Assembly: GCA_013285405.1 (NCBI GenBank)
Contig: CP053446.1
Coordinates: 558,001 to 622,000 of the forward strand
Length of the DNA stretch: 64,000 bases
Source: Ignavibacteriota bacterium
GTDB taxonomy: Bacteria > Bacteroidota > Ignavibacteria > Ignavibacteriales > Ignavibacteriaceae
Direction: 5' to 3'
A program made the translations under genes and the position numbers. Below are positions 1 to 64,000 of the stretch, in pieces. The notes below the pieces were generated by a model, which saw nothing but the letters and a program-made list of their open reading frames with translations, ran no database searches and had not been told where the DNA came from. Each line of letters begins with the position of its first letter. Positions within the stretch are counted from its first letter, which is position 1.

Positions 1-56
1 AAGAATTCTATTTAACGATATCTTTAATAATGTAACAGCAGCTTTATTTAGGATTG

Positions 57-422
57 TCAGAAAGCATTTTCATAATGATTGACAACTGGATTATTCAGAT
101 CTTCAAATAAGATTGCAAATACATCAAACCTGCAATCAATTTCTGTAATTCCTTTATCATAGAGATATAGATCAGCAAGTTTTCTTATTTGCTTTTGTTT
201 GTTCTTTGTTATTGAATATTCCGGCTGCCCAAATTCAAGATTTTGTCTTGCTTTTACTTCAACAAATACGGTAAAATTATTTTTCGGATCAACGGCAATG
301 ATGTCTATTTCTCCATGACTAAAACGATAATTTCTCTCAATGATCTTATAACCACTATCAGACAAAATTTTAGCAGCGAGATCTTCTCCCCTTTTTGCAA
401 GTTCTTTTTTATCGAGATTCAT
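57..422 (-). CDS. YraN/UPF0102 family endonuclease-like protein
   Basis: A 121-residue protein of the YraN (UPF0102) family, which has a restriction-endonuclease-like fold; its cellular role is unsettled, though processing of DNA is usually proposed. The family pattern is visible: GEIDIIA at residues 37-43 supplies the conserved Glu and Asp, and FVEVKAR at 53-59 supplies the E-x-K part of a PD-(D/E)XK-type site. Length is typical for the family. The start overlaps the stop of the RNase HII gene by 4 bases, so the two are probably translated together; rnhB-yraN neighbourhood is common in bacteria. I see no anomaly. Confidence 0.9.
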   Translation of the reverse strand: MNLDKKELAKRGEDLAAKILSDSGYKIIERNYRFSHGEIDIIAVDPKNNFTVFVEVKARQNLEFGQPEYSITKNKQKQIRKLADLYLYDKGITEIDCRFDVFAILFEDLNNPVVNHYENAF

Positions 423-1063
423 TTCTCAGTGATTATGTTAGATTTTTCATCAAAGTTTATTTCTTCCTGCTCGATAAGAATTTTTTTCAAGAAGGTTTTC
501 CGGTGCAACGGACTTGGTCCTATCTTTTTAATTATATCTCTGTGTTGTTTTGTCGGATAGCCTTTATTCCGTTCCCATAAATATTCAGGATAATCTTTTG
601 CTAAATTTTTCATTAACCTGTCACGGGTAACTTTTGCGAGAATAGAAGCAGCCGCAATCGAAAAAGATAAAGAATCACCTTTAACAATTGGTATCACTGG
701 AATATCCGAATGAAATGCTCTGTTACCATCTACGAGGATTAAATCAGGTTCAATTACTAAATCATTCACAGCATTCTTCATTGCTAACAGACTTGCATTG
801 AGTATGTTTATTTCATCAATAACAAAGTGATCGATTATCGAAACCGAATAAGCCAAAGCTTTCGAAATAATTTTTTCAAATAATTTTTCTCTTTGTTTTT
901 CAGTCAACTGCTTCGAATCATTAACATCTTTTATAACTGTATTTTTGTTAAAGATAACAGCAGCAGCTACAACCGGGCCAGCAAGCGGACCTCGTCCGGC
1001 TTCATCAACACCTGCAATATATTTTATTTCTTTGCTGAAATATTTTTTATCGAATGCTTTCAA
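419..1063 (-). CDS. rnhB: Ribonuclease HII
   Basis: Cleaves RNA in RNA/DNA hybrids and removes single misincorporated ribonucleotides. The four acidic active-site residues are present: Asp20 and Glu21 in GVDEAGRGPLAG, Asp112 in LVDGN and Asp148 in AKVTRD. An open frame extends to 1189, but the extra 42 residues match nothing in the family and overlap the prenyltransferase gene by over 100 bases. I chose the TTG at 1063: it gives a normal 214-residue RNase HII and has an AAGGA Shine-Dalgarno about 11 bases upstream, overlapping the stop of the upstream gene. The TTG start is inferred. Order in the operon is ubiA-like, rnhB, yraN. Confidence 0.9.
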   Translation of the reverse strand: MKAFDKKYFSKEIKYIAGVDEAGRGPLAGPVVAAAVIFNKNTVIKDVNDSKQLTEKQREKLFEKIISKALAYSVSIIDHFVIDEINILNASLLAMKNAVNDLVIEPDLILVDGNRAFHSDIPVIPIVKGDSLSFSIAAASILAKVTRDRLMKNLAKDYPEYLWERNKGYPTKQHRDIIKKIGPSPLHRKTFLKKILIEQEEINFDEKSNIITEK

Positions 1064-1077
1064 CTGATTTCTTTTCC

Positions 1078-1917
1078 TTAAACACCAAGATAAATTGCAA
1101 ACAGACCAATTACCATACTTATCTTTAAAAGGTTGCTGACTTTCCTCAAATTTTTTACGGATTGATCTTGAAACAAAATTTTCAGGCAATAGATAATTAA
1201 AGAATTCACAAATACCATTACGATAACAAAGTATTCAATTTTGTAAATCTTAGTGATGAACGGATAAAGCGTAAAAAGAATCAGAATGAAAGACAGAATC
1301 AGGATTAAATATTTTGATTTCTGATATCCAAATGCAATGGGAAAAGTTTTTATTCCAACTTTTTTATCACCGTCAATATCTTCCATATCTTTTACAATTT
1401 CTCTAATTAGATTAATTAAAAAAGCGAATACAGCCGGTATTATTGCTGCAGCCGGATTATCAACCACAACTCCTCCAAAAATAAAAACTAATCCTGCAAG
1501 TAATGCGATGGTGAAATTTCCAAGTATCGGAATTCGTTTTAATATTTTGGAGTAAATAATTAATAACAGAATTGAAAACAGAACGATGATTGATGCAATC
1601 GAATCAAGAAAAAATGAACAGCCAACTGCTATTGCTGTGTAGAAAAAGTAAAGAATATATGCTTCATTTGATTTTATTTTTCCGGAAGGTAGTGGTCGAT
1701 CAGGTCTGTTGATTTTATCTATCTCAATATCGGTGATGTCGTTATAAATATTTCCCGAAGCCAGCACTATTGCTGCAACAAAAGCCGCTAAGAATATTTT
1801 CTGATTAGGCAGTGTACCTTGCGAGCAAATAATTGAAGCAACAATTACTGAAATGAAAGTAATTATAAAGTTAACCGGTCGGCAGAGTTTTACGAGTGTT
1901 GTAAGTTTTTCTGTCAA
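1078..1917 (-). CDS. UbiA-family prenyltransferase (GGGP/DGGGP synthase-like)
   Basis: An integral membrane prenyltransferase of 279 residues with about eight or nine hydrophobic segments. The first Asp-rich motif, NDITDIEID (residues 59-67) followed by NRPDRPLPSG, and a second one, KDMEDIDGDKKVG (about 176-188), bind the Mg2+-prenyl diphosphate substrate. The second motif resembles the (geranylgeranyl)glycerol-phosphate geranylgeranyltransferase branch often annotated in Bacteroidota rather than MenA or UbiA proper, but the acceptor cannot be told from sequence. It lies immediately upstream of rnhB and its stop overlaps that gene's ribosome binding site, so they are probably cotranscribed. 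Confidence 0.85.
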   Translation of the reverse strand: MTEKLTTLVKLCRPVNFIITFISVIVASIICSQGTLPNQKIFLAAFVAAIVLASGNIYNDITDIEIDKINRPDRPLPSGKIKSNEAYILYFFYTAIAVGCSFFLDSIASIIVLFSILLLIIYSKILKRIPILGNFTIALLAGLVFIFGGVVVDNPAAAIIPAVFAFLINLIREIVKDMEDIDGDKKVGIKTFPIAFGYQKSKYLILILSFILILFTLYPFITKIYKIEYFVIVMVFVNSLIIYCLKILFQDQSVKNLRKVSNLLKISMVIGLFAIYLGV

Positions 1918-2004
1918 ATCTTATTAAAGTGTTGATGAAAGATTTATCGAAAATTACGAAAAGAATAGGAGATTGTTCTGATTTTCATTCTGAACTTATC
2001 ATCT

Positions 2005-2082
2005 GTCATCCTGAATTTATTTCAGGATCTGATTCATTAAATATTAATTTAAATCATAAGCTGAAACAGGTTCAGCTAGACA
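2005..2082. repeat. Intergenic palindromic repeat, GTCATCCTGAA...type
   Basis: Between the divergent-facing prenyltransferase start and the Fe-S gene stop. Two hairpin-forming halves are visible: CCTGAATTTATTTCAGG near 2010-2026 and AGCTGAAACAGGTTCAGCT near 2059-2077, with roughly inverted outer ends (GTCAT on the left, AGAC on the right). A related element stands at 60874-60970. Reading through it gives the peptide HPEFISGSD, a phrase that turns up in many spurious bacterial ORFs made from such repeats, so the 81-codon plus-strand ORF here is not a gene. Confidence 0.75.
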
Positions 2083-2188
2083 ACGCATACATTAAATTAT
2101 TCCTGGTCAAAAGCAGTTTTTCGAGTAGTCCTATGAGTGGAAGATTCATAATTCAAACAACCTTTCTATTCTAATCCAACTTTTAGGA

Positions 2189-2446
2189 TTACGTAGATTG
2201 TTCATTTTGTTTCTTCTCTTCTTTCGGTTTATCATTTCTTTCAAAAGAGAGCGCACCCGAAGGACAGTTGTCAACTATTTTAATAATTTCTTCAGTTGAA
2301 CCACCAGACATATCTATCCATGGTCTTCTCTTTGGATTAAATATTGCAAGTGATGCTTTCCAGCATTTTGTTGAATGAATACAAACATCCGGTTTCCAGA
2401 TTACTGTTATTTCTTCATTCAAATATTTATAAAGTTTTTCTGGCAC
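2189..2446 (-). CDS. Divergent 4Fe-4S mono-cluster protein (Fer4_19, YjdI-like)
   Basis: An 85-residue small iron-sulfur protein. The pattern of Cys22 and Cys28 in CIHSTKC, the RRPWID stretch at residues 40-45, and Cys61 in NCPSGAL fits the divergent 4Fe-4S mono-cluster domain (Fer4_19) known from E. coli YjdI. The partner and electron pathway are unknown. The charged tail from residue 70 (KPKEEKKQNEQ) looks disordered. It lies 31 bases downstream of the Omp85 gene on the same strand, so it may be the last gene of that transcript, though no functional link is evident. Confidence 0.85.
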   Translation of the reverse strand: MPEKLYKYLNEEITVIWKPDVCIHSTKCWKASLAIFNPKRRPWIDMSGGSTEEIIKIVDNCPSGALSFERNDKPKEEKKQNEQST

Positions 2447-2477
2447 TTTTACTTCATGAATTTATTGTAAAAAATAA

Positions 2478-4244
2478 TCAAAACTCATTTACAATTCCAA
2501 AATGTATTTTGCCTTCGCTGAAAGTTTCACCCTCTGCGAGAGCAAAACTTACACCGAGTAATCCAATTGCAGTTTCAAGAGTAATTCCAAGACCATATCC
2601 GAAAATATAATCTTCCTGCTGCAAGATTCCCCGCTCAAGATCTGCATCCAGAAAATAATAACCTGCATCAAGAAAAAGAAAAGCATAAGATCTTTGTGTC
2701 ATCATTAATCTGTATTCAAGATTTGACCAGGCAATTCTGGATGCTAAAAATTGTTCTTCCCTGTAACCTCTCACAGTTCTTGTCCCGCCAAAACGCCAGA
2801 GATCGCTTTGTTCAAAGAAAGGACCGTTGAGTTCCTTACCGTTTACACTAAGCGCTAATACATTACGGGAAAAGATTTCATAAAAGGCTCCAAATCCGAT
2901 TGTAATTCTCTGTAAATTAATATTCGTTTCGGTTTTGGGAGTGACATATTCTGCCGGACCATTAATATCTTTATTGCTAAAGGAGTAACCTGTTTCAAAA
3001 AGAAACCCGCTTGTAGAAGCAATTGGATCGTTTCTGAAATCAATTCTCAGTCCAAGTCCTGTTGTGAGTGATGAAGAATTATAAACAGTAAATACCGGTA
3101 CATGTCGTTCTGTTGGAATTATTTCTTCCGTTGAAATAAAAGCAGACGCAGAAATATCTTCGGTTGCGAGAAACTCAAGTGCGCCGCCGATCCTTCTTTG
3201 AACATAGGTTGAATCCTGAATTCTCTGGAATAACTCTGCATTTACATTGAATGGATATCCAAATAACCACGGTTCTAAATACTTTAGCTCAAGTTCCTGA
3301 TTTGATCGTGTTGGTTTCTGCCATCTGATAGCAGCGGCTCTTCCGGTTCCGAAAATGTTTCTGAGAGTAACATTTACAAGTCCGGTAACGTAACCTGTTT
3401 CATCTTTTGTTGCAGGCGGAACATAACCGATAATACCATCAAAGTTATTGGTATTTCTTTCTCTTACATTTATCTGAAGAACTCCGTTATTCTGTGAGTC
3501 AATGTAAAACTGAGGTGTTGGGACCGGATCAAAGTAACGAAGCTTATTCAAACGTCTCGGCAGGTTCTCAATTTTTTGCTGTGAATATTCCTCACCGGAA
3601 TCCATTCTCAATTCTCTTATGATTACATAATCTTTAGTTGAAGTATTTCCGGTCACTTCTATCTTATCAATTTTACTTTTTCGTCCCTCTTCAAAAGTAA
3701 TATTAAGATCTGCGTAATGTTCTTTACTTATGGAATCATCATAAAAATAAACGGATTGGATTTTTACGGAAGCAAAAGGAAATCCACGATTTTCAGAATT
3801 TGTGAGAAGATTGCCTATACTCGCTTCAATTTCAAATCTATCAAAGATCTCCCCTCTTAAATATTCCAGCGATGATTTAAAATCAGTTATATCAATTGAA
3901 TCATCCGAGCTTATCTCAATATTTTTAATAAGTGTGGGATTTCCTTCGTCAACATTTATAAACAGGTCAACTTTTTGTGAATCAACTGAAAATTCAAAAT
4001 TCGATCCATCAAAAGAAAAATTAAAATAACCGTTTGAAATAAGACCAACAGATATATGCGACAGAGACGAATCAATAATACCGGGAAAATAATTTTGCCC
4101 TTCGTTTAGACCAGCCCAGCTTAAAATTTCTGTATCACTGAAAATTTCATTCCTGTTGATTTCTATTTTATCAATCTTTTGAGCAAATAAAACAGAAGCA
4201 CCAATTAAGAAAAATAATAAAATATTTTTTTTAAGGTGTATCAT
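2478..4244 (-). CDS. Omp85/BamA-TamA family outer membrane protein
   Basis: A 588-residue outer membrane protein. A signal peptide (residues 1-21, ending FAQ) is followed by POTRA-like beta-alpha repeats to about residue 270, including the phrase VTGNTSTKDYVIIRELRMD typical of a POTRA. The rest is a beta-barrel of the surface antigen D15 type with RGY at about residue 495 (TVRGYREEQ), a conserved barrel lid motif, and a final aromatic residue (VNEF). It is shorter than the usual BamA (about 750-850 residues), so TamA-like or a specialised Omp85 is as likely. Its start overlaps the PfkB gene stop by 14 bases, which implies translational coupling with a gene of unrelated function. Confidence 0.85.
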   Translation of the reverse strand: MIHLKKNILLFFLIGASVLFAQKIDKIEINRNEIFSDTEILSWAGLNEGQNYFPGIIDSSLSHISVGLISNGYFNFSFDGSNFEFSVDSQKVDLFINVDEGNPTLIKNIEISSDDSIDITDFKSSLEYLRGEIFDRFEIEASIGNLLTNSENRGFPFASVKIQSVYFYDDSISKEHYADLNITFEEGRKSKIDKIEVTGNTSTKDYVIIRELRMDSGEEYSQQKIENLPRRLNKLRYFDPVPTPQFYIDSQNNGVLQINVRERNTNNFDGIIGYVPPATKDETGYVTGLVNVTLRNIFGTGRAAAIRWQKPTRSNQELELKYLEPWLFGYPFNVNAELFQRIQDSTYVQRRIGGALEFLATEDISASAFISTEEIIPTERHVPVFTVYNSSSLTTGLGLRIDFRNDPIASTSGFLFETGYSFSNKDINGPAEYVTPKTETNINLQRITIGFGAFYEIFSRNVLALSVNGKELNGPFFEQSDLWRFGGTRTVRGYREEQFLASRIAWSNLEYRLMMTQRSYAFLFLDAGYYFLDADLERGILQQEDYIFGYGLGITLETAIGLLGVSFALAEGETFSEGKIHFGIVNEF

Positions 4245-5193
4245 TCAAATGATTAAGAGTCTTTCCAATTGGTTCCGGCAGAATTTTTTCAGCGAGCTTT
4301 TGTGCATCGGCTAATTCAACTTCACAAACTTCAAAAGATTTTGCATTTAATGTCCCGAGTGCTGTTGCGAATTTTAATTGCTGTTCAAATGTAAGCTTGT
4401 TGTGCCAGGCGTAAACAATTCCTGACACGAATGCATCTCCGCTTCCCGTAGAATCTACTGACCTAATTTCAGGAGGAATTACTTTATAATGAAAGTCAAA
4501 ATTGGAAGCATATAATGGGTTCTCAGCGTTAGTAATAAAAGCTTGTTTTATTCCTTTTTCATAAATCGATTGAAGAAAATCAAGATAATTCTGCGCCTGA
4601 TTGAAATCGTATTTAATTGAAGTTTTCAATTCATCAATATTATTATGCAAAATTGTTGGTGACGCATCAAAGCAGCTTGCGAGATGTTCACCATAAGTAT
4701 CGCAAACGGAAATCTTATCAAGCTTATTTGCAATCTTAATTCCTTCAAATATTATTTTATCAGTTTCATCGCATGGTGAACTACCCGAGAAAACAACCAT
4801 CTCACAGGCAGCAATTGCTTTCTCCATCTTCAAAATAAAATCCGAAACTTCTTTGGAAGATATAATCGCTTCGGTTCCAAAGAAAGAATAAATTTTTTCT
4901 TCAGACTCGTTAATGATTATTGCAGCATCTCTTGTCTCTGCTTTTATTACAACTTCTGAAAAATTAATTTTTTCTGAACGAAGAGATTCCCTGAATACTT
5001 TTCCGTTATTACCTCCGAGAAAAAGCATCGCAATATTTTTTATACCAAGCTTATTGAGCTGTCTGTTAACATTTACGCCTTTGCCTCCTGCCTTAATTAT
5101 AAGCTTGCCTTGCCTGTTAACTTTTGACAAATCAACTTTCGAATAGTAATATCTTCTTTCAAGAAGAGGGTTGAGTGTGATGGTAAGTATCAT
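4231..5193 (-). CDS. PfkB-family sugar kinase (1-phosphofructokinase / tagatose-6-phosphate kinase type)
   Basis: A 320-residue ribokinase-superfamily kinase. It starts MILTITLNPLLERRYYYS, as FruK and LacC do, has the sugar-binding GGKGVNVNRQL at about residues 37-47, and the ATP/anion-hole signature DSTGSGDAF with catalytic Asp near residue 253. The family phosphorylates phosphosugars such as fructose 1-phosphate, fructose 6-phosphate or tagatose 6-phosphate; no PTS or transporter gene is nearby to decide. It is preceded by a palindromic repeat (5203-5272) and overlaps the Omp85 start downstream. Confidence 0.85.
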   Translation of the reverse strand: MILTITLNPLLERRYYYSKVDLSKVNRQGKLIIKAGGKGVNVNRQLNKLGIKNIAMLFLGGNNGKVFRESLRSEKINFSEVVIKAETRDAAIIINESEEKIYSFFGTEAIISSKEVSDFILKMEKAIAACEMVVFSGSSPCDETDKIIFEGIKIANKLDKISVCDTYGEHLASCFDASPTILHNNIDELKTSIKYDFNQAQNYLDFLQSIYEKGIKQAFITNAENPLYASNFDFHYKVIPPEIRSVDSTGSGDAFVSGIVYAWHNKLTFEQQLKFATALGTLNAKSFEVCEVELADAQKLAEKILPEPIGKTLNHLNDTP

Positions 5194-5201
5194 TGATTCA
5201 T

Positions 5202-5272
5202 AATGTTAAATTGCCGTACTGTTAAATTGCCCGAAAATTATTTTTCATCAAAAACAATTTAACAGTTAAACA
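5202..5272. repeat. Inverted repeat with ACTGTTAAATTG / CAATTTAACAGT arms
   Basis: Twelve-base perfect arms at 5218-5229 and 5255-5266 flank a 25-base centre. A further copy of GTTAAATTG lies just left (from about 5205) and GTTAAACAAT just right, so the unit behaves like a small dispersed repeat rather than a terminator; there is no T-run after either arm. It lies between the GWxTD gene and the PfkB gene. Confidence 0.6.
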
Positions 5273-5331
5273 ATAATTATCCCCTATCAGATAACACTTT
5301 CAGGATAAAGGAAATCGAGAGTTATAATAAA

Positions 5332-6609
5332 TTAATATCTGAACCTGTATAAATCACCATAAAGCGGCGTGCTCGGGTCTAATCTGTAATCTCCAAATCC
5401 TGAATAATCCATAAAAATAAATTGCTTGTTAAGATTGTAATACTGCCAGACTTCGTAAGGCTTTGCATAATATTCAAATGGATGACGATCGATATTGTCA
5501 GGAGCGCCGAGTATAATGAAAACCATTCCTCGATCTGATTTCCATCCATCAAGCGAGTAAGTTGTGAAATTCTGATTAGCATAAGCAACTCTGCTGTAAT
5601 ACTCATTGAATACCGGATTATATTCATCTGCAGGATTTGGATCTTGTTTCTTCCAGAAAGCTACGAATCTTTTAGACTTTTCGATACGCGTTTCTGCATC
5701 TCTGATATAAGATAATTCTTCGGGGCTTGCTAAATAGATCATCTGGTCAATTGCTTTATCAAGATCGGTTATATAAACCGGTACACCAACCCATCTGGAT
5801 GTAAAACTTTTAATTGATGTGTCAATAACTTTTTGTGTTGAATCTTTCAAAGAAACTTTCAAAAGATGTTTCCCGAGATCAAGAACCAGAGAATCCAGAT
5901 TATGAAAAATCTGATTCTTGCCTGATTTTACTTTGACAATCTGAGATGATGTGTAAACCTGTTGTACACTTTCATTAAATATTTCATAATCAATAGTCAA
6001 ATTCCGGTTTGTATCGGAGTAAATTTCATAAAACATATCCAATGGATCTCTATCCGAAACAAGATTCCTCGAAACATTTGGAATTATTTTGGATTTTCCA
6101 TCTACAACATTTTTCCCTGAGATTAACATTATGTCACTTAATGAAGGATACTGATCGAACTGCTTAACAATTACTGTACTTTCTGCGGTATATTCATTTT
6201 TTGAATCTTTATCAAGTAGAATTGTCTTAACGGAATATGTCCCCGGTGAAAGTTCGAATGAACGTGAGCCAAGATTGAAATTATCAGGTGAAGTGGTAAG
6301 TTCAAAACTGATTGCTATAATTTTTTCATTCCAGATCTTTTCAGTGATCAGTTTACTTTTATCTTCACTGAAAATGGAAACCGTTACTGTGTATGACGCT
6401 TCAAAACCCTGACCAGTCTTAACAAACTGAACAGCATTGTAAGGAACTTTGATAAAAAAATCCAGTCTCGTTTTATCATCATTACCTTTAAAAGATATGA
6501 AATCCTGGTAATATCTGATTTTATTATCGAGAATTTTGGATTCATCCTCAGTTTGAGCAAAACTCAGAAAAGAGTAAATACATACAAAAGCAAGCAGTAA
6601 CTTTTTCAT
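5332..6609 (-). CDS. GWxTD domain-containing protein
   Basis: A 425-residue exported protein with a signal peptide (residues 1-18, ending SFAQ). The C-terminal domain carries GWKSDRGMVFIILG from about residue 355, the GWxTD signature region, followed by the conserved aromatic segment (YEVWQYY, FIFMDYSGFGDYRL). The middle part is beta-rich and probably made of immunoglobulin-like domains. GWxTD proteins are found in Bacteroidota, Acidobacteriota and relatives; their function is not established. It lies 11 bases downstream of rimO, so the two are likely cotranscribed. Confidence 0.85.
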   Translation of the reverse strand: MKKLLLAFVCIYSFLSFAQTEDESKILDNKIRYYQDFISFKGNDDKTRLDFFIKVPYNAVQFVKTGQGFEASYTVTVSIFSEDKSKLITEKIWNEKIIAISFELTTSPDNFNLGSRSFELSPGTYSVKTILLDKDSKNEYTAESTVIVKQFDQYPSLSDIMLISGKNVVDGKSKIIPNVSRNLVSDRDPLDMFYEIYSDTNRNLTIDYEIFNESVQQVYTSSQIVKVKSGKNQIFHNLDSLVLDLGKHLLKVSLKDSTQKVIDTSIKSFTSRWVGVPVYITDLDKAIDQMIYLASPEELSYIRDAETRIEKSKRFVAFWKKQDPNPADEYNPVFNEYYSRVAYANQNFTTYSLDGWKSDRGMVFIILGAPDNIDRHPFEYYAKPYEVWQYYNLNKQFIFMDYSGFGDYRLDPSTPLYGDLYRFRY

Positions 6610-6620
6610 TTTAGTAATCC

Positions 6621-7919
6621 TTATTTTTTCGTTAATCTCGCAAAAAGATCAAATTCATCATAGTCATATATTTTTACGGTATTAAAATCACCTTGAATTA
6701 TATGATCCCCTTCTGAATCTATTAAAACTTCTCCATCCACCTCAGGTGCATCTCTGTAACTTCTTCCAACAAAAAAATCTCCTTCTTTAGATTCAACTAA
6801 AACTTTCAGATCTGTTCCAATTATCTCTTTATTTATTTCAAGAGAAATTTCATGCTGGATTTCCATCAATCTACTTTGACGTTCTTTTTTTACTTCATCC
6901 GGAACCGGATCGCCAAGGTCATAGCTGAATGTATTTTCTTCCTGAGAATAAGTAAATGTACCCAGTCTTTCAAATTTATATTCACGAACAAAATCACAAA
7001 GTTCCTGAAACTCTTTTTCAGTTTCACCGGGGTATCCAACAATAAAAGTTGTTCTTAAAACTAAATCCGGGATTTCGGATCTTAATCTTGTCAACAATTC
7101 TTTCGTCTGTCTGCTTGAAATTCCTCTTCGCATAGATTTTAAGATATTATCAGAAATGTGCTGCAAAGGAATATCAATATATTTACAGACTTTATTATTA
7201 TTTTTTATTTCAGCGATCAGGTCATCAGGAAATTTTGACGGATATGCATACATAATCCTTATCCATTCAATTCCCTCAACTTTGCTAAGCTCCGATAAAA
7301 GATGTGAAATATTTCTTTGATTGTAAATGTCTTTTCCATAGTCGGTAGTATCCTGAGCTATAAGCACTAATTCCTTTGTATTATTTTTTGCGAGGAACTC
7401 AGTTTCCGCTACAAGTTCTTCAATGGATTTGGATTTATGAAGACCGCGCATTATTGGTATTGCACAAAATGAACATGGGTGATCGCAGCCTTCTGAGATT
7501 TTGAGATAAGCTGTATTTGATGGAGTAGAAAGTATCCTTTCACCAAGAAGATTTTTTTTGAGTTCGCCGCCGAGTTCATTTATAATTTTCTGGTAATCTT
7601 CAGTCCCGAAGAATACATCAACTTCCGGAATTTCTTTTTCGAGTTGATCCCTGTAACGTTGAGAGAGACAGCCAGCCACAAATATTCTTTTTGTAATTCC
7701 AGAATTTTTGCTCGCAACAGTACTCATTATCGTATTAATTGACTCTTCTTTTGCAGCTTCAATAAATCCGCAGGTATTGATAATAACAGTATCTGCTTCG
7801 GAAGGATTTGTTCGAAGGTCAAGATTATTTAGCTGTAATTGTTTCAGTAATCTTTCTGAATCAACTGTGTTCTTAGCGCAGCCTAATGTGATTACACTTA
7901 CTTTTTCGCGCGTTTTCAT
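6621..7919 (-). CDS. rimO: Ribosomal protein S12 methylthiotransferase RimO
   Basis: A radical SAM enzyme that methylthiolates the conserved Asp of ribosomal protein S12. The three domains are in order: an N-terminal MTTase domain with Cys14, Cys50 and Cys84 for the auxiliary 4Fe-4S cluster, the radical SAM domain with Cys145, Cys149 and Cys152 (GCDHPCSFC), and a C-terminal TRAM domain. Length 432 residues is normal. The paralogue MiaB is at 23010-24371; CAIPIMRG after the cluster motif marks this one as RimO, whereas MiaB has CVVPFTRG. Confidence 0.95.
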   Translation of the reverse strand: MKTREKVSVITLGCAKNTVDSERLLKQLQLNNLDLRTNPSEADTVIINTCGFIEAAKEESINTIMSTVASKNSGITKRIFVAGCLSQRYRDQLEKEIPEVDVFFGTEDYQKIINELGGELKKNLLGERILSTPSNTAYLKISEGCDHPCSFCAIPIMRGLHKSKSIEELVAETEFLAKNNTKELVLIAQDTTDYGKDIYNQRNISHLLSELSKVEGIEWIRIMYAYPSKFPDDLIAEIKNNNKVCKYIDIPLQHISDNILKSMRRGISSRQTKELLTRLRSEIPDLVLRTTFIVGYPGETEKEFQELCDFVREYKFERLGTFTYSQEENTFSYDLGDPVPDEVKKERQSRLMEIQHEISLEINKEIIGTDLKVLVESKEGDFFVGRSYRDAPEVDGEVLIDSEGDHIIQGDFNTVKIYDYDEFDLFARLTKK

Positions 7920-7937
7920 TTAAGTTTTAAATAAAAA

Positions 7938-8034
7938 TTTCTCTGTGGAACTCTGTGTTTTCTCAGTGGTTCTCTGTGTAATAAAAAGTGTAACACGGAG
8001 TTGCACAAAGAAATCACTAAGAGCCACAGTGACA
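7938..8034. repeat. Long imperfect inverted repeat (CTCTGTG-rich)
   Basis: The left arm (about 7939-7979) and the reverse complement of the right arm (about 7992-8034) match at roughly three quarters of positions, both built of CTCTGTG / CTCAGTGG words. It fills the gap between cdsA and rimO. Similar CTCTGTG...CACAGAG elements are common dispersed repeats in bacterial genomes. It could fold into a long RNA hairpin and act as a bidirectional attenuator, but no T-run is present. Confidence 0.65.
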
Positions 8035-8081
8035 AAAAATGAATTTTTCAATAATATTTCTTTAAGTTCTTACAGTTAGTT

Positions 8082-8897
8082 TTAACTTAAATACCTGAGA
8101 TACAACCAGATTGCAGGTGCACTGAACAATAAGGAATCAAATCTGTCAAAGAAACCACCGTGCCCCGGAATTATTGAAGATGAATCTTTAACGGCTGCAT
8201 CTCGTTTTAAAAGTGATTCTACCAAATCCCCGATCTGACCGATGGTTCCGATAATAATTCCAATGATTATTACATTCTGCCAGCTAATAAAATTCAGTAT
8301 AATCACTTTTGCTAAAATCATAGCTCCTGTTGTAAAAATAAAACCAAAAATTGCACCTTCCCAGCTTTTATTTGGACTAACCCGGGGAAACAACTTATGC
8401 TTTCCCAAATTTATTCCACCAAAATATGCTGCTGAATCTCCAATCCAGATAGAAGCCAGAATTGAAATTATAAGATATGCACCATTTATATATAAATCTG
8501 TATTCGCCGGATAAAATTCCCGCAATGAAATAAGCGCTGCAGCAAAAATCCCGATGTAAAATATTCCCAGGAAAGTTGCACCAAGGTTTAAAATTGCTGA
8601 ACCTTTATTCCTGAATAGTTCAATAATTAAAAGTAATAATGAACCCAGCAGAATAATAATTTCAAGATTGGTAAAATTTCTAAACTGATTTAATAATAAA
8701 AGTATAATTGCAATGAATCCTATGGGGAGATTTACAAATGAACTTTTATTTTTTGCGAGCATACTGAATTCATAAAATGAAAACAGGCTGATTAACATTA
8801 CAAAGAAGAAGAAGTAATATCCACCAAAGTATGCGCAAGCAAGTATTATAGGAATCGCCAGGATTGATACAACTACTCTTTTAAAATTTTCAGTCAC
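8082..8897 (-). CDS. cdsA: Phosphatidate cytidylyltransferase
   Basis: Makes CDP-diacylglycerol from phosphatidic acid and CTP, the branch point of phospholipid synthesis. The 271-residue protein has about eight membrane segments and the full family signature near the C-terminus: ESLLKRDAAVKDSS followed by IPGHGGFFDRFDS, containing the metal-binding Asp residues. SPNKSWEGA earlier is also characteristic. It overlaps the DUF2007 gene by 8 bases, and that overlaps the CPBP gene by one base, so the three form one operon. Confidence 0.95.
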   Translation of the reverse strand: MTENFKRVVVSILAIPIILACAYFGGYYFFFFVMLISLFSFYEFSMLAKNKSSFVNLPIGFIAIILLLLNQFRNFTNLEIIILLGSLLLLIIELFRNKGSAILNLGATFLGIFYIGIFAAALISLREFYPANTDLYINGAYLIISILASIWIGDSAAYFGGINLGKHKLFPRVSPNKSWEGAIFGFIFTTGAMILAKVIILNFISWQNVIIIGIIIGTIGQIGDLVESLLKRDAAVKDSSSIIPGHGGFFDRFDSLLFSAPAIWLYLRYLS

Positions 8898-9249
8898 CTT
8901 CCGATTCCCCGGATTCTAAATTTTTTCTTACAACATCCTGAATAAATTCTAATGCTTCATGAACATTAGTTTTCTTGACGAATAATTTCACCACTGACAA
9001 ATCGCCTGGTGCAGGAAAACTTGAATCTTTCTGTGATAGGATAGAAGTGGGAATACCTGCACTTTCAAGATTTTCTTTTAACATATCAACTTCAATAAAA
9101 TTGAATGAAGTATAAACAAGCACCCAATCATCTTCTGAAAGCTCAGGATATTTTTTTAATTCAGATGCATCAACAAGTGGTGTGTTGCAATCAGGACAAA
9201 TTGTTATTCCTGGCACATATTCATATTTACAATTAGGACAAACAGCCAT
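8890..9249 (-). CDS. Zinc-ribbon DUF2007-type protein
   Basis: A 119-residue protein with an N-terminal zinc ribbon (Cys4, Cys7, Cys18, Cys21) followed by a DUF2007-like alpha/beta domain (WVLVYTSFNFIEVDMLKENL, then GIPTSI). DUF2007 relates to signal-transducing PII-like folds, but no biochemical function is known. It lies between the CPBP protease and cdsA with overlapping ends, so it is probably coexpressed with them and may serve envelope lipid homeostasis; that is inference from position only. Confidence 0.8.
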   Translation of the reverse strand: MAVCPNCKYEYVPGITICPDCNTPLVDASELKKYPELSEDDWVLVYTSFNFIEVDMLKENLESAGIPTSILSQKDSSFPAPGDLSVVKLFVKKTNVHEALEFIQDVVRKNLESGESEGD

Positions 9250-10223
9250 TAAATCATCTCCTTTAATTTTTTTTGTTTATAATAATTTCTGATAAAAACA
9301 ATAATGAAAATGAAAGCTATCAGAAGCAGCATAAAATACAAAATGTTAGTATCGAGCGAAGTTTCGTCTGAAACATTACTTTTAAATAATTCATCATCGC
9401 CAATAATGAAATACAACATTACCGCAAAAAAGTTATTAAGAAAATGGAGTATAATTGGTATGATAAGCGACTGGCTCGAGTACGCGGCAAAACCAAGATA
9501 GAATCCGATTAATGCTAATGGTATTAACCCATAAGGATTGAAATGATATAATGCAAAGAATATTGCAGTGAGCAATGCTGCTATATGTGGTTTAAATTTG
9601 AAACTGAAACTCTTTTGAATATAACCGCGAAACATAACTTCTTCGCAAATTGCAGGGATGATTGAAATGGTTATAATTACAAGGAGAACTTCAATAAAAT
9701 TATCCGCACGAAGAAGATTACCAAAAGTTTTTTCGATTAATTCATTTAGTGAATCAAACATGAATTTAATCGAGTTAATAAATTCTGAAGATTGTGCCCA
9801 CTGTTCAATCAGGTAGTTTTGTATGTAAAGATAACTTTGTAATAATGGTGTCAGAATCAAAATTCCCAAAACAAAAAGCAACAGTTCCTTCCAATGAGGT
9901 AACCTAATGGAAATAATTTTGGAAATATCACCGTAAATCCACTTACTGAAAAATATTGCAGGAAGAAAAATGAAAAGTAATTGACCAATGATTGTGATAA
10001 ATCTGATTCCATTGACAGGCGCTGCTTCCAGGTCAAATCCGAAAAGCAACACTGTTAATAGTCCACCCACAAACTGATAAAGAATAAAACCACCAATCAG
10101 ACCAAGAAATGCAGCAGCAACTGGTGAAATTAGAGGATATGGAGAGTAAGTTTCCGCTAACGGAATTTGTTCTCTTGTTTTTTCAGGTTCAATTTGATTT
10201 TGTTGATTGTTGAATTCTGCCAA
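9249..10223 (-). CDS. CPBP family intramembrane metalloprotease
   Basis: A 324-residue membrane protein with about eight hydrophobic segments and the CPBP (CAAX protease and bacteriocin-processing, Abi) motifs: EEVMFRGYIQ, a His in ALYHFNPYG, and HFLNNFFAV, which supply the Glu-Glu/Arg and His metal ligands. Substrate is unknown. First gene of the operon with the DUF2007 protein and cdsA. The N-terminus carries a soluble polar tail of about 28 residues before the first membrane segment. Confidence 0.85.
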   Translation of the reverse strand: MAEFNNQQNQIEPEKTREQIPLAETYSPYPLISPVAAAFLGLIGGFILYQFVGGLLTVLLFGFDLEAAPVNGIRFITIIGQLLFIFLPAIFFSKWIYGDISKIISIRLPHWKELLLFVLGILILTPLLQSYLYIQNYLIEQWAQSSEFINSIKFMFDSLNELIEKTFGNLLRADNFIEVLLVIITISIIPAICEEVMFRGYIQKSFSFKFKPHIAALLTAIFFALYHFNPYGLIPLALIGFYLGFAAYSSQSLIIPIILHFLNNFFAVMLYFIIGDDELFKSNVSDETSLDTNILYFMLLLIAFIFIIVFIRNYYKQKKLKEMI

Positions 10224-10259
10224 TTTAAACTTTTAATTATCTATAATATTTGTTTTGAA

Positions 10260-10267
10260 CAAAGATA
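10260..10267 (-). promoter_or_regulatory. Possible -7 box TATCTTTG upstream of the CPBP operon
   Basis: TATCTTTG on the minus strand fits the Bacteroidota TAnnTTTG -7 element and lies 37 bases ahead of the CPBP start. No clear TTG element stands 19-21 bases further upstream, so this is a weak call. Confidence 0.3.
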
Positions 10268-10310
10268 ACAAATTAAAGTTTTATTAGTTTAATATTTGGA
10301 AGTCCAATAT

Positions 10311-10335
10311 AAAAAAGCCCCGATTTTTTCGGGGC
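10311..10335 (-). terminator. Rho-independent terminator after the M6-like T9SS gene
   Basis: On the minus strand GCCCCGA, a five-base A loop region and TCGGGGC form a GC-rich stem (10317-10335) followed directly by six T residues. It lies 19 bases past the stop of the gene ending at 10354. Confidence 0.9.
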
Positions 10336-10353
10336 TTTATGAATTAGGAATAA

Positions 10354-12432
10354 TTATTTGAGAAGTATCATCTTCTTCGTATCAACATAATCTTTTGTTT
10401 TAAGTTGATAGAAATAGATTCCGCTCGAAACGTTTGAGGCATCCCATCTTACTTCATAGGTACCGGGTCGCTGTTGCGCATTAACTAGGGTTGCGACTTC
10501 TCTTCCAAGAATATCGTAGACAATTACTTTTACATCCTGGGCTTTTACAATATCATATTTTATTGTTGTTAGAGGATTGAAGGGATTCGGATAGTTTTGG
10601 TACAATTCAAATCTTTCTGGAAGATTAGAGTTAAATGAACTACTTATTTTCCCAAACAGTTTAATTTTTCCATTTGAATTTTCATCAAAGGTAAGTTTCT
10701 TATTTAATGAAGAAACCTTACCAAGTCCACTATCGCTTATAAATGAATATTCAATTCCGTTTGCTGGATTTATTTCCCAACTTAATGTAATAGGATAATC
10801 ATTCGTTAACACATCTATTTCCAAATCAACTTCGCCGCTATCTACCGACACTGCTTTTATAAATTCCCCATAGTTGAATCTTGCATCAAAATCTATTACT
10901 GGTAATGGAGGGGGTAAACTTCTATCGACATCGGCAATGGTAGTGTCTATATCTACATTTGCAACATATAAATCCTGAGTTTTTCCATTTGCATCAGTTA
11001 TTATAAATTTATCCATACTTGCTATGTTAAATTGTTCACTTTCCGGGCATTCATAATTTCTTAAAAGAATTACATTCCCGTCGCTTTCTGCATTTAGCCA
11101 GTACCCCCTTCCAGGTTTTAATGAGTCACTGTTTGTTAGATAATTATATCCTCCATCATAAAAGTACATTGAAACAATTAAACCGGGAGGTTTAGTACAA
11201 ATATTTAGTTTTGGAACTTTATCCGATATTGACCCGATTAAATTCCAACCACTTTTAACAGGAATATTTAATGAATCTAAAATTAGTCCCGTGTGAACAA
11301 GTGTTTGTGCTGCTCCGAAATTAACCCAATAACCAGGTCCATTTGCAAGTGTGGTTCTAACAACATATCCTTGACCCGGGATATAACCATAGACTGATGA
11401 AATAGCGGTTGGAAAAACAGACGAAGCTGAATAATCGGATAAAATAGCACCAACACTTACCGTTTTCCATCCAGAAGAGATTTTATTTCTTATTATGGCG
11501 TGGTTAAGTTTAATTTCATCGATAAGTGTATTTCCATTTCCCAATTTATGTATTCCATTTATTGCAAAGTGAGCTGGTCTTATATAATTCTCATAATATT
11601 CGTCAAAGATGTCACCTAAAGAAGCCGCCGGGAGTGTAGTATCATTAAGACTTTGATAATTATTATAACCTACTGATGGAAAGAAATCATTCAACTGTGA
11701 TTCATCTGAATAATCTGCTTGTTTGAGTCTTATCTTGTCGATTACGATTTCATTTTGAAACCAAAATTCAACATCATTCTGCCAAATAAGCAATGTCCCA
11801 GGTTGATTTTGATAGGTCTCTGGTGGTTCAGGTACATATAAATCAAAGCCCTCTCGTTTTCTTACTTCGAATAAATAATGCATATTTCCTGGTGCATCAA
11901 TGGGATTAATTCTGTAAATCTTGGAACTATCATAATCATATTCTACTATAAAGTTGCTTGTATCATTTGTAATTGTTGTGGGTTCAATCCATTCCTTTTC
12001 TATTCTGAAGTAAGGTGCAAGAGTGGCTGAACATTCTCCCTTGCGAAGTGGTCCATTTGCCCAACCTGTACTCATCAAATCAAAATTCCAGGTGTGTGTT
12101 GGATTTATTGGAACATCAAAACCTAAATCATAAAAGCCTATGTCCACCCCAAATGAATTTAGATGAAGACCAATATGAGTAAAGGTTTCATCCGGGTTAT
12201 ATATTTCTGATCCCATCTGCTCACTTAAAATATACCATCTGTGATTTGGTAGCGCTCCAATCATATTATAAGTCCCCCTAATGGGATATTGTGCAAATAC
12301 AACTGCATAGTTATCATAATAATTTGGATCTGTAGAGTCTTCACTTATATAACCCTCGTTTATGGCCTTTTGAATAGCTTCGAGAGCTAAAAGTGTACCA
12401 CCAGGATAAGTATCAGTATAGTACTGCTTCAC
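10354..12432 (-). CDS. M6 metalloprotease-like T9SS cargo, C-terminal part (frameshifted)
   Basis: The larger 3' part of a broken gene whose 5' part is at 12444-13139. Reading this frame upstream of the apparent GTG start gives KWLIADHVKQYYTD, which continues the M6 peptidase domain directly, so one missing base near 12455-12460 separates the parts. M6 landmarks are visible (FDLMSTGWANGP, APYFRIEKEWIEP), but the zinc motif reads HIGLH instead of HExxH: the catalytic Glu is Ile. Then come two GW(K/N)..V/I beta modules with PG.GYW phrases (about residues 320-470), an LPPPLP...FDARF module (about 505), and the sorting domain from YPNPFNP to the final MILLK. Likely a secreted or surface protein with no protease activity, and possibly a pseudogene. 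Confidence 0.75.
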   Translation of the reverse strand: MKQYYTDTYPGGTLLALEAIQKAINEGYISEDSTDPNYYDNYAVVFAQYPIRGTYNMIGALPNHRWYILSEQMGSEIYNPDETFTHIGLHLNSFGVDIGFYDLGFDVPINPTHTWNFDLMSTGWANGPLRKGECSATLAPYFRIEKEWIEPTTITNDTSNFIVEYDYDSSKIYRINPIDAPGNMHYLFEVRKREGFDLYVPEPPETYQNQPGTLLIWQNDVEFWFQNEIVIDKIRLKQADYSDESQLNDFFPSVGYNNYQSLNDTTLPAASLGDIFDEYYENYIRPAHFAINGIHKLGNGNTLIDEIKLNHAIIRNKISSGWKTVSVGAILSDYSASSVFPTAISSVYGYIPGQGYVVRTTLANGPGYWVNFGAAQTLVHTGLILDSLNIPVKSGWNLIGSISDKVPKLNICTKPPGLIVSMYFYDGGYNYLTNSDSLKPGRGYWLNAESDGNVILLRNYECPESEQFNIASMDKFIITDANGKTQDLYVANVDIDTTIADVDRSLPPPLPVIDFDARFNYGEFIKAVSVDSGEVDLEIDVLTNDYPITLSWEINPANGIEYSFISDSGLGKVSSLNKKLTFDENSNGKIKLFGKISSSFNSNLPERFELYQNYPNPFNPLTTIKYDIVKAQDVKVIVYDILGREVATLVNAQQRPGTYEVRWDASNVSSGIYFYQLKTKDYVDTKKMILLK

Positions 12433-12443
12433 ATGATCAGCAA

Positions 12444-13139
12444 TTAACCACTTGGTACTCCTGTGCTCTCATCTGTTGGATTTGCTACATGTCCTTCAAT
12501 TATTAATTTACCAAGGGACATTTGATTCCAGTAATCACTGAAACTGCCAAAGAGTAGTTCATTTTCAGGATGAGGTGTTGGAGCAGTAATATCATACCAA
12601 AAATTATTTGAGAACATCATACTGTCAAAATCTGATGTAAGATAACCATCAGGTCTATATTCTTCATCTTCAAAATGTTTTACATCTTGAAATTCAATTA
12701 ATATTAAACCAACTTTCAAAGTTACTGGTTGCCCTTGTGCTTCAGCTTGTTTTTGTGAAAACCACTCCTTGTTTAATTCAACCTGTTCAATGAATTCTTC
12801 TATCATCTGGTTTATCTCATCAATTCTTGCCTGTGTTCTTTCGAGCTTATAAGATTCAGATGGTGGTTCATCAATTTCCACTTTGTATTCTGTCGCCGTG
12901 AATTCACCGTTTTCATCAAGTTGGGCGTAATAATACCATTCATCACCTGATTGCACAAAACGGTAACCATCTTCAGTTTCTGCCCAATAGAAAAATTCAT
13001 CTCCCCATATTCTGCCCGTGAAAGTAGTTTCATCAGGCTGCTGTAATTCTATCATCCCTGTGTCGAACGGAGCTGGTATTATTTCTATGCCCATCGATAG
13101 AAATAAAATACCTAACAATATTTTTAACAAATTTTTCAT
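12444..13139 (-). CDS. M6 metalloprotease-like protein, N-terminal part (frameshifted)
   Basis: The 5' part of the split M6-like gene. Starting at 13139 (preferred over 13154 because AAGGGA lies six bases ahead of this ATG) it has a signal peptide (KNLLKILLGILFLSMG), a propeptide-like region with WGDEFFYWAETEDGY and a Lys/Glu-rich helix, and the first strand of the M6 catalytic domain (LKVGLILIEFQDVKHF). It ends GVPSG at a stop just where the domain should continue; the next frame picks up seamlessly. WGDEFFYW.ETEDGY is the usual N-terminal phrase of secreted M6 proteins. Placed 11 bases after the T9SS gene at 13151, in one transcript. Confidence 0.75.
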   Translation of the reverse strand: MKNLLKILLGILFLSMGIEIIPAPFDTGMIELQQPDETTFTGRIWGDEFFYWAETEDGYRFVQSGDEWYYYAQLDENGEFTATEYKVEIDEPPSESYKLERTQARIDEINQMIEEFIEQVELNKEWFSQKQAEAQGQPVTLKVGLILIEFQDVKHFEDEEYRPDGYLTSDFDSMMFSNNFWYDITAPTPHPENELLFGSFSDYWNQMSLGKLIIEGHVANPTDESTGVPSG

Positions 13140-13150
13140 GGTAATCCCTT

Positions 13151-14758
13151 TCATTTAATAATTAATAATTTCTTAATTAATACTTGAGTGTCAGTCTGCA
13201 ATTTGTACAAATAAACGCCTGATGGTAAATTGTCTGATGACAAACTTACTATGTGCATTCCCGCATCAAAGAAATCATTTATAATTGTTGTAATTAGTTC
13301 TCCTAAAGCATTATAAAGTTCTAAAGTAACCTTTCCCTCTCTGGGTATTGAATAACTTATAACCGTACTTGAATTAAATGGGTTTGGATAGTTTTGGTAT
13401 AGTATGATTTCTGATGGAAATATTTCTTGATATTCTTGATGCACTGAAGTAATAATCTCTCCAAGATTCCCGTACTGGCTGACTTGCTGAGCTACTACGG
13501 TAAACTCATTAATGATTCCAGTAATAATGAATCCACCATTTCGATCAATAGTATATCCTTGGTAAGAAATTGCAGGATCAGCCACGACGATTCCATCTTT
13601 ATCCCATAATTTATTTCCAAGGGTGTCATAGATTTGAGTTAATGTTGAATCAGGTAAGTTTGGATCATTATTCCAAATAAAAATAGTTTTACCTGACTCT
13701 GACGGGATAATCCCTGCTATACTCAACGGCAGGCCATCATTGATTGATATGCCTCCATCTGAAAAAAGTTTACTGCCATCTAACCTCAAGGCTTGAAATT
13801 TTGCTATGACATCAATCCCATTTTCCATACCGCTCCAACTAAAATAATATAGTCCACTGTTACTCATCATTTTATTCCTTGTGTTTATATAAAGACTATC
13901 AGCAACTTCTACATAGGGTTCTTGCCAGAGGTTGTTACCAAGAGAATCTTGTCTTTGAGCTACAAGCTTTCTATTATTTATATTCCCAACTCTACCACTT
14001 AAAACTACTCCTCCTTCAGGATCTGGGATTATATTTTCAGTAAGTGTTACACTGTCCTGTCGGATTATTTTTCCGTTTTCTTTAATTCTGTATAAACTGG
14101 TTCTAATACGCACATAATAGTTTCCATCACTTGCTCTTACTATACTTGTAGATTGAGTGTAATCATTATTTTCAAGCAATATTCCTGTATCGCCCCAGGT
14201 TCTCTCACCCAAATTATTTATTCTGTTGGCTCTGTAATCGTAAGTATAATTTTGCAATTCATCTGACCAGACAACAACACAACCTCCATTACCATCACTA
14301 ACTATTGCCTGATCACCGTGATTTATTTCAGTTGTTGTAACTCTTACACCTGTCTGACCCCATAATAAATTACCTGCACTATCTACCCGCTGTACTCGTA
14401 CTCTATATATAAAATCAGAACCTGTTATTAAATCATCTAAATAAGAAACAATAACTCCGCCCACTCCATCTTCAATAATTTCTGCATACCATTGTTCTGG
14501 AAGTTCGCCGGGTATTTGTTTCAATGTTCCCCAGGGTGTGTATCCATATTTGTCTAATCTTTCTAATCCTAATTTTCTTGGATAGCCGGTCGTGCCGTAT
14601 TCATAGGTTATATAGCACCCTCCGGCACTGTCGCTGCAAAGGTCAGGGTTTAAGCCGTAACCTACAATTAAATTATTATTAGGATCTGTTGACCATTGGG
14701 AAAATAAATGAAGGGGGAAAAGCATCAAAACAAAAAAGGAGCGAATAAAAGTTTTCAT
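13151..14758 (-). CDS. T9SS type A sorting domain protein with beta-propeller-like repeats
   Basis: A 535-residue secreted protein. The signal peptide is residues 1-21 (ending LFSQ). The body holds at least five copies of a repeat with the phrase D..GN.LW...G..V (for example VDSAGNLLWGQTGVRV, NNLGERTWGDTGILL, YDTLGNKLWDKDGIVV), as in delta-60/beta-propeller proteins. The last 80 residues are the sorting domain: YQNYPNPFNSS, then SGVYLYKLQ and the basic KKLLIIK end, which directs export by the type IX system and anchoring to the surface. Function is unknown. It overlaps the long form of the M6-like gene and shares its transcript. Confidence 0.85.
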   Translation of the reverse strand: MKTFIRSFFVLMLFPLHLFSQWSTDPNNNLIVGYGLNPDLCSDSAGGCYITYEYGTTGYPRKLGLERLDKYGYTPWGTLKQIPGELPEQWYAEIIEDGVGGVIVSYLDDLITGSDFIYRVRVQRVDSAGNLLWGQTGVRVTTTEINHGDQAIVSDGNGGCVVVWSDELQNYTYDYRANRINNLGERTWGDTGILLENNDYTQSTSIVRASDGNYYVRIRTSLYRIKENGKIIRQDSVTLTENIIPDPEGGVVLSGRVGNINNRKLVAQRQDSLGNNLWQEPYVEVADSLYINTRNKMMSNSGLYYFSWSGMENGIDVIAKFQALRLDGSKLFSDGGISINDGLPLSIAGIIPSESGKTIFIWNNDPNLPDSTLTQIYDTLGNKLWDKDGIVVADPAISYQGYTIDRNGGFIITGIINEFTVVAQQVSQYGNLGEIITSVHQEYQEIFPSEIILYQNYPNPFNSSTVISYSIPREGKVTLELYNALGELITTIINDFFDAGMHIVSLSSDNLPSGVYLYKLQTDTQVLIKKLLIIK

Positions 14759-15048
14759 CTTATCCTGCAGTTAATTTCACATTAAGAAGATTATTTTGAA
14801 TAAGACTATAATAACGGGAGTCCTGTTAATAAGCAACGTGGAAAAGAAAAAGATATTTAGCATTATAAATTCTCCAATAAAATCTAATTATAATTAGCAA
14901 TTTTGCCCGAAAGATCAAAACATAAGAAGCAATATTTGTTAACTATTAAAAAACAATTCAAAACTCATTAATAATTTCAATACATACTTACCTCTGTAAA
15001 TAAAAAAGGGAGACAAAGCTCCCTTTATTAAAAATTAAATAGGATCGT
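14759..15048. other. Intergenic region, mostly featureless
   Basis: About 290 AT-rich bases upstream of the T9SS pair. Apart from the terminator at 15001-15026 I see no gene, RNA or repeat; it should hold the promoter of the T9SS pair, but no convincing TAnnTTTG box was found. Confidence 0.5.
15001..15026 (-). terminator. Rho-independent terminator after the DUF3108 gene
   Basis: Arms AAAGGGAG (15005-15012) and CTCCCTTT (15019-15026) with a six-base loop, followed on the minus strand by TTTATTT. It lies 23 bases past the stop at 15049 and ends the long envelope transcript. Confidence 0.85.
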
Positions 15049-15846
15049 TTAACGCTTTGAAGTTAATTTCCCGGCAAGCCCTTCATACTTCGTCAATTTT
15101 GCTTCAACATATCCAACAACAATTTTAGTTCTTACTTTCACCGGCATTTTTAATTCATCATCGGTAAGCCAGATAATAATATTTCCTTCGTGCTTGAATA
15201 AGCCACCTTCTTTAACTAATGGTTCAACGATAATACAATCAAATTTCCCAGCAGGTACATCAATTGTTTCCTTACCATGATATTTTACGTCAAGATCATA
15301 TACTTTATCTTTATAAAAATTCTGCAAATGAATTAAATCATTCGCTTTCATGCCGGAATAATCAATTGTTCTGGCATAATAGAAAGCTGACATCATATCA
15401 TTCACATATTTCGGAATTTCATATTCGCCCTCACTTGTTTTAGCTATTCCTTTCCGTTGATCAAAGAATGCAGAAAAATCTCTTGTATATCCGCCTTCCC
15501 TTATATGCTGCTCAAATCTCCATGGAAACAATCCATCAACATCAATATACGTTTCATATCGATCTCTTACTTTGTAAAACATATCAAAGCTTGGAACTGA
15601 GTTTACTTCAAATACAACGTGGTAAGTTTCTCTTCCGGATATTTTTTTAATTCTCGGAATTTCCATTACTGCAATTCCGGCTGTTACAAAACCATAATTC
15701 AAATCAAAAGTGAGTTTCTCTCCCTCTTTAAACGCCTTGTTTTCAACAGTTCTGAATTCCTCTTTAGTTGAGGAAGATTGAGGAAGTGTAACACCAACAC
15801 AAAAACTTAGGAACAAAATAAAATACATCCATTTGCTGAAATACAT
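15049..15846 (-). CDS. DUF3108 domain-containing protein
   Basis: A 265-residue exported protein: signal peptide at residues 1-23, then the DUF3108 domain, recognisable from EKLTFDLNYGFVTAGIAVMEI at about 42-62, the RDRYETYID stretch, and VPAGKFDCIIVEP followed by IWLTDDELKMPVKV. DUF3108 proteins adopt a lipocalin-like or Lol-like beta structure and are found in envelope gene clusters; their function is unknown. It follows the GT9 gene by 16 bases at the end of an envelope-related operon, so a role in outer membrane biogenesis is plausible but inferred. Confidence 0.85.
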   Translation of the reverse strand: MYFSKWMYFILFLSFCVGVTLPQSSSTKEEFRTVENKAFKEGEKLTFDLNYGFVTAGIAVMEIPRIKKISGRETYHVVFEVNSVPSFDMFYKVRDRYETYIDVDGLFPWRFEQHIREGGYTRDFSAFFDQRKGIAKTSEGEYEIPKYVNDMMSAFYYARTIDYSGMKANDLIHLQNFYKDKVYDLDVKYHGKETIDVPAGKFDCIIVEPLVKEGGLFKHEGNIIIWLTDDELKMPVKVRTKIVVGYVEAKLTKYEGLAGKLTSKR

Positions 15847-15862
15847 TTATGATCTCCGTTAA

Positions 15863-16894
15863 TTACTTAATTTTCAATACGCGTCTAGTTTCGTCAAATA
15901 CTTTGCCAATATCAATGCTATTCATGCAATCGAGTTTTGCACACTGTTTACGGGTACAATTGACGCAATCAATTGTTGGGACAAATATTGTCCTGTTTAC
16001 TGTATAAGGACCCCACCTGTTTTGTGAACAGGCTGCAATCTTTGGAAAAAATCCTAATACAAAAACATCGTACGCAGCAGCTATGTGCATCGGTCCTGTT
16101 GAATTTGAAATAAACAGATTTGATTTTTTTATCAGTGCTTTTAATAGATTCAGATCAAGTTGTCCGGCAAAATTTTTTACTGAATCACTAACCTCAAATT
16201 CTTTACAAAGCTCTATTTCATTTTTACTGCCTGTGATTATAATTGTCACTTCATCGAGTGAACTGATCAGCTTAGTTAGCTGAATTAATTTCTCTTTTGG
16301 AAGATCAACCGAACTGCCTCCGCTTCCGGGATGAATAATTACAATTTTATTACCTGGCTTATAACCTTTTTCAAGTAATAAAGAATCTATCTCGTGAAGA
16401 CTGTTTTCACTTGCCGTTAAATTGAATTTTATTTCATCTGCTGTGTTAGCTGTTTCAATTCCGATTTGCCCGAGTAAATTTATATTGTATTCAAGTTCAT
16501 GCTTGTCACCATATTTACGATGTTCATAAACTTTTTTATTGAATAAAAATGAGTACCACCTGTATCCGGTTCCAATTCGATTTTTTATTCCGGCAAGAAA
16601 CATTATCAAAGCAATCTTCAGAGTGGGATTTATAACTATACAAGTATCAAATTTTTCAGATTTTATTTTTTGAAGATTGTTTGTAAAGAGAATTTCATCA
16701 TTTGATTCTTCAGCAATAATTACTTTATCAATAAACTGATTGCCTTCAAGCAGAGCAACAGTATATTCACGAATTAGATAGGATACTTCACTCTGTGGAT
16801 ATTTTTTCTTCACCAGTTCAGCCATCGGCAATGATAAAACAACATCGCCAATCCTGTCAGTTCTCACCAATAATATTTTTTGTGGTGGTTTCAT
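15863..16894 (-). CDS. Glycosyltransferase family 9 (heptosyltransferase-like)
   Basis: A 343-residue GT-B enzyme of the family that adds heptose to the lipopolysaccharide core from ADP-heptose. It opens KILLVRTDRIGDVVLSLPM, has a phosphate-binding VIIHPGSGGSSVDLP near the middle, and the nucleotide-sugar signature STGPMHIAAA near residue 265. Four Cys toward the C-terminus (CVNCTRKQCAKLDC) are often seen in this family and may bind metal. The start overlaps the glycosylase gene by 4 bases. Donor and acceptor are not determined by sequence. Confidence 0.88.
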   Translation of the reverse strand: MKPPQKILLVRTDRIGDVVLSLPMAELVKKKYPQSEVSYLIREYTVALLEGNQFIDKVIIAEESNDEILFTNNLQKIKSEKFDTCIVINPTLKIALIMFLAGIKNRIGTGYRWYSFLFNKKVYEHRKYGDKHELEYNINLLGQIGIETANTADEIKFNLTASENSLHEIDSLLLEKGYKPGNKIVIIHPGSGGSSVDLPKEKLIQLTKLISSLDEVTIIITGSKNEIELCKEFEVSDSVKNFAGQLDLNLLKALIKKSNLFISNSTGPMHIAAAYDVFVLGFFPKIAACSQNRWGPYTVNRTIFVPTIDCVNCTRKQCAKLDCMNSIDIGKVFDETRRVLKIK

Positions 16895-17508
16895 TTTCGT
16901 GAAAGGAAGGGATTATTTATAATGAAAAATCTCCATGGCAGATTAACCGATCTTGTAATACCAATTCGTTTTGAAATGCCAACTTTATCAGCCGCAATCT
17001 TTTTATTTCCCAGCAGAAATATTTTCCCGCCGGTAAGTTCAGTTCCCAGATGACTTTTATTAATTCCGAATGCTGCACATACTTTACCCGGACCGTTTGT
17101 CAGATTAAAAATTTCTTTTTCATTTTTCAAATTTCTTCCAAACCGGTTTTTAATCATTTTTTCGACACCAGCTAAAGGCTCAATCGCACGAATCAGAACT
17201 GCGGTACCGTGACCTTTCTTGCCGGTTACGATATTACAACAAAAATGAGAGCCATAAGTAAAATAAACATATAAACAGCCACCTGCTTCAAACATTATTT
17301 CATTTCTTTTTGTTTTTCCATGGTATGTGTGAGCAGCCTGATCAAAATCGCCATGATACGCTTCAACTTCCACAATTTTTCCCGCAAGTATTCCGTTCTT
17401 ATCTTTTTTTACAAAAATCTTCCCTAATAAATCTTTCGCCACAATTAGTACATCTCTGCGATAAAAATTCTTACTTAATTTTTTTGCTGATAATAAATCT
17501 GTCATCAA
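16891..17508 (-). CDS. DNA-3-methyladenine glycosylase (AAG/MPG family)
   Basis: A 205-residue base-excision repair enzyme that removes alkylated purines such as 3-methyladenine. Family phrases are complete: LLGKIFV near the N-terminus, GKIVEVEAYHGDFDQAAH with the catalytic Glu, GKTKRNEIMFEAGG, VYFTYGSHFCCNIV and AVLIRAIEPL. Length is normal for bacterial members. Its position between a TPR gene and a GT9 gene is not functionally informative. A second ATG one codon later is equally possible as the start. Confidence 0.92.
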   Translation of the reverse strand: MMTDLLSAKKLSKNFYRRDVLIVAKDLLGKIFVKKDKNGILAGKIVEVEAYHGDFDQAAHTYHGKTKRNEIMFEAGGCLYVYFTYGSHFCCNIVTGKKGHGTAVLIRAIEPLAGVEKMIKNRFGRNLKNEKEIFNLTNGPGKVCAAFGINKSHLGTELTGGKIFLLGNKKIAADKVGISKRIGITRSVNLPWRFFIINNPFLSRK

Positions 17509-17540
17509 ATTTCTGATTTAGAAAAACGGAGAGGTATTTT

Positions 17541-18203
17541 TCACATCTGCTGTGATTTTATTTCACTGATTTTTGCTTCGTAATAACTTTTTCTTTCAGG
17601 AAAACGTTTAATTAGCATTTCATAAACTTTAATTGCTTCAAGTTTCTGTCCCTGCGAAAGGTATATGTTTGCAAAAGTTTCAGTTGCCAGTTTACTTTTA
17701 TCAGGTGAGTAATCACTGACTATGGGAGCTGAAAAGGAAGTATCTTCTTTACGATCTGTATTTCTATTCATCAATTCATCAGCAATTTCAGAAAGTCTGT
17801 CATCAACTGAATCTGAATCTTTGTTTTCAATCTCTTCGACATAATCATCATTCTGATTAATAAAAATGCTTCCGCGCGAAGTATCAAAAGGTGAAACAGG
17901 TTTACCGGTAAGTCTGTACTCCGATCTGTAATATTCATAAGTCTGTTGATTATCTAATTGCTCAGCCGATTTTTTAAAATAGAAATCTGCTTTCTGAAAG
18001 TCACCGAATCTTATAAAAACTTTTGCGAGCATAATAAATGCAAGTGGATGTTCAGGAAATGTTTTCAATCCGTTTTCAAGAATTGAGAAAGCAGTTTGTG
18101 GTTCACCATTTTGAAGATAATAATCGGCAGTTCTCAGAAAGAGAGGAGAGTTGTTATCCCGTTCATAAATTAATTTAGCTCTTGCCGGTAATTTATCATC
18201 CAC
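17541..18203 (-). CDS. TPR-repeat protein of unknown function
   Basis: A 220-residue, mostly helical acidic protein. Tetratricopeptide-like pairs are visible at about residues 10-80 (LFLRTADYYLQNGEPQTAF, LAFIMLAKVFIRFGDFQKAD) and at the C-terminus (FANIYLSQGQKLEAIKVYEM), separated by a charged linker. It has no signal peptide or membrane segment, so it is probably a cytoplasmic adaptor. It sits 13 bases after the GT2 gene and may assist that enzyme; this is inference from context. Confidence 0.75.
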   Translation of the reverse strand: MDDKLPARAKLIYERDNNSPLFLRTADYYLQNGEPQTAFSILENGLKTFPEHPLAFIMLAKVFIRFGDFQKADFYFKKSAEQLDNQQTYEYYRSEYRLTGKPVSPFDTSRGSIFINQNDDYVEEIENKDSDSVDDRLSEIADELMNRNTDRKEDTSFSAPIVSDYSPDKSKLATETFANIYLSQGQKLEAIKVYEMLIKRFPERKSYYEAKISEIKSQQM

Positions 18204-18216
18204 AGTTCACACACAA

Positions 18217-19677
18217 TTAATGAGCAGCATTTTTTGCAAAAGCATGCTTTATTGAAGTTATAGATACGAAAGAGAAACCAATGAAAAATAAAAGCTGGAA
18301 AGGAAGACTTGCTATCTCCATAAAATATATACTTGATACTACACCGATTAAGCAGTAAAACGCCAGGATTAATTCAACAATAACTGCAAAACCAATTTTA
18401 TTTTTTGAATATTTTTTCCCAACCCAGGTATCTTTTTCAGAAACCAGTTTGAATTTTGGTGTTCTTACGAATTCACTTTTCCGGTTAAGTAATCCCTCAA
18501 AAACAGCACGGGAATTATTGAGTGCAAAGCCCATACTTCCAGCCATAAAAATCGGGAAGAGTACGATTCTTTTTCGCCAATCAGGGTGAATATCTTTTTG
18601 TGAATATAAATAAAACATAAATGAGCTGATGAATGCTAGAACAAAGATTGACATAAATGCAAAATAGACTTCGTGTCCGCCGCTGTTCTTTACAAAAATG
18701 AGAGGAACATTCAATATTGCTGCGAGCAGAATAAAAGGAAATACAATGTTATTTGTAAGATGGAATGTGCTGTAAAGTTTTATTCTCAACGGGACATCAG
18801 AATTCCAAACAAGCGGGAGAATTTTTTTTGCTGTTTCGATTGCGCCTTTTGTCCATCTGAATTGCTGGGATTTCAGAGCGTTGATTTCCTGCGGCAGTTC
18901 GGCAGGTGAAGTGAAGTCTTTCAGAAAGACAAACTTCCATCCATTCAACTGTGCACGGTAACTTAAATCGAGGTCCTCGGTTAATGTATCAGCATGCCAG
19001 TTACCAGCATCTTCGATACAAGATTTTCTCCAAACACCGCCCGTTCCATTAAAGTTGATGAAGAATCCTGCTTTATTACGGACGGTTTGCTCAATAACAA
19101 AATGTCCATCCAATGCCAGAGCCTGTGCTCTTGTTATTAGTGAATGATCTCCGTTCAAATGTTCCCAGCGTGTTTGAACCATTCCGACTTTTTCATCAGC
19201 AAAGAATTTTAAAGTTTTTTTAAGAAAATCCGGATAAGGAATAAAATCAGCATCGAATATCGCAACGTATTCACCGTGTGTTATTTTTAATCCTTCTTTA
19301 AGTGCACCGGCTTTAAAACCTTCGCGGTTAGTTCTCCTGATATGTTGAATATTAAATCCTTCTTTTTTCTTTGCTTCGACTGCTTTCGCAACTACATCAA
19401 TTGTCTCGTCAGTCGAATCATCAAGCACCTGGATTTCGAGTTTATCTTTTGGATATTCGATTTCGCAAACTTTATCAATTAATCTTTCAATAACATAAAG
19501 CTCATTGTAAAGCGGGAGTTGAATTGTTACTAATGGTGTCTCATCAAAATCTTTTCCGGGATTGAAACTAACATCTTTATATTTGCGATGATAGTAAAGC
19601 AGAACGAAACCATGCAGTCCAAATATGAAAAGAATTGAAAGTGAAACGAAATATCCGATTAAAACAATGTTATCCAT
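18217..19677 (-). CDS. Cellulose-synthase-like family 2 glycosyltransferase
   Basis: A 486-residue membrane glycosyltransferase. One N-terminal membrane segment (residues 4-27) precedes a GT-A domain with VLDDSTDE, the metal-binding DAD (IFDADFIPYP) and DLSYRAQLNGW, then the processive QQFRWTKG (Q-x-x-R-W) motif and four or five C-terminal membrane segments. It belongs to the cellulose-synthase-like proteins that Bacteroidota carry near lptE. The product (exopolysaccharide, lipid-linked sugar) is unknown; no BcsB or PilZ partner is present. It lies 15 bases downstream of lptE. Confidence 0.88.
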   Translation of the reverse strand: MDNIVLIGYFVSLSILFIFGLHGFVLLYYHRKYKDVSFNPGKDFDETPLVTIQLPLYNELYVIERLIDKVCEIEYPKDKLEIQVLDDSTDETIDVVAKAVEAKKKEGFNIQHIRRTNREGFKAGALKEGLKITHGEYVAIFDADFIPYPDFLKKTLKFFADEKVGMVQTRWEHLNGDHSLITRAQALALDGHFVIEQTVRNKAGFFINFNGTGGVWRKSCIEDAGNWHADTLTEDLDLSYRAQLNGWKFVFLKDFTSPAELPQEINALKSQQFRWTKGAIETAKKILPLVWNSDVPLRIKLYSTFHLTNNIVFPFILLAAILNVPLIFVKNSGGHEVYFAFMSIFVLAFISSFMFYLYSQKDIHPDWRKRIVLFPIFMAGSMGFALNNSRAVFEGLLNRKSEFVRTPKFKLVSEKDTWVGKKYSKNKIGFAVIVELILAFYCLIGVVSSIYFMEIASLPFQLLFFIGFSFVSITSIKHAFAKNAAH

Positions 19678-19692
19678 AATTTTTTTCCTTTA

Positions 19693-20238
19693 TTACCAGC
19701 CAGACACTACAGCCAGTAAAATATCTTCTGAAATTTTATCGACAGCAATTGCTACTGCATTTTCCCGTTCGTTTGTTGCTTCTCCCGGGACATAATCACC
19801 GTGGTTTGTAAATGTTGATTCAAAAATAGTTTTTCTCTGAATCAAATCTTTGTAAACGACTTTAACTATTATTGTTAACCGTCTTGATGCAATTTCTTCA
19901 CCAGCGCTAACAATTGCCGGTGCATCCGTAACAGAGGTAATTACACATTCAAGTGTTGCGTTTGCCGTTGATCTTTCTGTTACCTGGAGTGAATTGTCAC
20001 TTATAAATTTTTGAATTAAATCATCTGTCAGGAGTTCTCTTAGTCCCGGAATAGCCGCAGGACTTTTATCTTCTGCTATCGGTATTGCAATCGTCTTTAA
20101 ATGAGCAGGAACTGAAGCACCAGTAAAAGAATAAGAACCGCATCCAAAATTAATTACAGCACTTATCCCGAACAATAGACTAAAAACTAATATTCTTAAA
20201 ATACCATTAATTTTCTCATTAAATCGCTTCATTTTCAT
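19693..20238 (-). CDS. lptE: LptE-family LPS assembly lipoprotein
   Basis: A 181-residue outer membrane lipoprotein that would plug the LptD barrel and deliver lipopolysaccharide to the surface. A hydrophobic signal is followed by a lipidation Cys at residue 33 (INFGCGSYSF), and the phrases CGSYSFTGASVP, KTIAIP, LRELLTDDLIQKF and YVPGEATNERENAVAIAVDKI are standard for the Bacteroidota LptE group. The start overlaps the sigma-54 regulator stop by 4 bases, a gene order conserved in this phylum. Confidence 0.88.
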   Translation of the reverse strand: MKMKRFNEKINGILRILVFSLLFGISAVINFGCGSYSFTGASVPAHLKTIAIPIAEDKSPAAIPGLRELLTDDLIQKFISDNSLQVTERSTANATLECVITSVTDAPAIVSAGEEIASRRLTIIVKVVYKDLIQRKTIFESTFTNHGDYVPGEATNERENAVAIAVDKISEDILLAVVSGW

Positions 20239-21371
20239 TCTTCCAACAAATCATATTGTTTAATTTTTCTGTAGAGAGTTCGTTCACTGATATTCAGCAA
20301 TCTTGAAGCTTTTCTTTTGTTACCACGGGTTTTATCGAGTGCGGCTTTTATTGTGTCTCGCTCGATAATATCGAGCGCAAAAAGATTCTTTTTAGGTTCT
20401 TCAGTTTTTACTGTCTGTTCCCTGCTTGTGTTGATTACGAGATCTTTTAGTTCAATTAAATCTTTTTTTATCTCAAATAGTGCTCTGTATAAAAGTTCTC
20501 TATCTGCGTCTTCAGGTGATTTCCTGAGAAATACAGGTAAATGCCGCATAGAACTATTTTCATCTTTCGTTACCAGCAAATCTGAAAAAGAATTAACATC
20601 CAGTAAACCATTTCTATTCAAAGTTAGAGCTGTTTCAATTGTATTTTTTAATTCTCTGACATTTCCCGGCCAATTGTACTCAATCAGCAAATCCATAGCC
20701 TCATCCGAAATTTTTGGTGCTGTTAATTTGTTAGCTTTCGCATAATGTTCAAGAAAATGGTTAGCGAGCAATTCTATATCACCTTTTCGTTTTCTAAGCG
20801 GAGGGATATTTAGACTGACAGCTTTCAGTCTGAAATACAGATCCTCTCTGAATTTTCTGCTGTTGACCTCTTGCTGCAAATCTTTATTAGTCGCAGCAAT
20901 AATTCTTACATCTACTTTAGTGACAGTCTCTGCACCAATTCGCATAAACTCTTTAAACTCAATTGCTCTTAAAACTTTAACCTGAGTAGTTAAAGGCATC
21001 TCAGCAATTTCATCGAGAAACAATGTGCCGCCATCAGCAATTTCGAAATAACCTTTTCTTCCTTCAAACGCTCCTGTGAAGGCACCTTTCTTATGACCAA
21101 ATAATTCGCTTTCAAGGATTCCTTCCGGTATCGCACCACAATTGACACTAATTAACTCCTGACCAGCTCTCTTACTTGAATTATGAATTGCTTTTGCAAA
21201 TACTTCTTTACCAACTCCGCTTTCGCCATAAATTAATACGGTAATATCAGATGATGAGACCTGCATAACAACATCAACAAGGTCGTCTATCTCACCGGAC
21301 TGGCTTATAATTCCATGTTTTATTTTGAATTCTTCTCTATTCACGATTAAATTATTTGAGTTGAGTGACAA
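20235..21371 (-). CDS. Sigma-54-dependent transcriptional activator without receiver domain
   Basis: A 378-residue bacterial enhancer-binding protein. It consists of an AAA+ domain (Walker A GESGVGKE at 49-56, GAFTGA at 96-101 that contacts sigma-54, Walker B GGTLFLDEIAE) and a C-terminal Fis-type helix-turn-helix (NKRKASRLLNISERTLYRKI). There is no receiver, GAF or PAS domain, so control must come from expression level or partner proteins. The first codon is TTG at 21371 without a good ribosome binding site; a GTG nine codons later is an alternative. Bacteroidota often keep this gene between miaB and lptE, as here. Confidence 0.88.
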   Translation of the reverse strand: MSLNSNNLIVNREEFKIKHGIISQSGEIDDLVDVVMQVSSSDITVLIYGESGVGKEVFAKAIHNSSKRAGQELISVNCGAIPEGILESELFGHKKGAFTGAFEGRKGYFEIADGGTLFLDEIAEMPLTTQVKVLRAIEFKEFMRIGAETVTKVDVRIIAATNKDLQQEVNSRKFREDLYFRLKAVSLNIPPLRKRKGDIELLANHFLEHYAKANKLTAPKISDEAMDLLIEYNWPGNVRELKNTIETALTLNRNGLLDVNSFSDLLVTKDENSSMRHLPVFLRKSPEDADRELLYRALFEIKKDLIELKDLVINTSREQTVKTEEPKKNLFALDIIERDTIKAALDKTRGNKRKASRLLNISERTLYRKIKQYDLLEE

Positions 21372-21449
21372 TCTGTCGCAGGAACAAAAATAAACATTAC
21401 GACTTTGAATTGAAATGGAGTTTTTATGGGATATTACTTTTGAAATTAT

Positions 21450-22219
21450 TCAGATTTCAACGATTTGTAAATCCTGAGCTAATTTTATTTTATCCTGGAA
21501 TGGTTTGGGAAGGCTTGCCAAAATTTCACTTATGTTATGAGAGTCTTCATCTGAATAATGAGTCAGATAGATTCTGAAGGAAGAATTCTGATATTCATCT
21601 ATATAGAATTGATTGAAATATGATTTGCTTCAGTAATTAAAATATCTGGAGTGATATCCTGAAATAGTAAAAGATCTTTTTCTGAACCGATATCAGAAGT
21701 ATAGACAATCTGTTTATTTACAACTCTGAACAAGAAGCTTCCACTAAAGAGACTCAAAACCGGATAGATCGACTTGTAATTTTCCAGTTTGCTTAAGTGT
21801 GAATTTTTTCTTCCGATAAAAGAGAATTTTTCTGAGATTTTAATTTCCTCATTTTCTTTGAATGTGACGTATCGAATTTCAAAATTTGCTCGATCAGGAA
21901 GAATATATGAGTTGAGTAAAAGATTTTGAACGACACTTTTCAGACTTTCATGTATAAAAATTTGGAGAGGCTTTTTTCTCTCATTCAATTTCATCTGGAT
22001 AATTAAACCCGGTAAACCTGCAAAGTGATCAGGATGAAGGTGAGTCAGCAGAATTCCATTAACAGAATCATACTCCGTGTTATTTTTTAATAAGGCAAGT
22101 GATACACCCTCCCCGGCATCGACTAACAGATTATAATCATTAAAAGAAAAAAGAAGTGATGAATGGAAGCGATTGGCAGAAGTTTTACCAGTGCTTGTTC
22201 CGAGGAAAATAATTTTCAA
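21450..22219 (-). pseudogene. Metallo-beta-lactamase-fold hydrolase (RNase Z-like), frameshifted near the 3' end
   Basis: The first 206 codons (22219 down to 21599) give the N-terminus MKIIFLGTSTGKTSANRFHSS and the metal motif THLHPDHFAG at about residues 59-68, then ITEANHIS, and stop at INSI. In the overlapping frame the next codons read YIDEYQNSSFRIYLTHYSDE and continue to a stop at 21450-21452, which supplies the missing C-terminal motif (LTHYSDE). One base appears lost near 21602-21606. Intact, it would be about 256 residues, near the usual size of RNase Z-like or phosphodiesterase MBL proteins. It is either a recent pseudogene or a sequencing error. The long plus-strand ORF on top of the tail is a shadow. 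Confidence 0.75.
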
Positions 22220-22220
22220 T

Positions 22221-22970
22221 TTATTTTCCGGGTGCCGCTACGATTGTACCGTTAATTTGATAACGTGAACTCAAAACCTGTAAAAAACTTTCAGCATCTT
22301 CACGTTTTTCAAATTTTCCTGCATATACAATATGAAAGCTTGTTCCACCAACAACCTTTTCATCTATCCGGCTGAAGATACCTGCTGATTCGAATTCTCC
22401 GCTTAATTTTTTTGCGTTATCCAGATTTGTAAATGCACCTGCCTGAATAGTGAAATTGTAATCATCTTCAATATTAGTTTTTGGTTCTTCAACCTTTGTC
22501 TCAACTTTTGTATCAATTTTCGTTTCAATTTTAGTTTCTTCAGATTTTCCAATAGATGAAATATTTTGTTCAGCAACCTGAATGTACGGAGAAGAAGGAT
22601 ATGATGTTTTTAACTGCTTTAATTTTTCCTGAGCGGTTTCATATAGACCCAGAGCATAATAGTAAGAAAATATTCTGTAGAGCGAAGCATCGGCATATTT
22701 ACTCTTTGGATGATTATCTACTAAATCCTGATAGATAACGATCGCTTCCTGTCCATTTTCCTTCAATACTGCATCAAGAAACATAACTGATGGATCGTTT
22801 GGATTTTTTTCTTTCAATTCCAAAAGAGCATCTTTTGCACTTACCAGATCACCATTTTCAATTGCTTTGAGATAAGGGACAATATCCGCATCCTGCGAAT
22901 AAATATTTGAAGCAAATGATATAATCTTGACGATCAGAATAAGGAGAAAATTTATTTTAAGATTTTTCAT
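22221..22970 (-). CDS. SPOR domain protein with TPR-like repeats
   Basis: A 249-residue exported protein. A signal peptide (about residues 1-25) leads into helical repeats resembling the tol-pal YbgF type (about 30-135: DLVSAKDALLEL, YLALGLYETAQEKLKQL-like helices). A Lys/Glu/Thr linker with four near-tandem TK(I/V)(E/D) units follows (about 148-165), and then the SPOR domain (170-245, YNFTIQAGAFTNLDNAKKL). SPOR domains bind denuded peptidoglycan at division sites, so a periplasmic role in division or envelope maintenance is likely. It is immediately upstream of the MBL gene (one base gap). Confidence 0.85.
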   Translation of the reverse strand: MKNLKINFLLILIVKIISFASNIYSQDADIVPYLKAIENGDLVSAKDALLELKEKNPNDPSVMFLDAVLKENGQEAIVIYQDLVDNHPKSKYADASLYRIFSYYYALGLYETAQEKLKQLKTSYPSSPYIQVAEQNISSIGKSEETKIETKIDTKVETKVEEPKTNIEDDYNFTIQAGAFTNLDNAKKLSGEFESAGIFSRIDEKVVGGTSFHIVYAGKFEKREDAESFLQVLSSRYQINGTIVAAPGK

Positions 22971-23009
22971 TTTCTTACCGCCATTTGAAAGAGATGTTGA
23001 ATAAAGTTT

Positions 23010-24371
23010 TTACCCGGTTAAAGATAAGTTTTCTTCAACTAAATTTGCGAAACCAGAAAAATCACCAAAGAGAGTGGCAGAAGTTGCTTTGTTGATTTTA
23101 GCTTTCACATAATTCCCGACTCTTATTTTATTGTCAGCGGGAATTATCACTACTTTATTTGTATCTGATCTGCCTGATAAAAACTTATCAGATTTCCTGC
23201 TGAAACCTTCAATTAAAACAACTTCTTCTTTTCCTATTAATTCCTGGTTCAGTTCAAATGATATTTGCTGTTGAAGATTAATTATTTCCTGTAATCGTTT
23301 TGATTTTGTTTCTTCTGAAACATCATCATTCATTCTGAAAGCTTTCGTCCCTTCGCGGGGAGAATATTTAAACATAAATGCACCATCAAATCTCACCATC
23401 CTCATTACATCTAAAGTCATAATATGATCTTCATAAGTTTCTGTAGGGAAACCCGTGATTATATCTGTGGAAAAACTTACGCCTGGAATAATCTTCCTTG
23501 CTCTTTCGACTAATTGAAGATAGTGTTCGATTGTATAAGTTCGATTCATTAGTTCAAGTATTCTGTTTGAACCTGACTGAACAGGCAGATGAATGTAATT
23601 ACAGATATTTGAATGAGATGATATTGTATATAATAATTTATCGGAAAGATCCTGAGGGTGTGAAGTTGTAAATCTAATTCTGATTGAATTATCAACCTGT
23701 GCACAGGCTGCAAGAAGATCAGCAAAATCTCCGGCTTCAGCAGATTCTTCATCTTTATATGAATCAACATTTTGACCAAGCAAAGTAATTTCCCTGAATC
23801 CTCTGTCTGACAATTGTTTTATTTCATCTGCAACAGAATTTAATGAACGGCTTCGTTCCCGTCCACGGGTAAACGGAACAACACAAAATGTGCAGAACTT
23901 ATCACAACCGCGCATAACTGAAATCCAGGCTTGCAATCCATCTTCCCTGTGAGGAATTATATCATCATAAGTTTCTGTTTTGGATAGCTTGACGCCAATT
24001 CCTTTATCGCCGTTGAAAGCAACATCAATTAATTCAGGTAATCTTCTATACTCGTCGGGACCAACTACAACATCAACAATTTTCTTTTTCTCAACAAGGT
24101 CTGTGCGTAATCGCTCAGCCATACAACCCAATACACCAACAATTAATCCGGGTTTGTTGTCTTTTATAGTTTTAAAATTCCCGAGTCTTCCATAAATCCT
24201 TTGTTCTGCATTATCCCTGATGCTGCAAGTGTTAACAAGAATCACATCAGCTTCATCAGAATTTTTAGTGTGGCTGTAACCATTATTCTGCAAAATACCA
24301 AGCACTATTTCGGTATCCGCAAGATTCATCTGGCAGCCATAAGTTTCGATATATACTTTATTTTTATTCAT
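23010..24371 (-). CDS. miaB: tRNA-2-methylthio-N6-dimethylallyladenosine synthase MiaB
   Basis: A radical SAM methylthiotransferase that modifies A37 of tRNAs reading UNN codons. The MTTase domain has Cys13, Cys49 and Cys83; the radical SAM cluster is Cys156, Cys160, Cys163 (GCDKFCTFC) followed by VVPFTRGRERSR, diagnostic of MiaB; a TRAM domain ends the 453-residue protein. First gene of the block that runs through SPOR, MBL, sigma-54 activator and lptE, an order common in Bacteroidota. Confidence 0.95.
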   Translation of the reverse strand: MNKNKVYIETYGCQMNLADTEIVLGILQNNGYSHTKNSDEADVILVNTCSIRDNAEQRIYGRLGNFKTIKDNKPGLIVGVLGCMAERLRTDLVEKKKIVDVVVGPDEYRRLPELIDVAFNGDKGIGVKLSKTETYDDIIPHREDGLQAWISVMRGCDKFCTFCVVPFTRGRERSRSLNSVADEIKQLSDRGFREITLLGQNVDSYKDEESAEAGDFADLLAACAQVDNSIRIRFTTSHPQDLSDKLLYTISSHSNICNYIHLPVQSGSNRILELMNRTYTIEHYLQLVERARKIIPGVSFSTDIITGFPTETYEDHIMTLDVMRMVRFDGAFMFKYSPREGTKAFRMNDDVSEETKSKRLQEIINLQQQISFELNQELIGKEEVVLIEGFSRKSDKFLSGRSDTNKVVIIPADNKIRVGNYVKAKINKATSATLFGDFSGFANLVEENLSLTG

Positions 24372-24455
24372 ATTATGATGAAGAAGAAGGACAAATATAA
24401 AATATTACCGTCTGCGGTTCAATCTAATTTAAAGTAAAATATGTGGAGATTGAGA

Positions 24456-24611
24456 TCAGTTTGTTGAGAGAGCGTAAAGAATGATATTAAGTATCAAAAA
24501 TCCGATTGTTCCATAAATTACATTGAATAGAATTTTCTTAATTTTATGATCACGATGGATATTACGCTCAAGTTTAGTTTTTCCGTTGGTCTTTACAAAT
24601 CCGAATAGCAT
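24456..24611 (-). CDS. Small single-span membrane protein, hypothetical
   Basis: A 51-residue open frame in the gap upstream of miaB. It has a basic N-terminal half (KTNGKTKLERNIHRDHKIKK) and a clear hydrophobic segment (residues 28-47, LFNVIYGTIGFLILNIILYA), with AAGAAG a few bases ahead of the ATG. The positive-inside layout fits a membrane protein with cytoplasmic N-terminus. I do not recognise the family; coding status rests on this layout alone. Confidence 0.4.
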   Translation of the reverse strand: MLFGFVKTNGKTKLERNIHRDHKIKKILFNVIYGTIGFLILNIILYALSTN

Positions 24612-24806
24612 TTACTTCTTGTATTATTGTTTATCATTATAAAAATAATCAAAATAATTTTCACTTTCAGTAACAATCTGTGTGCCCCTATTATCTTCAT
24701 AAGCATCAGTTGATAGATAGCTGAATTCAAACGTTCGAAATAAAATGAAATTTCTCAAGCACAGATTTACATGCTAATATTTACTGCTTTGAAAATATTT
24801 TAATTA

Positions 24807-24854
24807 AAAACCCCTCACGAGTATCCACTTTTTTGTCAGCAGATGGAGGGGTTT
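24807..24854 (-). terminator. Terminator-like hairpin after the T9SS gene at 24874
   Basis: AAACCCCTC on the minus strand pairs with GAGGGGTTT (arms at 24846-24854 and 24808-24816) around a long loop of about 29 bases; the second arm runs into TTTTTAATTAAAA. It starts 20 bases past the stop. Confidence 0.7.
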
Positions 24855-24873
24855 AAATTTGAAAGTATAAATC

Positions 24874-26166
24874 TTATTTAAGCAAAGTCATTTTTCTGAC
24901 TTCGTTGAACATACCTGCTTCTAAACGATAGAAATAAATTCCACTGTTTAGTTGAGTTGCATCAAAATTAATTGTGTGTGAACCAGCTTCCATATTCTGA
25001 TTTACCAATGTGCTAACTTCCTGTCCGAGTGCATTGAACACTTTCAAAGATACATTTGAACTTTGTGGAATTGAGAACTTAATAGTAGTATTTGGATTAA
25101 ATGGATTCGGATAATTCTGAGAAAGCTCAAATTGTGCTGGTGAAGTAACTTCAACATTAACTTCATTTGAATAAGCAAATGATCCATTAAAGTCAATCTG
25201 CTTTAATCTGTAAGTATAACTTCCTGCAAGAAGATTTGCATCAACAAACCTGTAAGTTTTTGCTTCGGTGGTTGTTCCATAACCAGGAACAAAACCAACT
25301 GCCGCAAATTCAGTTCCTGAACTTGATCTTTGAATTTCAAAACCTGAGTTGTTTAATTCAGTTGCCGTTGACCAGTTTAGGAATACATCACCACCAACGG
25401 ATGATGCAGCAAAAGAAGTCAACTCAACAGGTACAAGATCTTCCCATTGAGTAGATAATCTGATACCGTCAATCACAACAGAGTACGATTGTCCGCCTTG
25501 TCGTAATCCGATAGCATCAATAACATCCTGACCATTTGTTGAAGTATTAGTTACTTCTGGCGTACCAGCGAGAACTTCACTTTGTGGAACTCCGGAAGTT
25601 ATTACCCAGAGTTTGCATTCATCTGCACCACCGGTATTAATTGTATATTTTACGAAGATGAGATAAGTTGTATTGTAGCTGAAATCAGTCGTACCCATTG
25701 TTTGGGTTGATGTGTTACTCATCCCAAATCTAAGATTTCCGGAAACATCCTGAACAAAAACTCGTGCAGCAAAGAGTGTAAAAACAGTTGGTGAAACTCT
25801 GTTACCGATGTGAATAAAATAATCCTGCGTCGCACTTGCAGAAGCAACATTAGCTAAAAAGGAATAATATATTACATCACCGTTATTGGCAAGTGAGTCG
25901 AAGCCTACGTTATCATCTTCCCGCGAACCAGATCCACCATTTATTGAGACCTGATTTCCTATCCCGGAAGATGGATAACCTGTATAATTTATACTAGCTG
26001 CTTCGACGAAAATTGGTGAACCGGCACCACTATGTTTAGTCCAGCCATGCCCGGTTATTGAATCACCTACAGCATAATTAAAATCTTCAACCAGCAACTG
26101 CCCGAATGAAAAACTGAATGGAAATATTAACAATACAAAAACAACAAGTAAATATGATTTTTTCAT
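24874..26166 (-). CDS. T9SS type A sorting domain protein
   Basis: A 430-residue secreted protein. Signal peptide 1-22; residues about 25-245 form a jelly-roll-like beta domain (LLVEDFNYAVGDSI, WVITSGVPQSE, VIDGIRLSTQW) of a type seen in many cargo proteins without assigned function. From 247 the stretch VPVELTSFAASSVGGDVFLNWSTATE opens the fibronectin-like linker, and YPNPFNPNTTIKFSIPQ to MTLLK is the sorting domain. Unlike its paralogues this linker contains no palindromic element, so it shows the uninterrupted state of the loop (FEIQRSSSGTEFAAVGF). A GGAGGG ribosome binding site precedes the ATG. Confidence 0.85.
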   Translation of the reverse strand: MKKSYLLVVFVLLIFPFSFSFGQLLVEDFNYAVGDSITGHGWTKHSGAGSPIFVEAASINYTGYPSSGIGNQVSINGGSGSREDDNVGFDSLANNGDVIYYSFLANVASASATQDYFIHIGNRVSPTVFTLFAARVFVQDVSGNLRFGMSNTSTQTMGTTDFSYNTTYLIFVKYTINTGGADECKLWVITSGVPQSEVLAGTPEVTNTSTNGQDVIDAIGLRQGGQSYSVVIDGIRLSTQWEDLVPVELTSFAASSVGGDVFLNWSTATELNNSGFEIQRSSSGTEFAAVGFVPGYGTTTEAKTYRFVDANLLAGSYTYRLKQIDFNGSFAYSNEVNVEVTSPAQFELSQNYPNPFNPNTTIKFSIPQSSNVSLKVFNALGQEVSTLVNQNMEAGSHTINFDATQLNSGIYFYRLEAGMFNEVRKMTLLK

Positions 26167-26243
26167 ATTTGCCCTCCGATTAGAATTTATGAATAAATAA
26201 ATAATTACAACTGGATTGTTGACTGAAAAATAAATGAAAAAAA

Positions 26244-26275
26244 AGAGAATGAAAAGTTTTATCTATTCATTCTCT
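26244..26275 (-). terminator. Rho-independent terminator after the T9SS gene at 26306
   Basis: Arms AGAGAATGA (26244-26252) and TCATTCTCT (26267-26275), followed on the minus strand by a run of T; 31 bases past the stop codon. Confidence 0.8.
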
Positions 26276-26305
26276 ATTATTTTTTTAACGATTTAGAAAT
26301 AATGA

Positions 26306-27553
26306 TTATTTGGCAAGAATCATCTTGCGCGATTGTATTATTCCATTGGTTTCAAACTTGTAGAGGTACACACCACTGTTCAAATCTGATGCGTTGAAAT
26401 TAACTGTATGAATGCCAGCTTCCAGGAAGCCATTCACAAGCTGCATAATTTGTTCACCAAGCAAGTTATAAATTGATAATCTCACATCCCCGGAATGTGT
26501 GAAATTAAATCTGATAGTAGTTGATGGATTAAAAGGATTCGGATAATTCTGTTCGAGAACAATTTCAGCCGGAATTATTCCTGCATCAACTTCAATAACT
26601 TTTGAATATTCAGACTGTCCGTCAGTATCAATTTGCTTTAAGCGATAATAAAGAGTACGAGTAAGAGTAAGATTGTCAGTAAATGTATAATCCTTTGGTG
26701 AATTTGAATTGCCATTTCCTTCAACAAAACCGATCTTCTCCCATTTGTCATTCTGAGTCCTGCTTTTTGCGGGATAAACTCCGCGAAGAATCTCAAATCC
26801 ATAATTATTAACTTCGGTTTCAGTTCGCCAGTTTAGTTTTACAGAATTTTCTAAAACGATCGCTGTGAAGGAAGAAAGTTCGACGGGGAGGTTAGTTTCA
26901 TCAATTGAAAAATCATCTATAGCCAAGCCATCATCAGCACCAGTCGCATTAAAATCTATCCATCTGATCCAAAATGTTGCTCCATTTGCAATACTCAAAC
27001 CAGTAATTGTTTGGGTAATAGTTGTCCTGTTAGCCGATGCATTCCCATCAAGCGATCCAACCGTACCTGTACTGTTCGGTGCAATAAAATCTAAGCCATC
27101 CACGTCCGTCCACGTCCCTGTAGATAAACTCGTTGCATCTAAGCTATACTGAAAATCCAATCTATCATTTCTACCTGTTGCACCTAATCTCCATTGTTCA
27201 CCTGTATAAGAAATTGGTAATTGTGTAATTGTAAAACCAGTATTATTTATAAAACTTGCTCCAATTGTAGGTATTAATGTACCTGATTGGAGTCCACCAA
27301 AAGCTCTATCGGTAGCAGATGTCGCACCAAAGCTATATGTATCTCCAGCGTTGCCAGAACCAGTTCCAGCCGTGTATATTCCATTAGCATTGGTACCGCT
27401 TTCAGAAAAAGCCCATCCTGTTGGAACTGTGGAGGAAGTACCTGTGCTTGTTAAAGTATTAAAATCTTCTGAATAAGTGTTAACTCCATCAAGTGAAACC
27501 TGGGCAATAGTTAAACTGTAAGTGAATAGTAACATTGATAAAACTTTTTTCAT
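26306..27553 (-). CDS. T9SS type A sorting domain protein
   Basis: A 415-residue secreted protein. Signal peptide 1-17; a beta-sandwich of about 210 residues follows (YSEDFNTLTSTGTSS, WRLGATGRNDRLDFQYSLD, DDGLAIDDFSI), similar to ligand-binding N-terminal domains of nucleases and adhesins, function unknown. LPVELSSFTAIVLENSVKLNWRTETE opens the linker, interrupted by GVYPAKSRTQND, which is encoded by a repeat element (26747-26794). The sorting domain runs from YPNPFNPSTTIRF to the end (MILAK). The preceding gene in the direction of transcription is the large T9SS gene at 27721. Confidence 0.85.
   Translation of the reverse strand: MKKVLSMLLFTYSLTIAQVSLDGVNTYSEDFNTLTSTGTSSTVPTGWAFSESGTNANGIYTAGTGSGNAGDTYSFGATSATDRAFGGLQSGTLIPTIGASFINNTGFTITQLPISYTGEQWRLGATGRNDRLDFQYSLDATSLSTGTWTDVDGLDFIAPNSTGTVGSLDGNASANRTTITQTITGLSIANGATFWIRWIDFNATGADDGLAIDDFSIDETNLPVELSSFTAIVLENSVKLNWRTETEVNNYGFEILRGVYPAKSRTQNDKWEKIGFVEGNGNSNSPKDYTFTDNLTLTRTLYYRLKQIDTDGQSEYSKVIEVDAGIIPAEIVLEQNYPNPFNPSTTIRFNFTHSGDVRLSIYNLLGEQIMQLVNGFLEAGIHTVNFNASDLNSGVYLYKFETNGIIQSRKMILAK
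26747..26794 (-). repeat. In-frame repeat element inside a T9SS gene (composite)
   Basis: On plus, GTCATTCTGAG and CGAAGAATCTC, the two ends of a GTCATTCTGAGCGAAGCGAAGAATCTC element, surround an extra TCCTGCTTTTTGCGGGATAA piece. It encodes YPAKSRTQND in the linker of the host gene and keeps the frame. Confidence 0.6.
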
Positions 27554-27669
27554 AATACCGTCGCAGGAATTTTGGTTGAGATTAAAGTTTATTTATCTGG
27601 TTTTAAACGTAAAGAAAAATTTTAAAAGATGCCATAAATTTTGTGTTAAATAACTGCAAAGAAATAAAA

Positions 27670-27691
27670 AATCCCCGCCGAAGCAGGGATT
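27670..27691 (-). terminator. Terminator-like hairpin after the T9SS gene at 27721
   Basis: AATCCC (27670-27675) and GGGATT (27686-27691), followed by TTTTTATTTC on the minus strand; 30 bases past the stop. Confidence 0.75.
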
Positions 27692-27720
27692 CATTAATAA
27701 TTCTAAATTTCAAATTGTTA

Positions 27721-30639
27721 TTATTTCAAAAGGAGCATTTTTCTAGTCTCAAATTTTTGTTCCGTTCTAAAAGTATAGAAGTAAATTCCACTCGAATAGT
27801 TCTCCGCATTAAATACTGCTTCATAAATCTTCCCACCATCTGCAATTCCAGTAAATATCGTCTCCACTTCATTCCCTAATAAATCAATTACTTTTAGCTC
27901 TGCTTTTTGTGTTTCTGCGACAGCAAATTTAATAGTGGTAATTGGATTGAACGGATTGGGATAATTCTGCTCAAGCACAAATCCATTTGGAATATTTCCT
28001 GCATCAACTTCAATTACTTTTGAATATTCAAACTGCCCGTCAGTATCAATCTGTTTTAGCCGATATGCATAACTGCCATACTTTATCACTTCATCCATAT
28101 AGGAATATTCTTTAGGTGAGTTACTGTTTCCACTTCCTTCAACAAACCCAATCTTTATCCACACGGTGTCATACTTTGCGGAGCGAAGAATCTCGAAACC
28201 ATAATTATTAACTTCGGTTTCTGTTTGCCATTTTAATTGAATGTCTCCACTCTTCAAAACTTTTGCGGTGAAGGATGTGAGTTCGACGGGGAGAGGATTA
28301 TCAATATTTAATTCATATACTCCTCTACCGTGAGTTGCTGCTCTAAGGTATCTAGTACCACCATTACTGTAAAAGCTAAAATCAAGTACAGGTACAAATG
28401 GCATTCCATTGCTTAATTTTATCCAGTTTGTACCTCCATTGGTTGTCCAGTAAACGCCAAAATCATTTCCAGCATATAAATGGTTAGTATTTGCAGGGTC
28501 TATAAATAAATCACTAACAGGAACTGACGGCAAGTTACCACTGACATTGGTCCAGTTTGTACCAAAGTTGGTCGTTTTAATAACCTGCCCACCAATGTAT
28601 GATGCTCTTGTCATGTAAAATATATTAGCGTTCACTGGATCGGCAATTACTCGTTGGATATTAGTCCCAGTAAATCCGGCAGCAGTTACATTCGATGTTA
28701 TGTCTGTCCATGTTACACCTTCATCAGATGATCGGTGTATGGCTGGTGCGATAGTATAGTCACTAGATACCGCAATCATATTATTAGTTGATATCGGTGA
28801 TTGAGCAACTGAGGTAACATGGTAACCACTTATTAAACCTGAAATCATTGACCAGGTTCCTGATGCGCCTGAAGAATTTGATCGCCGAATTTGGCCATTG
28901 ATCGCAGCAAAAATACGAGTAGAAATGGTAGGATGTTGCCAATATGGAGCCAACCAAGCTGCGCTCCCAACATAATCAACGTTTTGCCAACTTACACCAG
29001 CATTGGTGCTCCTTAATAAGTTTCCATACTGAGTACTCATAAAAATAAAATTCGAGTTGCTATAATCAACAAAACACTCCATACCATCACCGCTTGTTTC
29101 AAAAATCCAATCACTTGCACCTTTATTTGCAGTGCTGAAATTTCCGTTATCCTGTGCCCCTCCAAATAGTATAGAAGAATTAGTTGGATGAGATGCTACT
29201 CTGTAAAATTGTATTGTATTAATATTGTTATTAACGTTGAACCAGGTTGCACCAGCATCAGTAGATTTAAAAATACCGCCATCACATCCCAGGTAAACTA
29301 TATTACCATTCGACGGAGCAAATTGTATTTTATGTATATCAACGTGAGAATAACAATCCCAAGCCGTTGTACCTCCCTGAAAACCGGATGGATTCCGAAC
29401 GAATGAAATATTTGAACCATTAGTTGTTCTGCTAAGTTCTACATTACCAAAACAAGCAACATTAGCATTTGTTGGATGAACAGATAGACATAGGTCGTAT
29501 GATCCCTGGTCATTAACTGATGATCCATCATAGCTACCTGAAATATTAACTCCTGAGGAAATCTGAGACCAATTTACTCCTCCATTTGTGGATTTGAATG
29601 CTGCTGTAGTCCGTCCACCGGGTAAAGCAGAATCGTTATAAATAAGCAAATATATGATTAGAGGTGAGGAAGCAGATAATTCAAATTGCATTCTACCAAT
29701 CGAAGTTGCTGAAGGAAGACCTGTATTACTTTGAATCCAGTTTACTCCACCATCAGTAGAACGATAAAACCCACTCGAAGAAGATTGATCTCCACAGGCA
29801 GCATAAGCTAACAGGCTACTTGATGGATGAAAAGCAACATCAAAAGCATCTTGAACATTTAAAGTTCTTGTCCAGGTAGTACCTGCATCAGAACTTCTCC
29901 AAACACCCTCATTATTTGGAAAAGCATTATTCCAATTACCTGACCCAAGTGATGCCAAAATAACATTTGAATTGCCTGGATTTACTTCAATATCTGAGAA
30001 TTGAGTTTGAGTTCCGAATCCATTTGTAATATGAGTCCAATTATCTCCACCATCTATTGTTTTGTAAAGTCCATTTCCTTCGTATGTAACATTATTATAA
30101 AACCATATAGCTTCACCGGTACCGGCATAAACTACATTAGGATTATTAGGGTCGATTGCAATACCACCAAAAGTTAATCTGCTTAAACTACCACTTTTAT
30201 CCAACCAGGTTGTGCCACCATTACTAGTTTTCCAAATTCCTCCCGCAGCAGCACCAAGATATGCAGTGTTTGGATCTGTTGGATGAACATCAAGTCCGCG
30301 TACTCTTCCGCTTACTTTTCCCCAATAAGGAACAAAGCTTGACGTCATGTCAATTGCATTCGGACCTAGATTCGTCCATAAATCTGAGGTGCCACTTATT
30401 TTATTAAGTTCCAAATTATTTTCTGCAATTTTTTGTTCTTCAATTGCTATCTGGTGATCAACATGTTCTTTTGGGAATATACCGTTTTCATCAGTTCTTG
30501 GACGATAAAACCATTCGTATCTCTTAAATGATTTTTTCTCTCTTATTTTCTCCGGCACTTGGTCCCAAACAGATTTATATTGACCATAAGTAGATGTTAA
30601 TAATAGTAGAATTAGAAATGGTATTATTATTTTCATCAT
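27721..30639 (-). CDS. Large T9SS cargo with BNR/Asp-box beta-propeller
   Basis: A 972-residue secreted protein. Signal peptide 1-19 is followed by a short charged segment and then a sortilin/sialidase-like propeller from about residue 85 to 770 with many Asp-box turns (S-x-D-x-G-x-x-W: SSDAGTTWTR, STDGGVNWIQ, STDAGATWFN, SSDEGVTWTD) alternating with PTNPN.VYLG-type strands. The linker LPVELTSFTAKVLKSGDIQLKW has the degraded element peptide SAKYDTVW (28168-28194), and YPNPFNPITTIKFAV begins the sorting domain. Such proteins are thought to be extracellular adhesins or glycan binders; no catalytic residue can be named. Confidence 0.85.
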   Translation of the reverse strand: MMKIIIPFLILLLLTSTYGQYKSVWDQVPEKIREKKSFKRYEWFYRPRTDENGIFPKEHVDHQIAIEEQKIAENNLELNKISGTSDLWTNLGPNAIDMTSSFVPYWGKVSGRVRGLDVHPTDPNTAYLGAAAGGIWKTSNGGTTWLDKSGSLSRLTFGGIAIDPNNPNVVYAGTGEAIWFYNNVTYEGNGLYKTIDGGDNWTHITNGFGTQTQFSDIEVNPGNSNVILASLGSGNWNNAFPNNEGVWRSSDAGTTWTRTLNVQDAFDVAFHPSSSLLAYAACGDQSSSSGFYRSTDGGVNWIQSNTGLPSATSIGRMQFELSASSPLIIYLLIYNDSALPGGRTTAAFKSTNGGVNWSQISSGVNISGSYDGSSVNDQGSYDLCLSVHPTNANVACFGNVELSRTTNGSNISFVRNPSGFQGGTTAWDCYSHVDIHKIQFAPSNGNIVYLGCDGGIFKSTDAGATWFNVNNNINTIQFYRVASHPTNSSILFGGAQDNGNFSTANKGASDWIFETSGDGMECFVDYSNSNFIFMSTQYGNLLRSTNAGVSWQNVDYVGSAAWLAPYWQHPTISTRIFAAINGQIRRSNSSGASGTWSMISGLISGYHVTSVAQSPISTNNMIAVSSDYTIAPAIHRSSDEGVTWTDITSNVTAAGFTGTNIQRVIADPVNANIFYMTRASYIGGQVIKTTNFGTNWTNVSGNLPSVPVSDLFIDPANTNHLYAGNDFGVYWTTNGGTNWIKLSNGMPFVPVLDFSFYSNGGTRYLRAATHGRGVYELNIDNPLPVELTSFTAKVLKSGDIQLKWQTETEVNNYGFEILRSAKYDTVWIKIGFVEGSGNSNSPKEYSYMDEVIKYGSYAYRLKQIDTDGQFEYSKVIEVDAGNIPNGFVLEQNYPNPFNPITTIKFAVAETQKAELKVIDLLGNEVETIFTGIADGGKIYEAVFNAENYSSGIYFYTFRTEQKFETRKMLLLK
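28168..28194 (-). repeat. Degenerate in-frame repeat element inside a T9SS gene
   Basis: GTCATACTTTGCGGAGCGAAGAATCTC on plus is a diverged form of GTCATTCTGAGCGAAGCGAAGAATCTC (53721-53747), placed at the same codon position of the linker. Confidence 0.5.
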
Positions 30640-30812
30640 TTTACACCTTATTATTAATTTTTCTTTGATGAATTGAAATTAACATGACTAAAAATTGAAT
30701 AATTTCATTACTACTTATGATTAAATTATTAATAAAAATCAAACTTTCATCAATAATCTTATAATAATTTACAAGCAAATTTTTTTTAGTTGCATTTTAG
30801 TAAATCAACACG

Positions 30813-31760
30813 ATGTCTATTATGAATAAAATGTCAAAAAAAATACTTATCACTGGCGCAACCGGTTCGATCGGTCGAAGATTGGTGCAGGAGTTATCTG
30901 CAAGAGGAGATGAAGTAATTGTCTTCACCCGAAATCTGGAAAATGCTCAGATGAAAATAGCTAATGCAAATAAGTATGTCAAGTGGGTTTATGATTGTAT
31001 GGATGTATGGATGTATGAATTGAACGGTGCGGATGCAGTAGTTCATCTTGCCGGTGCAAATCTTGGTGCAAAAAGATTAACTGCTAATTATAAAAAACTT
31101 GCGTACGAGAGTCGGGTGCTCAGTACTAAAAATTTAGTTGAAGCAATCAGACAGACAGAAAAAAAACCAGAAGTGTTTATCTGTGCAAATGCGGTTGGGT
31201 ATTATGGTAATCGATTTGAAGAAATCCTTGATGAAAATAGTTCAGCAGGAAATGACTTCCTGGCGAAACTTTGTAAAGATTGGGAAAACGAAGCACAAAA
31301 AGTTGAACAGTACGGCGTAAGAAGAGTTTCGCTGAGAACCGGTTTGGTTATGATGAAAGATGAAGGTGTAATTAAACAATTACTTCTTCCATTCAAACTT
31401 TTTTTTGGTGGACCACTTAGAAACGGCAGACAATGGTTTCCGTGGATTCACATTGATGACATTGTTGGAATCTATATTGAAGCAATTGATAATGAAAACT
31501 TATCCGGACCAGTTAATGCTTCATCTCCCGGAATCGTCCGGATGAAAGAATTTGCCAAAACATTTGGGAAAATATTGAAACGACCTTCGCTGTTCCCTAT
31601 CCCAAAATTTGCAATGAAAATTGTTGCAGGCGAAATTGCTGAGTATGCTGTTATGAGTCAGAGAACAAGTGTAGAAAAAATTTTAAATGCTGGATATAAA
31701 TTTAGGTTTGAAAATCTGAAGTTGGCTTTGAGGGATTTGCTGATTCAAGGCGTAAAATAA
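30813..31760 (+). CDS. TIGR01777 family NAD(P)-binding epimerase (YfcH-like)
   Basis: A 315-residue short-chain dehydrogenase-like protein. The Rossmann motif ILITGATGSIGRRLV is near residues 11-25, with VVHLAGANLGAKRL and NAVGYYGNRFEE following, as in E. coli YfcH and the plant-type sugar epimerase-like proteins of TIGR01777. FPWIHIDDIVGIY marks the C-terminal part. Substrate is unknown. The true start may be the third Met (MSKKILITG, residue 7). An 8-base tandem repeat (30996-31019) sits in the variable loop. One of three plus-strand genes; its neighbours on both sides are on minus. Confidence 0.88.
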   Translation: MSIMNKMSKKILITGATGSIGRRLVQELSARGDEVIVFTRNLENAQMKIANANKYVKWVYDCMDVWMYELNGADAVVHLAGANLGAKRLTANYKKLAYESRVLSTKNLVEAIRQTEKKPEVFICANAVGYYGNRFEEILDENSSAGNDFLAKLCKDWENEAQKVEQYGVRRVSLRTGLVMMKDEGVIKQLLLPFKLFFGGPLRNGRQWFPWIHIDDIVGIYIEAIDNENLSGPVNASSPGIVRMKEFAKTFGKILKRPSLFPIPKFAMKIVAGEIAEYAVMSQRTSVEKILNAGYKFRFENLKLALRDLLIQGVK

Positions 31761-31791
31761 TCAATCTATAATAATTTGTGAACTTTATTTC

Positions 31792-32352
31792 TTATTTCAC
31801 ATCCTGAAGTAATTTATTGAGATTTTTGACTATGTCTTCTCTTTCAAGCTCTTTGAATTTTTCAGCAGTAGAGACTAAATAATTTTTATCGATTGAATTT
31901 TTATTTCTAATTAAAAGATTCTCAACATCACCCAGATCAAGATGTCGGCTTGCAAAAAGTTTGTATAGAATTAAATCTTCCAGAGTGCAAATATAAAATT
32001 CAGATTCACCGAGTTTTTTTCTTTGTCTTCTGGATATAATTGTATCATCGAAAATTGTTAGACCTGCGATAACATCAATTCTAACATTTGTAATTTTATC
32101 TTTCAGCGGTAAGACAAAATTTCTGGAAAAGAAATTCAGAGAATCATCATAAACCGGTTGATATTCTTTGACAAATTTATCATGAATTTCCTTTATTTGT
32201 TCTAATTTGCAAAGAACAGTTATGTCAATATCCTTTGTTGTTCTTTGATAGTCATAGCTTATTACAGCTACTCCACCAACAACAGCGTATTTGATAGAAG
32301 TGTCTTTACAGAATTCATCTAACTTAAACAATGTTTGTTCGAAACTGTTCAC
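31792..32352 (-). CDS. Nucleotidyltransferase (AbiEii/MenT-like superfamily)
   Basis: A 186-residue minimal nucleotidyltransferase. The Gly-Gly of VVGGVAVIS (residues 26-27), Asp41 and Asp43 in KDIDIT, and a third Asp at 93 (VRIDVI) make the catalytic triad of the pol-beta-like superfamily. The C-terminal half has LEDLILYKLFASRHLDLGDVENLL, a helix characteristic of AbiEii-type toxins and related stand-alone enzymes. Its start overlaps the stop of a 78-residue gene by 4 bases. The pair looks like a toxin-antitoxin or abortive-infection module; transfer to tRNA or another target is inferred from relatives only. Confidence 0.8.
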   Translation of the reverse strand: MNSFEQTLFKLDEFCKDTSIKYAVVGGVAVISYDYQRTTKDIDITVLCKLEQIKEIHDKFVKEYQPVYDDSLNFFSRNFVLPLKDKITNVRIDVIAGLTIFDDTIISRRQRKKLGESEFYICTLEDLILYKLFASRHLDLGDVENLLIRNKNSIDKNYLVSTAEKFKELEREDIVKNLNKLLQDVK

Positions 32353-32585
32353 GTTTTAATACCAAATTTTTCTATTAGTTCTTTTCGTAGCTTAACTTTA
32401 TCCTCAACATATCGCGATTCGAATGGTGAATTATTTTTCAGCCAAATATCATAGATCTCCTGCCAAAATTCTAAAAATTGTCTGGTCTCATCATCAGTAG
32501 GTTTATGATAGTTTTCTTCTTCCCACTTACGGTATGCAGCATAATTGGGTCTTGGTTCGAAAAACTTTTTTGAATCTTTGCTCAT
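32349..32585 (-). CDS. Small charged protein paired with nucleotidyltransferase
   Basis: A 78-residue hydrophilic protein (KKFFEPRPNYAAYRKWEEENYHKP, ETRQFLEFWQEIYDIW, VKLRKELIEKFGI), predicted helical, with no known domain that I can recognise. It is directly upstream of and overlaps the nucleotidyltransferase gene, as antitoxins often do, but it lacks an obvious DNA-binding motif. The pair is therefore a candidate, not a demonstrated system. Confidence 0.7.
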   Translation of the reverse strand: MSKDSKKFFEPRPNYAAYRKWEEENYHKPTDDETRQFLEFWQEIYDIWLKNNSPFESRYVEDKVKLRKELIEKFGIKT

Positions 32586-32600
32586 AATTTCTTTAAAATA

Positions 32601-32629
32601 AAAAATGCCAGCCTTGACAGGACCGGCAT
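32601..32629 (-). terminator. Rho-independent terminator after ahcY
   Basis: ATGCC(GG) and (GG)CAT arms with a loop around CCTGTCAAGG, followed on minus by TTTTTTATTT; 14 bases past the ahcY stop, before the small gene pair. Confidence 0.8.
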
Positions 32630-32642
32630 ATTGAAATAATTT

Positions 32643-33971
32643 TCAATACCTGTAATAATCAGGTTTATAAGGTCCTTCAACAGGAACACCAATATATTCT
32701 GCCTGATCTGATCTGAGAACATCAAGTTCAGCACCAACTTTGGCAAGATGAAGTCTTGCGACCATTTCATCAAGATGTTTTGGTAATGTATAAACTTTGT
32801 TCTCGTATTTTTTATGATGATTCCAAAGTTCGATTTGTGCAAGAACCTGGTTTGAAAATGAATTTGACATTACATAAGACGGATGTCCCATTGCACAGCC
32901 GAGGTTTACCAATCTTCCTTCAGCAAGAACGATTATATTTTTTCCATCAATTGTGTACATATCAACCTGGGGTTTGATGTTGTCTTTTGTAGTTCCGAAA
33001 TTCTTATTCAACCACGCCATATCAATTTCATTATCGAAGTGACCAATGTTACAGACAACTGTTTTATCTTTCATCAGTTTAAATATCTTTTCATTAATTA
33101 CATTATAGTTTCCTGTTGCTGTTACAATTATATCAGCACGCGGTGCAGCCTTTTCCATTTTTTGAACTTCGTAACCATCCATTGCAGCCTGCAGAGCACA
33201 AATCGGATCAATCTCAGTTACGATTACTCTGACTCCGGCTCCTCGAAGTGATTGAGCAGAGCCTTTTCCAACATCGCCATAACCTGCAACAACTGCAACT
33301 TTACCTGCCATCATTAAATCTGTTGCTCTTCTTAATGCATCAACTAAAGATTCACGACATCCATACTTATTATCAAATTTTGATTTCGTTACAGAGTCAT
33401 TAACATTGAATGCAGGAACAGGAAGAGTTCCCTTCTTCTCTCTTTCATACAAGCGATGAACACCTGTTGTTGTTTCTTCGGAAATTCCTTTAATCTCTTT
33501 TATCAGTTCAGGATATTTATCAAGAACCACATTTGTCAAATCACCGCCATCATCAAGAATCATATTTAATGGCTTGCGATCCTTTCCGAAGAATAAAGTT
33601 TGTTCAATACACCAATCATATTCTTCAAGCGTTTCACCTTTCCATGCGTAAACAGGAATTCCTGCTTTTGCAATTGCAGCGGCAGCATGATCTTGCGTAG
33701 AAAAAATATTACACGAAGACCATTGAACTTCAGCACCAAGATCTTTTAAAGTTTCAATCAACACGGCTGTCTGAATTGTCATATGAAGGCAACCGGCAAT
33801 TCGTGCGCCTTTAAGTGGTTGTTCTTTTTTATATTTTTCTCTGATAGACATTAAACCCGGCATTTCTGCTTCAGCCAGAATAATTTCTTTTCTTCCCCAT
33901 TCTGCCAGCGAAATATCCTTCACTTTAAACGGAAGAATTTTCACATCATTTTTAATTGCGACGTCACTCAT
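32643..33971 (-). CDS. ahcY: Adenosylhomocysteinase
   Basis: Hydrolyses S-adenosylhomocysteine to adenosine and homocysteine, recycling the product of methyl transfers. The 442-residue protein has the NAD-binding Rossmann motif [16 protein letters not shown], the N-terminal [17 protein letters not shown], the [15 protein letters not shown] substrate loop and the C-terminal YKPDYYRY ending typical of the family. It is 60 bases downstream of metK, the two acting in the same SAM cycle and probably sharing a transcript. Confidence 0.95.
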
Positions 33972-34031
33972 TTTTAACCTTATCTTTTTTTAGTAATAAT
34001 AAATAGCCAACAAAAGTTCGATACACATAAA

Positions 34032-35180
34032 TTATTTTTTTAGGTACTTCTTGAATATTGGAACAAGATCAAGTTTTTCCCAGGTAAAATCTTTGTCATT
34101 TCTTCCAAAATGTCCATAAGCCGAAGTTTTCTGGTAAATTGGTCTTCTTAATTTTAATCTTGAAATAATTCCTTTCGGAGTTAGATCAACTTCTTTCTGG
34201 ATCATTTGTGAAATAGCTTTATCGGAAATTACGCCAGTACCATTTGTATCAACGAAAACAGAAATTGGTTGTGCAACACCAATTGCATAAGAAACCTGCA
34301 CCAAACATTCTTTTGCAAGTTTTGCAGCAACTACATTTTTTGCAATGTGTCGCGCAGCATAAGTAGCGCTTCTATCAACTTTGGAAGGATCTTTCCCAGA
34401 GAATGCACCACCACCATGAGGAGCCCAGCCACCATAAGTATCAACTATAATTTTTCTTCCTGTTAATCCGCTGTCACCGTGTGGTCCGCCAATTTCAAAT
34501 CTTCCGGTTGGATTTACAAAATACTTCGTATTCTTATCAAGATATTTTGCAGGTATTACTTTCTTAATCACATTCTGAATTACATCTGATTTTATTTTAC
34601 TTTGTTTTGTATTTGCATCATGCTGAGTCGAAATAACTACTGCATCAACTCTTAATGGTTTTCCGTTGTCATTGTATTCGATTGTTACCTGTGATTTTGA
34701 ATCAGGACGAAGGTAAGGCATTAATCCGTTATTTCTTTTTCTAATGTCTGCAAGCCTTTTTACAAGTTTATGTGCGAATACAATTGGCATCGGCATTAAC
34801 TCAGGAGTCTGATCACAGGCATAACCAAACATAATTCCCTGATCTCCGGCACCGCCGGTATCAACTCCCATTGCAATATCCGGTGATTGTGAATGAATCG
34901 CATTAAGTACAGAACAAGATTCTGAATCAAATTTATAATCTGCTTTTGTATAGCCAATCTTTTCAACTGTTTGACGTACAATTGCCGGAACATCAATATA
35001 GGTTTTAGTAGTAATCTCACCACCAACTAAAACTAATCCGGTTGTTACGAATGTTTCGCAAGCTACTCTTGCGTAAGGATCATGAGCATAGATTGCATCA
35101 AGAATTCCATCGGAAATTGCATCACTAACTTTATCAGGATGACCTTCAGAAACTGATTCTGATGTAAAGAAAAACGACAT
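34032..35180 (-). CDS. metK: S-adenosylmethionine synthetase
   Basis: Forms SAM from methionine and ATP. All hallmarks are seen: [18 protein letters not shown] at the N-terminus, [12 protein letters not shown], and the P-loop-like [19 protein letters not shown]-type stretch (here [16 protein letters not shown]). Length 382 residues is normal. Transcribed from a Bacteroidota-type promoter at 35240-35271, followed by ahcY. A ribosome binding site AAAGGT lies about eight bases upstream of the ATG. Confidence 0.96.
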
Positions 35181-35239
35181 TATTATCTACCTTTATGAAA
35201 TGAAAAATTTTCTATAAGCGCTTTTTGAAAAAAGGCTTA

Positions 35240-35271
35240 CAAACTTAGGGAAAGGGGTTTTTAATAACAAG
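35240..35271 (-). promoter_or_regulatory. Bacteroidota-type promoter of metK-ahcY
   Basis: On minus, CTTG (35268-35271) is followed by 20 bases and then TAAGTTTG (35240-35247), matching the TTTG-N(19-21)-TAnnTTTG pattern of the primary sigma factor in this phylum. Transcription would start about 50 bases before the metK ATG. I see no SAM riboswitch aptamer in the short leader. Confidence 0.65.
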
Positions 35272-35347
35272 TTAAACAGGCTTAACTTTGGTATTAAAAT
35301 TATAAATTAATTTTAATCAGATATTATTTTGAGTGAAGTAACATAGC

Positions 35348-36301
35348 ATGAAATTATCCACAAAAATTACAGAACTCTTCAAGATTGAATATCCTATTAT
35401 TCAGGCTGGAATGGTCTGGGCTTCAGGATGGAAATTAGCTTCAGCAGTATCAAATGAAGGTGGTCTCGGTTTGATTGGTTCTGGTTCTATGAAACCTGAT
35501 CTTTTGAGAGAACATATCCAGAAATGCAGAGTAGCAACTGACAAACCATTCGGTGTAAACATTCCGCTAATGAGGCGTGATGTAGATCAGCTTGTTAAAG
35601 TAACTGTTGAAGAAGGTGTTAAAATTGTTTTTAGTTCTGCTGGTCATCCGGGAAAATTTATCAGGCAATTCAAAGAAAGTAATATTAAAGTAGCTCATGT
35701 AATTCCATCTGTAAAACATGCTTTAAAAGCTGAAGAAGTTGGTTGTGATGCAGTAGTTGGTGAAGGTGTTGAGGCTGGTGGTCATAATGGGATTAATGAA
35801 ACAACAACACTTTCTTTGATTCCACAGCTTGTTGATGCAGTAAAAATTCCTGTGATAGCAGCAGGAGGAATTGCTGATGGCAGAGGAATACTTGCTGCAT
35901 TTTCACTCGGTGCAGATGGTGTGCAAATCGGAACGAGATTCGCCGCGACAATTGAATCTTCAGCTCACGAAAATTATAAAAAGAAAGTTGTTGAGGCTAA
36001 AGATGATGGAACTGTACTTGCATTTAAAAAAATCGGACTTGTGAGAATGTTAAAAAATGATTTCGCTTTTCGCGCACTTCAAGCTGAAAAAGAGGGCTGG
36101 GATGAAGCCAGGCTAATGCAATTACTTGGTTCAAAAAGAGAAAGATCCGGAATATTTGAAGGTGATGAAAATGAAGGTGAGCTTGAAGCAGGACAAAGTT
36201 CCGGATTGATAAATGAAATCCTAACTGTTAAAGAATTATTTAAAAAATTATTGGTTGAAACTTCGGAAGCTCAGAAAAGAAATAACTTGCTGATCCGATA
36301 A
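35348..36301 (+). CDS. Nitronate monooxygenase / FabK-like flavoprotein
   Basis: A 317-residue TIM-barrel flavoenzyme. It opens with FKIEYPIIQAGMVWASGWKLA, followed by NEGGLGLIGSG, VVGEGVEAGGHNG (active-site His region) and IPVIAAGGIADGRGILAAF...GADGVQIGTRF, the FMN-phosphate site. The family includes nitronate monooxygenases and the enoyl-ACP reductase FabK; these are hard to separate by sequence, and the nearby genes give no fatty acid synthesis context. Divergent from metK. Confidence 0.85.
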   Translation: MKLSTKITELFKIEYPIIQAGMVWASGWKLASAVSNEGGLGLIGSGSMKPDLLREHIQKCRVATDKPFGVNIPLMRRDVDQLVKVTVEEGVKIVFSSAGHPGKFIRQFKESNIKVAHVIPSVKHALKAEEVGCDAVVGEGVEAGGHNGINETTTLSLIPQLVDAVKIPVIAAGGIADGRGILAAFSLGADGVQIGTRFAATIESSAHENYKKKVVEAKDDGTVLAFKKIGLVRMLKNDFAFRALQAEKEGWDEARLMQLLGSKRERSGIFEGDENEGELEAGQSSGLINEILTVKELFKKLLVETSEAQKRNNLLIR

Positions 36302-36305
36302 GCAA

Positions 36306-37535
36306 TCAAATCGCTTCGAGAACATCATTAACAACCGTATCTACATCCTTTGAATTTTCAAAGAACGATACTAATCTTCTTATCACTGCTTCTACAACAG
36401 CATCCGGACAGGAAGCTCCGCTGGTTATCATTATTTCTACCGGATACTTTGCAGGTAGATAGTTTTTTGAAAATGTAATTGTTTGTTTATGCACATCGAA
36501 ATGGTTGATTTCATTTTCGGAAATTATTCTTTCAGCAGAATCAATAAAGTAAGTTCTGATTTCTTCCTGGCAAATTTTCACAATGTTTGTCGTATTTGAA
36601 CTATTGTAACCACCAACTACAATTGCAAAATCTGCTTCCACTTCAAGCATACCATAAGTTGCATCCTGGTTATCGTTAGTTGCATAACATAAAGTATCAC
36701 GGGTATCAGCAAAATGTCTGTTAATATTTTCAACACCAAATTTTTTTATCATAGTATCTTTTAACAGATCAGCTATCTCCTGCGTTTCAACGGCAAGCAT
36801 CGTTGTTTGGTTTACCACACCGATTCTTTCAAGATCTTTCCTGACATCAAATCCTTCAGAATATTTTCCTTTAAAGTATGCAAGAAAATCCTCTTCTGTT
36901 TTTATACCAAGTATTACGTCAGAAAGAAATTTTGTTTCCTCAAGATTACGAACGATAACGGAAGGAGAATTTTGTATTGAGTGTGAAAATGTTGCTCTTG
37001 TTTCTTCGTGATAATGTTTGCCATGGATTATTATAGAATAATCTTTTTTCCCAAGGTCTTCTGAGCGGTTCCAGACTTTTTCAACAAAAGGACAGGTTGT
37101 GTTGAAAGCATACGGATTTACACCCAACTTATTTAATTTTTTTTCTATTTCAAGAGTAGTTCCAAAAGCTGGTATTATCACTATGTCATCGCTTTTAATC
37201 TCTTCCCAGGCAATGAGTTGATTCCCGCTTGTATCCATAATGAACCTGATACCCATACTCAGCAAATCATTGTTAACGCCGGGATTGTGAATCATTTCGC
37301 TCAAAAGAAAAATTCTTTTTCCCGGATTTTGTTCGATGGTTTTATAAGCTATTTCGATTGCGTTTTCAACTCCATAACAGAAACCAAAATGACGGGCGAG
37401 ATAAAATTTTACGGGACCGAAATCAAGCAGCGTCGGTGAGAAATCTTTTTTACGCGGGTCATCAAGCTTTCTGTTGTTCTTTATTTGAGTGATGAAAGAA
37501 CTTTTATAATGTATTGGTATATCAAACTTTTTCAT
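36306..37535 (-). CDS. ispH: 4-hydroxy-3-methylbut-2-enyl diphosphate reductase, long form
   Basis: Last step of the methylerythritol phosphate isoprenoid pathway, yielding IPP and DMAPP. The three Fe-S ligands are Cys53 (HFGFCYGVENAI), Cys148 (TTCPFVEKVW) and Cys283 (DTLCYATNDNQ); SSNTTNIV corresponds to the phosphate-binding SSNS. At 409 residues it is about 90-100 longer than E. coli IspH, with an extended N-terminus and a mid insertion, as in cyanobacterial and plant forms. Converges tail to tail with the nitronate monooxygenase gene, four bases apart. Confidence 0.93.
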   Translation of the reverse strand: MKKFDIPIHYKSSFITQIKNNRKLDDPRKKDFSPTLLDFGPVKFYLARHFGFCYGVENAIEIAYKTIEQNPGKRIFLLSEMIHNPGVNNDLLSMGIRFIMDTSGNQLIAWEEIKSDDIVIIPAFGTTLEIEKKLNKLGVNPYAFNTTCPFVEKVWNRSEDLGKKDYSIIIHGKHYHEETRATFSHSIQNSPSVIVRNLEETKFLSDVILGIKTEEDFLAYFKGKYSEGFDVRKDLERIGVVNQTTMLAVETQEIADLLKDTMIKKFGVENINRHFADTRDTLCYATNDNQDATYGMLEVEADFAIVVGGYNSSNTTNIVKICQEEIRTYFIDSAERIISENEINHFDVHKQTITFSKNYLPAKYPVEIMITSGASCPDAVVEAVIRRLVSFFENSKDVDTVVNDVLEAI

Positions 37536-37537
37536 AA

Positions 37538-38020
37538 TTAACTCTTTAAAATTAAATCACTTTCTTCTGCATTTAAACGCATATCACGTATCAGCGATTC
37601 CTTTGAAGGTCTCAGTAAAATAAAATAACCTGCAAGGAAAAGGAAAACCACTGTGTAAAGATAATTCGATGTCAGCATAGTTGCTATAAGTGCCAAAAAA
37701 CATGCACTTTCAATCATAGCCCAGGAAACAATTTTTGCAGTTCTATAATTGGCTATCTTTTGAATTATGTTACTACTAGGATTTAATTTTAATATCATTC
37801 GGTTATACAGAAATCGTGCAAAAAACATAGCTGTCAATCCAAAAACCGGAATAATAAATACAAATATTTTATCAATTTCCCCGTTCTCCGGATTATCAGT
37901 GCTTTGGAAAATTATCATTACAATAATGAAGAATATTATCACCCCTGAAAAAAGAGAATAAAAAATTAAACCTGTGATTCGTAATTGATTCTTCAATTCA
38001 GGTTTACCTGTGGTATTCAT
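37538..38020 (-). CDS. Hypothetical four-span membrane protein
   Basis: A 160-residue protein with four hydrophobic segments (about 15-38, 52-70, 97-115 and 117-135) and a polar C-terminus. I do not recognise a family. It overlaps nothing but lies two bases upstream of ispH, so the pair is probably cotranscribed. Divergent from prfA. Confidence 0.7.
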   Translation of the reverse strand: MNTTGKPELKNQLRITGLIFYSLFSGVIIFFIIVMIIFQSTDNPENGEIDKIFVFIIPVFGLTAMFFARFLYNRMILKLNPSSNIIQKIANYRTAKIVSWAMIESACFLALIATMLTSNYLYTVVFLFLAGYFILLRPSKESLIRDMRLNAEESDLILKS

Positions 38021-38041
38021 TGGGGTGAAATCTTCTAATGT

Positions 38042-38073
38042 TTAGATTTTCAGAAAGTGCTTTAATATATTTG
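38042..38073 (+). promoter_or_regulatory. Possible prfA promoter
   Basis: TATATTTG (38066-38073) fits the TAnnTTTG -7 element 24 bases before the prfA start; TTAG about 20 bases upstream is a poor match to the -33 element. Confidence 0.4.
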
Positions 38074-38096
38074 CACACAATTTTAAGAAATACAAT

Positions 38097-39170
38097 ATGA
38101 ATTTAGCTGATAAATTAGAAAAAATAAAAATAAAGTTTGATGGCATCAACGAACAGCTTTCAGATCCTAAAATTGCTTCTGACAGAGAGAAAATGATTTC
38201 TCTTACCAAGGAAAGAAGTGACCTGATTGAAATTGTAGAAGCTTATGAAAAATATGCTGAAGTGCTGAAAAATATTAATGGCAATAAAGAAATTATTGAT
38301 ACTGTAAGCGACAGCGATCTTGTTACAATGGCTCTAACAGAACTTGACGAACTTAAAACTGAAAGAGATAAGCTTGAGGAAGAAATAAAAGTTCTGTTGT
38401 TGCCAAAAGATCCTAACGATGATAAAGACGTAATTATGGAAATCAGAGCCGGTACAGGAGGTGAAGAAGCCGCACTATTCGCAGGTGATTTGTTCAGAAT
38501 GTACAGCCGTTATGCTGAAATGCGTGGGTGGAAGCTTGAGCTGATTGATATTAATGATACAGGTTTGGGCGGAGTTAAAGAAGCTATATTTTCTCTCAGC
38601 GGAAATAATGTGTATGGTGATCTTAAATTTGAAAGTGGTGTACACAGAGTACAAAGAGTTCCGGAAACAGAAGGAAGCGGAAGAGTTCACACATCTGCTG
38701 CATCAGTGGCGGTTCTTCCTGAAGCTGAAGATGTTCAGATAGAAATAAATCAAAATGATTTAAAGATTGATATTTTCCGTTCGGGAGGTGCAGGTGGACA
38801 GAATGTTAACAAAGTTGAAACCGCTGTTAGAATTACTCACCTTCCCACAGGAATTGTTGTTCAGTGCCAGGATGAAAGATCCCAGTTGAAGAACAGACAG
38901 AAAGCAATGAAAGTATTAAAGGCACGACTTTATGATCTTGAACTTAAAAAACAGAATGAAGAAATATCTGCACAACGAAAATCAATGGTAAGAAGCGGTG
39001 ACCGAAGTGATAAAATCAGAACCTACAACTTCCCTCAAAACAGATTGACTGATCATAGAATTGGATTAACTCTCTACAACCTCTCTAATATTATGGAAGG
39101 TCGTATTGATGAGATTATTGAACAGTTAAAAATAGCTGACAAAACAGAAAAGCTACAGGCTACAGAATAA
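38097..39170 (+). CDS. prfA: Peptide chain release factor 1
   Basis: Reads UAA and UAG stop codons and releases the finished protein. The catalytic GGQ is at residues 233-235 ([16 protein letters not shown]), and the codon-recognition tripeptide is PET at 189-191 (P-x-T of RF1, rather than SPF of RF2). Length 357 residues is normal; no frameshift site is present. Plus-strand gene that converges with the PP2C regulator. Confidence 0.95.
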
Positions 39171-39187
39171 TTTCAGGTGATGATAAT

Positions 39188-40831
39188 TCACTTTGCTGTA
39201 ACCGTTATAACACTAACATCATCATCGAATGAAAACTGGTTAAATGATTTAATTTCTTCTTTGAGAAATGCAGCAGGATCCTGATTAAAATTTTCCCTTT
39301 GTATCGTCTTCACAAGTTTACTTAAACCAAACTGTTTACCCTCCGAGTTGCGGCATTCAATCATCCCATCTGTAGATAAAATTACTACATCACCAGATTG
39401 CATTTGAAGTATTGCATCATCAAACACTGCATCATTGTTAAATCCCAACAATGAACCATTTGATTCAATTTTCATTATCTCGCCAGTACCGTTGTTTTTA
39501 TAAAGTATGGGCATATCTCCGGCACCCGAATATCCGAGAGTTAATTTCCGTTTATTTATAATTACAGCTGAAAGTGTGGAGAACACTTCTGATATCTTAG
39601 AATCCTGATAGACCAGTTTGTTAACTTTGCTAATAATTTTTGCCGGAGAAGAAATATCTCCTTCAGTAATAACTGAATGAATAGCACTTCGGATATAACC
39701 TGCGTATGCATAAGCAAAATACCACGCACCCCATTTTTTACCCATAACATCACCAAGTATCAGTGCTAAATTATCCTGATCGAGAAGAAAGTGGTCAATA
39801 AAATCTCCGCCTGGAATTCCTGTAAACGGCAGATGCCAGTACTGAATATTAAAGTTCTCAAACTCAGGAACTTTTTCAGGAACAACGCTGGTCTTCAGTA
39901 ATTCCGATGCTTCATGTAGTTCGGTTATAACCCGACTTCTTTCTTTACTCAGACTCTTCAATATTGCAAGAACTTTAGCAATAACAATCCTGAACCCATA
40001 ATCTTTTTGGAGGTAGTCAACGATATCCTTATTAAAACTTTCTAAAATTTCCTGTTCAGAATTTATGTTGCTCAGGAAGACAACAGGTATTGATGCAGTT
40101 TCCGGATTGTCTAAAAGCATTTCACGGAATTTGAATCCGTCAATTTCCGGCATCATCACGTCGGTAATAACTAAATCAGGTTGAAATGATTTCACTATTT
40201 TTAATCCATCACCCGCAGTTTCTGCAACCTGACAATCAATTCCTTCCTTCGTGAGTCCGGTTTGGTAAATGGTCAAAGCGGTTCTATCATCATCTACAAT
40301 AAGAACTTTATATTTTTTTGCAGAGAATACTTCCTGAAGATTTTTTCTTGTACCATAAATACGATTGATTTCTGTACGACGTATCAGTGATTTTATTTTC
40401 AGAATCAGCTCATCAACATTGAATGGTTTTGTAATAAAATCATCTCCACCAACTTCAAGAGCTTTTGATTTGTCTTCGAGTGTGTTTTTTGCTGTAACAA
40501 ATACAAAAGGGATAGAACGGTAATTTTCATTTTCACGAACAAGTTTGCAGAATGTAAATCCATCCATCTTATCCATCATAATATCACATAAAACCAATTC
40601 GATTTTATTATTCTTTAACTGAGTAAATCCTTCGTCAGTATTTGCGGCAAGATAAACTTTGTAATTATTAAGATTCAGATGATGGGAAATCAGTTTGCGG
40701 ATGGTTATATCGTCATCAATTACCAGGATCGACTTTTTATCATTAAAACTCATTTGACGTATAACCTGTTCGTTAATTTTGAATTTACTTTCTTTAGACA
40801 GCAGCTTTTTATCAGCATTCCAACATTCCAA
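39188..40831 (-). CDS. Double-receiver response regulator with SpoIIE-type PP2C phosphatase
   Basis: A 547-residue signalling protein. Two receiver domains follow each other: phospho-Asp83 in LVLCDIMMDKMDGF and Asp224 in LVITDVMMPEIDGF. From about residue 330 to the end comes a serine phosphatase domain of the RsbU/SpoIIE type, with PGGDFIDHFLLDQ, GDVMGKKWGAWYFA, YSGAGDMP and STDGMIECRN carrying the metal Asp residues. The first Met may be too early: the receiver begins at the Met of MSFNDKKSILVIDDD (40753). It lies 60 bases downstream of the NtrC-like regulator and could act on an anti-sigma antagonist. Confidence 0.88.
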   Translation of the reverse strand: MECWNADKKLLSKESKFKINEQVIRQMSFNDKKSILVIDDDITIRKLISHHLNLNNYKVYLAANTDEGFTQLKNNKIELVLCDIMMDKMDGFTFCKLVRENENYRSIPFVFVTAKNTLEDKSKALEVGGDDFITKPFNVDELILKIKSLIRRTEINRIYGTRKNLQEVFSAKKYKVLIVDDDRTALTIYQTGLTKEGIDCQVAETAGDGLKIVKSFQPDLVITDVMMPEIDGFKFREMLLDNPETASIPVVFLSNINSEQEILESFNKDIVDYLQKDYGFRIVIAKVLAILKSLSKERSRVITELHEASELLKTSVVPEKVPEFENFNIQYWHLPFTGIPGGDFIDHFLLDQDNLALILGDVMGKKWGAWYFAYAYAGYIRSAIHSVITEGDISSPAKIISKVNKLVYQDSKISEVFSTLSAVIINKRKLTLGYSGAGDMPILYKNNGTGEIMKIESNGSLLGFNNDAVFDDAILQMQSGDVVILSTDGMIECRNSEGKQFGLSKLVKTIQRENFNQDPAAFLKEEIKSFNQFSFDDDVSVITVTAK

Positions 40832-40891
40832 AACTTACGGATGAGAATTAAAGTATGTCTGTTGGGAGGATTTTAATCTAGGAATACAGTT

Positions 40892-42262
40892 TCAGCTTTC
40901 AATGCCATATTTTTCCATTAAGCGATAAATAGTGGCTCTCCCAAGTTGAAGTTTTCTTGCTGCTTCAACTATGTTGCCGCCGGTTACTTTCAGTGCGTGC
41001 CTGATCGATTTTTCTTTTATTTTTTCAAATGGAATAATATTATCGTCTGAAAACATAACGCTTTGCTGATCCACAACTGCGGAAGTATCAGCAGCACGTA
41101 TATGCTGAGGTAAATCGTCCACATCAAGTTGATCTTTATCCGAGATAATCATGCAGCGTTCTATTGTATTTTCCATCTCTCTCACATTTCCCGGCCAGTC
41201 ATATTCGTAAATAAGTTTCAAGGCTTTCTTGGTAAAGCCTTTAACGTTTCTCTGAAGTTTTTTATTAAATTCATCAACAAAGAATTCAGTAAGTACAAGA
41301 ATATCTGCTCTTCTCTGCCTTATTGGTGGAATGAATATAGGAAATGAGTTTAATCTGTAAAACAAATCTTCACGAAACTGTTTTTGTTCAACGGCATGTT
41401 TTAAATCTCTGTTCGTAGCTGAAATTATCCGGACATTAGTTCTTATTAATTCCGTACCACCAACACGTTCGAATTCTCTTTGCTGGATCACTCTTAAAAG
41501 TTTTGCCTGCAGCATCATCTCAAGTTCGCCGACTTCATCGAGAAATATTGTACCGTCCTTTGCATACTCAAACTTTCCGAGTTTTCTTTGATGAGCTCCG
41601 GTGAATGATCCTTTTTCATGTCCAAACAATTCACTTTCAAGCAGTTCTCTTGGAATGGATGCACAGTTGACAACAACAAATGGTTTATCTTTTCGTCTTC
41701 CGTTATAATGTATCGCCCTGGCAATGAGTTCTTTTCCTGTTCCGCTTTCACCATAAATCAGAACTGTGATGTCATTATCGAGAACTTTTGAAACAAGTTT
41801 GAATACATCCTGCATTTTTCCATCAGCGGAAATAATATTATCAAAGCTGTATTCTTTTTTAACATTCTCTTTAAGATTCTGAAGTTCTTTTACAAGATCA
41901 TAATTACGAATTGCATTTTTAACTGCTAACTCAAGTTTTTGCTGATCAATTGGTTTAGCAAAATAATCGAATGCTCCATACTTTATCGAGTCAACAGCAA
42001 CATCAATTCTTCCCTGTGCAGAGAGCATTATGATCGGCAGATGTTCATCAATTTGTTTTATTCTTCTTAATGTTTCAATACCATCTAAACCCGGTAACAT
42101 TATATCAAGTAAAATCAAATCAGGTTTGGAGCTCATCTTCTTAAACATTGATTCACTGTTCGGGAAAACTTCAACTTCATAACCCCATTTATCTTTTACC
42201 CAGAAGGATAAAAGCTTAGATATGGATTGTTCATCATCAACTATGAATATGAGTTTATTCAA
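40892..42262 (-). CDS. NtrC-family sigma-54 response regulator
   Basis: A 456-residue activator: receiver domain with phospho-acceptor Asp53 (LILLDIMLPGLDG), AAA+ domain with Walker A GESGTGKE at 171-178, GSFTGA at 218-223 (the common Ser variant of the sigma-54 contact loop) and a C-terminal Fis-type helix-turn-helix (GGNIVEAARKLQLGRATIYRLM). Its start overlaps the histidine kinase stop by 8 bases, so the two are a cognate two-component pair. Targets are unknown. Confidence 0.92.
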   Translation of the reverse strand: MNKLIFIVDDEQSISKLLSFWVKDKWGYEVEVFPNSESMFKKMSSKPDLILLDIMLPGLDGIETLRRIKQIDEHLPIIMLSAQGRIDVAVDSIKYGAFDYFAKPIDQQKLELAVKNAIRNYDLVKELQNLKENVKKEYSFDNIISADGKMQDVFKLVSKVLDNDITVLIYGESGTGKELIARAIHYNGRRKDKPFVVVNCASIPRELLESELFGHEKGSFTGAHQRKLGKFEYAKDGTIFLDEVGELEMMLQAKLLRVIQQREFERVGGTELIRTNVRIISATNRDLKHAVEQKQFREDLFYRLNSFPIFIPPIRQRRADILVLTEFFVDEFNKKLQRNVKGFTKKALKLIYEYDWPGNVREMENTIERCMIISDKDQLDVDDLPQHIRAADTSAVVDQQSVMFSDDNIIPFEKIKEKSIRHALKVTGGNIVEAARKLQLGRATIYRLMEKYGIES

Positions 42263-43913
42263 AATTTACCTCATTTTTCTCAATTTTACTTCTTTTGGGC
42301 AATTTTACCAAAAAAGTGGTTCCACTTCCGGCTTCACTTTGAACTGTTATTAAACCTTTATGTAAATCGATTATTTGTTTTACAAAAACCAAGCCAACAC
42401 CTGTGCTCGGGATATCACTGACTCCTCTGCTAACTTTGAAAAATCGTTGAAAAATATATGGTTGATCGACCTCAGGAATACCAATTCCAGTATCGCTAAT
42501 GATAATTTCAACTTCTCTGACAAAATTATTTACAATGATTTTCACTCTTCCAAGCTCATCAGTAAATCTAACAGCATTATTTATGAGTGCAGTAACTACC
42601 TGAGAGAGACTATCTTTATCAGCTTCAATAAATACTTCTTCTTCAGGATGCTCAAAATTAATTTTGATATTTTTATAAGAAGCTAATTCTGAATTTGCAT
42701 TTATTGCATCCTGAATTAACCTCTGAAGACCAAAATTCGTTTTATTAATTATAACTAATTCTTTATCCTGATCAGAAGCATCTAAAAAGTAGTTGATTAA
42801 TTTTGCTAACCTTTTGCCCTCACTCATTATCACTTTCATAAACTCTTCTTTCATGGATTCAGCTAAATCCGGATCAGATACTATAGTTTCTGAGAAACCA
42901 ATTATTGAAGCCAGAGTTGTTCGGAATTCATGAGATATGCCAGATATGAAATCATACTTCAGACGATTGAGTTCTTCAACGACTGATTTCTGCGGAGAAG
43001 TCCTTGCTCTTTCGATTTTTAATAATCTATTCACTTCAGTTAATTTCGGTTTTAGCTTCTGCAACTCTGTTTCATATCTTTGCTTATCACTTAAGTCTCT
43101 GCCTACTGCTAACAAACCTAAAATTTTATTATTGCTAAAAATTGTATTACAGCTTATTTCAAATGGAAAAGACTGCCCGTATTTTGTTATAAGACTTGCA
43201 TTAAATTTTAATGGCTTTTTATCACTTAATACTTTGTTCAATGAAAGATTAATAGATGGTGAATCTTTCACATTGATAAAATCCAAAAAATATTTTCCTT
43301 TCAATTCATCAGGCTGGTAATCGAGATAACTTTTCACAGCATCATTTGTGAGAATGAATTTTCCTGAACTATCAAGAATGAAAATCAAATCCGGTGAAGT
43401 ATTAACCAGCAGCTTGAACTTGTTTTCCCATTCATCCAATGTTTTATTATCCTGTTGCGAATCATATTTATTCTCCGTACGATTTTGATTAAAATCGGGT
43501 CGTTGCTCAATGAAAATTTTTAGCTGATGGCTGAGAATAGAAAGCACCGGTAATATCCGGTTTTTAGTTTCTTCTTTAAACTCATCAGGATAGTCCGAGA
43601 AGAGCAGAATATAGATGAAGAGATTCCTTTCAGAAAAGAAAATCAGATCCTTAATAAAAAATGAAGCCGCAAATCTCTCTTTTAGAAATTCAGGAACTGA
43701 AGGAAGTTCACTAAATTTTTCCGTATCAAATCCGCCGGCTTTAAACAATTTGAAGATCAAATCATTTAGCTTTGTAAAATCTGTATCTCGTCCACCCCAA
43801 ATATTTAGTACTTCGTAACCATGATCATTAAGCTGCAACAGATATCCCTGTCTGCTATAGCTTATCTTGGAAATAATGTGGAGTGTATTTTCTATTAAAG
43901 AATGTATTGGCAT
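42255..43913 (-). CDS. Soluble PAS-domain histidine kinase
   Basis: A 552-residue sensor kinase without a convincing membrane segment. An N-terminal region with GAF-like character (residues 1-140) and a PAS domain (about 165-275, VNTSPDLIFILDSSGKFILTN) precede a HisKA domain with phospho-acceptor His328 (GISHEFRTTLASI; Thr replaces the usual Pro) and an ATPase domain with NNAVRFT, DTGIGIP and STGVGLVFVKQI. The signal is therefore probably cytoplasmic. It is translated into the NtrC-type regulator. Confidence 0.9.
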   Translation of the reverse strand: MPIHSLIENTLHIISKISYSRQGYLLQLNDHGYEVLNIWGGRDTDFTKLNDLIFKLFKAGGFDTEKFSELPSVPEFLKERFAASFFIKDLIFFSERNLFIYILLFSDYPDEFKEETKNRILPVLSILSHQLKIFIEQRPDFNQNRTENKYDSQQDNKTLDEWENKFKLLVNTSPDLIFILDSSGKFILTNDAVKSYLDYQPDELKGKYFLDFINVKDSPSINLSLNKVLSDKKPLKFNASLITKYGQSFPFEISCNTIFSNNKILGLLAVGRDLSDKQRYETELQKLKPKLTEVNRLLKIERARTSPQKSVVEELNRLKYDFISGISHEFRTTLASIIGFSETIVSDPDLAESMKEEFMKVIMSEGKRLAKLINYFLDASDQDKELVIINKTNFGLQRLIQDAINANSELASYKNIKINFEHPEEEVFIEADKDSLSQVVTALINNAVRFTDELGRVKIIVNNFVREVEIIISDTGIGIPEVDQPYIFQRFFKVSRGVSDIPSTGVGLVFVKQIIDLHKGLITVQSEAGSGTTFLVKLPKRSKIEKNEVNFE

Positions 43914-43960
43914 ATTTTAATTGCTCAAAGATATGCAGAATTAAATAAAAAAGTTAAATT

Positions 43961-43987
43961 CGGGATTAAATTTGGATTAAAATCCCG
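43961..43987 (-). terminator. Possible terminator after the DUF4175 gene
   Basis: Arms CGGGATT (43961-43967) and AATCCCG (43981-43987); a run of six T follows on minus after eight bases. It separates the DUF4159/DUF4175 transcript from the histidine kinase. Confidence 0.5.
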
Positions 43988-44019
43988 GAAAGAAATTTGG
44001 TCAGTCTGAAATAATTATT

Positions 44020-47000
44020 CTATTGTTTTTCAATGTTTTCACTTTCGAGTAATTCATAGTACTTCCGAATAAGATCCTCATAATCTCTGGAAAAACCTTC
44101 CTTGACGGCTTTATTCAATTCATCTTTTATTTTATTCTGAGCATTTGGTGAAGACAGATTCAGTTCAGGCGGAAGATCTCGATTGGCTGTTTCACCTGAT
44201 CTGGATTCTCTTTCCTTTTCATAATCCCGTTCATTTATTGACTTCTGTGCATCCAGTAGTTTACTTAATATATTTTCCTGTTTTTGCAGAAGTTCGTCAT
44301 CCAGCTTTTGACCCTGCATATCAGTTATAACTTCCTGCATCTTTTTCGAAATTTCCTCAAGATCTGCCGGAAGTTTTTGTGACTGCCCTGATACCTTCGA
44401 CTCTTTGTCAAGCTGTTCAAGCGATTTTTGAATTAACTGCTGTTGCTGAGTAAGCCTTTGCATTTCCATTTGCTGCTGCGGAGTCAATCCACCCTGCTGC
44501 ATACGTTGAAGCATTTGTGTAAGATTATTCAGGTTCATCTGTTGACCAGACATTTGCTGTAATTGCTGCATTAGCGACATCATTCCTCCCTGACCATTTC
44601 CTCCCTGCATCATAGATTCCATCGAACTTTTCATCATCATTGCAGCTTCATTCAAGGACTTCATTGCTTCACCCTGTTGATTCGAAGCCAGCATCCCGTT
44701 TCTGTTTTTCATTGATTGTACAGAATTTTCCATTTGCTTTTTAGCATCACCAAGTGACTTACCCATTTCAGGACTGATGGCAAAAGTTTTCTGAGAAAGT
44801 TCAGACATTTGCTGCATAATGTTATTCAGATTATCCGAAAGACTTTTTTCTTCTTTTGCTAAATCGTCCAACTTAGATGAATTTGGATCTAAATTATCCG
44901 CGTCACGTTTCAGTTCCTCCTGTTTTTTTGATAATGAAAGAATATTATCAAGGATTTTCATCATATCTGTAAAAGTCTGCATCTGGTTTTGCTGCTGCAT
45001 CGAGTCTTTCATCTGCTGCATCATTTGTTTCATCTGTTTCATATTCTTAGAAATATTTTGTTGATTCTGTTTTGCTTTTTGTTTTTTATTCTGTTGAATA
45101 TCCTGTGAAGCCTGATCTGATAACTGCTGGTTCTGCTGCTGATCAAACTCCTGCATCATTTTTTCCATTTCTTCCTTAGGCATATCGGGAATCTCACTCA
45201 TCTTATTTTCAAGATCCTGCATTTCTTTTTTAAGTTTCTCAAGCTCTTTGGTTATTTCATCCTGCTTCTTGCTGAGGTTTTCATTTTCTTTTTGATTTGA
45301 AGGATCACTTTGTTCAGTCTGTTCAGAAAGATTTTCCTGTTTCTCGGTCATTTCCTCAGTGCGTTTAAGCAATTCATCCATTTTTTGTTCAACCTGAATT
45401 CGCTTAAGTAAATTAAGTGTTCTTTCGATACTTTTTTTGAATCTTTCTTCATCCATCTGCATATTCTGCATCTGCTCCTGAGTCATATTCCTGTTCATAT
45501 CTTTCAAAACATTTTGAAGATTCTCCATTGCCTTTTTCATTTCTTCACTTGTCATTTCATCCATCAGTTTTTGCAGTTCCATATACTTTTCCATCGTTTC
45601 TTTTGAAAGCAGATTATTTTCCTGAAGGTTCTGCTTCATATCACCAAGCTGATCGTTAACTTCATCTACCTTGTTTTGCAGTTCCTGAAATTTCTCAACT
45701 GCTTCCTCGATTTTTTGTTTTTCTTCCCAAGTTAATTTTGGATCATCTTTTTTTAATTCTTTATCAATTTCATCGAGAGTTTTTTTCAAATCTTCAGCAT
45801 CCTTTAGAACCTGTTCAAGATCGGTTTCGCTTTGCTGCTGAACCTGATCCGCTTCTGTAAGAATTTCATCCAGCGAAGGAACACGAACCGTTAATGTCTG
45901 AGTTCTTGCAGACTTTGGACCGTTAATATTATCATTATCAAAAATTTCCAGATAAAAAGTAACAACATCATTCACAGCGAGATACATTTGCGTCAGGTTC
46001 CAGATGTAGCTGATATCTGTTTCAAGCTTGGAGTGATCAACAGGAATTTCTATAGTACTGAAATCAACTTGAGGCGATTCGTATTTCGAGGCAGATAATC
46101 TGTAATTCAATAATAATTTTGAAAAACCATAATCATCTGAAACTTTTGTAACAAGCGGAAGTCTGTTATCAGTTGACAGGTTTGTGTTTTGATTTGGCGA
46201 AATCAATTCAATCACGGGGAAAGCATCGTAAAGAGCTTTAACCTGATAAGTTATTGGAGAAAGATTACTGTTACCATTTTCATCAAGAAGCTTTATCTGA
46301 TAATTGTTGTCCTTCTTCACAATAAAATTTCCTGCTACTACATCGTCATTAACATTCAAATTAATGATTGATGAATCGCTAAACTCAAGTTTAGCTTTGT
46401 TTAGTTTTTTTGTTGAAGTAATTTTAAAATCAACTTTGCTTCCAACAAGAGCCTGAACATTTCCATTATCCTTCTGAGCAACTTTAGGAATTTTAGAATA
46501 TCCGGGCGAAATAATTTCAAGTTCAAGTGTCTTTACGATTGGTCTGTCAATCACCACTATTTCAAACAATTCACTTTCCACACCTTCAGCTTCAGCAAAA
46601 TATTTAAATGAACTCTTCACAGAATTAATTGTAAATAGATAAATACCTGAAGAATCCGGTAACAACTTCTGTTTAAGAAAATCAGCTTCTTCCTCGTTAC
46701 GAATCGAAAGTTGAAGTGATTGTGGTTTCGAACCTTTAACTCTAACTGCAATATCTAATCTATCACCTTTTGTTATTTCTTTATTGCCCGGATTAATTTC
46801 AAATACAAATTTGGGCGGAGGTATAAATTCTTTGTTGAAATTTAACAACCTGAACGACGCTGCGTTTAAACCGGGGACAAACAGAATCATTACCAAACAG
46901 AAAATGCTAATTGCAGCAAAGTAAGGCAGAACCTTTTTTGCTTTTTCAAAATTAATTATCGACTGGAAATTTAAATTTTTAACCCGTTCGTAAACATTCC

Positions 47001-47412
47001 TGAATGCAGCATCAATAAGATTCGGTGAATAAAGATTCCCCTTTGTGTTTTCAGAAACAAGCTGCATTGAATTCAAAAGTTCGTCTTTCACTTCCGGGAA
47101 TTTTATCCCGACTCTCTGCGCCGCATTGAAATAGTTTTCTTTCCTGATAGTTCCGATATACTTTATAAATGGTTTTATCAAAAAGTAAAAGAGTAACCCG
47201 ATTGCAGCCAATACAAAAAGTATGAAGAGAATTGTCCGTACCGGCGAATTGAAATTTGCAATCAATTCAAGAAAAGCATAAAAAGTAAAATTAATCAGAA
47301 CAGCAGCAACGAAAGCCTGGATTCCAAAAAGAAGAAACTGCAAATAGTCCTTCCTGATAAAACCTTCAAGCTTCTTCAGTATTTCCTGATAATATTTTGA
47401 ATCGCTTCCCAT
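44020..47412 (-). CDS. DUF4175 family large membrane-anchored coiled-coil protein
   Basis: A 1130-residue protein. Two membrane segments near residues 27-50 and 58-80 and a third at about 155-177 are followed by an Ig-like/beta region (about 185-500). The remaining 600 residues are almost wholly coiled coil, very rich in Gln, Met, Lys and Glu (runs of QQ and MMQQM), with a conserved end. This architecture is that of DUF4175 proteins, which lie beside DUF4159 and often MoxR/VWA genes. Function is unknown; a periplasmic scaffolding role is likely. The start is 3 bases after the DUF4159 stop. Confidence 0.85.
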   Translation of the reverse strand: MGSDSKYYQEILKKLEGFIRKDYLQFLLFGIQAFVAAVLINFTFYAFLELIANFNSPVRTILFILFVLAAIGLLFYFLIKPFIKYIGTIRKENYFNAAQRVGIKFPEVKDELLNSMQLVSENTKGNLYSPNLIDAAFRNVYERVKNLNFQSIINFEKAKKVLPYFAAISIFCLVMILFVPGLNAASFRLLNFNKEFIPPPKFVFEINPGNKEITKGDRLDIAVRVKGSKPQSLQLSIRNEEEADFLKQKLLPDSSGIYLFTINSVKSSFKYFAEAEGVESELFEIVVIDRPIVKTLELEIISPGYSKIPKVAQKDNGNVQALVGSKVDFKITSTKKLNKAKLEFSDSSIINLNVNDDVVAGNFIVKKDNNYQIKLLDENGNSNLSPITYQVKALYDAFPVIELISPNQNTNLSTDNRLPLVTKVSDDYGFSKLLLNYRLSASKYESPQVDFSTIEIPVDHSKLETDISYIWNLTQMYLAVNDVVTFYLEIFDNDNINGPKSARTQTLTVRVPSLDEILTEADQVQQQSETDLEQVLKDAEDLKKTLDEIDKELKKDDPKLTWEEKQKIEEAVEKFQELQNKVDEVNDQLGDMKQNLQENNLLSKETMEKYMELQKLMDEMTSEEMKKAMENLQNVLKDMNRNMTQEQMQNMQMDEERFKKSIERTLNLLKRIQVEQKMDELLKRTEEMTEKQENLSEQTEQSDPSNQKENENLSKKQDEITKELEKLKKEMQDLENKMSEIPDMPKEEMEKMMQEFDQQQNQQLSDQASQDIQQNKKQKAKQNQQNISKNMKQMKQMMQQMKDSMQQQNQMQTFTDMMKILDNILSLSKKQEELKRDADNLDPNSSKLDDLAKEEKSLSDNLNNIMQQMSELSQKTFAISPEMGKSLGDAKKQMENSVQSMKNRNGMLASNQQGEAMKSLNEAAMMMKSSMESMMQGGNGQGGMMSLMQQLQQMSGQQMNLNNLTQMLQRMQQGGLTPQQQMEMQRLTQQQQLIQKSLEQLDKESKVSGQSQKLPADLEEISKKMQEVITDMQGQKLDDELLQKQENILSKLLDAQKSINERDYEKERESRSGETANRDLPPELNLSSPNAQNKIKDELNKAVKEGFSRDYEDLIRKYYELLESENIEKQ

Positions 47413-47414
47413 TT

Positions 47415-48074
47415 TTATTGTGATAATGCAAATACAACAATGTTGGTTCCGAATCTCAATGCTTCTTCTCTTTTTTCGGGTGAATCGTTATGGACTTCTG
47501 CATCAGCCCAGCCGTCACTCGGATTTGATTCATAAGTATAGTAAACAGCGAGCCTGTTGTTAACAAAAATACCAAAACCCTGCGGATTTTTTTTATCATG
47601 TTCGTGTGTTTTTGGCGGACCGTTTTCAAATTTGTAAAATGAATGATAAAGCCCGTAACTAAAAGGAAGTTCAACAAAGTCATTCTGAGGAAAAACTTTT
47701 TTCATTTCACGACGTACCGCGTTATCAAGTCCGTAGTCATCATCAATATAGAGAAAGCCGCCATTCTCAAGATAAGTTCTTAACCTGTAAACCTCATCTT
47801 TTGAGAAAACAACATTGCCGTGTCCGGTCATAAATAAAAACGGATAAGAAAATATTTCATCCGAAGATATATCAACAAACTGGTAGCGAGCATCAACTTT
47901 AATATTTGTATTCTGCTGAATGAAATTTAGAAGATTAACTTCTCCGGAAGGATCGTTATACCAATCGCCTCCCCCTTGATATTTTACCCTTGCGATTTGG
48001 AAACCATCTTTGGTTTGAGATTGGAGGGATATAAAATTAAATGTTAAAATTAATATTATTAATAAATTTTTCAT
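47415..48074 (-). CDS. DUF4159 domain-containing protein
   Basis: A 219-residue exported protein with a signal peptide (1-19). The DUF4159 domain is evident from ARVKYQGGGDWYNDPSG, PFLFMTGHGNV, LRTYLENGGFLYIDDDYG and the FVELPFSYGLYHSFYKF segment; the fold is glutamine-amidotransferase-like. These proteins are usually found next to DUF4175 and MoxR-type gene clusters in Bacteroidota and relatives. Only DUF4175 accompanies it here. No biochemical role is established. Confidence 0.88.
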   Translation of the reverse strand: MKNLLIILILTFNFISLQSQTKDGFQIARVKYQGGGDWYNDPSGEVNLLNFIQQNTNIKVDARYQFVDISSDEIFSYPFLFMTGHGNVVFSKDEVYRLRTYLENGGFLYIDDDYGLDNAVRREMKKVFPQNDFVELPFSYGLYHSFYKFENGPPKTHEHDKKNPQGFGIFVNNRLAVYYTYESNPSDGWADAEVHNDSPEKREEALRFGTNIVVFALSQ

Positions 48075-48152
48075 TTGACTAATACTTGCAATTCTATTCG
48101 ATGCAAATATAGTTTGTTATAGATATAAATACAGCCATTTTTGAAGTACCAA

Positions 48153-48189
48153 AAATAAAAAAGGGCAGCACTTTTTCAATACTGCCCTT
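48153..48189 (-). terminator. Rho-independent terminator after the T9SS gene at 48212
   Basis: Minus-strand AAGGGCAGT, ten-base loop, TGCTGCCCTT, then TTTTATTTTT; 23 bases after the stop. Confidence 0.88.
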
Positions 48190-48211
48190 GATTTAATTAA
48201 TCTGACAATTA

Positions 48212-50665
48212 CTATTTAAGCATCAACATCTTCTTTGTTTCTGTAAATTGTCCTGCCCTCAATTGATAAAAATAAATTCCAGTTGCCATATCAGGACTGT
48301 CCCGCAAAGCGGGATGACCTACCGAAAACTCAACTTCATAAATTCCAACCTGCTTTTCTTCATTGACTAGTGTTGCAACTTCATTCCCCAAAACATCATA
48401 AACCTTCAATGTCACCAGCATATTGTCATTCCGGGCTTGACCCGGAATCTCAAATCGTATTACCGTGTTCGGATTAAACGGATTAGGGTAGTTCTGAAAT
48501 AACACAAACTTTTTCGGAGTAAAATCAACTTCCACTTCTATTTCATTTGAGCCTGCCTGTCCGATAGGCAGGTATTCAAAACTTCCATCAAAATCAATTT
48601 GCTTGAGTCTGTATTTGTAAATTCCGGTTGTAATTTTCTCATCAATGAAAGAATATGATTTTGGTTCAGTAGTAGTTCCAAATCCCGGGACAAAGCCAAT
48701 TGTCTCCCATTCTGCCTCCTGACTTCTAACTTCTAACTTCTTGCGATTAATCTCAAACCCCGAGTTATTCGTTTCCGTTGCGGTTGTCCAATTTAATTCT
48801 AATTTGCTTTCAAGAAACTCTGCAGTGAATGAAATCAGTTCAACTGGAATACCCCCATTAATTGAATAAAGAATTAATTCATAACTACCTGCTATCCAAA
48901 GTTCATCTGTTTCGCAATGTGCAATTGATTTTAATCCATTGTAGAAATCAACTTCATTTAAACTCCAATTATTACCACCATTCGTGCTATACCAAATATC
49001 TCCTCCTGAACCGACTGCCCAGCCATAATTTGTATTTTTGAAGAAAATGTCATTGAAATTATAACTCTGACTTTGAATTTGAAGTTGTTCAGTCCAATTA
49101 GTTCCTCCATCTGTAGTTTTAAAAATGCTAGCTGCACCACCACTCGCGCCATCAGCTAACCACCCAATCGACTCATTTAAAAAGTAAACAGAATTAAAAA
49201 ATTGTACACCAGGAACAGTTAAAGGTTGCCAACTTAAACCTCCATCTGTGGTTTTAATGATAGTACTATAAGAACCAGCGGCCCAACCATAATTTTCATC
49301 CAGGAAAAAAATTGTATGGAGCCAACCAGTAGTTCCAGTATTAAGCTGAAACCAATTTTGACCTCCGTTTATAGTCTTTAACATTATGCCAGTATTTCCT
49401 GCAACCCAACCTGTGTCAGCATTGATAAAATAAATTGATCTAAGTGGGATTGATACACCACTATTTTGCAGTGTCCAATTATTTCCACCATCACTTGAAT
49501 GATATATAACACCATAATGACCAGAAGTCCATGCGTTTTGTGAATCAGGGAAAGTTACTGAATAAAGATGCCAGGAAGATGGGATGTAAGCTGATAACTC
49601 CCAATTTTGTCCGCCATTTGTTGTGTGAATTATTTTACCACCTAGACTCACAGCTATTCCACAATATCGATTTGCAAAATCAACAGAGTTAAGATGATAA
49701 TGATCTCCATCAGATATTCTTATCCAATCCTGCCCGGCATTTGTAGTTTTTAAAATTGATCCAGCTCCTCCAACTGTCCAACCATAATTTTGTCCTATAA
49801 GAGAAATCGAAGCAACATCCGCATCTTGTAGAACATTACTCCAACTGGTACCAGCATTTGTAGTTTTTAAAATATCTACACCAACAGTATAACCAGTCTG
49901 AGAATCGACAAATTTAATATCATAATAACGCTTTCCCGTAAAATTATTATTCCAAGTAATACCGCTGTTTGTTGTTTTCCAAATATACCCCTCATCCCCT
50001 GATATCAAGCCGTCTGTACCAGCTGCGAATCCAATTGACGAATTTGTGAAAAAGATTGTCTGAAGATCTGGAATGTTTGATTGGGGATACCCTTCCCAAT
50101 ATAGTCCACCATTAGTGGTTCTCAAAATAATAGTAGGGTTAACAAATAGATCACTTGCAATTGCCCAACCTGTTTGCTCACTTAAGAAAAATAATGAACG
50201 TATGTCATAATCTGAATTCCAAAATTGTTGAGACCAGTTTAATCCGCCGTCCGTAGTTTTATAAATGCTTTCGTAACCAGCTACCCATCCAATAGTACTA
50301 TTTATAAAAAACATGTCCCAGTAGGAACCGTCTTCTAAATCAGAAATAATAAACCAAGAATCTCCTGTGTCAGTTGTTTTCAAAATTTTACCATAAAAAT
50401 CCAATATCCAACCTGTATTTTCGTTGATAAATTCGACGTCTTTTAAATAAGAAAAATATCCAACATCCTTTCTGACCCAAGTATTACCCGAATCTGTAGT
50501 CTTTAAAACAATTGATTCATCACCCACAGCAAATCCAGTTGTTTCATTAACAAACTTTACGGATACCAACCCATTACCTGGAGGAATAGGATGTTGCCAT
50601 TCCCACTGTGCAGATATAGTAATCGAAAAAATAAAAACCAGTAGAGATATTTTAACGCTACGCAT
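48212..50665 (-). CDS. T9SS cargo with 13 YCF48/Asp-box repeats
   Basis: An 817-residue secreted protein. Signal peptide 1-19, then WEWQHPIPPG and about 13 repeats of the form (K/R)TT(D/N)GG..W alternating with FF.N...GWA.G strands to about residue 615, making one or two seven-bladed propellers of the Ycf48/BNR type. Residues 620-720 are the fibronectin-like linker and the last 90 the sorting domain. Four repeat-derived peptides interrupt this C-terminal part: KLEVRSQEAE, LPIGQAG, IPGQARND and VGHPALRDSP. The final insertion replaces the usual DASSLASG turn, so folding or sorting may be altered. First of three cargo genes with near-identical C-terminal cassettes. Confidence 0.85.
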   Translation of the reverse strand: MRSVKISLLVFIFSITISAQWEWQHPIPPGNGLVSVKFVNETTGFAVGDESIVLKTTDSGNTWVRKDVGYFSYLKDVEFINENTGWILDFYGKILKTTDTGDSWFIISDLEDGSYWDMFFINSTIGWVAGYESIYKTTDGGLNWSQQFWNSDYDIRSLFFLSEQTGWAIASDLFVNPTIILRTTNGGLYWEGYPQSNIPDLQTIFFTNSSIGFAAGTDGLISGDEGYIWKTTNSGITWNNNFTGKRYYDIKFVDSQTGYTVGVDILKTTNAGTSWSNVLQDADVASISLIGQNYGWTVGGAGSILKTTNAGQDWIRISDGDHYHLNSVDFANRYCGIAVSLGGKIIHTTNGGQNWELSAYIPSSWHLYSVTFPDSQNAWTSGHYGVIYHSSDGGNNWTLQNSGVSIPLRSIYFINADTGWVAGNTGIMLKTINGGQNWFQLNTGTTGWLHTIFFLDENYGWAAGSYSTIIKTTDGGLSWQPLTVPGVQFFNSVYFLNESIGWLADGASGGAASIFKTTDGGTNWTEQLQIQSQSYNFNDIFFKNTNYGWAVGSGGDIWYSTNGGNNWSLNEVDFYNGLKSIAHCETDELWIAGSYELILYSINGGIPVELISFTAEFLESKLELNWTTATETNNSGFEINRKKLEVRSQEAEWETIGFVPGFGTTTEPKSYSFIDEKITTGIYKYRLKQIDFDGSFEYLPIGQAGSNEIEVEVDFTPKKFVLFQNYPNPFNPNTVIRFEIPGQARNDNMLVTLKVYDVLGNEVATLVNEEKQVGIYEVEFSVGHPALRDSPDMATGIYFYQLRAGQFTETKKMLMLK
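48294..48319 (-). repeat. In-frame palindromic element encoding GHPALRDSP
   Basis: GGACTGTCCCGCAAAGCGGG on plus; TCCCGC and GCGGGA arms around AAA (48300-48314). It lies inside the sorting domain of the host gene, where paralogues have DASSLASG. Confidence 0.7.
48425..48451 (-). repeat. In-frame palindromic element encoding IPGQARND (copy 1)
   Basis: ATTCCGGG, CTTGA, CCCGGAAT (48428-48448): eight-base perfect arms. Copies at 50889-50915 and 53430-53456 are identical. Confidence 0.8.
48552..48572 (-). repeat. In-frame palindromic element encoding LPIGQAG (copy 1)
   Basis: CCTGCCT, GTCCGAT, AGGCAGG: seven-base perfect arms. Adds exactly 21 bases compared with the uninterrupted GSFAYSNEV in the gene at 24874. 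Confidence 0.8.
48719..48744 (-). repeat. In-frame element encoding KLEVRSQE (copy 1)
   Basis: CTGACTTCTAACTTCTAACTTC on plus, a CTTCTAA tandem; a variant is at 51181-51208 in the next gene. Confidence 0.55.
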
Positions 50666-50699
50666 AATTTTACCTCATATAAAATTAAACTTATAATTC

Positions 50700-53222
50700 T
50701 TACCTAAGCAAAATCATTTTCTTCGTTTGAACAAAACCACCTGCTTGCAGTTTGTATAAATACATTCCCGACGCAAGTGATGAAGCATCAAACTCAACTT
50801 CATAAACTCCGGCTTGTTTCTCTTCGTTAACTAGTGTTGCAACTTCATTCCCAAGAATATCATAAATTTTTAGTGTCACTAGTACATTGTCATTCCGGGC
50901 TTGACCCGGAATCTCAAATCGTATTACCGTGTTCGGATTAAACGGATTAGGGTAGTTCTGATATAACACAAATTCCTTTGGAGTAAAATCAACTTCCACT
51001 TCTATTTCATTTGAGCCTGCCTGTCCGATAGGCAGGTATTCAAAACTTCCATCAAAATCTATTTGCTTGAGTCTGTATTTGTAAATTCCGTTTGTAACAT
51101 TTTCATCAATGAATGAATAAGACTTTGGTTCAGTCGTAGTTCCAAATCCAGGTACAAATCCTATCATTTCCCATTCTAACTCCTGACTTCTAGCTTCTAA
51201 CTTCTTGCGATTAATCTCAAACCCTGAGTTATTCGTTTCCGTTGCGGTTGACCAGTCAAGTGTAACATTATTGTCAAGTGACGTTGCGTTGAAAGAAATC
51301 AATTCAGCTGGCATTTCCATATTAAAATCAATCATCATTTTTAATCCGATAAATACATATGGATTCGGAACCACAAAACTTCCGGAGTCAGCAATGGGGA
51401 CATTAATTACAACACCTCCTGCTAAATCTAATAATACTCCTGACATCTCTTCAGGCAATATCCAGCTTATTTCGATAAAGTTATTTAGATCAGGCTGATA
51501 TGCAATTCTGTATTCAATAGTTTCTGAAATAAAGATATTTCCAAATCGATAATCTTTATAAGAACTAAGGGTTCCCGCAAAATTATTTTCCGGAAGAATT
51601 AATTTAGATTCAAATGCACCTGGTGGCGGGAAGGGAGGCAAATCTGCTTCGCCAAGATGTTGGTCAATCCCGTCTGTTGCAGTCGGATCAATACCAAATA
51701 AATGGGTCCGATACTGGCTTCCACTATAAACAATGATCGTTCCTTCTGACAATGGATCAGCAAGTTGATTCGTTACATATAATTCAGCAGGTGAACCTGA
51801 TGCGTTGTGAAAAAATTCAATCGTCCCGGTTTGAACTCCCGGAGAATTATTTAATGTTACGTAAAATATTTTTATCGTGCCAGGAGAAATATATATTGGT
51901 AAAGAATTTGGTGTAACTGTATAATTGTTATTTGATGAAACTATCCCGTTGATGATTAACGAATCTGAAGTTCCCAGATTTTTTATTATTACTTGTTTAG
52001 TCATCGGGTGCGAACTAAAATATAAACCCAGCGGATCCATATGAAACTGAGCATAATTGTAAACCGATGAGACGTTCAGAAACGCAGGGGATCCGGGTGC
52101 ATTATGAATTATTTCAATTATACCTTGCTGTAATGTATCGGCAGAAGTGTAAGTAACATAGAACTGCTGCTGTGAAAGAGGTTCAATTGCAATCGGAAAT
52201 GAATTTGGGTAAACACTAAAATAGTTGTTATTGGATGAGATATAATTAATATAAAGTGTGTTTTCTCCTCCTGCATTAAAAATAGTAAAAGGCAGACTAT
52301 TTGCTACTCCAATAGTATCTTGTATAAATAGCAATGAAGTTGTGGACATTGAAAAAAATGGTCCTGGTGGAATTCCAGCAGGAGCGGAAACAGTCAGGGA
52401 GGCAGGTGATCCACAGCCATTGTGTGTAAACTGAATTGTGCCTTCTTCAGCAATTACATCTGACGTATTTGTGATAAGGAAAACCTGTGAATCCTGTGGG
52501 GCAAGGTAAATCGGAAGTGAATTTGGAGCGATTGTAAAATGGCTGTTTGAGGAGACGATATTTGTTATACTTAAAGTATCTTCCAAGCCTATATTAGTTA
52601 CTGTAACTGGTAGAGTAGTATCATTTCCAACTATCATCTGAGGAAAAATTAAATTCTGAGTAGAAATACCAAAGATAGGATCACTAGGAAAACCGCCTAT
52701 ACAATTATATTGCATTTTTATTATTGCTTTCGTACCGAAAGCAGTATAGCTTCCCGGTATTGTTGCAACTCCTTGCCCGGTAAGCGGACCCAGATTTAAT
52801 AGTGTACCCGTTATATTGTCAACAATCCTCATAATGGCACCTGGGGGAATATTATAAGTAATATTTAAAGGTTGACCCGGTGTTGCGACTTGCCACCATA
52901 AAGTATGTTGAATCATTCCAGTAAACGGATATGCTGGTGGATTTCCCGGAGCTCTGTAATCTTTCATAGATGATATGTATGGACATCCATAGGGAGCCAA
53001 ATCAAAACAAGCAAACAAACACCCGCAAGGCGGAATAGGGGGGAGATCAGACTCTCCAAGTTGTGGGTCAATACAATTTGTTGCAGTTAAATCCAATCCA
53101 ATCGCAAGTGGTATGTTATCTGTACCATCTGAAACTATTAATGGAATATCTACATCCACCTGTCCACTAATTCTTACTATTAATAGTATTGTAAAAGAAA
53201 AAGTGATAAATATTTTTTTCAT
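50700..53222 (-). CDS. T9SS cargo with choice-of-anchor repeats and LPPxPP modules
   Basis: An 840-residue secreted protein with a GGAGGG ribosome binding site. After the signal peptide (1-20) comes a GLDLTATNCIDPQLGESDLPPIPP module (about 44-67), then three or four repeats of about 100 residues with NSLPIYL.P...F.I.N and GTIQFTHNG.GSPASL phrases (HYDIN/ASH-type, choice-of-anchor D), then a second module (GIDPTATDGIDQHLGEADLPPFPP), the linker and the sorting domain. The C-terminal 220 residues carry KLEARSQELE, LPIGQAG and IPGQARND insertions and nearly match the genes on either side. A Cys-rich patch near residues 65-80 (CGCLFACF..YGC) is unusual. Confidence 0.85.
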   Translation of the reverse strand: MKKIFITFSFTILLIVRISGQVDVDIPLIVSDGTDNIPLAIGLDLTATNCIDPQLGESDLPPIPPCGCLFACFDLAPYGCPYISSMKDYRAPGNPPAYPFTGMIQHTLWWQVATPGQPLNITYNIPPGAIMRIVDNITGTLLNLGPLTGQGVATIPGSYTAFGTKAIIKMQYNCIGGFPSDPIFGISTQNLIFPQMIVGNDTTLPVTVTNIGLEDTLSITNIVSSNSHFTIAPNSLPIYLAPQDSQVFLITNTSDVIAEEGTIQFTHNGCGSPASLTVSAPAGIPPGPFFSMSTTSLLFIQDTIGVANSLPFTIFNAGGENTLYINYISSNNNYFSVYPNSFPIAIEPLSQQQFYVTYTSADTLQQGIIEIIHNAPGSPAFLNVSSVYNYAQFHMDPLGLYFSSHPMTKQVIIKNLGTSDSLIINGIVSSNNNYTVTPNSLPIYISPGTIKIFYVTLNNSPGVQTGTIEFFHNASGSPAELYVTNQLADPLSEGTIIVYSGSQYRTHLFGIDPTATDGIDQHLGEADLPPFPPPGAFESKLILPENNFAGTLSSYKDYRFGNIFISETIEYRIAYQPDLNNFIEISWILPEEMSGVLLDLAGGVVINVPIADSGSFVVPNPYVFIGLKMMIDFNMEMPAELISFNATSLDNNVTLDWSTATETNNSGFEINRKKLEARSQELEWEMIGFVPGFGTTTEPKSYSFIDENVTNGIYKYRLKQIDFDGSFEYLPIGQAGSNEIEVEVDFTPKEFVLYQNYPNPFNPNTVIRFEIPGQARNDNVLVTLKIYDILGNEVATLVNEEKQAGVYEVEFDASSLASGMYLYKLQAGGFVQTKKMILLR
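50889..50915 (-). repeat. In-frame palindromic element encoding IPGQARND (copy 2)
   Basis: Same sequence as copy 1, arms at 50892-50899 and 50905-50912. Confidence 0.8.
51016..51036 (-). repeat. In-frame palindromic element encoding LPIGQAG (copy 2)
   Basis: CCTGCCT and AGGCAGG arms, identical to the copies at 48552 and 53557. Confidence 0.8.
51181..51208 (-). repeat. In-frame element encoding KLEARSQE (copy 2)
   Basis: CTGACTTCTAGCTTCTAACTTC on plus, one base different from the copy at 48719-48744. Confidence 0.55.
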
Positions 53223-53240
53223 TTTTCCCTCCTGATTAAA

Positions 53241-54653
53241 TTACTTTGTCAAAATCATTTTCTTTGTCTGAATGAATGAACCCGCCTGAAGTTTATACAA
53301 ATACATTCCCGACGCAAGTGATGATGCATCAAACTCAACTTCATAAACTCCAGACTGCTTTTCTTCGTTAACAAGTGTTACGATTTCATTCCCAAGAATA
53401 TCATAAATTTTTAGTGTCACTAGTACATTGTCATTCCGGGCTTGACCCGGAATCTCAAATCGTATTACCGTGTTCGGATTAAAAGGATTAGGGTAGTTCT
53501 GAAATAACACAAATTCCTTTGGAGTAAAATCAACTTCCACTTCTATTTCGTTTGAGCCTGCCTGTCCGATAGGCAGGTATTCAAAAATTCCATCAAAATC
53601 AATTTGCTTGAGGTGGTATTTGTAAGTTCCAGTTGTTACATTTTCATCAGTGAATGAATAAGCCTTTGGTTCAGTAGTAGTTCCAAATCCCGGGACAAAA
53701 CCAATCGCTTCCCACTCGTTGTCATTCTGAGCGAAGCGAAGAATCTCAAAACCAGAGTTGTTCGTTTCCGTTGCGGTTGTCCAATTAAGCTGAACTTTCG
53801 TATTGACAAAAGAATAATTGAATGATATCAATTCGATTGGATTATATTCATTATAATGGATTATTAAATTGAGTTTGCTGAATACAAGTGGGTTAACAAC
53901 AACATAACTTCCGGAATCTGCAATTGCAACATTTATAAAGGATCCGTTAATTATGTCACGTAAAAAACCTGTCACTCCTGGTGGCAAAAACCAAAATATT
54001 TCTATACCATAACTATTATATGGCTGGTAGGAGAATTTGTAATCTACTTGACCACTAAATAAATTATTCCCATATCTGTAATCTTTCACTGTGTTATATT
54101 CCCAAAAATAATTTTCAGGGAGAATAAATCTTGCATCAATACCACCTGCTGGAGGTAATGGCGGAATCTCAAATTCTTCAAGTATTTCATCCAAACCATC
54201 GGTTGCAATTGTGTCTAAGCCAAATGATAACGGCAGAGTAACCGGACCACTTTTAATCTCAAGCATTCCTTCAGTCAGCGGTGTTAAAGGCTGATTCGAA
54301 ACGAACATCGAAATGGGTGAACCAGAGAAATTATGAAAAAACTCGATATTTCCTAATTGGAATCCTGATGCATAATTAAAAGTTATATCAAACCACTTTT
54401 CTGATAATGGTAAAACGATAATGGGAAAATTGGTCGGTGATACATAATAGTTGCTATTTGAAGAGATTATGTTACTGATAACCAATGTATCTGTTGAACT
54501 ATGATTTAATATTTTGGCAGGTTTAGTATAAAATGTTCCGGTAAATTGTAACGACGAGGGGTGAATAAAAATTTGTGAACTATCCGCAATTGGCATTGCC
54601 CCGAGTTTTGCAATTATAAATATAACTGATAGATTAAATAATAATTTTTTCAT
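53241..54653 (-). CDS. T9SS cargo with LPPxPP module
   Basis: A secreted protein of 470 residues from the ATG at 54653, which has GGAGGG directly upstream; the four extra codons of the longer frame lie in that ribosome binding site. Signal peptide 1-20; one HYDIN/ASH-like repeat (about 25-130); the module FGLDTIATDGLDEILEEFEIPPLPP; a beta domain that closely parallels the C-terminal half of the protein at 50700; then the linker and the sorting domain. The linker has RFAQNDNEW from a third repeat family (53721-53747), where neighbours have KLE(V/A)RSQE. LPIGQAG and IPGQARND are also present. Confidence 0.85.
   Translation of the reverse strand: MKKLLFNLSVIFIIAKLGAMPIADSSQIFIHPSSLQFTGTFYTKPAKILNHSSTDTLVISNIISSNSNYYVSPTNFPIIVLPLSEKWFDITFNYASGFQLGNIEFFHNFSGSPISMFVSNQPLTPLTEGMLEIKSGPVTLPLSFGLDTIATDGLDEILEEFEIPPLPPAGGIDARFILPENYFWEYNTVKDYRYGNNLFSGQVDYKFSYQPYNSYGIEIFWFLPPGVTGFLRDIINGSFINVAIADSGSYVVVNPLVFSKLNLIIHYNEYNPIELISFNYSFVNTKVQLNWTTATETNNSGFEILRFAQNDNEWEAIGFVPGFGTTTEPKAYSFTDENVTTGTYKYHLKQIDFDGIFEYLPIGQAGSNEIEVEVDFTPKEFVLFQNYPNPFNPNTVIRFEIPGQARNDNVLVTLKIYDILGNEIVTLVNEEKQSGVYEVEFDASSLASGMYLYKLQAGSFIQTKKMILTK
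53430..53456 (-). repeat. In-frame palindromic element encoding IPGQARND (copy 3)
   Basis: Identical to the other two copies. Confidence 0.8.
53557..53577 (-). repeat. In-frame palindromic element encoding LPIGQAG (copy 3)
   Basis: Identical 21-base core CCTGCCT-GTCCGAT-AGGCAGG. Confidence 0.8.
53721..53747 (-). repeat. In-frame element encoding RFAQND
   Basis: GTCATTCTGAGCGAAGCGAAGAATCTC on plus, a common dispersed bacterial repeat, in the same linker loop that holds other elements in the paralogues. Confidence 0.65.
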
Positions 54654-55072
54654 TTTTCCCTCCAAATAAAAAATCTTGTAGTTAACCGAAGAGCCCTGTT
54701 GGGTGTTGTGGTTTTTTTTCTCCCTAGGAAGTTGTAGTCTAAGCGAAGTATAGGAAGAAATTCAGAAACAATTTTTATTCTCATTCATCGGATCATTTTT
54801 ATTCACCGGAAACATCGATCAGAACTTTTCCTTTTTTATTACCTTAAATTTAATCTATTAAAATTGAGAAGCAAGTTGTCATTTTGCTAAGTTTACTTGT
54901 CAACTACGAAGTATTAGTATTCCATAATTGAATTTTTACAGACATTTTAATTAAAAAGCATAGTTGCTTATCACATTGTACTTAGGCTTTAATTGTGCTT
55001 TAACATTATATACTACTCATAAAAAAGGCGATCCGAAGACCGCCTGAACTTGAACCGGTTAGTCGCTTAAAA
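54654..55072. other. Intergenic region between T9SS genes
   Basis: About 420 AT-rich bases. It must contain the promoter for the genes to its left and holds the terminator at 55021-55045 of the gene to its right. I see no ORF, RNA or repeat otherwise. Confidence 0.5.
55021..55045 (-). terminator. Terminator-like hairpin after the T9SS gene at 55073
   Basis: AGGCG (55026-55030) and CGCCT (55041-55045), followed by TTTTTTATG on minus. Confidence 0.65.
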
Positions 55073-58060
55073 TTATTTGAGCAGAAGCATCTTTTTTACG
55101 GAAACAAATTTATCTGTTCTTAATTCATATATATACATTCCTGTTGCCACTCCACTTGCATTCCAGTTGTACTGATATTTTCCGGCTTGCAGTGATGTGT
55201 TTACAAGTTCTGCTACCTTTTCTCCCAATGCATTGTAGATACTGAGTTTTACATTTGCCATCTCCGGCAACGAGAACTCGATCATAGTGCTTGGGTTGAA
55301 TGGATTCGGATAGTTCTGTTCAAGTGAATATACTGTCGGTAACAGTTCTCCCGATACCATCAGTTTCTCTATCGTTGTTTCACTGATTTCTATTGATTCT
55401 CCATCCTTCAGATTTTCATTCAGCTTCTTGCCGCTCTCATCCATCAACCTGATATCCATTCCTTCTACTCTTACTGTTAATGGATATACTACTCCGCTCA
55501 TCTCAATCGTCTTCACTGAGCTGCTCAGGTCTTCGGCTATTCTTCCACTCGTGTATCTGAAGTCATACATTCCTGCTGGTGGTGCTGGTGGTAATTCATA
55601 CTGACTTAAGTCAACCTGTCCATTTACTGCATACAGTGTGTAGCTCACTCCTGCTGCATCTGTCAGTATTATTCTTCCCCAACTATCAGGGAAGTATTCT
55701 ACTGGTTTGCTGTCTTTAGCAAACGATTCTGGTATGATTATCTGTCCTGCGCCTGTCAACTTTATCCAGTAACCAAATCCCGGATCAAGTGTCGTTGCTA
55801 CAGAATATCCACCTGAATATTTGTAGATCGGACCACTCTGTAGTCCTGGTGGATTTGTTGATACGTTCGCTGCTGTTACAATCAATTCATATCCACCGAT
55901 CATATTCCAACCGATAGCTCCTGTTAATGGTGTGTGTGCAACTACTTGCAATCCGCCTGCTGGCCATTCATCTCCTGTATTATAAGTCTGAGCTCCGTTA
56001 TTTTTCATCCAGTATCCTACTCCAGGTGTTGCTGTGGTTACTGTTTGATAACCAGCATTATATTTATAAACATCTCCAACTCTGCCTGGCCACCAATTTG
56101 CTACTCCCATTCCATCAGGATTTGTTCCTGGTACTGATACCATATTCCAGCCATCAGATACATTAACAGATAATTGAAATGTTGATGATGTACTAACATT
56201 ACCTCTGATTATCATACCATCAGTTCCCACTGCCCAAACTTTCGTACCTGCAAAACGAATATCTCTAATTGATTGGGAGGTACCAAGATACAGTTGAGCA
56301 GCTAACCAATTATTTCCGCCATCTGTGGTATAATATGCAACTCCGCTGCCACCTCCAATTATACCAAAGTCATTATTGATAAAACGAATTGTGTAAAGAG
56401 TAGCTGTGCTTGGCATTTGTATCTCGTCGAAGCTGCTGCCGCCGTTTGTTGTTTTATATAATCTTCCTGAACTGCCTGAGATGTAACCATTATTTGCATC
56501 GAAGAAGTGCATTGAGTATAAGGTAATTGTTCCAAGCGTTGTTATCTGCGTGAAAGAGACACCTCCGTTAGTTGATTTACTAACCCTGTTCCCACCACCA
56601 CAAAGATAGATAGTTAAAGAATCGACAATAAAAATTTCATAACCAGCTGCATTTCCCCAGCCAGCCGAAACAGGTGCCCAATTAGCTCCGCCATTTGTAG
56701 TTCTTGCAACTTGACCACTGCCATACATTGCAAAACCAAGATTTTCATTGTAGAATTTTATATCGTATATATTACTTGATGAGGTACCAGTTCCCGTGTT
56801 TAACTGAACCCAATCGATCCCGCCATTTGTGGTTTTGTACACTCCTGTTGGACCTAACGAGCCAACATAACCAACATTTTCATTCACGAAGAATACTGAA
56901 TAGGTTCGATACCCCGGATCGAATGAAAGATTTGTCCAGGTAACTCCACTATCAGTTGTTTTTAAAATATCTCCGAATGAATTTCCAGTTGTAATGCTTC
57001 CTCCCACAACAAAGCCTGTAGTCTCTGATGGAAATGATAAACGATGAAGAATTTCGTTTGTCGCAGATATATTTTTAGTTTGCCAGCTTACTCCATCATC
57101 AACAGATAAAACAATCTGACCGATATCACCACCTATAAGTACAGGAGTTGTTCCCTCTGAATTAACACCGAGAATTCCCAAACCATATAAATTTTCTGTT
57201 GAAGATGTTTGTGTGAGTTCCCAGTTTGCTCCACCATTCGTAGTTTTTAAAACTCTTCCTGCGGTAGTAAGTGCATATCCAATCTCCGCGTCAATAAACT
57301 TTACTTCATAAATAGTCGCCGTTGTTGAACCAATGTTATAGATTATTGCACCGGTTGCACCACCATCAGTGGTTTTATAAATTTTACCAGTACTGTTTGA
57401 AATCCATCCTGTATCAGCATCAAAAAAGTGGATCCCGCGAACAGTACCATCCAGACCAGTAATGTTAGCTGTTATGTTTTCCCATGTTGAACCGGCATTT
57501 GTTGAGCGGAGAAGCCTGCCTGTTGTCGAACTTGCGGATCCTAAAAATATCAGAGTATCATTTACATAATGCACTTTATAAATTGCAGTCGTACCATTTG
57601 TTGATAAAGTCCAGTTCGATCCACCATCTGTCGTCTTCAGAATATTTCCGCTATTACCAACTGCATATCCAACATTAGTATTAATAAAATCCACATCCCA
57701 AAGTGTGACTGTTACACCTGAATTCTGCTCTACCCAGCTTGTACCTCCATCAGTAGTTTTCATAATTAAACCCCCGGTACCTACTGCGTAACCAATGTTC
57801 TGATCAGAAAAGATTACATCATAGATATCTCGTGCAAGCGAGTCAATATATGAAATTGACCAAGTTGTACCAGCATCTGTGGAAACAGTAACTGCACTTC
57901 CATTTCCGAACAACATAAATTTTGTTGGTGAGAGAATAATTGCGTCGTTATGATCAGCACCAGTTGGGGTAGGATTTTGCCATTCCCAATCGAAATTTTG
58001 AGCATAAGAATTTAAACTTATTGCGATCATAATGAATAATAGAAAGTAAAATTTTTTCAT
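55073..58060 (-). CDS. Large T9SS cargo with Ycf48-like propeller and GWN modules
   Basis: A 995-residue secreted protein. Signal peptide 1-20, then WEWQNPTPTG and about 13 repeats with (K/R)(T/S)T(D/N)GG..W (to about residue 640), one with a degraded Asp-box (GGATGAI). Two modules follow with GWNMVSVPG / GWNMIGGYE, PG.GYW and GFGYWIKL phrases (about 655-790), and YELPPAPPAGMYDFRY (about 835), both also found in the M6-like cargo at 10354. The sorting domain (YPNPFNPSTMIEF to MLLLK) ends it. No palindromic element was seen inside this one. Ribosome binding site AGGGAG upstream. Confidence 0.85.
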   Translation of the reverse strand: MKKFYFLLFIMIAISLNSYAQNFDWEWQNPTPTGADHNDAIILSPTKFMLFGNGSAVTVSTDAGTTWSISYIDSLARDIYDVIFSDQNIGYAVGTGGLIMKTTDGGTSWVEQNSGVTVTLWDVDFINTNVGYAVGNSGNILKTTDGGSNWTLSTNGTTAIYKVHYVNDTLIFLGSASSTTGRLLRSTNAGSTWENITANITGLDGTVRGIHFFDADTGWISNSTGKIYKTTDGGATGAIIYNIGSTTATIYEVKFIDAEIGYALTTAGRVLKTTNGGANWELTQTSSTENLYGLGILGVNSEGTTPVLIGGDIGQIVLSVDDGVSWQTKNISATNEILHRLSFPSETTGFVVGGSITTGNSFGDILKTTDSGVTWTNLSFDPGYRTYSVFFVNENVGYVGSLGPTGVYKTTNGGIDWVQLNTGTGTSSSNIYDIKFYNENLGFAMYGSGQVARTTNGGANWAPVSAGWGNAAGYEIFIVDSLTIYLCGGGNRVSKSTNGGVSFTQITTLGTITLYSMHFFDANNGYISGSSGRLYKTTNGGSSFDEIQMPSTATLYTIRFINNDFGIIGGGSGVAYYTTDGGNNWLAAQLYLGTSQSIRDIRFAGTKVWAVGTDGMIIRGNVSTSSTFQLSVNVSDGWNMVSVPGTNPDGMGVANWWPGRVGDVYKYNAGYQTVTTATPGVGYWMKNNGAQTYNTGDEWPAGGLQVVAHTPLTGAIGWNMIGGYELIVTAANVSTNPPGLQSGPIYKYSGGYSVATTLDPGFGYWIKLTGAGQIIIPESFAKDSKPVEYFPDSWGRIILTDAAGVSYTLYAVNGQVDLSQYELPPAPPAGMYDFRYTSGRIAEDLSSSVKTIEMSGVVYPLTVRVEGMDIRLMDESGKKLNENLKDGESIEISETTIEKLMVSGELLPTVYSLEQNYPNPFNPSTMIEFSLPEMANVKLSIYNALGEKVAELVNTSLQAGKYQYNWNASGVATGMYIYELRTDKFVSVKKMLLLK

Positions 58061-58523
58061 GACTCACTCCCTAAAAGATTGATGAAATAGTTTATCCGAA
58101 TTTTGATTACAAGTTATTATAGATCGTTGAATAAGTCAATAAATATTTAGAGATTTTGAAATCTGAATTCTTAAAACGACACAAATAGATATGGTGAATC
58201 CCATACCCAGTGTATTTTAAGAAACAATAGGAAATTTAAATAGCTTAAATCTGTAGGTGTAAAATATTGGCAATTCTAATCAAAACTTTAAAAAATTTTA
58301 TAACAATCTTGAGGAAAAATTAAAACAAAATCACTTTCCGGGATGAAGTTAAGAGTTCGCTTATAAAGATTTTTCTTGCTGTTAAAATTATATTCATGGC
58401 GAATTAAAGCCTCCCGGTAGTTCGTACTTTAATCATAAATATTCAATATTTAAGTGAATAATGTACATCGAACCTGCTTGTTTTGCTGGTAAGCGAAGAA
58501 TTTAATTATTAGAAGTTTCCCGA
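58061..58523. other. Intergenic region, no feature recognised
   Basis: About 460 AT-rich bases upstream of the large T9SS gene and downstream of the four-span membrane protein. I see no ORF with coding character, no RNA-like structure and no repeat. Confidence 0.5.
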
Positions 58524-59081
58524 TTACGGCTTAATCTTCCACGCCAAAACTAATCCAGCTAAAAACCATGTAACACACAAATCAATTACACCAACTATTG
58601 TAAAGCCGAATGGAAACTTCCACCAGTTCCACATAATAAATGGACCTACAAATCCTGCGAATAATCCTAGCAGCATCACAAAAATTACTCTTCGCCTGAA
58701 TGAAGGATTTTGTGCAAGTGTCATCATCAACAATGTTGCTGCGATGAATGCAGAAATAAAATTAATCAGAAAGCTATTGATCATTGGCATTGCCATATTC
58801 CATTCAGAACCTTGCGGATTGTAAACCATAAAATGAATTAGTGGACCAGCTTTATATTGCTCAAACCATTTTTCCATTCCCGCATCTGTTTCTTCTGCAG
58901 GTTCGCCTGGATAAAGATAAATTCCTGGTTCTGTGAGTGAAGATTTTATATGTTCGAGCAATGCTTGATCGGTAATATTCTTCATATCAGAATAATGCCA
59001 CGGAAGTACTGCCCACGAAATGAACATCCAGATGAAAACAACAACTGCAGCGAGTAGTGAAGGTAAAATAATTTTTTTCAT
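58524..59081 (-). CDS. Hypothetical four-span membrane protein
   Basis: A 185-residue protein with hydrophobic segments at about 5-27, 100-122, 130-150 and 157-180, and a soluble acidic loop between the first two (about 30-98, GIYLYPGEPAEETDAGMEKW). I do not recognise the family by name; the layout resembles small DUF membrane proteins of Bacteroidota. A CAGGAGGC ribosome binding site precedes the ATG. It appears to be a single-gene transcript. Confidence 0.7.
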   Translation of the reverse strand: MKKIILPSLLAAVVVFIWMFISWAVLPWHYSDMKNITDQALLEHIKSSLTEPGIYLYPGEPAEETDAGMEKWFEQYKAGPLIHFMVYNPQGSEWNMAMPMINSFLINFISAFIAATLLMMTLAQNPSFRRRVIFVMLLGLFAGFVGPFIMWNWWKFPFGFTIVGVIDLCVTWFLAGLVLAWKIKP

Positions 59082-59275
59082 AACGCCTCCTGTGATTAGA
59101 ATTGATTAGTTAATATAAAAGAAAAGAGATGACTTCTTTTTAGCATACAATTTCCCATCAGATTTATGAATTAATGTTGAAAAGGGATAATTACTAAAAA
59201 CAAAATAATTCAAACTGGATATATTGTCAATTGTTTGATATAATCTTTATTAATAATTATTTGGGAAAAGAGAAA

Positions 59276-59304
59276 GTGAGACTCACCTCAAAGGTGAGTC
59301 TCAC
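59276..59304 (-). terminator. Strong hairpin terminator after the gene at 59338
   Basis: Thirteen-base perfect arms (GTGAGACTCACCT at 59276-59288, AGGTGAGTCTCAC at 59292-59304) with a three-base loop, followed on minus by TTTCTCTTTT. It could also end transcripts from the other side less efficiently. Confidence 0.8.
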
Positions 59305-59337
59305 GTAATAAAAACTAATATAGTGTCTCGTTACACG

Positions 59338-60789
59338 TTATTTTATACTCATAAAGAACTGATTTACTTCATCAGCATTTGAAAAAGATTTCCCAACTAA
59401 TGCTTCATAAAAAGGTTTTTCTTTAATAAACATTTTTTGAGTAACAAAATCTTTTATAAATCTACACTTAGATAATGAATCAAAAGGAACTAAATAAAGG
59501 TAACCACTGGCTATGTCACCAAAACAAACTTTTGGATTTTTACTAAAGTTATCTGAGCTGGTATCTCTTAAACTATTAAATGGCGAACTAACTATATCGA
59601 AGCCAACTTTGTCAAATACAGATTTGCTAATAATATTTTCGATATAGTTACTGATTTTTTGTGAATAAAATTTTTCGTGTAAATATATTTGAAATATTTT
59701 ACCCTTAAATTTCTTGTGTAAAATAAATGACATTCTTCCTTTTTCGGAAAAGGGTTGTTTAAAATTAAGATAAGAATGTGATGCTCCAACCCAAACAATT
59801 CCTTTTTTCCCTTTCTTAATAATTTGATCTTCAATTTGTTTTGCCATTAGTTCATCACGATATTGCAGAAGAGGCATAGTCTGTATTGTTTGCAATATCC
59901 TCAGCTTCTCATAGAACGGACCAGACCTTTTATCCTCAGAGTTGAGAACTAAACTTATTGAAGGCATTTCACACTTGCTATCAAGTCCTATAACTTTCAT
60001 CTTTTCCTGATTTACATCTAAACTTCTATTCAATGACCATACTCCTTCAAGAATATCCCAATATTCTTTCCAGCCCCAAATCAACCAGGGTTGATGTCTG
60101 CCTATTTCCAATGCAAGTTCATAGTCATATTGTTTTGAAGTGACCAGTTTTTCAATTAGCTCATTGTCATCGTAAAGACAAACTTCCATTGCGATAATTC
60201 TGACACCGGCTTTATAGAGATCTGGAATCATTCCTTTTAATAAATTTAAGTAGTTGCTTCGTTCGTGTACTTCACCAAAAACTATAACCTGATATTCAGA
60301 AACTTTTTCCAAAATATAATCTTCAGGTGTATTACCATTTTGATTAAGCCAGTTCAAAAATCTTGTCTCATCCGATGAATCTATTGAAGATATTTCAATA
60401 AGTTTGCTACTATCTGTTTCAGTGTAATCAGGCTCAGACAGAGAATATGAAGAATATCCATTCGATACATCATAAATATCTTTGAAGTAAATTATTCTTT
60501 TTATTATGAATAACGTTATTAATATTATCAATGCAAAAGCAATGTGGCTTTTATACTTCCCGAATAATAGGAGCACCCATCTCCCAAAGGTTTTAATTTT
60601 GAGTAAATGTGATAACAAAAAATAAAGTGTGGCAAGAACAAGAAAGGTTAATTCAAAAGGAATATAAATGTTGATACTTTGGGTTAGATAGACTATTACT
60701 TTAGTGAAAAAATATATAAGCAGCAGATTTACAATTAGAATAGAAAACCTGATCCAAATTTTTATTTTGGTTTCTTTGTCATTCATCAA
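59338..60789 (-). CDS. Membrane protein with ChaN/EreA-like domain
   Basis: A 483-residue protein with three N-terminal membrane segments (about 10-35, 38-62, 78-100) and a soluble C-terminal domain from about residue 150. The phrases VIVFGEVHERSNYLNLL, IIAMEVCLYDDN and IVWVGASHSYL repeat the GE.H...E...G..H pattern of the ChaN/TIKI/erythromycin-esterase-like superfamily, whose members bind haem or act as hydrolases or metalloproteases. This is a distant match read by eye, so function is uncertain. It has its own terminator. Confidence 0.55.
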   Translation of the reverse strand: MMNDKETKIKIWIRFSILIVNLLLIYFFTKVIVYLTQSINIYIPFELTFLVLATLYFLLSHLLKIKTFGRWVLLLFGKYKSHIAFALIILITLFIIKRIIYFKDIYDVSNGYSSYSLSEPDYTETDSSKLIEISSIDSSDETRFLNWLNQNGNTPEDYILEKVSEYQVIVFGEVHERSNYLNLLKGMIPDLYKAGVRIIAMEVCLYDDNELIEKLVTSKQYDYELALEIGRHQPWLIWGWKEYWDILEGVWSLNRSLDVNQEKMKVIGLDSKCEMPSISLVLNSEDKRSGPFYEKLRILQTIQTMPLLQYRDELMAKQIEDQIIKKGKKGIVWVGASHSYLNFKQPFSEKGRMSFILHKKFKGKIFQIYLHEKFYSQKISNYIENIISKSVFDKVGFDIVSSPFNSLRDTSSDNFSKNPKVCFGDIASGYLYLVPFDSLSKCRFIKDFVTQKMFIKEKPFYEALVGKSFSNADEVNQFFMSIK

Positions 60790-60873
60790 AATACCATTAT
60801 TTAATGACCTAAAACGACTAACAGTTAATCTTCTCCTGTCCGTCTACCCAGGCTGTTGCACGAGTCTCTTTTT

Positions 60874-60970
60874 GTCAACCTGAACTCGTTTCAGGTTCTT
60901 CTTATTCACCAAAAACGCGATTAAAGATTCTTAAACAAGCCTGACTGCCGTCGGGCAGGTTCAGGATGAC
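60874..60970. repeat. Intergenic palindromic repeat with a nested second element
   Basis: GTCAACCTGAA at the left and TTCAGGATGAC at the right form inverted ends of the same family as 2005-2082. Inside lies GCCTGACTGCCGTCGGGCAGGT (60939-60960), which is a member of the CCTGCC...GGCAGG family also found in frame in T9SS genes. One element has thus been inserted in another. Confidence 0.75.
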
Positions 60971-60977
60971 TATTAAT

Positions 60978-62270
60978 TTATTCTTCTGAATCTTCTTTCG
61001 CACGATTTAAAATTGCAGGCGGAAGCGACTTGGAAGTTTTGGCTCCAAGTTCTTTTATTTTTTCTGCACGACTAATCAAATTTCCTCGTCCATCGGTTAA
61101 TTTATTCATCGCTTTATCGTAATTATCTTTAACTGAAATTAATCCTTTACCGACTGTAAGCAAGTCTTCAACAAATGCTGTAAACTTATCGAGCATATCT
61201 CCACTTTGCCTTGCAATTTCCAAAGCATTTTTGTTTTGGTTTTCTTGTCTCCAAATGCTTGAAATGGTTCTTAGCGTTGCAAGTAGAGTTGAAGGACTCA
61301 CAATCACAATATTCATTTCAAAAGCATCGTTAAAAATTGCCTGATCATTTTGTACTGCGAGTGCAAATGCCGGTTCGATCGGCATAAACATTAGAACAAA
61401 ATCAAGACTTTCGAGCTGATATAGATTCTGATAATTTTTTCCGCTTAGATTTTTTATGTGTGATCGGATTGAATTTATATGCTCTCTCAAACCAAGCTGT
61501 TTCTGGTGTTCATCTTCTTCTGAAATATATTTTTCATAACCAATCAATGAAACTTTTGAATCCACAACTATACTTTTATTCTCAGGAAGTTTTATTATCA
61601 CATCCGGTTGTAATCTTTTTCCTGATTCTGAAGTCAAACTTTCCTGGACAACGTATTCCCTCCCTTTCACCAATCCGGATTTTTCGAGAATGCTTTCGAG
61701 AATAAACTCACCCCAATTGCCTTGAGTTTTGCTTTGTCCTTTTAATGCTTCAGTAAGATTTTTCGCTTCCTGAGTTATCTGCTGATTCATATCTTTCAAT
61801 GATGTCAACTGCTGACGAAGCGACGCAAATCTGTCAATATTTTCTTTGTTTGTTTCCTCGACTTTACTCTGAAATTCGTTAATCTTTTCTTTTAACGGAT
61901 TGAGAATTTCCGAAAGATTTGTTTTGCTTTGCTTTGAAAACTCATCTGTTTTTTCTTTGAAGATTTTATTAGCAAGATTTTCAAATTCTTTTGTGAACTT
62001 CTGCTGCAATTCCTCTACTTCTGCTTTTTGTTCAGTGAGTTTTTGTTGAAGATTATTGTAATCAGATTGAAGTGCTGATAATTTTGAGTTGAGCTCAAGA
62101 ACTTTTTGTCTCTCTGAGTTAAGATTATTTTCAAGTGTGGATCTTTCACGTTCGAGAATTACACTTCGTTCTTCAACCCTGCCGGATTCACCTTTAAATT
62201 TTGATGAAGCGATAAACCAGGCAGCAAGTCCTCCAACAATTAATCCAATTATTAAAAAAATTATTTCCAT
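60978..62270 (-). CDS. rmuC: DNA recombination protein RmuC
   Basis: RmuC limits recombination at inverted repeats and is predicted to be a nuclease. From the ATG at 62270 (AAGGAT nine bases upstream) the 430-residue protein has an N-terminal membrane anchor (EIIFLIIGLIVGGLAAWFIA), a long coiled coil (about 30-165) and the RmuC domain with QGNWGEFILESILEKSGL, LQPDVIIKLPENKSIVVDSKVSL and LDFVLMFMPIEPAF. The 27 extra residues of the longer frame are made of the inverted repeat at 62292-62373 and are rejected. Confidence 0.92.
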   Translation of the reverse strand: MEIIFLIIGLIVGGLAAWFIASSKFKGESGRVEERSVILERERSTLENNLNSERQKVLELNSKLSALQSDYNNLQQKLTEQKAEVEELQQKFTKEFENLANKIFKEKTDEFSKQSKTNLSEILNPLKEKINEFQSKVEETNKENIDRFASLRQQLTSLKDMNQQITQEAKNLTEALKGQSKTQGNWGEFILESILEKSGLVKGREYVVQESLTSESGKRLQPDVIIKLPENKSIVVDSKVSLIGYEKYISEEDEHQKQLGLREHINSIRSHIKNLSGKNYQNLYQLESLDFVLMFMPIEPAFALAVQNDQAIFNDAFEMNIVIVSPSTLLATLRTISSIWRQENQNKNALEIARQSGDMLDKFTAFVEDLLTVGKGLISVKDNYDKAMNKLTDGRGNLISRAEKIKELGAKTSKSLPPAILNRAKEDSEE

Positions 62271-62291
62271 TTTCTTACATCCTTTTAAAAC

Positions 62292-62373
62292 AATAGAACG
62301 CAGATGACGCAGATATAACTGATTTGCGCTGATCAGAGATAATCTGCTCAATCAGCGTAATCTGCGTTCTATT
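62292..62373. repeat. Inverted repeat AATAGAACGCAGAT...ATCTGCGTTCTATT
   Basis: Fourteen-base perfect outer arms (62292-62305, 62360-62373) plus an inner pair around GCGCTGAT / ATCAGCG. It lies between the hutH stop and the rmuC start. Such CGCAGAT repeats are frequent dispersed elements in bacteria. Confidence 0.75.
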
Positions 62374-62377
62374 CTGC

Positions 62378-63901
62378 CTATTCTAAACTTCCCACAACCT
62401 TCTCAACTTCTTCTAGAATTTCACAAGACTTAACAAGCGCTTTCATCTTGTTATGATCAGGATAAAGCGGACGATCAACGTCGAGATGTTCAACATATTT
62501 TCTAATTACTTCTTTTGCTTTTGCAACTCCTTTTCCTGTTTTATGCTCACGGAAATCGAGTGCCTGAGCCGCAGCCATAAATTCAATTCCTAATATACCA
62601 TAAGCATTATCAAGAATCTGTTGGTTTTTCAAAGCCGTATTCATTCCCATAGAAACAAAATCTTCTTGATCAGCAGCAGCAGGGATTGATTGAATCGAAG
62701 CAGGAGTTGAAAGAATTCTTTGTTCAACTATTAATGTATCTGCTGTGTACTGACTCAACATCAAACCAGAAAACATTCCAGCACCTTTTGTTAAGAAAGC
62801 AGGAAGTCCGACACTCAATGCCGGATTATTCAATCTGTTCATTCTTCTTTCGGATAAAACACAAATCATAGTAACTGCAGCACCAACCATATCCATTGGA
62901 AGCGAAACAGGAGTTCCCTGAAAGTTTGCACCGGTCAATGTTATTTTATCTTCAGGAATAAATATCGGATTATCACCCACGCCATTCAATTCAATTTCAA
63001 TTTGTGATTTGGCATAAGCAACTGCATCGTGTGCTGCACCAATTACTTGTGGAGAAGATCGCATCGAGTACGCATCCTGAACTTTTTGTTTTAATTTACC
63101 AGAAAGAAGATCACTTCCTTCAATACATTTTTTAATTGATTGTGAACTTCGGACAGCTCCAGAAAATCCTCTCAGTTTATGTAAACGAACATCGTACGGT
63201 TTCATATTTGCGAGAAGAGCTTCAAGTGACATTGCACAGGCAATTTCAGCTTGTTTCAAGAATCGGTTGATATCATAAATTTGTATCGCAGCAATCGCTG
63301 TTAAAAAATTTGAACCATTGATGACTGCAAGTCCGTCTCTTGCTTGAAGTCCGGGAATTTTTATTCCTGCTTTTTCAAACGCAACTTTTCCGGGAAGTCT
63401 TTCTCCTTTATAAAATGCTTCTCCTTCTCCCATCATAAGCAAAGCAATTTGCGACATCGGAGCTAGATCACCGCAAGCTCCAACCGAACCTTTTTCGCAG
63501 ACAACCGGAATACAATCTTTGTTCAGCATATCAACAAGTGTTAAAGTAATTTCAGGTCTGCATCCTGAATTTCCGTGTGCATGAACATTTATTCTTCCTG
63601 TAATTGCACCACGCACCCATTCAATCGGCATTGGATTGCCGATTCCTGCAGCGTGATTATAGATAAGATATTTCTGAAAATCTTTTACCTGTTCGTCATT
63701 CAACACAACTTCGGAAAATTCTCCGATGCCCGTGTTAACTCCGTACATAATTTCGTGAGCTTTGATTTTTTCTTCAAGCATTGCACGACAGGTTTTTATT
63801 CTTTCGATTGAATCTTTGTTGAGTTCGACTTGTTCTTTATTTCTTGCGATGCGGACTACTTTTTCAACTGTTAATCCTGATCCGTTTAAAGTAATAGCCA
63901 T
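62378..63901 (-). CDS. hutH: Aromatic amino acid ammonia-lyase, histidine ammonia-lyase type, with Cys in the MIO motif
   Basis: A 507-residue lyase that removes ammonia from histidine (or possibly tyrosine) to give the trans-enoate. The active-site Tyr53 (MYGVNTGIGEF), His83 (YNHAAG) and NGSNFLTA are present, and QEDFVSMGMN is the usual C-terminal stretch. The motif that cyclises to the MIO cofactor reads Ala142-Cys143-Gly144 (SVGACGDLAPM) instead of Ala-Ser-Gly. The codon is TGC, so it is real in this sequence. No other hut gene is in view. A GGAAGGAAAG ribosome binding site precedes the ATG. Confidence 0.88.
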   Translation of the reverse strand: MAITLNGSGLTVEKVVRIARNKEQVELNKDSIERIKTCRAMLEEKIKAHEIMYGVNTGIGEFSEVVLNDEQVKDFQKYLIYNHAAGIGNPMPIEWVRGAITGRINVHAHGNSGCRPEITLTLVDMLNKDCIPVVCEKGSVGACGDLAPMSQIALLMMGEGEAFYKGERLPGKVAFEKAGIKIPGLQARDGLAVINGSNFLTAIAAIQIYDINRFLKQAEIACAMSLEALLANMKPYDVRLHKLRGFSGAVRSSQSIKKCIEGSDLLSGKLKQKVQDAYSMRSSPQVIGAAHDAVAYAKSQIEIELNGVGDNPIFIPEDKITLTGANFQGTPVSLPMDMVGAAVTMICVLSERRMNRLNNPALSVGLPAFLTKGAGMFSGLMLSQYTADTLIVEQRILSTPASIQSIPAAADQEDFVSMGMNTALKNQQILDNAYGILGIEFMAAAQALDFREHKTGKGVAKAKEVIRKYVEHLDVDRPLYPDHNKMKALVKSCEILEEVEKVVGSLE

Positions 63902-64000
63902 TCTTTCCTTCCGTTATCCTGTGGTAGATAAAAATGATGATGAATTGTGAATGTAAAATTAACTATTAAGCAGGAGAAATCAGAGAGGAAAAAGAGTAAG

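Follow-up and report, generated by a model that had tools for sequence, protein, structure and literature searches.

A very small palindromic element nested in a REP-like hairpin pair and present in protein genes

How does one short repeat come to lie inside another? In the window (the whole stretch of 64,000 nucleotides analysed here, from a genome that is a single contig of 3.86 Mb), a 97-bp element at positions 60874-60970, hereafter the outer element, holds a second palindrome in one of its arms. A first-pass annotation had described there an element of the CTGCC-GTC-GGGCAG type within GTCAACCTGAA...TTCAGGATGAC, and this nesting was found as described, with CTGCCGTCGGGCAG at 60945-60958. 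The locus thus raises the question of whether the inner piece moves on its own, and, if so, how.

The outer element and its insert

The outer element is made of two facing REP-like hairpins with their tags outward, in the order GTCA-hairpin-TCT...AGA-hairpin-TGAC, and its two ends are able to pair with each other as well. At the focal site it reads GTCA, the hairpin ACCTGAA-CTCGT-TTCAGGT and TCT, followed further on by AAAGAT-TCTTAA-ACAAG, a 20-nt insert and TTCAGGATGAC; the 5' arm of the right hairpin (TCTTAA) is decayed. Folded as single-stranded DNA, the focal element surpasses 199 of 200 shuffled versions (z = -3.17). Elsewhere in the genome, typical copies of the outer hairpin read TGTC-ATTCCGAA-CTTGT-TTCGGAAT-CT, with stems that vary on both arms from copy to copy (ATTCCGAA/TTCGGAAT, TCCTGAA/TTCAGGA, TGCTGAA/TTCAGCA, ACCTGAA/TTCAGGT). 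The CGTC class of REPs is marked by a CGTC, TGTC or CCTC tag beside a stem of 8-9 bp with a loop of 4-5 nt, and the typical copies agree with this; the focal left arm has a TGTC tag and a 7-bp stem, and the focal right arm reads AGTC. A CCA-like tail is absent from the outer element, and the copies read have a CT or TCT tail. To judge from its sequence, the outer element thus fits a pair of REP hairpins of a known kind, resembling the CGTC/TGTC class, because the TGTC tag, the stem and the loop agree, the CCA-like tail being the misfit. A search of Rfam with 60600-61300 returned nothing at E values up to 1.

Larger repeats were seen around some copies. In the flanks of L005 and L009 and in L002 and L003 (L and G numbers are our handles for loci and genomes), the outer hairpin pair lies within MITE-like repeats with ends like GAGGCTGTCTCA...TGAGACAGCCTC, and another version of the enclosing repeat has ends resembling GTTGCACGA or TCGTGCAAC. 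Separately, the window contains at 62292-62373 an 82-bp inverted repeat with zero spacer and arms 78% complementary (AATAGAACGCAGATGACGCAG...).

The inner piece belongs to a GC-rich palindromic family, CCTGCCT-N7-AGGCAGG, 20-21 nt long and mostly 21, hereafter named INN. A single inner motif per 64 kb is unremarkable: the expectation is 0.31 when one mismatch is tolerated, and at least one was present in 26 of 100 shuffles. Over the whole genome, a loose inner pattern gave 266 matches, against 8 for the reversed control (both strands, overlapping matches included), and the 21-nt INN, one mismatch allowed, gave 70 against 0 (per strand). Among 44 distinct copies in the stretches of genome examined, 43 were 21 nt long and one 20 nt, the search pattern allowing 20-22 nt. 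By its letters, the focal inner copy is a decayed, diverged 20-nt member of this family and no fresh insertion. Coordinates are summarized in Table 1.

Table 1. Features of the window, with the basis on which each was placed.
Feature	Position	Strand	Basis
Outer element: REP-like hairpin pair, face to face, with outward tags	60874..60970	.	sequence, DNA fold
Left hairpin, without inner insertion	60878..60896	+	sequence; by-eye comparison with L002, L003, L005, L009
Right hairpin; ACAAG loop (60935-60939) followed by the inner element and then the 3' stem arm	60929..60967	+	sequence; empty and filled versions
Inner element, diverged 20-nt INN copy CCTGACTGCCGTCGGGCAGG	60940..60959	+	sequence; between ...AAACAAG and TTCAGGATGAC
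Left flank common to other outer-element copies	60851..60873	+	comparison of copies; part of a longer repeat whose right end is not visible at the focal site
Empty outer-hairpin copy AGATCCTGAAATAAATTCAGGATGAC	2005..2030	-	hairpin scan of window
INN copy as LPIGQAG in open frame 48215-50674	48552..48572	-	frame reading, BLAST
INN copy as LPIGQAG in open frame 50703-53240	51016..51036	-	frame reading, BLAST
INN copy as LPIGQAG in open frame 53244-54761	53557..53577	-	frame reading, BLAST
Paralogous segment without insertion (FAY-SNEVNVEV)	25087..25239	-	BLAST
Paralogous segment without insertion (SEY-SKVIEVD)	26519..26647	-	BLAST
Paralogous segment without insertion (FEY-SKVIEVD)	27937..28092	-	BLAST

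Empty and filled sites

We looked for copies of the outer element lacking the inner one, as the annotation had suggested, and found them; some copies carry the inner element in the other arm instead. The outer elements therefore do not share one centre, and the window itself holds an empty hairpin at 2005-2030. When 0-26 nt were allowed between the loop and the 3' arm, 12 hairpins had 0 nt and 5 had exactly 21 nt at the same junction; overlapping regex matches were counted once, the focal copy was missed owing to its decayed 5' arm, and the stretches scanned had been picked in part for similarity to the element, so that 12:5 is not a genome-wide rate. Of three copies of one and the same outer unit, that of the window has INN in its right arm, that of L002 has it in its left arm, and that of L003 is empty.

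Could the two palindromes nevertheless form one composite element, whose inner part belongs to the outer repeat and has no movement of its own? Some filled copies probably did multiply together, as L005, L008 and L009 all have INN in the left arm, and L014 and L015 are near-identical. However, the 12 empty hairpins of the same genome refute a composite, and INN lies also in unrelated genes with empty orthologs and within other hairpins in other phyla, which leaves this explanation hardly credible.

The genes give the second line of evidence. The annotation had recognised the inner family in coding sequence as LPIGQAG, and it was indeed found so in three minus-strand frames of the window. These neighbouring paralogs have INN at the same codon (FEY-LPIGQAG-SNEIEVEV, versus FEY-SKVIEV when empty), and three more paralogous segments of the window are empty (Table 1). 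In general, an INN copy leaves the reading frame of its gene intact and lengthens the protein by seven residues, most often LPxxQAG and often LPxGQAG. Stop-to-stop frames of at least 199 aa contain 21 of the 44 copies, 17 in the LPxxQAG frame (three being the window paralogs) and 3 and 1 in the other two frames; among the 21, the copy at L289 2088 may be situated 5' of its start codon. The count was repeated on INN-bearing genomes of many phyla, keeping only stop-to-stop frames of at least 250 aa and loci below 52% GC: 45 of 122 copies fell in such frames, 28 of them in the LPxxQAG frame. Compared with solved homologs, SufC of a Peregrinibacterium and RadA (L188) show a gap of exactly 7 residues and AroA a gap of 6+1, while the gaps of GlyRS and MetRS are 6 and 5, not 7.

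Orthologs from five species of the same genus were empty in 20 of 20 comparisons at 8 genes of this genome, the gap being 21 nt at one point. The genes are PurL, UvrA, RlmB, PBP1C, TIGR02757/DUF2400, an M28 peptidase, a pullulanase-like protein and a UvrD/PcrA-type helicase, some of these assignments scoring below the full-length cut-offs of the models, a shortfall probably due in part to frames truncated where the loci end. An earlier naming of L026 as endonuclease III-like was rejected, the family model matched being TIGR02757/DUF2400. Twelve gene segments had been designed and 9 were used (L323, L308 and L020 were left out); a DNA methylase (L321) is not among the 8 genes, no listed same-genus match covering its site well. 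The purL gap corresponds to a palindrome of 20 nt and an additional A; the copy in rlmB departs from the INN pattern by two changes.

Two of these genes showed further features. In rlmB (L288, about 3877-3897), INN is followed further on by a CTCTCCTTCGGAGAGG palindrome read as SFGEGLG, and the matched parts of the orthologs are 11 residues shorter, 7 of which are INN. In uvrA, the INN site of this genome (G000) is not that of G018, a genome of the same family, whose own uvrA (L294 3640-3690) has INN within INN near the gene start. The uvrA of G002 (L370) has no INN at the G000 site, yet its matched part is as long as the query, suggesting that another small insertion may be nearby.

INN also enters itself. 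Of 307 copies, 7 had flanks that, once joined, restored another INN copy with at most 2 mismatches (shuffles gave 0.86 on average and 4 at most), and 5 of the 7 restored the outer copy without mismatch, against 0 in shuffles. One viral-labelled contig accounts for four of the 7; the remaining three come from G018, which is a relative, and from a Bacteroidia MAG.

The annotation had also supposed that the inner family moves by itself. This is borne out because hairpins are either empty or filled by exactly 21 nt, the orthologs and three paralogous segments of the window are empty, and some copies are nested in others. INN is thus, with high confidence, a family of very small, palindromic, non-autonomous mobile elements, inserted precisely into REP-type hairpins, into its own copies and into protein genes. 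The relative order of insertion, to which the annotation had pointed, follows from the same evidence: outer first and inner later. We read the outer element as an older REP dimer into which INN inserted. To our knowledge, the 21-nt palindrome is among the smallest mobile elements.

Footprint, distribution and the search for an enzyme

The footprint at the target, which the annotation had proposed to derive, was obtained from 229 INN copies, retained out of 252 after dropping those whose core lacked CGG/CCG or that shared 10-nt flanks; an earlier run on 139 copies gave the same picture. A or G stands at -1 in 80% of the copies and C or T at +1 in 80%, with weaker preferences farther out (C, A, T and G at -4, -3, +3 and +4, respectively) and none at -2 or +2. 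Equal flanks of 2 to 6 nt were not in excess among the 229 copies, and a target-site duplication of that length was rejected. At the 8 filled gene sites we found neither a target duplication of at least 2 nt nor a net loss of target, and INN shows no target-site duplication of the MITE/DDE type. The same base lies on both sides of 58 copies (38 expected, shuffle maximum 52), and a one-base duplication may exist at some sites. This excess, like the additional A in purL, weighs against a clean absence of duplication. Equal flanks of 7 nt were found 5 times for 0.05 expected, by eye in 7-bp tandem arrays; at L112, L156, L196 and L197, INN lies between units of 7-bp tandem repeats. Positions -1 and +1 are complementary in 60 copies for 81 expected, indicating that the INN hairpin ends at CC...GG, with no outward extension. 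No GTAG-like tag adjoins INN (GTAG or GTGG at the hairpin foot, 229 copies).

A clear flanking hairpin is present at a minority of sites. Inverted repeats of at least 7 bp flank 18 of the 229 copies (shuffles 1.7, maximum 4), most insertions having none. Among these 18 insertions, 11 are exactly at a loop/stem edge, where about 21% would be expected if positions were random. Several of these hairpins are of the ACAAG-loop type, as at the focal element, and different hairpins are used in contigs of an Obscuribacterium, of Nitrospirae and of Magasanikbacteria. We consider it very probable that INN, at about 21 nt, is mobile and inserts with no target duplication of at least 2 nt.

A second 20-nt palindrome family, the CTCC family (CTCCGAAGGAGTCCTTTGGA), was observed in the same kind of hairpin in this genome (L002, L003, L005, L009, L013, L287), in L013 on the opposite side of the loop. 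It has 10 forward and 9 reverse matches in the genome, against 0 for the control, and matches in 16 of 41 relatives.

What chemistry could insert such an element? Since no longer duplication is left, the element is a bare hairpin and targets lie at hairpin edges, the pattern suggests that single strands are cut and joined, as IS200/IS605 and RAYT enzymes do. We infer that INN is a REP/RPE-like mini-element moved in trans by an activity on single-stranded DNA. An endonuclease/ligase of this type would recognise the INN hairpin and ligate it into a single-stranded target; where replication exposes hairpins, insertions would fall at their loop edges, and gene copies would persist where a loop of seven residues is tolerated. 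The enzyme would most likely be of the HUH/Y1 class (IS200/IS605 or RAYT-like), which we consider about evenly balanced, the larger share of this going to a resident cognate RAYT.

An explanation without transposase is spread by accidents of replication or repair, such as template switching between hairpins or hairpin capture at a stalled fork. Insertions at loop/stem edges and in tandem arrays are consistent with it, as are the failure to find a dedicated gene and an element that is no more than a hairpin. Against it, the near-fixed length and fixed end sequence across phyla may suggest a specific factor, within search patterns that themselves fix ends and length. We regard such accidents as unlikely.

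We then have to consider where INN occurs. With one mismatch allowed, it was matched in 26 of 41 relatives, with 0 to 88 matches within one family; of 395 phylum genomes, 41 had an exact match. Both counts take in genomes with one to three matches, low counts being near the level of the reversed control, which matched in 11 of the 41 and 7 of the 395. In five of the 41 matching phylum genomes (G106, G240, G341, G356, G408) the cores are unlike the family, and at least these five look like chance. G234 alone has 44 reversed-control matches, probably from an unrelated repeat family. In a species-genome collection, a stricter 21-mer was found, among the matches listed, in Bacteroidetes, Ignavibacteria, many Patescibacteria, Omnitrophota, Nitrospirae, Elusimicrobia, Dehalococcoidia and Thermodesulfobacteriota. 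Thirty-six genomes of many phyla, selected as INN-bearing, had 1-34 copies each and 0 control matches. To go by these matches, the distribution is patchy, with near-identical copies in many unrelated phyla.

Such a distribution might also come from sequence convergence, or from a sequencing or assembly artefact (an adapter-like oligonucleotide, contamination of MAGs). Many matches do come from MAGs, and the single copy of one Nitrosopumilus MAG looks mis-binned. However, the source genome is a single contig, assemblies of named strains hold INN too (Arenibacter 28 copies, Pleomorphovibrio 7, Salegentibacter 5), and there are diverged copies, in-frame copies and paralogs sharing INN; an artefact is thus very improbable.

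Is the mobilising enzyme encoded by a resident gene? INN would then be a REP or REPIN mobilised by a RAYT, its cognate transposase being among the resident Y1 genes. IS200/IS605-type enzymes bind hairpins of 20-25 nt, according to the parts of the source consulted (PMC6006769). Y1 genes are common where INN is found: 36 of 41 relatives have them, versus 5 of 14 control genomes, as do 29 of 37 INN-bearing genomes. Counts of the two are weakly correlated, in relatives with a rank correlation of 0.42 (p = 0.007, uncorrected for relatedness) and in 36 INN-bearing genomes of 0.34 (p = 0.045), or 0.24 per megabase, which is not significant (p = 0.15). The INN-rich G000 (L289), G002 (L300) and G018 (L296) each have a Y1 protein of the DH[AV]H...YILNNP type. 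The Y1 gene of L292 in G018 has INN on both sides, by eye within the hairpins of that locus, and INN is near two more Y1 loci, L294 (G018) and L261 (G002); by eye, the copies near these three genes are mostly inside other hairpins or a neighbouring gene.

Several results speak against a resident RAYT. Beyond the absence of a GTAG tag, none of the 4 Y1 genes of this genome has INN (at most 1 mismatch) within 500 bp; one copy with two mismatches is 444 bp from a Y1 match and sits in rlmB. Some INN-rich genomes have no Y1 match (8 of the 37 INN-bearing genomes lack one, and G423 has 29 INN copies for zero Y1 matches). The DHAH/WQ/YILNNP type of RAYT present in this genome was found in 5 of the 395 phylum genomes (E < 1e-40), only 2 of them with INN, and no link of presence or absence with INN was seen across the 395; G002 and G018, which are outside that sample, hold a similar protein. 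Y1 profiles matched at 2 of 117 INN loci from the species-genome collection, one of them 145 bp from INN. Recurrent neighbours of INN at 159 loci gave, among the 14 largest clusters, 11 from viral contigs and 3 bacterial ones (4-5 loci each, ordinary genes by eye). The flanks of Y1 loci designate no cognate RAYT clearly, the few INN copies near Y1 genes being mostly inside other hairpins or genes. We found no clear tie between INN and any transposase gene, and a resident cognate RAYT is a tentative reading, somewhat less doubtful than accidental spread.

Other palindromes were seen around Y1 genes. Hairpins such as GATCCTC-TACGAGGATC, with variation in both stem arms and in some cases an INN insertion, surround the Y1 proteins of L292 and L261, whose YIxNQxxHH motif is also that of Y1 subclass 1.2 in the sections of PMC6006769 seen. 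Copies of the CTCC family flank a Y1 gene on both sides in this genome (L287 2787, 4194) and in G017 (L271 130, 1688); one of these copies has four mismatches and one is itself inside a REP hairpin. The CTCC family is possibly linked to that Y1 type.

A bolder proposal is that the 21-nt palindrome, without a dedicated transposase, crosses phyla, enters hairpin loops by a general single-stranded DNA activity, and decorates conserved proteins, including those of Patescibacteria, with the same seven residues; we offer it as a speculation that may well prove wrong. Whatever moves INN, clean empty and filled sites are now available for a REP-like element and give its footprint: 21 nt, no duplication of at least 2 nt, and more insertions at loop edges than expected. 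The spread of REPs and of protein-coding palindromes can thereby be tested directly. For annotation, caution is advised: seven-residue inserts of the LPxGQAG type in conserved proteins can be mobile DNA rather than function.

Comparison with known systems

No published description of LPVGRQAG, of spelling variants of the peptide or of the 21-mer was found in a search that left subscription journals largely outside and whose broader part covered titles and the opening lines of abstracts. The inner element is REP/RPE-like and a new variety of this kind: it is far shorter than the RPEs of 105-146 bp, it carries no tag, no transposase is clearly linked to it, and its copies in many phyla are almost the same.

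Both partners of the nest can be set beside known repeats. In the parts consulted of the description of CGTC REPs (PMC3733652, Di Nocera et al. 2013), the tag may be TGTC, the stem has 8-9 bp and the loop 4-5 nt, most but not all members fit a CCA tail, and the class is reported in Bacteroidetes and Chlorobi, also inside ORFs. Typical copies of the outer element share with it the TGTC tag, an 8-bp stem starting with AT, a 5-nt loop and paired units, and differ by a CT-rich tail instead of CCA. Those parts of PMC3733652 contain no description of 20-21 nt palindromes inserted into CGTC REPs.

INN resembles the GTAG REPs and REPINs, as far as the portions seen of PMC3733652 and PMC6006769 describe them, in being a short palindrome with many copies, patchy and sometimes in frame within genes; published REPs also occur in uvrA and uvrD-type genes (PMC3733652, same portions). 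Unlike them, it has no GTAG tag and no clear RAYT linkage, is near-identical in many phyla and enters the hairpins of other families. Some insertion sequences use REPs as targets (Tobes and Pareja 2006, PMC1525189, seen in part), and INN shares with them the insertion of mobile DNA into REPs; it differs in being about 21 nt long and noncoding, and in entering genes as well.

The Rickettsia palindromic elements, in what was seen of PMC2229807, are likewise palindromes in frame in conserved protein genes, and in-frame insertion in conserved genes with empty orthologs is what we found for INN (8 genes, 20 of 20). RPEs measure 105-146 bp (PMC2229807), a length that INN, with 20-21 nt and many phyla, does not reach; RPE-4 and RPE-6 are short and, from the sections available of PMC3733652, equal CGTC repeats.
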